From a virus, in the IMG/VR virus record IMGVR_UViG_3300051212_000895, positions 1 through 37,514 of that record: DNA of 37,514 nucleotides; one strand, 5' to 3'. The first letter of the stretch is position 1, and the number at the start of each line of letters is the position of its first letter. This document shows positions 1 through 37,514 of the stretch, in pieces. Below the pieces are notes generated by a model. It did no database searches, was not told the origin of the DNA, and saw only the letters and a program-made list of their open reading frames with translations. A program made the translations under genes and the position numbers.

Positions 1-373
1 TTATTATACATTGATTTCCGTCTCTGTCAAAGAATTCGGCAACTACATGACTAGGACGTCTAAGTTTAAAAAACAAGCCAGGAAAACTTAAACAACCTTC
101 TTCGCCTAATTCTTCTTCTGGATCTGTAACTATAATTTTTGGATTGAACAGAGCGAATGGAGTGTATACTCCTTGAAGATTAGAAGTCTTCATTACAAAA
201 ACTCTGGCTTCTACACCTACTTGATTAGCGGATAATCCAAGTCCAAATTCTTTATCCATTAAAATTATCATTTGCTCTTCTAATTCTTTTGGATCCATTA
301 TTGGATTAGTAAAATCAAATTCTGGTAGTGCTTTGTCTAATATTGGGTTAGGATGAGTGATTAATTTCAGCAT
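1..373 (-). CDS. def: Peptide deformylase, C-terminus cut by window edge
   Basis: Peptide deformylase removes the formyl group from the N-terminal methionine of new proteins and needs a bound metal. Translating from the ATG at 373 gives 124 residues before the window ends. Motif 1 (GLGLSANQVG, residues 44-53) and motif 2 (EGCLS, 92-96, with metal-ligand Cys94) are clear. The HExxH motif 3 would lie beyond position 1 and cannot be checked. The gene overlaps the end of the dnaJ-like gene by 26 bases in another frame, so the two are probably translated from one message; the ribosome-binding site is weak. Phage deformylases are known in marine T4-like phages, where they are thought to help process host or phage proteins during infection. 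The family call is firm; completeness is unknown. Confidence 0.9.
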   Translation of the reverse strand, partial: MLKLITHPNPILDKALPEFDFTNPIMDPKELEEQMIILMDKEFGLGLSANQVGVEARVFVMKTSNLQGVYTPFALFNPKIIVTDPEEELGEEGCLSFPGLFFKLRRPSHVVAEFFDRDGNQCII

Positions 374-1178
374 AAACGGTTTCTAATTTTTTAATAAGTG
401 TCGGGTCAGTCACAGCTGGTATTTTCACACTAATAATAATAACTAATGCGCCGGAACGTTGAGAATTTATGTTTCTAAATCCTCTACCATTACTAGCAAA
501 TTCCGTACCGTGCTGTACGCCTGGTCTAATTGTGATTGGCATCACTGTGTCGTCTAAACAGGTTATCTGTTTTACACAGCCAGTCATGGCTTCTAATGCT
601 GTTATTTCTAAAACTTTACAAAGGTCGTCGCCACGTCGATCCCATTCATTGTGTGTTTCCACCATTACAGTAACATTTAAATCGCCAGCCTGTAATCTAG
701 GATTCGAATCATCTCCTAGTCCACCGTAGCGTATAGTTTGTCCTGATTGTATTCCTGGCGGCACGTCAATTACCACAGTTTTAGATTTGCCCGATGGTGT
801 TGGGTATCTCGCTTCGATTTGTGTACCTATATAACTTTGTTTAAAAGTTATGGTAATTCGTATGCTTAGATCTCGATTTTTCTTTCTAGCATGTTGAGCA
901 AATCCATGGCCAAAATGAAAACTAAACATGTCGTTAAAGTTTGGAAAACCTTGGCCAGGCATGCCGCCAAACGGATTACCAAATCCTTTTAGTTCAGCAT
1001 CGTAGTAAGATCGTTTGTCGGGATCGCTTAGTGTGTCGTAAGCTTGTGATATTTCTTGGAATTTTTGATTGTCGCCGCCACGATCAGGATGATGTGTCAT
1101 GGCCAGTTTTTTGTAGGCCTTTTTGATATCATCCTGATGTGCGTCTTCTTTTACTCCGAGTATGTCATAGTAATTCAT
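348..1178 (-). CDS. DnaJ/CbpA-type J-domain co-chaperone (276 aa)
   Basis: This is a J-domain protein of the class B (CbpA/DjlB-like) layout. Residues 2-70 form the J domain with the Hsp70-activating HPD tripeptide at 30-32. A Gly/Phe/Met-rich linker follows at about 65-95, then two beta-rich client-binding domains to the C-terminus. The four CxxCxGxG repeats of the DnaJ zinc centre are absent. The protein would stimulate the host DnaK ATPase and deliver clients. T4 uses its own co-chaperonin for capsid folding, and this window also has a GroES-like gene, so chaperone capture fits the biology. The gene is followed directly by the deformylase gene. A near-consensus sigma-70 promoter ends about 7 bases before the ATG, leaving almost no leader. 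J-domain identity is certain; the client set is unknown. Confidence 0.93.
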   Translation of the reverse strand: MNYYDILGVKEDAHQDDIKKAYKKLAMTHHPDRGGDNQKFQEISQAYDTLSDPDKRSYYDAELKGFGNPFGGMPGQGFPNFNDMFSFHFGHGFAQHARKKNRDLSIRITITFKQSYIGTQIEARYPTPSGKSKTVVIDVPPGIQSGQTIRYGGLGDDSNPRLQAGDLNVTVMVETHNEWDRRGDDLCKVLEITALEAMTGCVKQITCLDDTVMPITIRPGVQHGTEFASNGRGFRNINSQRSGALVIIISVKIPAVTDPTLIKKLETVYAEINHSS

Positions 1179-1185
1179 ACATATA

Positions 1186-1214
1186 ATTATACACGGAGTT
1201 CACTCTCCGGTCAA
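1186..1214 (-). promoter_or_regulatory. Sigma-70-like promoter upstream of dnaJ-like gene
   Basis: Reading the minus strand, TTGACC (1214-1209) is followed after exactly 17 bases by TATAAT (1191-1186). This matches the host sigma-70 consensus at 11 of 12 positions with ideal spacing. The -35 box covers the stop codon of the preceding gene. The ATG of the dnaJ-like gene is at 1178, so initiation 6-7 bases after the -10 box would give a nearly leaderless message. It could serve as an early or host-polymerase promoter for dnaJ and def. Confidence 0.6.
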
Positions 1215-1675
1215 TCTAATGGCGGAAGGTCTTCATCCAATGGCGGACGACTTGGCATAGGTTTAGCCATTACTGGCATGTCACCTGCTGCCATTGGTGC
1301 TGCTGCCATTGGTGCTGCTCCCATAGCAGCAACTGGTCTAGGTGTAATCGAAGGACTAGGACTAGGAGCACTAGGTGGTGGTGGTTTATTAGCTGCCTCA
1401 ATAGCTTTGGCTCTTAGATCTTTATCGTCACCAGCTAACATGATACCCGAAAGTGTACCAGTTAAGAATGTAGCGATTGGAATAATAAGTTCGAAAAACT
1501 TGTTATCTACCGGACTCATTCCGTTCATTGGTTGTGTAACAAAAATTAAGCTGTATAGTACAACAAAAACAATACCAAATAGTGTTAATCCTAGCACAAT
1601 ACCTATAAAAAATTTTAGTCTAGCATTAAGCTCTTCTGTAGTATATCTAGGACCGTCCCATAGTTCTTTAATCAT
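1211..1675 (-). CDS. Two-TM membrane protein with Ala/Pro/Met-rich tail; holin candidate
   Basis: A 154-residue protein I cannot name. It has an N-terminal amphipathic stretch, hydrophobic segments at about 22-47 and 62-82, and then a long low-complexity tail rich in Ala, Pro and Met (about 95-154) ending in acidic residues. The tail contains repeats of the type APMAA, encoded by perfect 15-base tandem repeats. It overlaps the upstream lipoprotein gene by four bases (ATGA) and lies in a run of envelope genes that includes a spanin-like pair. A holin or another inner-membrane role is therefore possible, but nothing in the sequence proves it; a structural or anti-superinfection membrane protein is an alternative. 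Two-TM topology is the only solid statement. Confidence 0.7.
   Translation of the reverse strand: MIKELWDGPRYTTEELNARLKFFIGIVLGLTLFGIVFVVLYSLIFVTQPMNGMSPVDNKFFELIIPIATFLTGTLSGIMLAGDDKDLRAKAIEAANKPPPPSAPSPSPSITPRPVAAMGAAPMAAAPMAAGDMPVMAKPMPSRPPLDEDLPPLD
1285..1314. repeat. Two perfect 15-bp tandem repeats
   Basis: The unit CTGCTGCCATTGGTG occurs twice in perfect tandem, followed by a partial third copy. It lies in the low-complexity tail of the two-TM protein, where it encodes the Ala/Pro/Met repeats. Such repeats are prone to slippage, so the tail length may vary between related phages. Confidence 0.85.
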
Positions 1676-1911
1676 TTACATCCTCCTTTACTTGGCGCTG
1701 GTACATATTCAGCGTGACCTCTTTCATTTATCGTTAAATTTTTTTTTTCATAGTTAGTAAGATCTTCTGGACAAGTACCATTAGCACTACAGTAAGGTTT
1801 CTTACACATTTTTTCTTCCCAGTTATCTGGATCTTGACAAGGATATCTGTAACGCTCTTCGCATCCAGTTAACACAAGTATTGATAATAGTAATGCCCAT
1901 TTCAAGTTCAT
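1672..1911 (-). CDS. Small cysteine-rich lipoprotein
   Basis: A 79-residue protein with a classical lipoprotein signal: a short basic start, a hydrophobic core, and a lipobox LTGC with the acylated Cys at residue 17. Five further cysteines (25, 36, 41, 47, 78) in the mature part suggest disulfide bonds in the periplasm. A strong ribosome-binding site (AAGGAG, 7 bases before the ATG) supports the start. A T4-late-like GATAAATA lies about 34 bases upstream, so the gene may head its own late transcript with the two-TM gene, which it overlaps by four bases. Function is unknown. It could be an outer-spanin-like lysis protein or a superinfection-exclusion lipoprotein, though a separate spanin-like pair lies just upstream. 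Confidence 0.75.
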   Translation of the reverse strand: MNLKWALLLSILVLTGCEERYRYPCQDPDNWEEKMCKKPYCSANGTCPEDLTNYEKKNLTINERGHAEYVPAPSKGGCK

Positions 1912-1944
1912 AAACGCTCCTTCATAGAACTATTAATATGCTAG

Positions 1945-1952
1945 TATTTATC
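1945..1952 (-). promoter_or_regulatory. T4-like late promoter (GATAAATA)
   Basis: The minus strand reads GATAAATA, one mismatch from the T4 late consensus TATAAATA. It lies in the 49-base gap between two lipoprotein genes, about 33 bases before the ATG at 1911. The same octamer recurs before other gene starts in this window. Confidence 0.5.
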
Positions 1953-1960
1953 GATTTTGG

Positions 1961-2227
1961 CTACTTTAGCTCGTCCGCTATTTTTTTCTGTTCTTTGTAC
2001 CATTCTTGCCAAGCTTCATACTTAATTTTCAGCTCGTAGTACAATTTAGAATTTTCATTTGTTGTACTAATAATATCGGACATTTCTATCTTTTTATCTT
2101 TTGGTAAAGTGTTTAAATTTTTAGCAGGAGTCATTAATGACGGCGGCGCCTCTGGAAACTTCATAGTAACTGGCACCACAGTTGAACAGCCCGCTAGTAG
2201 TAATGATAAAATTAAAATAGATCTCAT
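1961..2227 (-). CDS. Outer-spanin-like lipoprotein (88 aa)
   Basis: A short lipoprotein with a lipobox LLAGC and the acylated Cys at residue 14, followed by an extended Pro-containing stretch (VPVTMKFPEAPP) and a helical C-terminus. A phage lipoprotein that directly follows, with a four-base ATGA overlap, a membrane-anchored coiled-coil protein is the typical arrangement of outer (Rz1-like) and inner (Rz-like) spanins. Spanins fuse the inner and outer membranes in the last step of lysis of Gram-negative hosts. The call rests on architecture and gene order rather than on a conserved catalytic motif. A structural lipoprotein is the main alternative. Confidence 0.65.
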   Translation of the reverse strand: MRSILILSLLLAGCSTVVPVTMKFPEAPPSLMTPAKNLNTLPKDKKIEMSDIISTTNENSKLYYELKIKYEAWQEWYKEQKKIADELK

Positions 2228-2691
2228 TTTGTTTCCTCCTGTTGTAATTGTTCAGGATTGGTAACAGACTTATTGAACATTTCTATAGCGTCAGGGCTTA
2301 CATCACAGTTAGCATTAATCAACTTTTCCTTTTCTACGATTTCTTTCTTTATTACTTCTTTCACAACTTCTACAGTTTTAATCTTTGTGATTACTTTTGT
2401 CTCTATAACTTTTACCACTTCTGCTTGGCGACCTTCTAGCTCTTGTACTTTTCTTTCCATTTCGGCTACACGTTCTCTCCAGATTTTTTCTACGCCGTAT
2501 CCTCCAGCATAGAAAGCACCAACACCGTAGAGTATTACACCTACTAATTCTAATGGTAGTTTATAACTTTTTATAAAAGGAATCCAACTAACTAATTTAC
2601 TCAATATATACAGTGTTACGCCTAGTGCTACAATAGCGTAAGTAATAAATTCTATCCAGCTCTCAGGTAATAAACTTAGCATCCACCACAT
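2224..2691 (-). CDS. Inner-spanin-like membrane coiled-coil protein (155 aa)
   Basis: Hydrophobic segments at about 12-33 and 46-66 are followed by a long charged coiled coil (about 68-125, rich in Lys, Glu and Val). A C-terminal motif around NCDVSPDAIEMFNKSV resembles the C-termini of Rz-like inner spanins, which often hold a Cys and a helix like this. The basic loop between the hydrophobic segments predicts that both ends face the periplasm, as needed for a spanin. The gene overlaps the following lipoprotein gene by four bases, and its ATG shares a base with the stop codon of the preceding gene (TAATG). Two TM segments instead of one are unusual for an inner spanin, so confidence is moderate. 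Confidence 0.62.
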   Translation of the reverse strand: MWWMLSLLPESWIEFITYAIVALGVTLYILSKLVSWIPFIKSYKLPLELVGVILYGVGAFYAGGYGVEKIWRERVAEMERKVQELEGRQAEVVKVIETKVITKIKTVEVVKEVIKKEIVEKEKLINANCDVSPDAIEMFNKSVTNPEQLQQEETK

Positions 2692-3089
2692 TATATTTTC
2701 TCCAGTACTACAGCATAATTTTCATTCTCGAATATAAAATTATTTCCAATTTTATTGATATTGTAGTTGCCTATGTATTTGGTAAGGAATAAAATTTCAG
2801 CCATGTCCTTACTCTCTATCATTATCTTACCTTCTGTAACATTGTACATTGATGATCGTTCACCAAAATCTCTAATCCTCATACGTAAAGGCTCTGCGTA
2901 TTTTTTTTGAAATATAAGGTCATTATTATCAATATGTAGGCTTTCTAGATAACTTCGACCAAAGAAGTTTGAAAAGTTGTTTAATCTATTTTCTTTAATA
3001 GATATTTCGTAGTCGTCTTTGTTAGTAGGAATAGTTTCTCTAAGACTTTCTTCATTTACATCTAAGCTATTGAATATCGCAAAGTTTAC
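2691..3089 (-). CDS. C-terminal part of split conserved protein, lacks a start codon
   Basis: The frame is open for 132 codons from 3089 to the stop at 2691, but the first ATG is at 2882 and no ATG, GTG or TTG exists in the 69 codons before it. The codons upstream of that ATG encode ordinary charged and polar protein sequence (for example NEESLRETIPTNKDDY), so they look genuinely coding. The frame is +1 relative to the gene ending at 3067, and the two frames overlap by about 20 bases. I read it as the second half of one protein, reached by +1 frameshifting or separated by a small deletion or sequencing error. A short product of 63 residues from ATG 2882 is the conservative alternative. No function is recognised; the C-terminus is rich in Asn, Ile and Glu. 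Confidence 0.6.
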   Translation of the reverse strand, partial: VNFAIFNSLDVNEESLRETIPTNKDDYEISIKENRLNNFSNFFGRSYLESLHIDNNDLIFQKKYAEPLRMRIRDFGERSSMYNVTEGKIMIESKDMAEILFLTKYIGNYNINKIGNNFIFENENYAVVLEKI

Positions 3090-3351
3090 CTACGCCATCT
3101 AGCAATTCCATAATTTGTTCAGGCACACGTTTGGTTCTTTCCATCTCAACAAACACTTTGTATTTGCCATCATTTAATTCGCCTGGTGTTGCGTCTGCAT
3201 CTAAAATAAACTCGTAACCTCTTTCACAAAAGTTAACTAGATCGTCAGCAGGCTCTTTTTGCTCTACTGTAAAAGACACAACAACTATATCTTTATCAGA
3301 TCCCATTTTGCTAGCATAGCTGTCTACTTCAAAAATATTATCTACTAGCAT
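3067..3351 (-). CDS. N-terminal part of split conserved phage protein
   Basis: A 94-residue product starting at the ATG at 3351; the longer frame upstream of this only shadows the Ala/Pro-rich end of the preceding gene. It shows a mixed alpha/beta pattern with segments such as NIFEVDSYASKMGSDKD and YKVFVEMERT and no known catalytic motif. I recall similar small proteins as conserved hypotheticals in marine T4-like phages, but cannot verify that here. It stops at TAG 3069-3067, right where the +1 frame continues with protein-like sequence, so the full gene probably spans 2691-3351 (about 220 residues). The ribosome-binding site before 3351 is poor, which leaves the start uncertain. Confidence 0.6.
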   Translation of the reverse strand: MLVDNIFEVDSYASKMGSDKDIVVVSFTVEQKEPADDLVNFCERGYEFILDADATPGELNDGKYKVFVEMERTKRVPEQIMELLDGVGKLCDIQ

Positions 3352-3379
3352 ACGTAAGTCGCCTGCTAGTAATTCTTCA

Positions 3380-3940
3380 TTAAGCTGCTGGGGCACTTGG
3401 CGCTCCTCCCATAGGTGCTGCTGGTGCTGCTGGTGCCATTCCAGCGGCCATAGTGTCGGCTGGTTGTGCTGGGGCAGCATCTACTTTCTGTGTTCTACCA
3501 ATTCCTAGGTCTTCACGCATACGATTCATATATCCGTTGAATGTATCTTCAACTAATTTTTTTGGCATACAAATTTCTACAAGCCATACTGGTGTTCTGT
3601 CTAATTTACCTTTTCTAGTTCCTGGTCTAAAATCATCCGGACCTTCAACTTTTCTAGGTTGTATTAAATGTGTTCTTTCATACTTAATTTTACATCCATA
3701 ATCTAGCAGTCTTTTTGCTGCCATAGGATCTGGCATTTGTTCACGAGGCCACATAAAACTAGCTGAGATCCAATGGCGATCTATAATGGGTCCTTCAGCT
3801 AATTCACCGTCGCGCCAATTCTTATATACATACATGTCCATTTCGTCCAACACACGTTCGAAATCTTTAAGTGCGCCCAGACTGCTGTTATTGCTGTAAA
3901 TGGCTTCGGTATTTTGAATAATTTCTATGATATCTCTCAT
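3380..3940 (-). CDS. Conserved T4-like phage hypothetical with Ala/Pro tail (186 aa)
   Basis: A 186-residue soluble protein of unknown role. The first 150 residues are well structured (helical start; a PDPMAAKRLLDYGCKIKYE region; then RPGTRKGKLDRTPVWLVEICMP), and the end is a low-complexity Ala/Pro/Met tail (about 153-186). That tail resembles the one in the two-TM protein at 1211-1675. The pattern reminds me of a conserved hypothetical in marine T4-like phages; I give no function. The start at 3940 is followed closely by the split gene. A late-promoter-like GATAAATA lies 26 bases upstream, in the divergent gap shared with phoH, so late expression and a virion or assembly role are plausible. 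Confidence 0.75.
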   Translation of the reverse strand: MRDIIEIIQNTEAIYSNNSSLGALKDFERVLDEMDMYVYKNWRDGELAEGPIIDRHWISASFMWPREQMPDPMAAKRLLDYGCKIKYERTHLIQPRKVEGPDDFRPGTRKGKLDRTPVWLVEICMPKKLVEDTFNGYMNRMREDLGIGRTQKVDAAPAQPADTMAAGMAPAAPAAPMGGAPSAPAA

Positions 3941-3965
3941 TGTTATTCCTAGAAAGTGCTATACT

Positions 3966-3973
3966 TATTTATC
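3966..3973 (-). promoter_or_regulatory. T4-like late promoter (GATAAATA)
   Basis: GATAAATA on the minus strand, one mismatch from the T4 late consensus, lies 25 bases before the ATG at 3940. It sits in the 154-base divergent region between the 186-aa gene and phoH. Confidence 0.5.
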
Positions 3974-4031
3974 GGGTTTTGAATCATATACTATTAGTTT
4001 AATTTAGATTGTCTGTGTTAAATAAGTTTGT

Positions 4032-4069
4032 AGGACCTCTGTAGTTACTGGGCGGTCGCTACAAGTCCT
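4032..4069 (+). promoter_or_regulatory. Hairpin in the phoH leader
   Basis: Upstream of phoH, AGGAC (4032-4036) pairs with GTCCT (4065-4069). After a small internal loop, TGTAG (4040-4044) pairs with CTACA (4059-4063) around a 14-base loop. The structure ends 25 bases before the phoH ATG and leaves its ribosome-binding site (GGGAG) free. It has no T-run, so it is not a typical terminator. It may stabilise the message or regulate translation; no known riboswitch class is recognised. Confidence 0.5.
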
Positions 4070-4094
4070 GCTTTACTTAAAGTGGGAGAACTTA

Positions 4095-4811
4095 ATGAGT
4101 AAAAGAGTGAAAAAACGCTTTACTTCAGACGTAAATGTAATTGATTTTCAACCATACCTTCCTAATAAGAAGCTGCGTTTGCTGCTTCATCCTCGAAACA
4201 AGCACCAAGAATTATACCTTAACAGGCTAAATGATGATACTAAAAACATAGTTTTTGCTATCGGCCCAGCAGGTACGGGTAAAACTCTGCTAGCTGTACA
4301 GACGGGTATTAAGCAATATCAGGAAGGCAAAGTTGATAAGATTATAGTTACTAGACCCGCCGTTTCCGTTGATGAAGATCTAGGATTTTTGCCAGGTGAC
4401 CTTAATGAAAAGATGGCACCATGGACTCGTCCTATTTTTGATGTTTTAGGAGAATATTATAGTCAAAAAGATATAGAAAACATGCTCTATGAGAAAGTCG
4501 TAGAGATCAGCCCATTAGCCTATATGCGTGGCCGTACTTTTAAAAACGCATACGTTATTGCCGATGAAATGCAAAACGCCACACAGAATCAAATGAAAAT
4601 GTTGCTTACTAGACTTGGTGAAAACAGTAAGATGGTTGTAACTGGTGATCTAGCACAAGCAGACAGATTAAAAGACAATGGTCTTATTAATTTTATAGAA
4701 AGGATTGAACAGCACAAAAAACTAGAACGAATAGATGTTGTAAGATTCGATAGCTCTGATATTGAAAGACATGACGCAGTGAAAGAAGTGCTAGAAATAT
4801 ACGGAGACTAA
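4095..4811 (+). CDS. phoH: PhoH-family P-loop ATPase
   Basis: A 238-residue PhoH-type ATPase. The Walker A motif GPAGTGKT spans residues 57-64. A TRPAVSVDEDLGFLPGDL segment follows (the PhoH hallmark after the first helix). The Walker B region reads VIADEMQN, and there is a TGDLAQ sensor motif. PhoH is a signature auxiliary gene of marine phages; the bacterial protein is phosphate-starvation induced in E. coli and has been linked to RNA handling, but its phage role is unsettled. It is one of only three genes on the plus strand and is isolated between a divergent leader and a perfect bidirectional terminator, so it forms its own transcript. The start at 4095 has a GGGAG ribosome-binding site. 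No phosphate-box operator could be recognised upstream. Confidence 0.96.
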   Translation: MSKRVKKRFTSDVNVIDFQPYLPNKKLRLLLHPRNKHQELYLNRLNDDTKNIVFAIGPAGTGKTLLAVQTGIKQYQEGKVDKIIVTRPAVSVDEDLGFLPGDLNEKMAPWTRPIFDVLGEYYSQKDIENMLYEKVVEISPLAYMRGRTFKNAYVIADEMQNATQNQMKMLLTRLGENSKMVVTGDLAQADRLKDNGLINFIERIEQHKKLERIDVVRFDSSDIERHDAVKEVLEIYGD

Positions 4812-4837
4812 AAATAGGGGAGTCAATCCCCTATTTT
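4811..4837. terminator. Bidirectional hairpin terminator after phoH
   Basis: A perfect 11-bp stem (4811-4821 with 4827-4837) closes a 5-base loop GTCAA. The stem ends in A-rich and T-rich arms, so it can end transcripts from both strands. It lies between the convergent phoH and dCMP deaminase genes, and the stop codons of both genes fall at or within it. Confidence 0.88.
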
Positions 4838-5302
4838 CTCTACCGGTATTCCCGACCGAAGTAGAAAATCAATTCCTGAGCTATCGCGGTAGTCTTGAGA
4901 ATAAAACACGCGACTAATGCCAGACTGATAAATGAGTTTGGAGCATTCAAGACAAGGGCTGTGTGTGATAAAAATATCAGCACCGGCGCCACTGTTATGA
5001 CTACGAGCCAATTTACTAATTGCGTTTGATTCTGCATGTAATACCTCTGATTTAGTTTTTAAATTATAAAGCCTACCGTCACTGTCTTTATATTGCCATT
5101 CGTTAGCATCAACAGTCCATTCGTTAGCATATACCTTATTTTCGCAGTTGTTGTCCCATCCTGAAGGCATACCGTTGTATCCATAACTGATCACTGTGTC
5201 ATCCTTGACAATTACTGCTCCTACTTGTAACCGACGAGCATAACTGAGCTGCGATAATCTCTTGGCCCAGTCCATATATAAATTAATAAATTTTTGTTTC
5301 AT
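4823..5302 (-). CDS. dCMP/deoxycytidylate deaminase
   Basis: This zinc-dependent enzyme of 159 residues converts dCMP to dUMP, feeding thymidylate synthesis for phage DNA. The zinc site is complete: HAE at 89-91 (His ligand and catalytic Glu) and PCLEC at 116-120 (two Cys ligands). An N-terminal region typical of the family contains VGAVIVKDDTVISYGYNGMPSG. An insert around 53-85 carries Trp, Asn and Glu residues, as in phage-type dCMP deaminases. The ATG overlaps the end of the DUF2452 gene by four bases (ATGA), so both are in one operon with the clamp loader. T4 has the equivalent gene cd. The family is certain; whether dCTP/dTTP regulation is kept cannot be seen. Confidence 0.95.
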   Translation of the reverse strand: MKQKFINLYMDWAKRLSQLSYARRLQVGAVIVKDDTVISYGYNGMPSGWDNNCENKVYANEWTVDANEWQYKDSDGRLYNLKTKSEVLHAESNAISKLARSHNSGAGADIFITHSPCLECSKLIYQSGISRVFYSQDYRDSSGIDFLLRSGIPVEKIGD

Positions 5303-5736
5303 GTTACAGGATTTCCATTTTCATCTACTTCTATCCAAGTATAATCGCCTAACCATTTTACCCTGCCCATATAATCGTAATGTTCCGGAGCTCCGGTAGT
5401 CCAGTCTTTGGGGCCTTGATGACATAGTCTAGTTCTGTTGATTTTGTGATCAAAAGCTATCCAATATATTTGATTATGATAAACTTGAAATTGATATTCG
5501 GCAGCATGTACAGCATCAGTTATTTCTATTCTACGTTTAATCTGATCTGCTTGTTTTTGCATCACACGAACCACTTCCATAATGCGCTCATATTCTTGTT
5601 GAGCATGTAGCCTAGCTACATTAAGCATTATGTCTTTTTGTTTAGTAACTGGAACTAGGTCAAACTTTGGAGCTCCTATCTCCATAGGATAGGTTAAACT
5701 GTTGCGTCGCTCTGGATCCTTAGGATCTAGTTCCAT
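5299..5736 (-). CDS. DUF2452-like conserved protein (145 aa)
   Basis: A 145-residue protein whose layout fits the family I know as DUF2452: an N-terminal GAPKFDLVP segment, a long helix with KQADQIKRRIEITDAVHAAEY at about 61-81, then a beta-rich end with a W-containing YDYMGRVKWLGDYTWIEVD signature. The family has no known function. Its gene sits directly after the clamp-loader large subunit, sharing one base (TAATG), in the place where T4 carries gene 62 (the small clamp-loader subunit). The sequence does not resemble T4 gp62 as I remember it, so no replication role is assigned. Identification by memory of the family pattern; moderate confidence. Confidence 0.65.
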   Translation of the reverse strand: MELDPKDPERRNSLTYPMEIGAPKFDLVPVTKQKDIMLNVARLHAQQEYERIMEVVRVMQKQADQIKRRIEITDAVHAAEYQFQVYHNQIYWIAFDHKINRTRLCHQGPKDWTTGAPEHYDYMGRVKWLGDYTWIEVDENGNPVT

Positions 5737-6650
5737 TACAGTCTAGCAAGTCCGATTAGAGTAGCTGATAAATTTATTTCAGGATCTATAACCAAAGCAT
5801 GATCTACTAGGCCTTTTTTAATAATTAGAATAGCCTGATCTTGTTGAGCATCGTCACCAAACAAAGCAACATTATCATACAGCCAACGATACACTCCTTC
5901 GACTTCTTCTGGACGAATTTGACTACAGATTAGTTTTCTTGCTTCACTAATCTTTCTTGCTTTAAAAAGACTGACCATGTCAATTTTCCAATCAGGTTGC
6001 CCACTGTCAGCTTTATCTGGACTATGAAGTGTAGCATCTCTACTGTTCATTTGTACAGTATTAATACATTTACGCAAGTCTGGATATGTTGCCTTTACGA
6101 ACGTGTCCAGCGTGTCCAAGTCGAAATCAACTTCTTCGCTAACAAGTATTGTAGCAACACGAGCGGTAAACTCAGTAATATCCGTTCGTTCAATGTGAAA
6201 TCCTTGACATCGTGAATGTAAAGCAGGGATAATGCGATTAGGGTAGTTACAGGTGAGGATAAAACGAGCAGTCTCGTGATATTCTTCCATAACTCCACGG
6301 AGAGCAGCCTGCGCATTAGGACTAAGATAATCAGCTTCATCTAATAATACCACCTTAAAATTTCCAAAAGGAATCATTTGTACAAAGTTTACAATTTTGT
6401 CTCTTACATCTTCTACACTGTTAGTACGACTAGCATTTATTTCAAGTACATCTAAATCGTTAATATCAAGTTCATTAAACAGTATTTTAGCTAGAGTAGT
6501 TTTACCAATGCCAGCATTACCACTGAAAAGCAAATGTGGAATACTACTTTCCTTAACCCAGTTTTGTATTTGCTCTTTTTGTCGCTGATCTCTAAACACA
6601 TAACCATCTAGCGTTTTAGGTCTATACTTTTCAACCCATAGTTCTTTCAT
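5736..6650 (-). CDS. Sliding-clamp loader large subunit (gp44-like)
   Basis: An AAA+ clamp loader subunit of 304 residues, close to the length of T4 gp44 (319). Features in order: the N-terminal WVEKYRPKTLDGYV signature; Walker A GNAGIGKT at 44-51; Walker B LLDEAD at 102-107; a sensor region with CNYPNRIIPAL; the SRC arginine-finger motif at 146-148; and a C-terminal helical collar. It would load the gp45-type clamp for DNA replication and, in T4-like phages, late transcription. It overlaps the 72-aa gene upstream by four bases (ATGA) and the DUF2452 gene downstream by one. The small subunit (gp62) is not adjacent, unlike in T4. Confidence 0.95.
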   Translation of the reverse strand: MKELWVEKYRPKTLDGYVFRDQRQKEQIQNWVKESSIPHLLFSGNAGIGKTTLAKILFNELDINDLDVLEINASRTNSVEDVRDKIVNFVQMIPFGNFKVVLLDEADYLSPNAQAALRGVMEEYHETARFILTCNYPNRIIPALHSRCQGFHIERTDITEFTARVATILVSEEVDFDLDTLDTFVKATYPDLRKCINTVQMNSRDATLHSPDKADSGQPDWKIDMVSLFKARKISEARKLICSQIRPEEVEGVYRWLYDNVALFGDDAQQDQAILIIKKGLVDHALVIDPEINLSATLIGLARL

Positions 6651-6865
6651 ATAATTTTTCCTAGTATTTTATAAATTAAGTCTGATAATATTTTTTCATA
6701 ATCCTGACCCAATCTTTTTTTATCATAAATTTCTGATAGTTCATCAGTTATAGAATCATCACAGACTACGCCTCTATTTTTTAATTCTTCTAATAGTTCT
6801 TCGTCTGTAAAATCCTCTAAGTCTATATGAATATCTACTTCTTTGTAAACAATTTTACTAGTCAT
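6647..6865 (-). CDS. Small acidic conserved protein (72 aa)
   Basis: A 72-residue acidic protein with no known domain. It begins with a beta-like strand (IVYKEVDIHIDLEDF), then DEELLEELKNRG and a helical end. Small proteins with a VDIDLEDF-type segment are common next to replication genes of marine T4-like phages in my recollection. It is joined to the clamp-loader gene by an ATGA overlap and overlaps the 50-aa gene upstream by 8 bases, so the three are probably translated in a coupled manner. It could be a small regulator or binding partner; no function is claimed. Confidence 0.7.
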   Translation of the reverse strand: MTSKIVYKEVDIHIDLEDFTDEELLEELKNRGVVCDDSITDELSEIYDKKRLGQDYEKILSDLIYKILGKII

Positions 6866-7010
6866 TGCTCACCTTTAAAGGTTCTCCTATTTGATGTAAT
6901 CTGTCTGCACAATTTCTAATATCTTCGCTTATTTGACATATACCAAGTTGTACTTCAACTGCTCTAGCAATGTCATGTAATGCAATAACAAGTTCAGAAT
7001 AATCGTTCAT
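6858..7010 (-). CDS. Small hypothetical protein (50 aa)
   Basis: A short open frame from ATG 7010 to TAG 6858 encodes 50 residues of mostly helical sequence (NDYSELVIALHDIARAVE) with two Cys. A strong ribosome-binding site (AAAGGAG, 6 bases before the ATG), a fit between its neighbours and an 8-base overlap with the 72-aa gene support it as a real gene. Function is unknown. Confidence 0.65.
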   Translation of the reverse strand: MNDYSELVIALHDIARAVEVQLGICQISEDIRNCADRLHQIGEPLKVSND

Positions 7011-7045
7011 TTAGTACTCCTTTCAGATATTATAGAGAAAATAAT

Positions 7046-7063
7046 AGGGCCAGTCAAGGCCCT
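7046..7063 (-). terminator. Hairpin terminator after mazG-like gene
   Basis: AGGGCC (7046-7051) pairs with GGCCCT (7058-7063) around the loop AGTCAA, just after the MazG-like stop codon at 7068. On the minus strand it is followed by ATTATTTTC, a modest T-rich tract. The loop resembles that of the phoH terminator. Termination may be partial, because small genes follow closely on the same strand. Confidence 0.6.
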
Positions 7064-7067
7064 TTGA

Positions 7068-7430
7068 TTAGATATACGGTGTAAGATCTGGTGGTGTCCA
7101 ACCTTCTGGTTTAAGAACTTTACCGTCCTCGCGTTTTCGAACTTTGCCTGTATCTGGATCAATTTTAGCCATGTTAGTGCGCATGACTTCGTTCCAGGCA
7201 CCTTCACTGTCTGCGCCCATGCTATGGATAGCACCAATAGTAACTACTAAGATATCAATTAACGCATCTAATGTTTCGACTTTATCATTAGCAATAATTG
7301 CGTCTTGAAGTTCATTCATTTCTTCGTCGATGAGGTCTAAATACATGTTAACTTGATCTTTGTTGAAATCTTCAACAGTTTGATCACATGCTTTCATAAA
7401 GGTTTCTTGATCTTTAAAAGGATTGGTCAT
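7068..7430 (-). CDS. MazG-like nucleotide pyrophosphohydrolase
   Basis: A 120-residue all-alpha NTP pyrophosphohydrolase of the MazG/PRA-PH superfamily. The metal-binding motif is visible as EExxE at 36-40 and ExxD at 52-55, with a further Asp at 59. The C-terminal part (KREDGKVLKPEGWTPPDL) is typical of the short phage form. Such enzymes split (d)NTPs or ppGpp-like alarmones to the monophosphate plus pyrophosphate. In marine phages MazG is a common auxiliary gene, once proposed to lower host ppGpp, though later work on a cyanophage enzyme favoured dGTP/dCTP hydrolysis. The start overlaps the end of the radical SAM gene by 17 bases. The substrate cannot be read from sequence. Confidence 0.9.
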   Translation of the reverse strand: MTNPFKDQETFMKACDQTVEDFNKDQVNMYLDLIDEEMNELQDAIIANDKVETLDALIDILVVTIGAIHSMGADSEGAWNEVMRTNMAKIDPDTGKVRKREDGKVLKPEGWTPPDLTPYI

Positions 7431-8694
7431 ATAAACTTTCGTAAACGTATTGTAGTTCTGGATAGACTTCTACAAATTTAGTGTTTCTTTTTCTATCTAA
7501 TGCTGTAATTGCCCGTATAAAACTATTCTTAAATATAGCATAATCATATTCATGATTCAAGAGTTCTAAACAATTTTGAAGATTTAAGTACCAATCTTTA
7601 TACATTTTAGGCCTTACAACTTTCTTACCTGTTTCTATTAGCGACGTTTCTAGTTTTGCCTTAGACTCGATGTTAAATCCAAGATTTTGAAAATTCCATA
7701 TTTCTGGGCTGTGTACATAATTAAAACTAGGATAGGCATGTTTGAGTATACCTGTGTTATCATACCAATCAAATAATTCTTTTAAGGTTAAGGCATTGAA
7801 CAAAGTCACGCTAGTATCTATACTTGTTTCGATACCGGCATCAATAAATCTCCAAAAGTTTTCCAACCACTTTTCTTCATTATAGCCATAACGAAAATAT
7901 TCTCCACGAGCTCCGTAGTGATCATGACTCATAACAATTTGACATTTGCCCTGCCATTTTGTTAGATAGTCATCGACAACATCTACGTTTTTATAAGTTC
8001 TTATACTACCGTTAGTGTGAAACCATAACTTAATGTTTTTATGGTTAGGATGTTTAAGTAGTTCTTCAATTAATGTAAAAGTCTCAGGCTGTAAAAAAGG
8101 TTCACCGCCGTTAAAATGAATTTCCTCTAAGCTATTAGAATTTTGTAAAATAAAATCTAATTTACTTTGATTGTCTGAATTAGCGGGCTCTTTGTATTTT
8201 TCAAAGGTGCTACGATCATCTTTATTCAACCAGATACTAAACACATCTTTGTAATTATTAGATATAGTGCTGCTTAACCAAGGTGTGCAATGTATACATG
8301 AAAAGTTACATTTGTTAGACCATATTAGATCTACAAATTTAAGATTTTGTTTTAATACTGTGCCGTCATCTAAAGTGTTTGCTACAGAGTCATCGATAAC
8401 TTCTTTGCCTTGTTGATTACTAAGATCACGAGCATGGCCTACGACTGTTCCTCCCTTTTCTTTATCCCAACAGGTGGTACATCCTTCAGGTTGGTCGCCG
8501 CGTAGGAATTGTAATCTTAGTTTTTTTGCTATTGCGCTATTATAGATTTGATCTATAGTTTGATTTTTGATATTGCCAATTACATCAGTGCTAGCACAAC
8601 AGAATTTGACATCACCGTTTGAACCTGTCCAAACGGTGTTCCAAGGAGCACAACAAAATGATTTGCCATACTTTGCTTCTACATCTGTGTTCAT
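7414..8694 (-). CDS. Radical SAM protein with twitch-type extra Fe-S domain (426 aa)
   Basis: A radical SAM enzyme of 426 residues. The canonical CxxxCxxC cluster motif is at 129-136 (CNFSCIHC), followed by a HFNGGEPF segment (the GGE motif that binds the SAM amino group). Before it, an N-terminal Cys-rich part (CC at 14-15, CC at 32-33, C72, C75) resembles the SPASM/twitch auxiliary cluster domain, here placed N-terminal. Twitch-type radical SAM proteins occur in marine phages with unknown substrates; a peptide or protein modification is the usual guess for SPASM relatives. The gene is coupled to the GroES-like gene upstream (ATGA) and the MazG gene downstream (17-base overlap). No precursor peptide was noticed nearby. 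Catalytic class is sure, reaction unknown. Confidence 0.9.
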   Translation of the reverse strand: MNTDVEAKYGKSFCCAPWNTVWTGSNGDVKFCCASTDVIGNIKNQTIDQIYNSAIAKKLRLQFLRGDQPEGCTTCWDKEKGGTVVGHARDLSNQQGKEVIDDSVANTLDDGTVLKQNLKFVDLIWSNKCNFSCIHCTPWLSSTISNNYKDVFSIWLNKDDRSTFEKYKEPANSDNQSKLDFILQNSNSLEEIHFNGGEPFLQPETFTLIEELLKHPNHKNIKLWFHTNGSIRTYKNVDVVDDYLTKWQGKCQIVMSHDHYGARGEYFRYGYNEEKWLENFWRFIDAGIETSIDTSVTLFNALTLKELFDWYDNTGILKHAYPSFNYVHSPEIWNFQNLGFNIESKAKLETSLIETGKKVVRPKMYKDWYLNLQNCLELLNHEYDYAIFKNSFIRAITALDRKRNTKFVEVYPELQYVYESLYDQSF

Positions 8695-9029
8695 ACTGTG
8701 GGTACGTAAACACCTTCTGGCCTATAATCTGCCACAATTAAAATATCTTTGTTGTCAACACGACGCACTGTGATTTCTTCGCCGGACTCTTCGACCTTTA
8801 CACCGCGTGTCCATCGTCCATGTGCTACACAAATCCAATCGCCGACTTTAACATCTTTTTGTTCTGGACCTACAGCCCATACACGACCCCATCTTGCTTT
8901 AATGCCTTCACTTTTTCCATCAAGACTTTGTATAATTATTCCTGTAGTGGTTCGTTCTTCACCGAACTCCATGTCTGTGATCAGGACGTTATCTCTAATA
9001 GGATGTAATTGTCCTTTTATAACGTTCAT
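8691..9029 (-). CDS. GroES-like co-chaperonin (gp31-type)
   Basis: A 112-residue co-chaperonin-like protein. It starts with the typical IRDNVLI strand (GroES: LxDRVxV), has a mobile-loop-like Thr/Gly/Ile segment at about 26-34 (TTTGIIIQ), followed by the barrel strands GRVWAVGPEQKDVKVGDWI and the late strand ILIVADYR. The protein would cap the host GroEL chamber, as gp31 does in T4 for folding of the major capsid protein gp23. The extended loop (residues 22-45) is compatible with a wider cap. The gene overlaps the radical SAM gene by four bases. Confidence 0.85.
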   Translation of the reverse strand: MNVIKGQLHPIRDNVLITDMEFGEERTTTGIIIQSLDGKSEGIKARWGRVWAVGPEQKDVKVGDWICVAHGRWTRGVKVEESGEEITVRRVDNKDILIVADYRPEGVYVPTV

Positions 9030-9043
9030 ACGTTCTCCTTAAC

Positions 9044-9268
9044 TTATTTTTTAGTTACAACTTCTGTAGCATCTGTGTGATATTCTGTCATAATATCTTC
9101 ACGTTTTTTAACAATTTTGCCGCCTGGCCCAATTTCATCTCCTCTAGCATTTACTCTTGCATTACCTACTGCTAGGGTCATTTCGTTTTTAACACGTAGT
9201 TGATCTAAATCAATTTCACGTCCTTGCATAGTTCTGTAAGCACGTCTTTGTGAGTCTTTTGCTGCCAT
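9044..9268 (-). CDS. Conserved small phage protein (74 aa)
   Basis: A 74-residue basic protein with the pattern KDSQRRAYRTMQGREIDLDQL, then NARVNARGDEIGPGGKIVKK. It contains no known fold or catalytic residues. I recall close relatives as small conserved proteins in marine T4-like phages near tail genes. A good ribosome-binding site (TAGGAG) lies 8 bases before the ATG. The gene is 14 bases upstream of the GroES-like gene. A structural or assembly role is possible but not shown. Confidence 0.75.
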   Translation of the reverse strand: MAAKDSQRRAYRTMQGREIDLDQLRVKNEMTLAVGNARVNARGDEIGPGGKIVKKREDIMTEYHTDATEVVTKK

Positions 9269-9293
9269 GATAAGTCTCCTATAATAATACTAC

Positions 9294-9794
9294 TTATCTC
9301 ATAAATTCTTTAAAATCTAAATTATACTGTAAGCTGTCTATTTTGTGTACGCCTAATAGATAAAGTACATAGCTTGAAACACTGCTACCTCGACCTACTC
9401 CCCAGACTATGTTATTACTACGCATGGTATCTACAAGATACTTTAACCATTTGAGTAGATCCAACATGTTTCTTTTTTTGTATTCTTCTAGTTCTAACAG
9501 CACACGCTCTTGTTCGAACAAATTCTTACATTTTTGCCAAAGATATTCTTCTATATCTAATTGTTTGTATTCATCAGGCATGTACCATTTTGATTGATTG
9601 ATACTATCGAATTCTTCTATAGATAATTCTTGATTAATATTAGATATAAAATTTAATTGGCTATGATTGATGAATTCGTCTAAGTCGCCTACTTGAATAG
9701 CACTATCTAACAAAGAAAGATCTGTACCTGTATAAATTAATTCAAACAGGTCAGATTCTTCGAATATAGGATTACTGTATTTGTCAGACTTCAT
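9294..9794 (-). CDS. Truncated DNA polymerase III alpha-like protein (166 aa)
   Basis: The last 36 residues (WGVGRGSSVSSYVLYLLG, 131-148, then KIDSLQYNLDFKEF) match the DnaE signature GPGRGSGAGSLVAYxLxITDxDPLxYxLLFERF, with GRGSS replacing GRGSG. The segment before it (97-130) matches the helix-rich part that precedes this motif in DnaE. The protein stops where DnaE would enter the catalytic Asp-containing palm region, so polymerase activity is not expected. The N-terminal 90 residues have no clear match. The start at 9794 and the neat spacing (25 bases to the next gene, 9 after the 76-aa gene) suggest an intact gene rather than a fragment. A DNA- or nucleotide-binding relic reused by the phage is the best guess. 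Confidence 0.75.
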   Translation of the reverse strand: MKSDKYSNPIFEESDLFELIYTGTDLSLLDSAIQVGDLDEFINHSQLNFISNINQELSIEEFDSINQSKWYMPDEYKQLDIEEYLWQKCKNLFEQERVLLELEEYKKRNMLDLLKWLKYLVDTMRSNNIVWGVGRGSSVSSYVLYLLGVHKIDSLQYNLDFKEFMR

Positions 9795-9803
9795 AAAGAC
9801 ATG

Positions 9804-10034
9804 TTACTTGACTTTTATTAATTTGTCAAGATCTTTGTCTCTATTTTGATATTGTTGTTGCCAAAGTTTAGCACGTCTCATTCTGATTTCTTCTTGATAT
9901 AAATCTATGAACATGCTGATTTGTCGCTGTACTCCGGGATTCTGTGTTTGATAAAATTTTTTACTAAGTTCATGAAGTTTTTCTTCAATTTCAGAATCTT
10001 TGAGTTGACTAAAATCTTCTGCTAACGGATGCAT
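9804..10034 (-). CDS. Small helical conserved protein (76 aa)
   Basis: A 76-residue, highly charged, mostly helical protein starting MHPLAEDFSQLKDSEIEEK and ending NRDKDLDKLIKVK. Its ATG shares a base with the stop of the upstream 189-aa structural gene (TAATG). Proteins with this start and end pattern are common in marine T4-like phages next to baseplate genes, in my recollection. A coiled-coil virion or scaffold component is likely, but no function is known. Confidence 0.75.
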   Translation of the reverse strand: MHPLAEDFSQLKDSEIEEKLHELSKKFYQTQNPGVQRQISMFIDLYQEEIRMRRAKLWQQQYQNRDKDLDKLIKVK

Positions 10035-10603
10035 TATGCGTATAATCCTAAATAGTTTAGATACACAATGTTTCTATTACTTAGTTTTGTAGCTTCGATT
10101 ATGAAATCTGCATTAACATTTACACCTGTGACGAATGGACTAGGCAGAGCAGCAGATTTTCTAATTGAACCACCACCGCTTGTAGCAAATACTACATTCT
10201 TAGTTGTTCCATTACTGGTTAATATAAGTCTAATCCTGCGTTCAACTATCTCGTCGCCAGTAGGCCAATTGCCAAATGTAATTGTAATATCGCCACCAAT
10301 TGTGGCTGTAAACACATCGGCATCTCTAGTATCTATATTGGTGGCTGTTGTGAGAGTACCTAAACTTGTTACAAAATGATTTAATCTTCTTTGAATACCA
10401 TTTTCTAATTTTTTAATGCCACCAAAATCATTATCTTCATTAAGTTTAGCAGTATTATTTTGTAAATCTGTAATTTCTGTGTAAGCCTGTGCTAGACCTT
10501 CTTTTACGTAAAGAAAGTTATCTCTGAATCCCTGACTATTATTGTCTTGCCCGGCAACGGGAAAGTTTTCGTCGATTCCTGAATATGCTATAGAGCTGGT
10601 CAT
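10034..10603 (-). CDS. Baseplate/tail-associated structural protein (189 aa)
   Basis: A 189-residue protein with N-terminal GIDENFPVAGQDNNSQGFRDNF, a motif frequent in marine T4-like phage tail proteins, followed by a helical coiled-coil stretch (YVKEGLAQAYTEITDLQNN) and a beta-rich C-terminal half. The N-terminal part is analogous to the DGTGDxxRxAFxKxNxNF module that starts three of the fibre proteins upstream, suggesting a shared docking role. The gene overlaps the 884-aa gene by four bases (ATGA), and a late-type promoter (GATAAATA) lies 34 bases upstream inside that gene. A tail-connector or fibre-base protein is likely; its exact position in the virion is unknown. Confidence 0.75.
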   Translation of the reverse strand: MTSSIAYSGIDENFPVAGQDNNSQGFRDNFLYVKEGLAQAYTEITDLQNNTAKLNEDNDFGGIKKLENGIQRRLNHFVTSLGTLTTATNIDTRDADVFTATIGGDITITFGNWPTGDEIVERRIRLILTSNGTTKNVVFATSGGGSIRKSAALPSPFVTGVNVNADFIIEATKLSNRNIVYLNYLGLYA

Positions 10604-13254
10604 GATATTGTAGTCCTGTCATTTCTAAATACGATATATTTATCATTGCTATAACCCGTCACTTGATCTATGATATATCTATCAATTGTGTAGTCGATTT
10701 GTCTAAAATCAAAGTTACTGTATTTTATATTAAGCAATATGTCATCGGCCCTGCCGTTTTTACAAAAACAAAGTGGAATGGCTTTGACATACCCTAATTC
10801 TTGTACAGAACCTTGCTGTATGCTTCTCATCCAAAGAGGCAAGAAATTTCTATCTTTTATACCTAACGCTTTAATTCTATATCTCCAAAGCGCCAAACTA
10901 CTAGGAAATCTAGCACCAGTAAATGGATCTCCAGCAAACATATCATTTCTGTCAGCAGTAGCATGAAAAGGAATAGGCGCACCCCAATCTGCTACGCTGG
11001 TATTAAATGGACCTGTTCTATATTGATTATTCTGATCTACTGTAACTGGTATCTGACTATAACTAGTAGATATTACATTAGGCAGATAGTTTTTGCCTTT
11101 TTCCAAAGGATCTAGCACTTCTAAATATACAACTTCATAAAGTGAATTAAATGTGGCTGGTTCATAAGCTACTGCCTTTTTTACATTGCCAAATTTAAAT
11201 CTTTTAATTTTGTGATTGCGCCCTGCCATGCCAACTACCGCTGCGGCCGATTTAGTTTCTATACCAGCGTACACTAACATCTTTAATTCTGTTTGTAATC
11301 CAAAAGCAGGATCATCCGGACGATATATTGCTGTGACGTCGAATATTTCTGGGTCGTTTATAAAATCTTTAAACACTTGTCTTTGATTTAATTTTAAGAA
11401 AGGTTTTACAAATATATTACTAAATTTTCTATCATTAGGTGTGTCGATATCTAGAGTAAATGTTCTACTGATAGCACTGTAACCTAAGATATCTCTAGCT
11501 TCAACTGTAAAGGTGTAAGATTTATCTATAGTGGTACTATCGCCGTCTAGACTGGTAAATGTCTTAGTTGCTACCTGCGGCACATCGTCAAAGAATCTTG
11601 TAAGGCCATCTTTTCCAGGTTCCGGAAATTGATTTACTTTGCCTATAAGTTCTCCATTTAGATTTAATGTAATACCTGGCGGTAGTCTGCCCGAAGTAAC
11701 TCTATATAACATCACAGTATCAGGCAGTGTAGATTCTGCCTGTAAGTATAACATACTGATATATTCAGCACTTAATGAACCTAAATTACTAGGAGTTACC
11801 CAACTTATAGTGCTATCAATTTCCCCAATAATATCTACGGTGAATGTTCTTATACTGCTTGCTGCTTCTGCTTTGTCTGTATATCTTGTAGCTTTTACGG
11901 AAAATTTATAGGTAAGAGTAATAGCAGGCTGATAGGGCAGTATGCCAAATACTTCTCCTGTACTTTGATCAAACTGCATACCGGGAGGCAATTTACTTAA
12001 CGATCCAAAATATACTAACGTGTTGTCTGATAAGAATACAGGTAGCCCACCGTCACCTACTGTAAGAACCCATTGATTATTTACTGTGTCTTTTAATACA
12101 CTGGTAATTGTTTTTATTTGTGTACTAGCACCCTTGACGTGATCAGAAAATTTTATTTTTTGTCCTGCTACTGGTGTACCTTGTACGTTTTTAAGTCTCA
12201 ATAAATTTTTATTTTTTCTATTTACATCCGGGTCAATAACTTCTTGACCGTTAACTAGTTTTCTCATAGTTGTTAATCCTGACACATCAGGATTAATTGA
12301 TTCTAAATTATAATCAATAGGACCAACTGCCAATGCTTCGTAGGTATCTAAAACAAATGTTTTATAATTATTGGCTCTTACTACTCCTAGGTAATTTGGA
12401 GTTACCCATACTGGTGCTCTTGCGTAGGTCACGTCAGCAGTAAATGTGCCGTTGCCTGCTCTAGTAGCATTATTATCGCCTCTAAAGAAATCGTCACCAA
12501 CTACATAAATTCTAAATTTTCTCTGAGCATAATTTTCACCATCAGTGACTATAACAATAAATTCAAAATTTCTATTTAATTTTTTAGGAGCGTTTGATGG
12601 TATACTATAATCAAAACTAGTAACGTCGAAAATAAAACTATCGTATCCGTTACTTGGTCTAACACCATAGTCGTAAGCCACTCTATCATATCTTTGCTTA
12701 TCAAAATTGCCGTTACCTTCAGTTAGCGGTGGAGCTAGAGTTGGTTGTACCCATCCTACTATTCTTCCTGCTTCGGTTAATATTAGTCCTGGTGGTAATT
12801 CGCCACCACCAGATGGTATAAAGAATTTTAATTGTTGTCCTGTACTAGTATCAAAATCTACCACTTCAAGTTGAAAATCTATGTAAGAACTGTCTAGTAC
12901 ATAATAAGCATCATTAGGACCCAAAGGTAAAGGTCCTGAGGCTGTCTGCCACACAGGTTCATCAGTGCCGTTTACTATGATTTTGAATGTTCTATCTGAA
13001 ATGTTGCCGTTATAACTAGCACGTATAACAAATTTGAACTCTGTTGGTCTAGGAACTTCAAAAGCAGAACCTACAATTCTGTCATTTACGATTCTTAGTC
13101 CTGGTGGTAATTTTCCTGTGATTACTTCGAAGTTTAAATTAGTGCTATCTTCAAATGAATTTTGATAGGAAACAGGCAGTGCTAGATCCACTGCTGTGCG
13201 TTCTTCTATTGTGCCGAAACTAAAACCGGATTTTTGAGTCCAAATATTAAGCAT
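10600..13254 (-). CDS. Large tail/baseplate protein with cadherin/He_PIG repeats (884 aa)
   Basis: An 884-residue virion protein built from Ig-like repeats of the He_PIG/cadherin type. At least four copies of the strand-turn signature are seen: LPPGLRIVNDRIVG (about 50), LPPGLILTEAGRIVGW (about 155), LPPGMQFDQSTGEVFG (about 423) and LPPGITLNLNGELIG (about 525). The C-terminal third (about 620-884) is not repetitive and may be the anchoring part. Such repeats are common in phage tail proteins and bacterial adhesins and often bind carbohydrate or Ca2+. A perfect T4 late consensus (TATAAATA) lies 19 bases before the ATG. It sits between the protease gene and the 189-aa gene. It is probably a baseplate or fibre component; no T4 gene number is assigned. 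Confidence 0.85.
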   Translation of the reverse strand: MLNIWTQKSGFSFGTIEERTAVDLALPVSYQNSFEDSTNLNFEVITGKLPPGLRIVNDRIVGSAFEVPRPTEFKFVIRASYNGNISDRTFKIIVNGTDEPVWQTASGPLPLGPNDAYYVLDSSYIDFQLEVVDFDTSTGQQLKFFIPSGGGELPPGLILTEAGRIVGWVQPTLAPPLTEGNGNFDKQRYDRVAYDYGVRPSNGYDSFIFDVTSFDYSIPSNAPKKLNRNFEFIVIVTDGENYAQRKFRIYVVGDDFFRGDNNATRAGNGTFTADVTYARAPVWVTPNYLGVVRANNYKTFVLDTYEALAVGPIDYNLESINPDVSGLTTMRKLVNGQEVIDPDVNRKNKNLLRLKNVQGTPVAGQKIKFSDHVKGASTQIKTITSVLKDTVNNQWVLTVGDGGLPVFLSDNTLVYFGSLSKLPPGMQFDQSTGEVFGILPYQPAITLTYKFSVKATRYTDKAEAASSIRTFTVDIIGEIDSTISWVTPSNLGSLSAEYISMLYLQAESTLPDTVMLYRVTSGRLPPGITLNLNGELIGKVNQFPEPGKDGLTRFFDDVPQVATKTFTSLDGDSTTIDKSYTFTVEARDILGYSAISRTFTLDIDTPNDRKFSNIFVKPFLKLNQRQVFKDFINDPEIFDVTAIYRPDDPAFGLQTELKMLVYAGIETKSAAAVVGMAGRNHKIKRFKFGNVKKAVAYEPATFNSLYEVVYLEVLDPLEKGKNYLPNVISTSYSQIPVTVDQNNQYRTGPFNTSVADWGAPIPFHATADRNDMFAGDPFTGARFPSSLALWRYRIKALGIKDRNFLPLWMRSIQQGSVQELGYVKAIPLCFCKNGRADDILLNIKYSNFDFRQIDYTIDRYIIDQVTGYSNDKYIVFRNDRTTIS
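10637..10644 (-). promoter_or_regulatory. T4-like late promoter (GATAAATA)
   Basis: GATAAATA on the minus strand, 33 bases before the ATG at 10603, inside the end of the 884-aa gene. It would give the downstream small structural genes extra late transcription. Confidence 0.42.
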
Positions 13255-13273
13255 TTTTATTCCTGCGATACTA

Positions 13274-13281
13274 TATTTATA
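13274..13281 (-). promoter_or_regulatory. T4-type late promoter, exact consensus TATAAATA
   Basis: The minus strand carries the exact T4 late promoter octamer TATAAATA, 19 bases before the ATG of the 884-aa tail gene and in the short gap after the protease gene. This is the best promoter match in the window and implies gp55/gp33/gp45-type late transcription. Confidence 0.7.
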
Positions 13282-13300
13282 GTACCAGCAGTAGTAAAAT

Positions 13301-14893
13301 TTACGGCATTCTGAATGTTACAGGCCCTTTAATCTGTATGCCCGATGCTCTATGAGTAATACCTAAAGTAGCATAAGGCCAAAACAAGTAGTTTTGATTT
13401 CCTCCCCATATGCTGGCTTGATTGGTATAATCGTTATCTAAACCAGTACTATAGATTCTGTCTTGGCCAGATATAGTTGTGCTGCTCAGCCAGGATTTAA
13501 CCTGAGCTGGAGTAGCTGATGGATTTTGCTGTAGGTATAAAGAAATTACTCCAGCTACTTGCGGACTGGCCATACTGGTACCGCTGATGTTTACCTGTTT
13601 AAAAGCAGCATTTTCATTATAAGCTACACCGGTATATTGATTAGTTTGACTAGTGCTACTTACAATATAACTGCCCGGAGCACTGATAGTGACGCCTGGA
13701 CCGTGATTACTAAATGTCGATTTAGTTTCTTGCGCATAAGCTGTGGTTTCTGCTATGCTGCCTACAACCACAGCATTATCACTATAAGGACTACAACCTC
13801 TATGATAATAGATATTACCAGATACAGAACTTGTCCAGTAGTTATTATAATCTAATCCGCCAGTCGCATCGATTTTTTCAAAATTATTTCCAGCCGCAAT
13901 CACAACGATTACACCTGCTGCTAGCAGTTCGGCAATATCTGTATCTACACTGCCTACACGTATATTACCTCTTCTGGTTATACCTGATAATCTGCCTATC
14001 ATTCCATAAGCATTTTGGATGGTACTTGCTGTCCAAGGTGTGCCTCTATAATTACCGCCAGTAATATTTGTATAAGCTACACTGTAACCCCAACTCATAT
14101 TTACAATAGTTGGTCGCTTTACACCTAATACTGGATCAATAGGTTTAGCATTGTGCCACTGTTTGATAACATCAAAACAATCTGAAATCGCTATACCTGA
14201 TCCTAGACCTGTGCCTGGATCAATGTCGCCTGGTCCTTCTAGACCTCTTACTTTTAAGCTGTAAATTCGTGAATTTTTGCCCCAGCCAAAAGTTTTGCCG
14301 GCTGCTATACCTGCTACATGTGTTCCATGTCCGTCAAAATCTCTATAATGATTAGCACTTTGTGTGCCAGGCAATCCACTTTCTGTATACCAATTTATTT
14401 GTTGAACGCGATTGCTACCCAGAGGATCATCAAATTCTGGATGTGTAACTTCTATACCACTATCTTGAATTACTATATCTACTCCACTACCGTCGTAAAA
14501 ATAAGAATAATCACCAGGAGCAGATAACCCACCGCCATAAGGATCTGTATAACTTATGCATCTTCTTAAGCCCCAGTTTTTAAAATCGCCGGCGCTAGTA
14601 TATGTTTTGTTAAAATTACCTGTTTGTACAGTTAGCAATCCAATTTCAATATCTGTTCTTTGATCTGGAGGAATCTCTACACTATATACACGACTGTCAT
14701 TTTGTAGTATTGCTGCTTCTTGATCGGTAAGAGCATAATGACAGCTTCTAGTACTACCTGGTCTGTTGTTAACAATGTCTACAGCATGGTCAGGAATATA
14801 GGGGTGCTGATTGGTGGTAGACTCCATTTCATTCCAAAATTGGTCGTAGTCTACATCCGCTTTTAGAGATACAATATATTCTCTTCTTTCCAT
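13301..14893 (-). CDS. Subtilisin-like serine protease (peptidase S8) in the tail-fibre region
   Basis: A 530-residue subtilase with the full catalytic set: Asp144 (IQDSGI), His189 (GHGTHVAG), oxyanion Asn336 (AAGNN) and Ser440 (SGTSMASPQ). The first 90 residues start with YIVSLKADVDYDQFW, resembling an I9-type inhibitor propeptide, so the enzyme may be made as an autoprocessed zymogen. No signal peptide is visible, which argues for a virion-bound or cytoplasmic protein. About 60 residues after the protease core are of unknown fold. I chose ATG 14893 over a longer start at 14932 because the longer one overlaps the upstream gene and lacks the ribosome-binding site (AGGA) present here. Position between fibre and baseplate genes suggests a virion protease that cleaves host surface or phage proteins. 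Confidence 0.93.
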   Translation of the reverse strand: MERREYIVSLKADVDYDQFWNEMESTTNQHPYIPDHAVDIVNNRPGSTRSCHYALTDQEAAILQNDSRVYSVEIPPDQRTDIEIGLLTVQTGNFNKTYTSAGDFKNWGLRRCISYTDPYGGGLSAPGDYSYFYDGSGVDIVIQDSGIEVTHPEFDDPLGSNRVQQINWYTESGLPGTQSANHYRDFDGHGTHVAGIAAGKTFGWGKNSRIYSLKVRGLEGPGDIDPGTGLGSGIAISDCFDVIKQWHNAKPIDPVLGVKRPTIVNMSWGYSVAYTNITGGNYRGTPWTASTIQNAYGMIGRLSGITRRGNIRVGSVDTDIAELLAAGVIVVIAAGNNFEKIDATGGLDYNNYWTSSVSGNIYYHRGCSPYSDNAVVVGSIAETTAYAQETKSTFSNHGPGVTISAPGSYIVSSTSQTNQYTGVAYNENAAFKQVNISGTSMASPQVAGVISLYLQQNPSATPAQVKSWLSSTTISGQDRIYSTGLDNDYTNQASIWGGNQNYLFWPYATLGITHRASGIQIKGPVTFRMP

Positions 14894-14904
14894 AATAATC
14901 CTAA

Positions 14905-17235
14905 TTAAGGTTCTTGAGCGATAGCTCTCCACCCGCCGCCTAGATATACTACCATTTGTTCTTTACCAGCAGCACTTAATGGATCCCATCCTACACCATC
15001 TGCTACTGCTACCATACCTGACGCAGGACTAACCGGAGCTGCTGATAGTACAGGTAATTTAAATGTACCAGATATATTAAACCCAAACTCTTTGTTAGTT
15101 ACTTTTATCTTGAAATCAGCTGTGGTAGAAATTTCCGCTGATCCTAAACCAGTACTTACAAACTCGTCAGCATAAACTTTATTATCTACTACTAAATCAT
15201 TTTGTACTGTAACATCAGAGTTAAAAATTACTGCTGGTGTAAAATTAATAGCAGAGCTGTCATTGGTATCGATCGTGCTTACATTTAGTGTAGGAACATC
15301 TAGTATACCAGTTACATTTACATTTTCTAATAGATTAATTTCGCCGGTGCCATTTGTTCTTATATCTAAATTGGCATTAGAATTAATTGTTGAAATTAGA
15401 TTACCTTCAATTCTAATTGTAGAACTAACTTCAACTCTAGCAGGAATGCTTACAGTTTGATATTGAGAGATTATAATCGCATCGGTAAGATTGTATCCTG
15501 CTCCTGGCTGTGCTGTAGAAAGTTTAAGAATACCAGCAGTGCCTGGACTACCATTTATACCAGGAGGAGTTTCAGCTGCTGTAGCAAAGATTACAGCTGA
15601 CGGAGGTATAGGATATCCATTTACGTTTAAACCATTTACACCATCCACAGCAGTAAAGCTAATTAAACCAAGCATGTCATTGACTTGCACACTGGTTGTA
15701 CTATTAAATGTTCCTCTTCCCCTTACAAAATTAAGAGAAGTTGTAATAGGATCATTATGTACTTGAACTAGTTCGGCTATGCTTAATTGCCCATTAGTCA
15801 AAGGTACAGCATTATCTAATAAACGAAATTTGGCACCAATTTCAAGAGGACCAAATGTATTGTTAAGATCTAAAGTACCGCCTAAGTTAACAAATGGATC
15901 TTCTCCGTTAGGAAAGAAGTTAATAGATCTGTTAGTAGTTTCTCGAATTATACCGCCTGAAGTATAAGCAGTAGCATTACTACTTTGTATGATAACTGTA
16001 GTGGTTGTGGATGCTGCTCCTTCACCAGCTGGTCTAGTTTCATATACGGCGTTCCAACTGCTGCCCAATCCTGTAACACCTGAAATTTTTAAGAATCTAT
16101 TGTTGTAATAAGGTGGGTGAGGATGTGCCGGACTAAAAGTTACAGTAGCTCTGCCTGCTATAGGAGTATTAGGTTGAATATTTGTTATAGTAAATGGATC
16201 AGTAATCAGCACACTTGCTATGGTAGTAGCAGCAACTACGTTGGTTTCTAGTGCAGCATACTCTGGCATGAATCTTAAATCAGGACCAGATGTTGCCAGT
16301 GCGCTGGAATTTACAGCACTGTAGTATGGAATAGCAAATACCGCTGTACTATTAGGAGTAACTGGACTAGTGATGGTAATCCTAGCAGGAGCTCCGGTAT
16401 CGTTGACTGCTATGCTAATGCCGTTATCTCCTAGAAGCTGCAATGTTTCGTCGTTGTTTATTCTAGTTTGTGTTGAATCAGAACCTGTAACAAACCAGCC
16501 TACATCTTGTAAGTTAGCATTTCCGCCACCACCGCCAGCAATGCCAGTACCATCAATGTTTACTATGGTAGTGCCGCCCGTGTCGTTTACATTAACACTG
16601 ATGCCGCCTAACCCTAAAAACTGAATAGTTTCAGAATTGTTTATAGTTTTTAGTGTTGAATCTGATCCTGTTAGGTTAAAAGAAAAGCTGCCACTAGCCG
16701 ATGGCGGTGTGGCTGGAAAACTTACTGTAGCAGTAATTTTACCTGATGCGTCGTCGTAGGAAAATGAAATGCCATTATGTGGATTAGCAATATTACTAGT
16801 AAATCTTATGGTGCCGTTGGTAAAAGCATCTGCGCTGCTCACACTGATTGTATTTGTAGCTGATACTATAGCAGTAATTGTACAAGTATTATCAAATCCA
16901 AAACTGCCAGGTCCACTGACCTTGGTTAATGTTTGACCAACTTGTAATCCTGTTAAAGAATCTAAATTAGTGATAGAAGCAGTATATGGCCCAGAACCTG
17001 CTGCGCTGGCAATTATACCAGTAAATGCGCCTGGTTTAGCAGATAGCAAGCTAGCTGTAATGTCCTGAAGGTATTCATCATTTAGATAACTTTCAGCATC
17101 AACAGCTATACCACCCTGGGTAACACCATCTCCTACCCATAGTTTTTTTGTATCGGTGGTCCAAATAGGTTCACCAATTGCTGGTGTGTACGCTGCTCTT
17201 TCCGCATTCGTTCCACGTCTTATTTTAAAAGCCAT
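14905..17235 (-). CDS. Tail fibre with Mtd-like N-terminus (776 aa)
   Basis: A 776-residue fibre-like protein. Residues 1-45 (KIRRGTNAERAAYTPAIGE, then TDTKKLWVGDG) match the N-terminal module found in phage tropism determinants and many fibres. An AAGSGPYTA block at about 70-125 is also present in the 2763-aa fibre. Two similar LTGSDSTLKTINNSETI / VTGSDSTQTRINNDETL repeats lie at about 190-285, and an AGRATVTF block at about 365 is again shared with the 2763-aa protein. The C-terminal end reads MVVYLGGGWRAIAQEP, a typical fibre terminus. A strong ribosome-binding site (AGGAG) precedes the ATG. It likely contributes to receptor binding; which end touches the host is unknown. Confidence 0.88.
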   Translation of the reverse strand: MAFKIRRGTNAERAAYTPAIGEPIWTTDTKKLWVGDGVTQGGIAVDAESYLNDEYLQDITASLLSAKPGAFTGIIASAAGSGPYTASITNLDSLTGLQVGQTLTKVSGPGSFGFDNTCTITAIVSATNTISVSSADAFTNGTIRFTSNIANPHNGISFSYDDASGKITATVSFPATPPSASGSFSFNLTGSDSTLKTINNSETIQFLGLGGISVNVNDTGGTTIVNIDGTGIAGGGGGNANLQDVGWFVTGSDSTQTRINNDETLQLLGDNGISIAVNDTGAPARITITSPVTPNSTAVFAIPYYSAVNSSALATSGPDLRFMPEYAALETNVVAATTIASVLITDPFTITNIQPNTPIAGRATVTFSPAHPHPPYYNNRFLKISGVTGLGSSWNAVYETRPAGEGAASTTTTVIIQSSNATAYTSGGIIRETTNRSINFFPNGEDPFVNLGGTLDLNNTFGPLEIGAKFRLLDNAVPLTNGQLSIAELVQVHNDPITTSLNFVRGRGTFNSTTSVQVNDMLGLISFTAVDGVNGLNVNGYPIPPSAVIFATAAETPPGINGSPGTAGILKLSTAQPGAGYNLTDAIIISQYQTVSIPARVEVSSTIRIEGNLISTINSNANLDIRTNGTGEINLLENVNVTGILDVPTLNVSTIDTNDSSAINFTPAVIFNSDVTVQNDLVVDNKVYADEFVSTGLGSAEISTTADFKIKVTNKEFGFNISGTFKLPVLSAAPVSPASGMVAVADGVGWDPLSAAGKEQMVVYLGGGWRAIAQEP

Positions 17236-17252
17236 TACTTTCTCCTAAACCT

Positions 17253-17921
17253 TTACAGTCCACCTAAATCTATTGTCACCGGACTAGGCAACGATGTTGT
17301 GCCCATGTCTACGTCTATTGTCATTAAAAAATATTGGATTGGAGTAGCAGCAATACCACCTGGTTCGCTAAGTTCGCCTGCTCCAAGAGTTCCAAAATCC
17401 CAATCTACATCTGTGCCAGCTGAGGACCATAATAAATTACCGTTACCAGATGTTGTTAGTACTTGTCCTGTTGATCCGCCAAATATTTTGACTCTGCCTA
17501 CAGGACCTAAATTGCTTTCGCCATTGACAGTTAAATTATTACCTACTAGTATATTTCCGCCTGACACGGTAATATTACCAGTGATGGATATATTGCCACT
17601 ACCTTCTATTACTTTAGAATTTAAATTTAAATTCTGCGTTAATGTAGTAAACTGACTGCTGATTATTATTTCGTTAGCATTGGCAGTTAATGTTACATTA
17701 GATCCTGCTACTAAGCTTTTAAAAGCTAAGTTGTCGCCTAAGATCGCACTGCCTTGTTTACCAGCAAATAGACCTTGCCCTGCTCCTAAATTAATAGCAT
17801 TACTTATACTTAGGTTATCAATTTCTGTAAAATTACTGTTTACTTTTTCAAATGCCACACGAAGATCGTCGCCGGTACCGTCGTTAGCATAAGTTCCTAA
17901 ATTTACAATTTGAATAGCCAT
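17253..17921 (-). CDS. Short fibre-like protein with shared docking module (222 aa)
   Basis: A 222-residue protein that starts with VNLGTYANDGTGDDLRVAFE (residues 5-24) and a NSNF sequence, the same docking module found at the start of the 937-aa and 2763-aa fibres. After it come Ala/Gly/Asn-rich beta repeats (SNVTLTANANEIIIS; GNISITGNITVSGGNI) and a short end (SPVTIDLGGL). It is probably a short fibre or a base segment that carries a longer fibre. A GATAAATA late-type promoter lies 18 bases before the ATG, overlapping the end of the desaturase gene, so this gene can start a transcript of its own with the 776-aa fibre. Confidence 0.82.
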   Translation of the reverse strand: MAIQIVNLGTYANDGTGDDLRVAFEKVNSNFTEIDNLSISNAINLGAGQGLFAGKQGSAILGDNLAFKSLVAGSNVTLTANANEIIISSQFTTLTQNLNLNSKVIEGSGNISITGNITVSGGNILVGNNLTVNGESNLGPVGRVKIFGGSTGQVLTTSGNGNLLWSSAGTDVDWDFGTLGAGELSEPGGIAATPIQYFLMTIDVDMGTTSLPSPVTIDLGGL

Positions 17922-17939
17922 AGTTTGTAGTCTTTTTAT

Positions 17940-17947
17940 TATTTATC
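17940..17947 (-). promoter_or_regulatory. T4-like late promoter (GATAAATA)
   Basis: GATAAATA on the minus strand, 18 bases before the ATG at 17921, overlapping the stop codon of the desaturase gene. The spacing matches that of the exact-consensus promoter at 13274-13281. Confidence 0.55.
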
Positions 17948-18683
17948 TGGTTTTGATTTTTGCTAATCGCAGGCCTTGTAAAATACGTATATAAAACCAT
18001 CCTATATCAAATTCCCACCATTTTTGACTTAATTTTGCTGAAACGCCGTCTGCGTGGTGATTATTATGTAGTTCCTCGCCACCAATGATTATTCCCCACG
18101 GAACTAAATTACGACTAGTATCTGCTGTATTTGTATTTCTATACCCTATATAGTGCGCTAAACCATTAATTACACCAGCTGCCCAAAATGGAATCCATAA
18201 CATTTGTACACCCCAAACTACCGATCCCCAAGGGCCAAAAAGAACAAGATCTATGATCAACATTAAAAGAATCCCTAACCAAGGATGCGGGGTGTATATT
18301 GTACGTTCAATCCAGTCACTGGGTGTACCAATGCCTAGTCGCTGTATCATATCTTTATCTTGGGCAGCACGAGCATATAAAAATGCTCCTCCAAACAGTA
18401 CTCGCCATACGCCTTCTAGTTTAGGGCTATGAGGATCACCTTCGACATCGCAGCTTTGATGATGTTTACGATGTATTGCTACCCATTGTTTGGTAACCAT
18501 TCCAGTAGTTAGCCACAACCAGAAACGCATGGGATGACTGACGAAAGGATGAAATGTTACTGATCGATGTGCTTGACTACGATGTAGATAAAGTGTAACA
18601 CACATAATTGTTATGTGTGTCATTAAAAGTGTTATTAAAATAAGTTCCAAAATTAATCCCAAGATCCGCCACTTTGTTGCCAT
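17943..18683 (-). CDS. Membrane fatty-acid (acyl-lipid/acyl-CoA type) desaturase
   Basis: A 246-residue integral membrane desaturase. The three His boxes are present: HRSQAHRS (HxxxxH, about 34-39), HRKHHQ (HxxHH, about 72-76) and HNNHHA (HxxHH, about 210-214). Hydrophobic segments lie at about 8-30, 50-66, 133-150 and 155-175. This fits the delta-9-type family that uses a di-iron centre and O2 to put double bonds into acyl chains. Desaturases are known in some marine cyanophages and may keep membranes fluid during infection. The start is unsure: ATG 18683 overlaps the fibre gene by 31 bases and lacks a ribosome-binding site, while a TTG at 18650 has GGGA before it and starts just after the fibre stop; both keep all His boxes. 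It is embedded among fibre genes. Confidence 0.92.
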   Translation of the reverse strand: MATKWRILGLILELILITLLMTHITIMCVTLYLHRSQAHRSVTFHPFVSHPMRFWLWLTTGMVTKQWVAIHRKHHQSCDVEGDPHSPKLEGVWRVLFGGAFLYARAAQDKDMIQRLGIGTPSDWIERTIYTPHPWLGILLMLIIDLVLFGPWGSVVWGVQMLWIPFWAAGVINGLAHYIGYRNTNTADTSRNLVPWGIIIGGEELHNNHHADGVSAKLSQKWWEFDIGWFYIRILQGLRLAKIKTR

Positions 18684-21600
18684 GCGCCATCTGTAAAGAT
18701 CAGTGTACAGAATCCACGGCTATCAAAATATGTAGCGTTGGCATCATTGAATGTTTTAAACGGTACTAATAGTCCGCTTGAACCTACAGTACCATCTATT
18801 CTAAAGTTGGCCACTACAACACCTATGCTTGAGGGATTTGCTCCGTCCTGCATAACTAGATGCATAATCTGACCATCAACGCCGTTTGCTAGGCTATAAT
18901 CACCGTTTGTGAGTTTGTTAATTGATTTAGTTAGATCTAAATCAGTAAATGTTCCGCCACTGCCACCAGTTTTGGCCACAGTACTCTTAACTACAGCGCC
19001 TGGTAATGTTGTTGTACCATCTGTGCCAAATGTCCAAGTGTTACTGTTAGTTTCAATAGAAATAACACCGTTTGCTCCTAGTTTTAGATACTTCCAGTCA
19101 TCGCCAAAGTATTGATCATAGACTGAGTTATCACCTGTGTCAAAGTGTAGATGTGTGGCGTTGTCGCCACCACGCACTCTAAAGTACATGTCAGCCGCAA
19201 GATTTGGACCAGGTGCTAGATATAGTCCATCACTGCCCCAATCTGTGCCTGTGCCTTTAAGTATGTTGCCTACAACTGTTAAATCACCAATAGGTGTGCT
19301 GAGCACGTACTTGGTTGGGATCAAGAAGTTTGTATTATCTGTGTCAGGACTTTGTGTGGCTGTGGTAATGTTGATAGCATTATCACTGTCAGTCTTACCA
19401 GCATCTGTAACTGTGAGATCTGATGCGGTGTTGTTTAGTAAGCCACTGAAACTGGCTCCTTTGAAGTCCCAATCGCCTGTGGTAAACAGTGAACCTGCGC
19501 TACTGACCTGTGCGATAAACGCTGTGAAATTGGGTGTTCCTGGATCGCCAATCTGACCACTAATGGATACATAACCATTCTTAACGGCAATATTACTACC
19601 GCCACCACCGCTAAACCAACTGCTGCCAAATGTCCAGGTTGTAGTATTGTCTAGTAGACGTTGCCATAGCACAGATCCTGATGTGCTGTATTTTGCTATA
19701 ACAAAAGTAAAGTCACTGTTGGCATTGTTACCAGTTACACCTGATAGATACAAGCAGTCGTCTGGTCCCACTACCACACTGGTAGCAACATCTTGACAGT
19801 CGCCTACAACTCTGCGGCTCCACTGTTTAGCACCGTTACCATCCATCTTTAGCAGGCTCATTGCTAGATCCCAAGGATCTCCGCCAATATCAGTTCTCAC
19901 GTAATTACCGCAGATGTAGATATTGCCGTCGCTGTCTATGTCAGCGTCTGCTCCTTTACAGTCAAACCCTGCGTCAAATTGTACGGCCTTTTGCCATTGT
20001 ATAAATCCTGCGCTGTCGTACTTGACCACAAGCATTCTGTCGCTATTATCACCAGGCAACACAGTTCCCACCTTAACAGTCATATCGTCTGCTGGTGTAG
20101 TCCCGCCAAAGCCTGTTCCGTTAAATGTTCCAATTACCTCGTCAACAGTTCTATTGCCAGTTCCATCAACTATGTTAGTAAAGTTAGGAACGCCATCTGT
20201 GAATGTAACGGCAGCAGTAAGTAATCCAGCAGTTAAGCCTGTATTATTTGTCCAGTTAGCGTTGCTCACAGGATCTGAATATAGTGTAGCGGCTGCGTTT
20301 AGTACGCCTACATTGTCCATATAGCCAATAACTACGATTTCGCCTGCTGGTCCCACAGCCATACCGTAACTGTATTCACCGTTTTGTCCGTCTAGTTTTC
20401 TAGTCCAGATGATGTTGCCAGTGTCTTTGTCAACTTTAGTGGTAGTGATAAACGCCTGTCCGCCACTGTAAGCATGACCAACCATGACAGGATTACTGTC
20501 ACTGGCTACATCTACAACTTGGCTATAACTTTCTTCGCCAAAGTCATAACTCTTCATCCATATAACATTGCCGTTGGCTGTGTTTAACTTCATCAGCGAA
20601 CTGACTTGATAAGCCGCAGGGCTTCCTGTGCCGTCTAGTTCTCCTGCTACATAGATTGAAGTACTGTCTACTGCTAGACCCCAGCCGTCTGAATACTGTC
20701 CGGCAGCAAATCTCTGTTGCCATAACTTATTACCACTAGTATCAAACTTGGCCACACTGATGTATCTTTCAGTGTTGTTGGTATCATCGTGGCTGAATAG
20801 TGCTACCACATTGCCGTCTGGGTCATATTCCACGCTGGTCGCACTGATTACATTGTCGCCTGGTGTATCTGAAGCAAATGTTTCCACCCAGATATTAGTG
20901 TCTACAGCGGTTCCACTACCTAACACTGAACTGCCGTTTGAATCTAAAATATCGCCACCTGCAGGTAATGTTAGATTACCATCATCTCCAAACTGCCATT
21001 GATGAGCACCGTCGTTAGTATAGATGTTGGCAACACCTAGAGCTTCGACATTAAAGTTGGTCATACCACCAACTTCTAGATTATTTCCGTCTGCACGGAT
21101 CTCACTATCATTAGGTAATGTTAAATTACCTGTATTATCAAATGTCCAAGACTTACCTCCTCGGTTAAATGTAACTGTTTGCGGCCCTCCACCGAATCCT
21201 GTGATTATATTTTGATCAACATGGATTTGCCATTGGCCGGCATCTTGTTGAATATCTGTAATAGTAGCAGTTACGGGAGTTCCCCAGGCTGTGGTTACGG
21301 TTTCACCTATCTGAACAGTATCACCTAAAGTAGGATATGTACTGGTAATAATAAATATTCGCCAAACGTTACCAGGTGGTACAAGTTCATCTACTGTTTG
21401 TACATTGACATTTTCTATTGGTATATTACCAAGGGCGGTGGTTCTAATAACAACATTATCATTAGTGTCACTGACACGAACAAATGTCTGTTCGCCACCA
21501 ATGTACAAATCAGCAGTTGACTGATCCTGTGTACCACCAGCACGGATACGAATTCCGCCTGTAGGATCAATAATGAGATATTGATCGTTGCCAGTATAAT

Positions 21601-21874
21601 CGCTTAGACTGGCATCTGGGATTAACTTGATAGTGTCGCGATTGTTGCCGTCACCTGAATCAGCATCCGACCCATACAAACGACCTGGAGCCAATACCAT
21701 ACTTTTGAGATGCGTTCTTGTACCATCAAACATCATTAAAGTCAGTTTGTCTGGATTGGGCTCAGTGTTTAAGTACACCGCGATTTCACCAAACGGGCGA
21801 ATTTCGTTTGTGTCATTGCTGTCGGCACTGTTGCCGTCTATCTTGCTGGTTACAATTTTTCTAATAGTTGTCAT
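18653..21874 (-). CDS. Large tail fibre with beta-propeller-like repeat region (1073 aa)
   Basis: A 1073-residue fibre-like protein. The N-terminus (about 1-110) has an IRPFGEIAVYLNTEP-type start. About 250-320 holds WTFDNTGNLTLPNDSEI and WQFGDDGNLTLPAGGDILD modules shared with the 937-aa protein. Residues about 360-790 show repeats of the SBBP/PQQ-like type (FDTSGNKLWQQ, DSTSIYVAGELDG, YDSAGFIQWQKA, DSDGNIYICGNYV, YSTSGSVLWQR), predicting a beta-propeller. A WTFGTDGTTTLPG module and a C-terminal domain follow. A beta-propeller in a fibre suggests a carbohydrate- or protein-binding head. The start has an AGGG site 15 bases after the stop of the upstream fibre gene. The receptor is unknown. 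Confidence 0.85.
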   Translation of the reverse strand: MTTIRKIVTSKIDGNSADSNDTNEIRPFGEIAVYLNTEPNPDKLTLMMFDGTRTHLKSMVLAPGRLYGSDADSGDGNNRDTIKLIPDASLSDYTGNDQYLIIDPTGGIRIRAGGTQDQSTADLYIGGEQTFVRVSDTNDNVVIRTTALGNIPIENVNVQTVDELVPPGNVWRIFIITSTYPTLGDTVQIGETVTTAWGTPVTATITDIQQDAGQWQIHVDQNIITGFGGGPQTVTFNRGGKSWTFDNTGNLTLPNDSEIRADGNNLEVGGMTNFNVEALGVANIYTNDGAHQWQFGDDGNLTLPAGGDILDSNGSSVLGSGTAVDTNIWVETFASDTPGDNVISATSVEYDPDGNVVALFSHDDTNNTERYISVAKFDTSGNKLWQQRFAAGQYSDGWGLAVDSTSIYVAGELDGTGSPAAYQVSSLMKLNTANGNVIWMKSYDFGEESYSQVVDVASDSNPVMVGHAYSGGQAFITTTKVDKDTGNIIWTRKLDGQNGEYSYGMAVGPAGEIVVIGYMDNVGVLNAAATLYSDPVSNANWTNNTGLTAGLLTAAVTFTDGVPNFTNIVDGTGNRTVDEVIGTFNGTGFGGTTPADDMTVKVGTVLPGDNSDRMLVVKYDSAGFIQWQKAVQFDAGFDCKGADADIDSDGNIYICGNYVRTDIGGDPWDLAMSLLKMDGNGAKQWSRRVVGDCQDVATSVVVGPDDCLYLSGVTGNNANSDFTFVIAKYSTSGSVLWQRLLDNTTTWTFGSSWFSGGGGSNIAVKNGYVSISGQIGDPGTPNFTAFIAQVSSAGSLFTTGDWDFKGASFSGLLNNTASDLTVTDAGKTDSDNAINITTATQSPDTDNTNFLIPTKYVLSTPIGDLTVVGNILKGTGTDWGSDGLYLAPGPNLAADMYFRVRGGDNATHLHFDTGDNSVYDQYFGDDWKYLKLGANGVISIETNSNTWTFGTDGTTTLPGAVVKSTVAKTGGSGGTFTDLDLTKSINKLTNGDYSLANGVDGQIMHLVMQDGANPSSIGVVVANFRIDGTVGSSGLLVPFKTFNDANATYFDSRGFCTLIFTDGAWQQSGGSWD
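20915..21001. repeat. Block shared with 937-aa fibre gene, copy A
   Basis: About 85 bases that encode the GNLTLPAGGDILDSNGSSVLG-type module are clearly similar at the DNA level to 23721-23808 in the neighbouring fibre gene (for example CCGTTTGAATCTA and AATGTTAGATT occur in both). It marks a copied or exchanged fibre module. Confidence 0.7.
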
Positions 21875-21889
21875 TTGCGTTTGCCCTGA

Positions 21890-24703
21890 TTAATCGTAAA
21901 ATTCTGAACCGTAGAACACTTTGGCGGTCCAATGTACTTTCAGTGTTTTGCTTTCACCATCTATTCTACGATAACTTATAGTACCTTCATTTTGTACTAG
22001 CCATAGTTCATCGTTTTCGCCGTCAGTGGTGCCGCTCTGTACTTCCTGGTGACTGATGTGTTCTTCACCGCTGTCATCTACGATGTGTATGGTGCCAATA
22101 ATAGTAGATTCGCCTGTATAGGCGTGATAGTCTATTACAGCACCGCGGAAGTTATTGCCACTGCCAGGTAAGTCTGCCTTGTCCCACCATACTACAGGTT
22201 CTGCACCTGTATTGTATCTAAAGTAGATTGTGTCGCCTTGATTATATGTTAGCGCAGTTGATACGCCATAACCTCTTTCGTCGCCACTAAAACTTGTACT
22301 ACCGTTCCAGGTGTACCAAGTTGTATTGTCTAACGAGAATTGAAAATTGTAGGCATTGTTGTAGTTGGCTGGATTGTCTAATACCTCGTCTATTGTTGTA
22401 GAAGTGATGTCAACCCATATTGTACTGGTGCCTGATCCTAATCTCGATGCTACAGTAGTTAAACTATTAGTTGTACGAGAAGTAACTGAGACCTGATTGT
22501 AGCCTGTGACTTCTTCTATTCTACGATCGCCAACAGCAGTTGATTTTACACGACCTGTGCCTAAAGCAGATTTTAGTATGGTGCCATCTTGGAATTTAAT
22601 ACCTTCATTAAGCTTAGTTAAATCTATCTCTTTTCGTGTGTAACTAAACCCACCACCTTGATTGCCCTGTGTCCAACTTAAGAATTTAATAGCATAATAC
22701 TTTTCTATGCTAGGCACATACATTACACATTCTGTGCCTACTATCTTATTTCCTAATCCACCATTACCAAACGCCGCATATAGATTAGTATATGTTCTTG
22801 TTTCAACATCGGACAGATCATTCCATCCATCAATATTCCATTCTGTACCTTGAGGACTGACATTTTCATTCCATCCTTCTTCAGTGAATGGATTATAGAT
22901 GCCATTGTTCTCTCCTCGAGTTATACCAATCTGTATTGTAGAATCGTCTTCAATAACGTCTACGTTGTTAGCAGTGGCGTAGTCTTCTTTTCTAAAATAA
23001 TTAGGATCAGTTACTTCTGTTCTGGTATAAGAGTAACCACCGTTGTTGCCACCCCAAGCAGTAAAATCAAACTTGTAATACTTGTCGTTGACGATATCGT
23101 GCATGACAAGTTCACTGGCTACTATGTTATTTCCTACCTGATTGTTTAAGGCCTGACGCCAGGTTACATATGATCTAGTGCCAATACCTGTTAAATCTCC
23201 CCATCCGTCACTGTTCCATTCTGTGCCTAAAGGACTGAGATAAGTGCTATTATCGTATTCTGGTTCTACTGCACTGTTATAGATTCCTTGAACGTTATCT
23301 CGTGTCAGCGTTAATCCTGGCCTGATTTCATCAAATATTTGTTCTGGTTGATAATCAATACTAACACTTCCGTAGGATCCTGTATTATTTTCTGGAACGC
23401 CTACAAATTCAGCATTAGCGACAGTTAATATTCCACCGTTGCCATCTACAGTGCCTATGGTAAATGTTATGCTACTAGAATCAGTTGGGCCACCGATCTG
23501 ATAATTGTAGATTTTATAAGTCGTACCTGGTATATAACCAGAGCCAGCTTGGGATACTGTAATTCCGCCTAACACTGGTCCTTCTAAAATATCCACTTGA
23601 ACTTGAGCATTAATGCCTGACAAAGGTACTGTGACAGTAACTGGTGTGCCTAATACTGCAGGCCGTGTGATAAAAGGTGTGTCAGTTAGTTCTAGGTATG
23701 GCTGTACTGGTCCTGCGGCACCACCTAATACTGAATCACCGTTTGAATCTAGGATATCTCCTTCGGCGGGCAATGTTAGATTTCCATCACTGTCAAAAAC
23801 CCATTCTTTGTCAATTCCGCCCGCAGCGGTATTAACTGCGACTATACCCTGTGTGGCTGTGACTCGACCATAGTCGTTGCCTGCTAACTGCTCTTGAACA
23901 CCTTCTAATACAGCACCGTTGTTGGCTCTAATTTGAAAGTATGAACTATTACTAGGACCCGATGGTTCAACATACTGTTTGACAAAAGCACCACTGTCGC
24001 TAACTTCCAAAGAAGATCCTGCTACGTCAGTGGCAGTAATCACACCGTCATTGGAAATCTCTGTAATTTTTTTAGTAATTACTATATTTGTTGGATCTAT
24101 TTCTATCTGCGATTCCGTGATTGTAGTCTGAGACGCTTCACCCTCTGTTATAGTATCTTCACTTCTTTTAGTAAGCACTGTGGTATCGACATCTTGGATT
24201 ATTTCAACCCCTTCTATCCCACCACCACCTAATAATCCTTCAGTATCAGTTAAGTCTGAAACGTCTGTTGGAACATTAGGAATGTCAGTATAAGTTAAAG
24301 TCTGACTAACTGGAACATTATTAATTTTTAATTCGTTGGTATTAGGATCTAAACTTAAAGGGGTACCACCTAAATATACAGTTGAATTACTTACATACAA
24401 ACTTTTGAATGGTTTAGCAGGTGTACCTAATGTATGTTGGTTAGCCACATTAGGCACTATGTCACCGCCTACTTCTAGTTCACTGGTCATTACCACAGCT
24501 TGATCTATGATAATATTTGTACTATCTGTAGTAGTAATTGTATTATCAGTAAATTCAAAAGAACCAATATTAAGTCCTCCTGAGTCTAGTCCTAACGCTG
24601 TGTACAGTTCAGTAAAGTTTTCATTTACTTTATTAAATGCTGTGCGTAACGGATCGCCATTACCTTTATCAGCTGTACCTAAGTTAATTGTTTGTTTAGC
24701 CAT
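21890..24703 (-). CDS. Tail fibre with docking module (937 aa)
   Basis: A 937-residue fibre-like protein. It starts with the docking module (INLGTADKGNGDPLRTAFNK, 5-24, then NENFTELYTALG), which is shared with the 222-aa and 2763-aa fibres. After a beta-rich region comes a WVFDSDGNLTLPAEGDILD module (about 302-320), also found in the 1073-aa fibre. Two copies of a LTRDNVQGIYN/ITRGENNGIYN-type repeat with a W-rich core (STYLSPLGTEWNSDGWGDLT; NVSPQGTEWNIDGWNDLS) lie at about 465-680. The C-terminus is a beta-rich domain ending AKVFYGSEFYD. The ATG shares a base with the stop codon of the 2763-aa gene (TAATG), so the two are translationally coupled. Probable receptor-binding fibre. Confidence 0.85.
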   Translation of the reverse strand: MAKQTINLGTADKGNGDPLRTAFNKVNENFTELYTALGLDSGGLNIGSFEFTDNTITTTDSTNIIIDQAVVMTSELEVGGDIVPNVANQHTLGTPAKPFKSLYVSNSTVYLGGTPLSLDPNTNELKINNVPVSQTLTYTDIPNVPTDVSDLTDTEGLLGGGGIEGVEIIQDVDTTVLTKRSEDTITEGEASQTTITESQIEIDPTNIVITKKITEISNDGVITATDVAGSSLEVSDSGAFVKQYVEPSGPSNSSYFQIRANNGAVLEGVQEQLAGNDYGRVTATQGIVAVNTAAGGIDKEWVFDSDGNLTLPAEGDILDSNGDSVLGGAAGPVQPYLELTDTPFITRPAVLGTPVTVTVPLSGINAQVQVDILEGPVLGGITVSQAGSGYIPGTTYKIYNYQIGGPTDSSSITFTIGTVDGNGGILTVANAEFVGVPENNTGSYGSVSIDYQPEQIFDEIRPGLTLTRDNVQGIYNSAVEPEYDNSTYLSPLGTEWNSDGWGDLTGIGTRSYVTWRQALNNQVGNNIVASELVMHDIVNDKYYKFDFTAWGGNNGGYSYTRTEVTDPNYFRKEDYATANNVDVIEDDSTIQIGITRGENNGIYNPFTEEGWNENVSPQGTEWNIDGWNDLSDVETRTYTNLYAAFGNGGLGNKIVGTECVMYVPSIEKYYAIKFLSWTQGNQGGGFSYTRKEIDLTKLNEGIKFQDGTILKSALGTGRVKSTAVGDRRIEEVTGYNQVSVTSRTTNSLTTVASRLGSGTSTIWVDITSTTIDEVLDNPANYNNAYNFQFSLDNTTWYTWNGSTSFSGDERGYGVSTALTYNQGDTIYFRYNTGAEPVVWWDKADLPGSGNNFRGAVIDYHAYTGESTIIGTIHIVDDSGEEHISHQEVQSGTTDGENDELWLVQNEGTISYRRIDGESKTLKVHWTAKVFYGSEFYD
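23721..23808. repeat. Block shared with 1073-aa fibre gene, copy B
   Basis: This is the partner of the block at 20915-21001. It encodes the GNLTLPAEGDILDSNGDSVLG-type module of the 937-aa fibre. The similarity at base level exceeds what one protein motif would need, so recent copying or recombination is likely. Confidence 0.7.
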
Positions 24704-27700
24704 TATACACGCCCCACAGCAACTTCGATAACACCAGCCTCTGATGTATCTTTATTTTGTAATGCTTTACCTATAATTGTGCCTACTTGAGGATTAATAG
24801 CTTTAGCAGCATGTCCTGCTATGCCTGCTGTAGTTAATAGGTCGCCTTTTCTTACCATACCAACAACTTTACATGGAACACGACCTTGTAGTGCTACACA
24901 CGCTCTAGTTCCTTCTAGTTGTCCATTCATTTTGAATGCTGGATCTGTACTAACTACGCCTGCTACACGAGTATCACCAAACAGTGTAGTGGTTGTGACT
25001 TCAGCATCACCACCAAATACAAGAACTGTGCCTGGTTCATATTCTTTATCAGCACTATAGTATTCTGCTAAGTCAGCTGAGAATGTAGCTTCCAGTGTAG
25101 CACCAGAACCTAACGCCCACTGACCTAACACAGTCACAGGAGTAGAACTCGAACTTGATCCCGTACCACTTAATATTGCCACTCCGCCTAATGTTCTTAC
25201 TTCTACTGTGGTTCCAGTATAGGTTAATACATCGTTACCATTTAGTTCATATCCTTGAGCATCTACAAATCCATTTATACCAGCTCCTGACTTTCGTTGA
25301 ACCAATGTGCTAGCACCACTGCTAGTGCTGATTTGCGTAGCTGTAAATGTACTAGCACCTTCTGTAGCTGCTTTGGTAAAGGTATAACTGTAGCTTACAC
25401 CGTTAGTAGTTCCACTGTTAAACTGATTCCAAGCACCTTTAGCAATAACTGATTGAGCTGTTAGTTCTTGAGGATATGTAGCACTGCCTGTAAAGTTGCC
25501 TAATACACTGCCATTGCCTATGTCTGCTATTTCTGTTACTGCTACACCTCCAGCCTTAATACCAATCCAACCGTCGTTACTTACAGTAAAATTAGCTTCG
25601 TCAAATACTGGCACACCTCTTTGTAGTGTAGTAGTACCACCCGAAGTATAAGTGCTGGTTATAGCACAGGTTATAACAGTCTGTCCAGTGGTAGAAGTGA
25701 TTACTACATAATCTCCATTATATGCTACTGGTGTAACACCTCTAATAGCTATGGTCTGACCAGGAGTATATGGAGTGCTAGCCAGTGTACTATAAGTTAC
25801 TGTTGCTTGACCTGCCAGCGGAGTATTTGGAGTAATGCCTGTAATTGGTACAGGAGTAGCACCAAATATGCCACCTACTTGTGCGTTAGCAATAGATAAT
25901 TTTTGTTGTTGTATTGCCGCGGTTTTAGCTATCTTACTATCAACAATAGCACTAGGAGTGACTGTTGCTGCTACTGTGTTTGCTGTACTATCAAATTGCA
26001 GTTGTAAATCTCCTGTTACATGAGCATTTACAAAACAATCACCAGTACTATCACCAGTACCAATGTACATTATAATATCGCCAGCATCTGGATTATCTAT
26101 TTCTACATCCAGTAATTTAGTAAAACTATCAATACTAGCGATTTGATTATCAACATAATTAGCTGTGGCAGCATCTGTAGGCGCGACAGGATCTGCTAGA
26201 TTACGTACTAGATAACCACCAATGTTCATGTTGGCTTTCATGGCCAATGCGCCATTTAGAGGCATATATCCAGGACCAATTAAGTTAGGTACTGGCAATG
26301 TATTACCAGCATGATCTAATCCTAAACGTTTATCAATGTATCCTCGCACAGCAGATTGTACTGGTACGGTATCAGCAGCATTGTTGGTCATTGTGGCATC
26401 AGTTGAGAATTCACTAACTGTAACGCCTCGTTTAAATCCAATACCGTCTAAGTTACTTAGAGCAATACTAGCAGCAAAAGTAACTGTGCCTGTACCTTGG
26501 TCTACTGTAAAATACGGACCACATCTAAATATACCATCTTGGTCAGTGGTTACATAGAACACGCGACCTTTTAGCTCTTCAACTACTTCAGCTTCTTGAT
26601 TTGGCTCGATAGTTGGATTACCAAAGATTGCTGTTGGATAGTTTGTGGTGTTAAATCCACCAGTACCAATGTCTAAGAAGTCATGACCTGTAGCACGACA
26701 AGTACTAATTTTTACAGTAACGTTTCCTGAACTGTTAACCGGTAATCCTGCTCTCAGTGTAGTGCTTTGTGTAGTTGGAAACTTTTTATTAATACCTGTA
26801 GTGATTGTGTCTATACTATTTTTATCTTGGAATTCGGCAATGGTAATATATGGAGGTAATCCACCAGCAGCTTCTACATATCCAGTAATTCTATGCATTT
26901 TTCCGTTATAAGGAAAATTCAAAGTTTGACTGTTTAATAGATCTCTCTTTTGCGCATTTTCTATGCCACTGAAATCATAGATTGCTATCTTGGTATCACC
27001 TACTTGACTGCCCATGGTCTTATTGGCATCGTCAGGATCCACTGTGGTTATCTCTGTAGGATCTACAACAGGACGTATATAGGCAAAACTTACATCACTA
27101 GTTAACACAGCCTGATTGGCTGGCATAGCTGCGCCGTTTGGTAGAGCAGCATTATATGCAATAATTCTATATACTGTAGGCAGAGTAGAATCAAATTCAA
27201 GTGCTGTACTTGGTCTAGTTGGGTTTACGTTAGCAATGTCAGTAAATCTAAAGTTTTGTAAACAGCGTATGCTAATGTTCATTCCATCGTGCAGTTGTGT
27301 TACTAAACCACTAGCTTCTCTATTATCATTAGCACTGGTGCTTAGTCCACATAATAAGACTTCCTGTCCGCCGAATATAGTAGCTTGCTGTTGTACAGTG
27401 CCATCTCCAGTACCAGTGGTTACACTGGTAAAAATGTCACCTACGTTATAACTAACCCCAGTGGTGCCAGCTATTGTATTCCAGTTTGTTGTAGTACCTA
27501 CAGTAATAATTTTATATACTTTGTCTGCTGTAATCAAAGTGGCAGCTATGGTAGCAGAAGCAGTAAAAGTTCCATAGCTGGTACTTATTACCGGAGTCAC
27601 CAAGGTGCTATCTTGATACAGTTGTAGTGTAGTAGCACCATTAACCTTAGCGTAATATAATCCAGTAAGCTGTGTCATACCTGCTACATTTTCTACTTTT

Positions 27701-30700
27701 ACTAGATCACCATTACTATAATGATGCGCAGCGTTTAGTGTAATTTGGCATGGACTGGCCTTAGTAGCTGCTGTAATAGCATAGAAGAATTTTTCATATA
27801 CTACACCTCCACTGGTATAAGCAGTATAGGCAGTAGAGTCTACAGGAGTGCTAAGAGCACTGTCGGAATATAGTGTAAAGTTATATCCTGTTTCATTGGC
27901 TGTTCCGGTTCCTGAACCTACAGCAGTACAATAAAAGCCTTGACCTACATTATTATTTGGCGCACCCGCACTAGTCCATGTTGTAGATCCAGCTGTAGCA
28001 ATTGTATAAAACTTACCAATTTTTAAATGAGTAGCAGGAATAATACGTGCGCTGTGTCTAGCATAGTATCTACCAGCATTGACTTCAGTCATTCCAGTTA
28101 CACCTGCTATTCTAAGTCTTTCACCATTTTTAAACACAGCCGCTGCTTCAATCAATCCACCGCTGATATATGTACTGTAAGTGCTGCTATCTATGGTTGG
28201 TATAAGTGTGTCGTCTGAGTATAATTGAATAGTATTAAGACCAGAACTTTTAGCATAGTAGGTACCATTGTTAAGTTGAACCATACCTACAATGCCTGTA
28301 ATTGTAATTACAGTTCCATCAGTAATTCCGTGACTGGCAGCAAACGTTACACTGCCATTAGTAAAGGCATCTACACTGCTTACTGCCACAGTTCCAGCAG
28401 CATGATCCACACTGACCACTGTACAAATTGTATCTGTGCCAAAGCTACCAGCACCAGCAGTTTGTGTAAGTGTCTGCCCTACAACCAATCCAACAGTAGT
28501 GCTAATGCTGCTTAATGTAGCAGTATAAGGACCAGAACCAGCAGCACTGCCAATAGTAGCAGTAAAGGTGTTTGGTGTAATGGTAACTTGTGCCGGATCT
28601 GATTTAGCAATACTAGCAATGTTTAAAGGCAAATTATTATTGATAGTCACTACAGCAGCAGCACCTTGACTAATATTAGTTACAGAATATTGGTGAATGC
28701 TTGAATTAATTCCTGTACCTGTAACACTACGTAATTCATATCGACCATTAGTTCCATTTTTATGATCTATTTCTAATTCACTAACTGCCTGCGGTATATA
28801 ATCATAATTGGTGATATAAAGATCGGTATCTGTTTTAAGATTGTCTGCACTAAAGTCGTCATATCTAAACACATTAGCAGTCTGACTCATGTCTTCGAAC
28901 AAAGTCACAGTATCAGGTAATTCTGTAGGATCCGCGCCTACGGCCTTAAGGCCAAAATTACCGTTAGCATTAGAACCTGCTACACTACGTATCTGTCCGC
29001 CATAGCTGGCTAGATAAGCAGTATGACAGTAATAGGTAAAGGTACTTACCTGCTCGGTTAATCCTGTGTTATGTGCTACAATACCATAACCTAGGTCGTT
29101 AACCTGCGTAAAGTCATTGGCCAACATACTACGATTGCCCGGAGTTTCTAAAGTAATTTTAATTAAAGCACCGGCCCATGGAGTAGTAGGATTTAAGTTA
29201 ACTACTGCTATACCTGTAATAGGATTCCAACTTGCTACATAATCTACCTGATATCTAAAACCATTATAGTAGAATGCTGTTGGTGCTACTGGTTCTCTAT
29301 ATGTGAGACCTGACAAGGTTAGTGTTAGACCACCGCCAGCAATATTAGTAATTTCTGCTCTTAAACGTCCACTAAAGCCATCAATAAACATACCACCAGC
29401 AAAGGTTTGCGCATTTATACTCTTACTAAAGCAAGCACAGCTTTGTACGTATGGACTCTTAGAACCAACCTTGCCTCCTGGATCTAATACGCACATAAAT
29501 CCGCCGTGTCCTTGTCCTGTAATATTATGAACTTTGATAGCATCATTAAACATTAACATATCAAGTTCAGTATTATTTTTAGGAGGATTATAAGCAGCAT
29601 TGAACGCAAATAGCACACTGCTCATTAAATTTGTAATTACAGCGTTAACTCCACTTTCTGCTACAATTGAAACATCTTTCACTTGCGTAACTACAATTTG
29701 TCTTACTATACCAGGGGTTTGATTTGCCGCCATGTTCTGACAAAGTGTGGCAATATAATTTAAACCTGATTGGTATGCTGCCTGTGTTACAGTAGAAGGA
29801 GAATTCCAGAATCTATAAGCTCTGTCCAGTACACCGGCTCTGCCGCCGCTGCGTAAATCAGATGCAATGGCATCTACGATAAATCCTGTATCGCGTTTTA
29901 GTATAACGCTGTCAAATGGAACAACTCCTGGTTGCGCTAAAGTGTGTAACAATACTTCTTCTTTGATAAACTCTTTGTTTATCTCAATTAGTTTAGCCGC
30001 ATTGTCAAAATTTCCTGCGTTAGTATAACTTGGTCCAATATTAATTGTACGCTGACTGTCTTTTAGATAGTGATAACCATATTTTGGATTTTCATATGAT
30101 GCCGGTAAAGCACTAAGTCCAGTAGGAATGACATCAATATAGATATCTAACAAGGTTGCTACTTTGGTAATAGCAGAAGCTTCGCCATTACTAGGTCTAG
30201 TAGCCTGAGCTACTGTTGCTTGTAATGTAGGATAAACAGTATTAGTCAAGATATAATTTTGAATTATAACTTGTAATTGTTGTAGTGCTGCTACTGTTTG
30301 TCCTTCTTGTCCTAGGATTTTACTTACAGCTCCGTTATAATAAAGAGCTGCTCTATCATAACTATTAGAGTTACCACCAAATTTTATGTCTAATGCTAAC
30401 CCTTCTACTACTAAGCCAGTATCTCTGCCGCATTTGGCAGCATTGTAGGTAAAGCCATACCAAAAGTTTCTTGCTATAGTAGCACCCGCTCCAAATACTC
30501 CAGGGTTTCCATTGTATCGTAAAGTAAGGGTTGTGGTTGTACTGGCCACACAGTTAGCGGTAGCATTATATAATGGATTGGCATTTCCACTAACAGTAAA
30601 AGATTGTTGTAGTGTAGGTGCTAATACCACTGGACTGATATTAAAGGTCACATCAAAGGAACCTGAACCTGCTCCTACTGTACCAACATGACCTGTGATA

Positions 30701-32994
30701 GTAAGTTCACCTTGATCTATTTGTTCTTCGATCCATGCTACTAGTTCTTTTTTACAGTATTCGTTATTAGCCTCTAACAAATCTACAGCATTAGGAAAGT
30801 AAGTAGTGGTTAAATCCAGACCATCAAATGTAGTATCTCTATAAAAATATTGTGTAACCCATGGACTTTGACTAGATCTGTCTTTTGGTCTCAAAATAGT
30901 TCTACGGAACTCGTCGCCTTTAATACTAATATTAGCAGGAACTCTAATAGGATAGTCTTCGTAGTAGATGCCGCTTTCTACTCTAATGGTAATTTGTACG
31001 TCTTTGTTTGCTTCGGCAAATTCTATTTCTTCTGTGGTAATAAAATTATATGGTGTTAATAAATTAACAGCAATTGTATCGTTAGTAGCACCAGGTGTAT
31101 ATGTTATAATACGCCCTGTGGCTCCGCTAAGAATACCTCTTATTAATTTTCCTGGAATGATATCAACGTTACTAGGTATGCCTTGATCAACATATCCATT
31201 GCCGCCGTTGTTTACAGTTACATTGACTACTCCAGTACCAAAAGATCTAATAGGAGCAGCTATCCAGTCTATACCATTAGTAATAAATCCTACTACAATA
31301 TCAAATCTATTAGCTACTTCGGTGCGCATAGTCGAATTGGTAGATGCGCTGATACTGCTTTGTCTAGTATAAACACTCTGTCTAATTACTGGAGGATTTA
31401 TTTCTTGTAAAGCATAATCTGCTAGAGATTTAGCGTAGTTAATACCATCAATAGTTTCTACACCTTGTGTGGTTGCTGCTATTCTTGCACTAGCATTTCT
31501 AAAATAACTCTTACCAGCAGCAATACTTTGAGCATTACCGCCAACTAACACATCAATAATAATAGCATCAATTATTAAACCAACATCTCTACCACATAGC
31601 TCTCGGTCGTAAAATAAATCAGGATAGGTAGCATCTATATAAGCTACCGTTTCTGCTTTGATCCATTCTCTATTAAGATTTAATAATGTTTGTACCGCTG
31701 TATAGCCTGAACCGCCGCTGAACCCTACAGTTTGAACTGTGCTATTGGTCGTAGTAGCGCCAATAGTAAATGCTATTCTTTGACGATAGGGTCCTGGTTC
31801 TTCTGCTGCTGAATCAATAATCTGTACTGCCTTAGCACAAGCTCCTCCTACTGTAGCATAAGCATAGGCAAATGCTCTACCTTCTTTACCTGGCGGAGTT
31901 CCTACTTGAGCGTCATCGCCCGACACACTGACAAACAAATTAATTTGACTGGCAAAGGCACTGCTATCTACATAAAGTTTTGTAGCAGCTTGTAGGTCAT
32001 CGTCACCATTTGGTGTTCCTTGTCCTGCTAATGCGCCAGGATGATCATATAATGTAAGCGCACCGGTCATAATATCGCCGCTGCGACGTACTGTGCTTAC
32101 TCTAGGTAGTGCTTCATTCAGTGCAAAATTGCCTGGAAGGTTAACATCATAGAACGCATCAACTAAAGTTTGTACACCAGTGCCTGAACCCACTGCCACA
32201 GCAACTTTACCTGTACCAGCTTTAGCATCTAATTCTGAATTATGTAGACTAAAATGATTTTCATCTACAATTTTTAGATAGTAGGTAGTAACTTCATTTA
32301 GCGGTGTAGCATTAGTACCTGTACTATTATACTTTACAGCATATCCATCATAGGCAGTGTCAAGACCATGAGCATTTACTCTTGCTAGATTGCCTCCAGC
32401 AGAAGTATTTTCCCATACTGAAATAGTAAATGTATATTCAGCAGGAGTAGCAGGTTCTAATCTTACACGTACAGAGCCGCCGCCGCTGGCCCCACCGCTT
32501 TGTCTAATGTATCGTTGATCAGCATATCTTTTGTTGATAACAAGATCGTCTTCGGTAATTGCCTGACTGCCGGCAAGTCCGTGAATAGCGTTGAATAAAT
32601 CAATAGATTGTGAGTCAGTTGGTTCAGCTATCTTAGCAATAACAAAGTCATTGGCATTTAGTGGACCACCTAGCTTTGGACTAATATCTGATTGTACACT
32701 GGTGCTGGTGCTAGAAATAATTACCGCTGATGAATTCTGTGTGATTTCAATACCGTCGCCTGGTGTCAAATTCTTAGCAAGAATATTGTCGCCAAAATCG
32801 TTGGCTACAAAGATTTGATTAGGAGCATATTGATCAGGCCAGTCATCTAAATCCGTAGTTCTAATTTGGCCACCTTCGCCAAAAACAGCATAGAGATCTC
32901 TAAAATTTTCATTAATTTTTCTAAAGCTTTCTCTAATACTATCGCCGGTACCGTCGTTACCAACTGTACCAATGTCAATAACTTGTCTTGCCAT
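24703..32994 (-). CDS. Giant modular tail fibre/adhesin (2763 aa)
   Basis: At 2763 residues this is the largest gene here. It starts with the docking module (IDIGTVGNDGTGDSIRESFRK, about 6-26, then NENFRDLY). Three copies of a module with ExxxK-type helix and CGRDxGxxxDAxxxDxxxGG lie at about 440-485, 745-870 and 1005-1045. An AAGSGPYTA block at about 1478 is shared with the 776-aa fibre. Tandem repeats at about 1550-1800 carry the GM(T/V)xxNxGxYYAK, TxQLYxD and YxxYxSGG signatures and resemble the domain annotated as E1-FCCH-like in phage tails. The last 125 residues (LAEYYSADKEYEPGTVLVFG to VIEVAVGRV) look like a conserved C-terminal, possibly chaperone or autocleaved, domain. It follows the ErpA-type gene by two bases and has a GAGG site inside that gene's end. 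Confidence 0.9.
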   Translation of the reverse strand: MARQVIDIGTVGNDGTGDSIRESFRKINENFRDLYAVFGEGGQIRTTDLDDWPDQYAPNQIFVANDFGDNILAKNLTPGDGIEITQNSSAVIISSTSTSVQSDISPKLGGPLNANDFVIAKIAEPTDSQSIDLFNAIHGLAGSQAITEDDLVINKRYADQRYIRQSGGASGGGSVRVRLEPATPAEYTFTISVWENTSAGGNLARVNAHGLDTAYDGYAVKYNSTGTNATPLNEVTTYYLKIVDENHFSLHNSELDAKAGTGKVAVAVGSGTGVQTLVDAFYDVNLPGNFALNEALPRVSTVRRSGDIMTGALTLYDHPGALAGQGTPNGDDDLQAATKLYVDSSAFASQINLFVSVSGDDAQVGTPPGKEGRAFAYAYATVGGACAKAVQIIDSAAEEPGPYRQRIAFTIGATTTNSTVQTVGFSGGSGYTAVQTLLNLNREWIKAETVAYIDATYPDLFYDRELCGRDVGLIIDAIIIDVLVGGNAQSIAAGKSYFRNASARIAATTQGVETIDGINYAKSLADYALQEINPPVIRQSVYTRQSSISASTNSTMRTEVANRFDIVVGFITNGIDWIAAPIRSFGTGVVNVTVNNGGNGYVDQGIPSNVDIIPGKLIRGILSGATGRIITYTPGATNDTIAVNLLTPYNFITTEEIEFAEANKDVQITIRVESGIYYEDYPIRVPANISIKGDEFRRTILRPKDRSSQSPWVTQYFYRDTTFDGLDLTTTYFPNAVDLLEANNEYCKKELVAWIEEQIDQGELTITGHVGTVGAGSGSFDVTFNISPVVLAPTLQQSFTVSGNANPLYNATANCVASTTTTLTLRYNGNPGVFGAGATIARNFWYGFTYNAAKCGRDTGLVVEGLALDIKFGGNSNSYDRAALYYNGAVSKILGQEGQTVAALQQLQVIIQNYILTNTVYPTLQATVAQATRPSNGEASAITKVATLLDIYIDVIPTGLSALPASYENPKYGYHYLKDSQRTINIGPSYTNAGNFDNAAKLIEINKEFIKEEVLLHTLAQPGVVPFDSVILKRDTGFIVDAIASDLRSGGRAGVLDRAYRFWNSPSTVTQAAYQSGLNYIATLCQNMAANQTPGIVRQIVVTQVKDVSIVAESGVNAVITNLMSSVLFAFNAAYNPPKNNTELDMLMFNDAIKVHNITGQGHGGFMCVLDPGGKVGSKSPYVQSCACFSKSINAQTFAGGMFIDGFSGRLRAEITNIAGGGLTLTLSGLTYREPVAPTAFYYNGFRYQVDYVASWNPITGIAVVNLNPTTPWAGALIKITLETPGNRSMLANDFTQVNDLGYGIVAHNTGLTEQVSTFTYYCHTAYLASYGGQIRSVAGSNANGNFGLKAVGADPTELPDTVTLFEDMSQTANVFRYDDFSADNLKTDTDLYITNYDYIPQAVSELEIDHKNGTNGRYELRSVTGTGINSSIHQYSVTNISQGAAAVVTINNNLPLNIASIAKSDPAQVTITPNTFTATIGSAAGSGPYTATLSSISTTVGLVVGQTLTQTAGAGSFGTDTICTVVSVDHAAGTVAVSSVDAFTNGSVTFAASHGITDGTVITITGIVGMVQLNNGTYYAKSSGLNTIQLYSDDTLIPTIDSSTYSTYISGGLIEAAAVFKNGERLRIAGVTGMTEVNAGRYYARHSARIIPATHLKIGKFYTIATAGSTTWTSAGAPNNNVGQGFYCTAVGSGTGTANETGYNFTLYSDSALSTPVDSTAYTAYTSGGVVYEKFFYAITAATKASPCQITLNAAHHYSNGDLVKVENVAGMTQLTGLYYAKVNGATTLQLYQDSTLVTPVISTSYGTFTASATIAATLITADKVYKIITVGTTTNWNTIAGTTGVSYNVGDIFTSVTTGTGDGTVQQQATIFGGQEVLLCGLSTSANDNREASGLVTQLHDGMNISIRCLQNFRFTDIANVNPTRPSTALEFDSTLPTVYRIIAYNAALPNGAAMPANQAVLTSDVSFAYIRPVVDPTEITTVDPDDANKTMGSQVGDTKIAIYDFSGIENAQKRDLLNSQTLNFPYNGKMHRITGYVEAAGGLPPYITIAEFQDKNSIDTITTGINKKFPTTQSTTLRAGLPVNSSGNVTVKISTCRATGHDFLDIGTGGFNTTNYPTAIFGNPTIEPNQEAEVVEELKGRVFYVTTDQDGIFRCGPYFTVDQGTGTVTFAASIALSNLDGIGFKRGVTVSEFSTDATMTNNAADTVPVQSAVRGYIDKRLGLDHAGNTLPVPNLIGPGYMPLNGALAMKANMNIGGYLVRNLADPVAPTDAATANYVDNQIASIDSFTKLLDVEIDNPDAGDIIMYIGTGDSTGDCFVNAHVTGDLQLQFDSTANTVAATVTPSAIVDSKIAKTAAIQQQKLSIANAQVGGIFGATPVPITGITPNTPLAGQATVTYSTLASTPYTPGQTIAIRGVTPVAYNGDYVVITSTTGQTVITCAITSTYTSGGTTTLQRGVPVFDEANFTVSNDGWIGIKAGGVAVTEIADIGNGSVLGNFTGSATYPQELTAQSVIAKGAWNQFNSGTTNGVSYSYTFTKAATEGASTFTATQISTSSGASTLVQRKSGAGINGFVDAQGYELNGNDVLTYTGTTVEVRTLGGVAILSGTGSSSSSTPVTVLGQWALGSGATLEATFSADLAEYYSADKEYEPGTVLVFGGDAEVTTTTLFGDTRVAGVVSTDPAFKMNGQLEGTRACVALQGRVPCKVVGMVRKGDLLTTAGIAGHAAKAINPQVGTIIGKALQNKDTSEAGVIEVAVGRV
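27600..28350. repeat. Tandem protein-module repeats in the giant fibre
   Basis: Three consecutive modules of about 80-110 residues share the order GM-(T/V)-xx-N-x-YYAK, T-x-QLYxD, then YxxYxSGG. The boundaries are approximate because the copies have diverged. Such arrays lengthen fibres and can change copy number by recombination. Confidence 0.65.
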
Positions 32995-32996
32995 GT

Positions 32997-33347
32997 TTAA
33001 ACCTCGTCGAAATCGTAATGACTGCCAGCACTAAAACTAGATCCACACCCGCAAGTTGTTTCAGCATTCGGATTCTTTATAGTAAATTGACTGCCAGATA
33101 TATCATCCACATAATTTATTTCTGCGCCTTGTAAATATTGCGCACTCATACTGTCTACTAGCACTGCGATACCGTGAGCTTCTATACAAAAATCATCGTC
33201 ATTTTGTAATTCATCTAATGTAAATCCATATTGGAATCCGCTACAACCTCCACCTTGTACAAATATTCTAAGTTTAAGATTGGGATTGGCTTCTTCTTCG
33301 ATAACTTCACGAATTTTGTCTGCCGCGTTGGTAGTAATGTCTAGCAT
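32997..33347 (-). CDS. A-type Fe-S carrier (ErpA/IscA/HesB family)
   Basis: A 116-residue A-type Fe-S cluster carrier. The three conserved cysteines are visible: Cys35 in [11 protein letters not shown], and Cys99 and Cys101 in TCGCGSSF near the end. These carriers receive [Fe-S] clusters from the Isc/Suf systems and pass them to apo-proteins. HesB/IscA-type genes are known in marine T4-like phages. The stop codon is two bases before the ATG of the giant fibre, so it is first in the fibre operon, with an AATAAATA late-like promoter 19 bases before its ATG. The family is certain; the client (host enzyme, the phage radical SAM protein, or a tail protein) is unknown. ErpA versus IscA cannot be separated here, so no symbol is given. 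Confidence 0.94.
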
Positions 33348-33366
33348 AAGTTCCTCTTTGATTGTG

Positions 33367-33374
33367 TATTTATT
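33367..33374 (-). promoter_or_regulatory. T4-like late promoter (AATAAATA)
   Basis: AATAAATA on the minus strand, 19 bases before the ATG of the A-type Fe-S carrier gene; one mismatch from TATAAATA. The spacing equals that of the exact consensus at 13274-13281. It would drive the long fibre operon. Confidence 0.48.
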
Positions 33375-33407
33375 AGATAATTTTGTAACCTTAATGTAAA
33401 TACAAAT

Positions 33408-33695
33408 ATGTTTATCACATCACAAGTAGAACAAGTTGAATATACTAGAACTAGTAAATTAGGTATTGAACACAAATACACTAGAAATAGAACTTGGAAC
33501 ATATTTCATTGTGATAGTTGTGGCAGTGAGTTTAAAAGGTTACAAGGATCTATGGATCCAAAACGCCTAAACAATAATTACTTTCATTGCTGTAATCTTT
33601 GTAACAGCAAAAAGTTTGCTCAAAGAAAGGGCGTAGAGCGTAAGAAAATTTGGGATATGCCAGCTAGCAGCACACTGCCAATAAATCGTTTTTGA
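33408..33695 (+). CDS. Zinc-ribbon-like small protein (95 aa)
   Basis: A 95-residue plus-strand protein with two Cys pairs: CDSC at 35-38 and CCNLC at 61-65, separated by about 22 residues ([18 protein letters not shown]). This looks like a zinc ribbon or treble-clef fold and is similar to small conserved phage proteins that I recall from marine T4-like genomes. The basic, Arg/Lys-rich surroundings suggest nucleic-acid binding, but an HNH endonuclease is not supported because no HNH triad is seen. The gene is divergent from the Fe-S carrier gene across 60 bases. There is no clear ribosome-binding site before the ATG. Confidence 0.75.
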
Positions 33696-33708
33696 TTATT
33701 AAACACCC

Positions 33709-33716
33709 ACTAAATA
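33709..33716 (+). promoter_or_regulatory. Possible late-type promoter (ACTAAATA)
   Basis: ACTAAATA keeps the TAAATA core of the T4 late octamer and lies 18 bases before the ATG of the EF-hand-like gene. Two mismatches make it weak; it is listed because the spacing fits the other sites. Confidence 0.25.
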
Positions 33717-33734
33717 CAGCACAAGGAGAATTGT

Positions 33735-34079
33735 ATGGAAATTATCATCGCTATTGTACTATTAGCAGCTATGGTTTATGTAGGATATCGCGTTCTAAAC
33801 AAAGAAGACGAGGACGGAACTCATCCATTGGATGGTCCTACAAAAGCACCTTATAAAGTTGAACCTCCAACAACAACTAAACCAGACGGTATTGGACACG
33901 AAAGCATTCCAGTAATGCCTACATTAACCAATGTGTTAGATGTTAATAAAGATGGAAAAGTAGATTTAGAAGATGCTAAAGCAGCAGCTAAAAAGACTAA
34001 GAAAATAGTCAAAGAAGTAACAGATGAAGTAGTGGAAAAAATTAAAAAGCCTAGAGGACGCAAACCAAAGGCAGAATAA
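33735..34079 (+). CDS. Membrane-anchored protein with EF-hand/dockerin-like loop (114 aa)
   Basis: A 114-residue protein with one hydrophobic segment at 2-18, an extended Pro/Thr-rich stretch (about 38-65), one perfect Ca2+-binding loop (D69-V-N71-K-D73-G-K-V-D77-L-E-D80, the EF-hand/dockerin spacing), and a Lys-rich, Ala-rich helical tail. One loop alone does not form a full EF-hand pair, and dockerins usually have two. A good ribosome-binding site (AAGGAG, 6 bases before the ATG) supports the start. It is the second plus-strand gene of the pair and ends at a strong bidirectional terminator. Function is unknown; an inner-membrane or periplasm-facing role with Ca2+ binding is possible. Confidence 0.8.
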   Translation: MEIIIAIVLLAAMVYVGYRVLNKEDEDGTHPLDGPTKAPYKVEPPTTTKPDGIGHESIPVMPTLTNVLDVNKDGKVDLEDAKAAAKKTKKIVKEVTDEVVEKIKKPRGRKPKAE

Positions 34080-34080
34080 A

Positions 34081-34102
34081 AAAGGGCTCTTAGGAGCCCT
34101 TT
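34081..34102. terminator. Bidirectional rho-independent terminator
   Basis: AAAGGGCTC (34081-34089) pairs with GAGCCCTTT (34094-34102) around the loop TTAG. A T-run follows on the plus strand and an A-run precedes it, so it also works for the minus-strand 75-aa gene that ends at 34106. It separates convergent genes. Confidence 0.93.
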
Positions 34103-34105
34103 TTG

Positions 34106-34333
34106 TTAATCAATATTACCTTTTAATGTTTCCATTAACCACTCATCGCGAGTGATCCAATGTATTTCTTCAGTGCGTGTGTCGCCTGATCCATTAAATG
34201 CTATGCCTTCATAGGCAAAAGTCATCCAAATCCATTTGCTACTTAGATAGCTAATCTTAGGTAACCAAGCAAAATTTTCACACCAAAATGCTCGTTGTAG
34301 GAACGTCAACTGCGGAGGGGATTGATCTCCCAT
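34106..34333 (-). CDS. Small conserved phage protein (75 aa)
   Basis: A 75-residue, Trp- and Phe-rich protein (for example FLQRAFWCENFAWLPK, KWIWMTFAYEGIAF, HWITRDEW) with no TM segment and no known motif. A strong ribosome-binding site (AAAGGAG) precedes the ATG at 34333. The first 56 bases overlap the end of the UV-endonuclease gene in another frame, so it is translated from the same message. Unknown function. Confidence 0.7.
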   Translation of the reverse strand: MGDQSPPQLTFLQRAFWCENFAWLPKISYLSSKWIWMTFAYEGIAFNGSGDTRTEEIHWITRDEWLMETLKGNID

Positions 34334-35366
34334 TTTCTAAACTCCTTTCATATAAGGCAAATGATGCTAAGTTTTTCGCTTTTGATTCGCACATGAGATC
34401 TGCCCATTGATTATGTTCTAAAGCCCAATCGTTCACAGCATTGTTCCAATAGAAGTCACTGTGCGCTCGTATTTTTTGTTTATGAAAACCTGCCTCTAGC
34501 AGTATTTTATGATCAGGTAATGTGTTTACACAATGCCCAATAAGTATATCCTCGCGGCTAACACTATAATGACAAACAGGACGAACCCCGCGCCAGCTGT
34601 CAATAACACGTTGAACCCTATGGTCATTAGGCAGTATATACTCTCCTTCACGGACCCAGTGGTGATGTATATCCAGTACAATAGGCACAAGGTCGCTAAT
34701 AAGTAAGCAGTCGTCAAGTCCATAACTTATTTCTTCATTCTCTATAGTCAGTGTGTTACGTGCTTCTGGGCTAAGCCTTTGATAGGCAGCACGAATGCCA
34801 TCAGGACCTTGTCTACCAGCTATGTGTACATTAATCTTAAAATCTTGAAATGTACGACCATAATCCATCCAACGAGCCATATCTACGTGGTATTCAAACT
34901 CGTCAATGCTGCGGGTGACAATATCTGGATCATTGCTTGCCAGTACGCAAAATTGGCCTGGATGAAAAGATAAACGCACGTTACGGCTACGAGCCAGCTC
35001 ACCCACCTTGCTAAACTGTTGTTCACAGTAAGTCCTAACGTCAGGCTTACACCAAAAATAACTCCAATTCCGCTCAGTGTATACTGGTAAAATGTCAGAA
35101 CTGATACGAACCATTCTAAGTCGTTCATTTAAATTCCCCACTCGTTCAACGAGTAATCTAGTTGCTTCAATATTTTGGACCATTAAGTCCCATAGTTTTT
35201 GTTCTGCCACTTCGCGAGTTTGGCGATTTAGCCATGCTACTGTAGTAGTGCCTGTATTATATTTTTTACAGTCATCTTTTGGCTTAATAGATTCGACTTG
35301 ATGAGGATAGTCGATCCATTTACATGCGAAACCTATACGTTTTGTCATACCGTAATTGTATAACAT
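34278..35366 (-). CDS. uvsE: UvdE/UvsE-type UV-damage endonuclease
   Basis: A 362-residue TIM-barrel endonuclease of the UVDE family. Signatures include RIGFACKW near the start, NLNERLRMVRISSDILP, RLSFHPGQFCVLASN (metal-binding His region), KINVHIAGRQGPDG, LTIENEE (Glu ligand), VPIVLDIHHHW (Asp/His metal ligands), CHYSVSRE and HSDFYW. UVDE nicks DNA 5' of UV photoproducts and starts an alternative excision repair, useful in sunlit water. The start is either ATG 35366, one base after the previous stop, or ATG 35348 (MTKRIGFACKW), which fits the family start better; neither has a strong ribosome-binding site. The gene overlaps the following 75-aa gene by 56 bases. Confidence 0.93.
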   Translation of the reverse strand: MLYNYGMTKRIGFACKWIDYPHQVESIKPKDDCKKYNTGTTTVAWLNRQTREVAEQKLWDLMVQNIEATRLLVERVGNLNERLRMVRISSDILPVYTERNWSYFWCKPDVRTYCEQQFSKVGELARSRNVRLSFHPGQFCVLASNDPDIVTRSIDEFEYHVDMARWMDYGRTFQDFKINVHIAGRQGPDGIRAAYQRLSPEARNTLTIENEEISYGLDDCLLISDLVPIVLDIHHHWVREGEYILPNDHRVQRVIDSWRGVRPVCHYSVSREDILIGHCVNTLPDHKILLEAGFHKQKIRAHSDFYWNNAVNDWALEHNQWADLMCESKAKNLASFALYERSLENGRSIPSAVDVPTTSILV

Positions 35367-36065
35367 TTACTGCCAGTTGTCAACAATAATCGGATCTTGT
35401 ACTTCGTCAGGTTTTGGATCACCATGAAAAACTAAAATTTTGGTTCTAGGATCTACTTTAGGATTAGCTACTTCTTTGAATTGACGCTTTAGACCAACTT
35501 TGATAACATCATTTCTGTTACGTATTTCCCACTTATAACTTTGTATCCATTCGTCTGGCCAAAACTGATAGTTGCTTCTAATCTGACTATAAATCCAATC
35601 TTGATCACCATGCATCTTTCTAGTAACAGTAATGTCGCTGACAAGATTATCCCAAACAAATTGAAAATTACCTTTTTCAAATTTAAAGATGCTGCTGTTA
35701 AATTTCTTCCATTCTTTGATACTACTGCGATTAAAATCTCTAATTATACAAAATCTTCCTGGATTATATGTCCATAAACTATCTATGTTGCTTACAATCA
35801 CAATATCAAGATCTAAAAAGATAATTGTACCTTCTAAAGGTAATTCAGCACTAAACACCCAAGGCTTGTACCACCAGCCTTGTAGTCCTGCCTGTTTTGG
35901 TATAGGAATAATTTTAATATCAGGATTTATATGACTAGCATCTTCTGTGATACAAGCAAAACCAAAAGGCACAGTACAGTGCCTTCTAACCATATTATAC
36001 AATTTGTTTACATAACTGCTACTATATTTGTTGCCGTGTTTCAGACATACAAACCATTTATCCAT
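35367..36065 (-). CDS. GT-A-type glycosyltransferase (232 aa)
   Basis: A 232-residue glycosyltransferase-like protein. An N-terminal Rossmann-type start (KWFVCLKHGNKYSSSYVN) is followed by a GLQGWWYKPWVF segment and the metal-binding DxD motif at 85-87 (FLDLDIVIVSNIDSLW). A DQDWIYSQIRS stretch at about 154 holds a likely second acidic site. The C-terminal HGDPKPDEV pattern is known from related GT-A enzymes. Donor and acceptor cannot be told. It overlaps the KdsA gene by eight bases and lies in a surface-sugar cluster, so modification of host LPS or of a phage fibre is plausible. Confidence 0.82.
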   Translation of the reverse strand: MDKWFVCLKHGNKYSSSYVNKLYNMVRRHCTVPFGFACITEDASHINPDIKIIPIPKQAGLQGWWYKPWVFSAELPLEGTIIFLDLDIVIVSNIDSLWTYNPGRFCIIRDFNRSSIKEWKKFNSSIFKFEKGNFQFVWDNLVSDITVTRKMHGDQDWIYSQIRSNYQFWPDEWIQSYKWEIRNRNDVIKVGLKRQFKEVANPKVDPRTKILVFHGDPKPDEVQDPIIVDNWQ

Positions 36066-36876
36066 TTACAGCCTCGTATATGCGTTTCACACCAAGTAAA
36101 AGATCTTCTAATTGTGCTAAGGGAATCATGTTAGGACCATCACTAGGAGCATAATCTGGATTTTCGTGTGTTTCTATAAACAAAGCATGTACACATCCGG
36201 TAGCTACTGCCGCCCGTGTGAGGTAAGGGACCATTGATCTATCTCCACCAGAGCTTGTTCCCAATCCTCCAGGCTGTTGCACACTGTGAGTACAATCAAA
36301 CACCACGGGATAACCAGAACGTTCCATAATAGGTAGACTACGCATGTCAACCACAAGATTATTGTATCCATGTGTTACTCCTCTTTCACATAACATAATA
36401 CGTGTATTGCCTGTGCTGGCAATTTTTTCAGCAGCCTTGGCAGCATCTGTAGGTGCCATAAATTGGCCTTTCTTAACATTCACTGCTAGCCCAGTATGGC
36501 CAGCGGCTAATAACAGATCAGTTTGTCTAGAAAGAAAAGCAGGTATTTGTAATACATCTATATCTGCTTGTTTACATAGACTGGCTTGCTCAGGATGATG
36601 TATGTCTGTAAGTGTTGGCACGCCTAATGCTTGCTTTACACCATACAGCACATCGAGACCTTCTTTAATACCTGGGCCGCGCATGGTTTGTATACTTGTT
36701 CTATTGGCCTTATCAAAACTGCTTTTATAGATAAAGTTCATGCCTAACTGGTCAGTAATACCTCTTACAGTCTCAGCTATCATTATAGCATGGGACAGTG
36801 TTTCTATTTGACAAGGTCCAGCTATAATAGTCAGTGGCTGCGCTTTACCTATCTCGAAGTTTTTGATTTTTATCAT
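36058..36876 (-). CDS. kdsA: KDO-8-phosphate synthase, metal-dependent type
   Basis: This enzyme of 272 residues makes 3-deoxy-D-manno-octulosonate 8-phosphate (from arabinose 5-phosphate and PEP), the first step to KDO in the LPS inner core. Signatures: AGPCQIE with Cys22 (the metal-ligand Cys of class II, metal-dependent enzymes; the E. coli enzyme has Asn there), YKSSFDKANRTS at 50-61, TDIHHPEQA, QIPAFLSRQTDLL, NVKKGQF, GYNNLVVDMRSLPIM, FDCTHSVQQPGG and FIETHENPD. Length is normal. It is coupled to the QueD-like gene by an ATGA overlap. KdsA is known in some marine T4-like phages; it may sustain or modify LPS during infection. DAHP synthase is excluded by the KANRTS and HSVQ motifs. Confidence 0.95.
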   Translation of the reverse strand: MIKIKNFEIGKAQPLTIIAGPCQIETLSHAIMIAETVRGITDQLGMNFIYKSSFDKANRTSIQTMRGPGIKEGLDVLYGVKQALGVPTLTDIHHPEQASLCKQADIDVLQIPAFLSRQTDLLLAAGHTGLAVNVKKGQFMAPTDAAKAAEKIASTGNTRIMLCERGVTHGYNNLVVDMRSLPIMERSGYPVVFDCTHSVQQPGGLGTSSGGDRSMVPYLTRAAVATGCVHALFIETHENPDYAPSDGPNMIPLAQLEDLLLGVKRIYEAVNG

Positions 36877-37466
36877 GCGAACAAGTCCTCATTCCATTCT
36901 CTATGACCTTCCCTAAAGGCCATATTGCTTTGGGTTTCTCTGACTTCAACTCTGTAGCACCAAAGACGTTCTGCTTCACTTGGTCCCCACATGTCAGGAA
37001 TGTACACACCATTTACAAACTTGTACAGTTGATCAGCTAGCCCTTCGCAGCCTAATCGAGGTAACACAACAATCTTAGCCATTTTCTTTTCCTGTAGTAA
37101 TTTGAATGTTTCAAGTTCAGGATCGTCTTGTGCTACAATTAGTGTATGATCAAATTGATCTTCGAGAATCTTTTTAAGTTCTTTCAATCCACCATAGTCA
37201 GCAGCCCAATTACGCACATCTAAATCGTCAGTGCCAAAATAGAACTTCATACTAAAACTGTAACCATGTATTAGATTACAATGACTATCGGCTCGCCACT
37301 GTCTGTAGGCGCATGGAAATGCGTCATGATATTCTTTGGTGCTGGTGTATTTGTAAGTTCTATTACGAGCAAATGATGCTCGAATAGTTTCAAGATGAGC
37401 CGATGCTTCTTCTGGGCTCATTGTGCCTAGATCAATGTAATGTGTTGTTCGATTTTGTTGCGACAT
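36873..37466 (-). CDS. QueD/6-pyruvoyl-tetrahydropterin synthase-family protein, altered zinc site
   Basis: A 197-residue member of the PTPS/QueD (T-fold) family. The segment CAYRQWRADSHCNLIHGYSF at 52-71 aligns with the AAHRL...KCGRLHGHSF region of QueD. The likely catalytic Cys63 and the Asp106-His107 and Glu177 (VEVRET) positions are kept, but two of three zinc His positions are Tyr (Tyr54, Tyr69) with only His67 remaining. QueD makes carboxytetrahydropterin for 7-deazaguanine bases; PTPS makes tetrahydrobiopterin precursors. The changed metal site means activity or metal may differ. It starts at ATG 37466 with a good GGAG site 7 bases upstream. Family by pattern recognition; the zinc changes need an alignment. 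Confidence 0.75.
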   Translation of the reverse strand: MSQQNRTTHYIDLGTMSPEEASAHLETIRASFARNRTYKYTSTKEYHDAFPCAYRQWRADSHCNLIHGYSFSMKFYFGTDDLDVRNWAADYGGLKELKKILEDQFDHTLIVAQDDPELETFKLLQEKKMAKIVVLPRLGCEGLADQLYKFVNGVYIPDMWGPSEAERLWCYRVEVRETQSNMAFREGHREWNEDLFA

Positions 37467-37481
37467 GCTTATTCTCCTATG

Positions 37482-37514
37482 TTAAATTTTAGCATAGGCC
37501 TGCAGAATTTGTAA
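37482..37514 (-). CDS. Probable C-terminus of an upstream gene (partial)
   Basis: The last ten codons before a TAA at 37484-37482 (LQILQAYAKI) lie in one minus-strand frame that is open to the window edge. The stop is 15 bases before the next ATG, leaving just room for its ribosome-binding site, as in the other tight gene junctions here. No family can be named from ten residues, and another frame cannot be excluded. Confidence 0.35.
   Translation of the reverse strand, partial: LQILQAYAKI

Follow-up and report, generated by a model that had tools for sequence, protein, structure and literature searches.

Our data reveal that a gene for a peptidase of the subtilisin family (S8) lies almost always beside a fibre gene with a conserved C-terminal domain: this fibre-protease pairing is near-constant across hundreds of related aquatic virus fragments, and weaker in the subtype present in our window (the whole stretch of 37,514 nucleotides analysed, IMG/VR virus record IMGVR_UViG_3300051212_000895). 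We suggest that the protein is a tail-mounted subtilase zymogen, carried on the fibre, which would digest a protein of the host surface at adsorption, and we give this reading a probability of about one half. The enzyme itself adds a member to a known family and is already named in some cyanophage annotations. In the literature that we searched, mostly without subscription papers, we found no description of a pairing between S8 and fibre genes or of a virion subtilase, nor of the S8/Ig-like fusion and the module swapping discussed below, and we know of no tail-borne protease with a dedicated fibre partner.

The protease and its propeptide

The gene (13301..14893, minus strand), which runs from an ATG at 14893 to a stop at 13301, encodes an intact S8 subtilase of 530 residues. 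An AGGA Shine-Dalgarno-like stretch is found just 5' of the ATG, which is separated by 11 nt from the stop of the fibre gene before it; a longer variant with a GTG start at 14932 is less likely, as it would overlap this upstream gene. On the plus strand, 13301-14893 is interrupted by numerous stops, which rules out coding there. Pfam Peptidase_S8 (PF00082) matches residues 135-479 (E = 3.8e-34) and is the sole Pfam match of the protein. The initial annotation had described a complete subtilisin-like protease with four intact catalytic residues, and both statements hold, the latter to the exact position: Asp144 (14462..14464, in DSGI at 144), His189 (14327..14329, in HGTH at 189), the oxyanion Asn336 (13886..13888, in AAGNN from 333) and Ser440 (13574..13576, in GTSMA from 438), all on the minus strand, with the triad in the order Asp-His-Ser and in DSG/HGTH/GTSMAxP motifs. 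None of the four varies among 46 distinct homologues, which reach down to roughly 25% identity, and all are intact in 115 of 115 distinct complete proteins, on which ground we reject decay of the gene into a pseudogene. Compared with the closest relative (87% identity) the dN/dS ratio is about 0.04, an approximate value because dS is near saturation, and the gene is under strong purifying selection. Peptidase activity of the window protein is predicted from these features.

The AlphaFold2 model, built on an alignment of 32 sequences from the window and viral contigs, reaches a pLDDT of 84 and has a subtilisin fold. Its catalytic domain (approximately residues 88-510; 13364..14632, minus strand) is proteinase K/aqualysin-like: residues 88-507 resemble aqualysin I, proteinase K relatives and a keratinase at Z ~36 (structural matches 4dzt, 8c4z and 5wsl; model range 84/88-507/517). 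The protein shares the catalytic fold (Z 36), the order of residues and the propeptide fold with proteinase K, aqualysin I and subtilisin, but differs from them in the lack of a signal peptide, the location in a phage tail operon and the larger loops, with a catalytic domain of about 420 residues as opposed to 280.

Residues 1-80 (14654..14893, minus strand) form a propeptide-like N-terminal domain with a subtilisin-propeptide fold, that is, a ferredoxin-like propeptide of about 70-80 residues, in which the b-a-b-b-a-b topology spans residues 4-73 of the model. Modelled alone, residues 1-85 adopt this topology as well (pLDDT 82), and their best structural matches are the subtilisin propeptides 3whi, 1scj, 1spb and 2z58 (Z 7.1-7.5). 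The Foldseek E-values of this region are weak singly (0.02-0.2), and the top twelve matches are all subtilase propeptides or proenzymes. The probable I9-type propeptide of the initial annotation is therefore borne out by the fold, while the Pfam I9 sequence model has no match to the N-terminus. Between the two domains, residues 81-86 appear in the model as a disordered linker of low confidence, which fits an autocatalytic removal of the propeptide. The earlier view that a signal peptide is lacking also stands: a Kyte-Doolittle scan of the N-terminal part detected no hydrophobic stretch, the highest 19-residue mean being -0.47. The combination of a propeptide fold and the lack of a signal peptide fits a zymogen that would fold in the cytoplasm and process itself.

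Relatives of the protease are present in 43 of 50,697 phage records, nearly all of them T4-like cyanophages (25-36% identity), and in 56 viral contigs, where identity reaches 87%. The PHROG matches of the window protein are 9158 (E 1.6e-77) and 3677; given these and the single Pfam match, it does not belong to the sequence families of the known phage prohead proteases (S14/S49/S77/S78, T4 gp21). The PHROG 9158 genes of cyanophages (the 'subtilisin-like serine protease' of S-H38, S-CREM1, S-WAM2, P-SSM2 and others) are of the same family as the window protease and usually lie beside fibre-like genes, as it does, although the window protease comes from a different, more distant phage group; they are labelled protease or hypothetical, with no role given. 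In the annotated cyanophages examined, the S8 gene is in most cases preceded by a fibre or 'tail pin' gene, and that of S-TIM54 is located among virion structural genes. The comparison of gene position in related phages, which had been proposed as a check, shows that S8 mostly adjoins fibre-type genes.

A fibre end domain linked to the protease

In the window, the partner fibre gene (776 aa; 14905..17235, minus strand) lies directly upstream of S8. It starts with an Mtd_N adaptor and ends with a domain (14908..15147, minus strand) that alignments and linkage assign to the window subtype of the protease-linked domain. Further fibre-like genes of the operon upstream include a short fibre/connector protein with a T4 gp9/10-like N-terminus (17253..17921, minus strand; PHROG 677), a fibre protein with a T4 gp9/10-type connector N-terminus (21890..24703, minus strand; PHROG 677) and a protein of 2,763 aa. 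The genes downstream encode an Ig-like (He_PIG) tail protein of 884 aa (10600..13254, minus strand) and a protein of 189 aa. Searches with Pfam, PHROG and homologues recognised no baseplate family downstream of S8; of the placement between fibre and baseplate genes claimed earlier, the fibre side is correct and the baseplate side is not, the next gene being the He_PIG tail protein. Rfam and tRNA scans of the window returned nothing.

Several other genes of the window bear on the phage and its host. A fatty-acid desaturase-like gene (PF00487, E 7e-14; 17943-18683, minus strand) is situated between two fibre genes, and a gene for KdsA (3-deoxy-8-phosphooctulonate synthase, KDO/LPS precursor; 36058-36876, minus strand) hints that the host is Gram-negative and that LPS is remodelled in infection. 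The phage encodes its own Cpn10 (GroES-like; 8691-9029, minus strand) and DnaJ (348-1178, minus strand). For a protein of 166 aa (9294-9794, minus strand), the match to the DNA polymerase III alpha NTPase domain (PF07733) is partial; many related contigs have conserved its gene close to the fibre block. The clamp-loader protein (5736-6650, minus strand) is most like those of the Pseudomonas jumbo phages PA5oct and Paride (57%), a likeness which suggests that the window is probably part of a large phage of the PA5oct/Atu_ph07 type.

The fibres upstream of S8 differ in their N-terminal parts, and many of them end in a common domain of about 65-75 residues (consensus SPxRLASFTTTxRNALTAxNGDMIYNTTTNKFQGYANGAWVDLH), which no family model matched; the window subtype follows the pattern P.SP..GM..VADG..WDP....YYDG. 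Among the 56 contigs found by the protease alone, the adjacent upstream gene has the domain in 37, or in 39 when two contigs with a broken protease frame are included. Searches from the side of the domain covered the best 80 of 321 and the best 80 of 360 relatives, a selection that favours sequences near the query, and a more divergent domain query was chosen to reduce this bias. In one best-80 list S8 lies directly downstream in all 79 new loci, some of which are on the same contigs as loci of the protease search. In the divergent slice it is adjacent in 60 of 72 loci, one or more genes further on in 8 and absent in 4 (7 more loci are at contig ends). A chance association of fibre and protease is rejected by these two counts (79/79 and 60/72). 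For the window subtype the link is looser: S8 is adjacent in 16 of 33 loci, one gene further in 10 and absent in 7 (one additional locus is at a contig end). In the pool of 142 loci the upstream gene carries the domain in 127, a proportion that is not free of bias, since some of these loci were retrieved with the domain itself. Clustered at 70% identity, the S8 proteins that have an upstream neighbour form 41 groups; the domain occurs on seven N-terminal fibre families that are mutually without detectable similarity, one of which holds most members.

We reject the notion that the fibre domain always implies the protease: the Vibrio and Methylophilales phages in which remote versions of the domain occur are absent from the S8 list, and the link to S8 therefore belongs to a subfamily of this fibre end. 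There are also S8 loci in which the upstream gene is without the domain and encodes either a Gly-rich protein of adhesin type or a protein of 122 aa. In four loci (L012, L014, L017 and L021) the gene before S8 encodes such a Gly-rich adhesin-like protein (PF21722) with an overlap of 8 nt; it is a putative alternative partner of the protease in this clade.

Fusions, inserts and virion proteins of homologues

Only three phage records (Phosso and two of Atu_ph07) contain homologues of the 884-aa Ig-like neighbour, and all of these homologues are S8 peptidases. These fused proteins of 1,251-1,287 aa consist of an S8 domain, He_PIG repeats and a C-terminal region as in the neighbour, and pairwise comparison of the latter with the C-terminal halves of the Atu_ph07 and Phosso proteins gives E-values of 3e-20 and 3e-21. 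The S8, Ig-like and C-terminal tail domains of Atu_ph07 gp329 and the Phosso protein are ordered as in the window, but they form one protein where the window has two genes, and the S8 domains are only 26% identical. A separate Ig-like gene follows S8 in 19 of 19 viral-contig loci, again in the order of the fusion. Fusion and constant order together argue that the S8 and Ig-like proteins belong to one structure.

Mass spectrometry of Atu_ph07 found 131 proteins, most of which are encoded in three clusters, among them CDS 284-329 (PMC6102473). By these limits the cluster ends with gp329, the fused protease; the numbering of the record matches that of the paper (gp327 is the tail fibre). For S-SCSM1, 45 virion proteins were found by mass spectrometry (PMC9602691). 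In the record, 'virion protein' is the label of 48 proteins and is missing from several genes expected to be structural; the label tracks detection closely, not exactly. It is borne by ORF228, which combines S8 with two lectin domains. Such joining of S8 to fibre or tail modules is seen in homologues, in contrast to the window protein, where the connection is one of gene adjacency only. The initial annotation had proposed a virion-associated protease, and homologues support this indirectly, through the gp329 cluster, the ORF228 label, the modules and the linkage to the fibre domain. On these grounds we consider a virion or tail location of the protease highly probable.

Among the 115 S8 proteins, the distances from the N-terminus to the catalytic Asp and from His to Asn are nearly constant, and large inserts occur between Asp and His in 42 and between Asn and Ser in 12; long C-terminal extensions are present in 12. 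Fixed insert sites combined with an otherwise constant catalytic spacing are what a surface-exposed, diversifying part would show. Some inserts resemble cupredoxin-like regions of upstream fibres, and some match the P-SSM2 tail-spike gene adjoining its protease. In one locus (L050) the protease and its own upstream fibre end in homologous Ig/cupredoxin-like modules (38% over 206 alignment columns). The window protease itself has no such inserts.

Two further architectures were observed. One module, some 300 residues long and marked by a conserved EHxFHTxH stretch, has no Pfam match and is inserted in the S8 catalytic domain of three loci (L093:4239-6737, L142:4234-7197 and L226:4230-7229); its position is between Asp and His in some loci and between Asn and Ser in others. 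S-TIM54 (L003, 10024-16461) encodes a virion structural protein of 2145 aa in which a carboxylesterase-like domain separates the propeptide from the subtilase core and Ig domains follow; by its domain composition it is a predicted two-enzyme tail protein.

Possible roles of the protease

In the reading that we prefer, the protease would be co-translated with the fibre whose gene immediately precedes its own, and the propeptide would aid its folding and keep it inactive in the host cytoplasm. Self-cleavage in the linker, around residues 80-88, would then follow, and the mature enzyme would be carried on the fibre apparatus, where, as the linkage suggests, the partner fibre probably holds it by its conserved C-terminal domain. 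During adsorption it would digest a protein of the host surface (outer-membrane protein, pili, S-layer or matrix). Digestion of the host surface is modestly favoured by the lectin, esterase and Ig modules, the variable inserts and the probable retention in the virion. Of the two roles offered by the initial annotation, the opening of a host layer is hence the one modestly favoured, and fibre trimming is a real alternative; both may hold.

As a maturation enzyme, the protease would cut the partner fibre or the Ig-like tail protein in assembly, with the fibre domain as recognition site or as the part removed. This would yield much of the same pattern, including the missing signal peptide, the link between the conserved fibre domain and the protease and the tight coupling of the genes, whose gaps are mostly between -19 and +12 nt; moreover, some loci have 189-601 further residues after the domain, which could be cleaved off. 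We nevertheless think it less likely: most of the fibres terminate with the domain, which stays conserved up to the final residues, with no conserved cleavage-like motif seen there, a trimming enzyme would not need lectin, esterase and cupredoxin modules or large variable inserts, and a homologue is labelled as a virion protein.

A soluble, late intracellular protease acting in host takeover or lysis, and merely located in the late operon, would likewise have no signal peptide, and lone S8 genes do occur elsewhere in phages (e.g. Bacillus phages). We hold this to be quite improbable in view of the near-constant position next to the fibre domain, the fusions with tail modules and the virion label of a homologue. 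That the virion retains the protein as a binding scaffold, with proteolysis no longer important, would accord with the large inserts and fusions, but is scarcely credible with all four catalytic residues intact in each of the 115 distinct proteins.

Polysaccharide-cutting tail enzymes of phages are well known, and the gene of the T-even gp38-type tip adhesin lies directly downstream of the fibre gene. Tail-borne digestion of host-surface protein would resemble both in placing an enzyme or adhesin at the fibre, a comparison of working only: the window enzyme is a protease and has no sequence relation to either group, and it is without the Gly-rich adhesin sequence of gp38, so that only the gene order is alike.

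More tentatively, and with somewhat less confidence than in the preferred reading itself, fibre end and subtilase might form a two-gene cassette widespread in aquatic phages, in which the C-terminal domain of the fibre would serve as a socket for the protease and which would be swapped as a unit and diversified by insertion of fibre modules. If true, this cassette would be the protein-degrading counterpart of the polysaccharide-depolymerase tailspikes. The pairing singles out the fibre domain as a candidate for docking or cleavage and helps to annotate hundreds of 'hypothetical' tail genes, and it would show how aquatic phages pass protein on the surface of their hosts.
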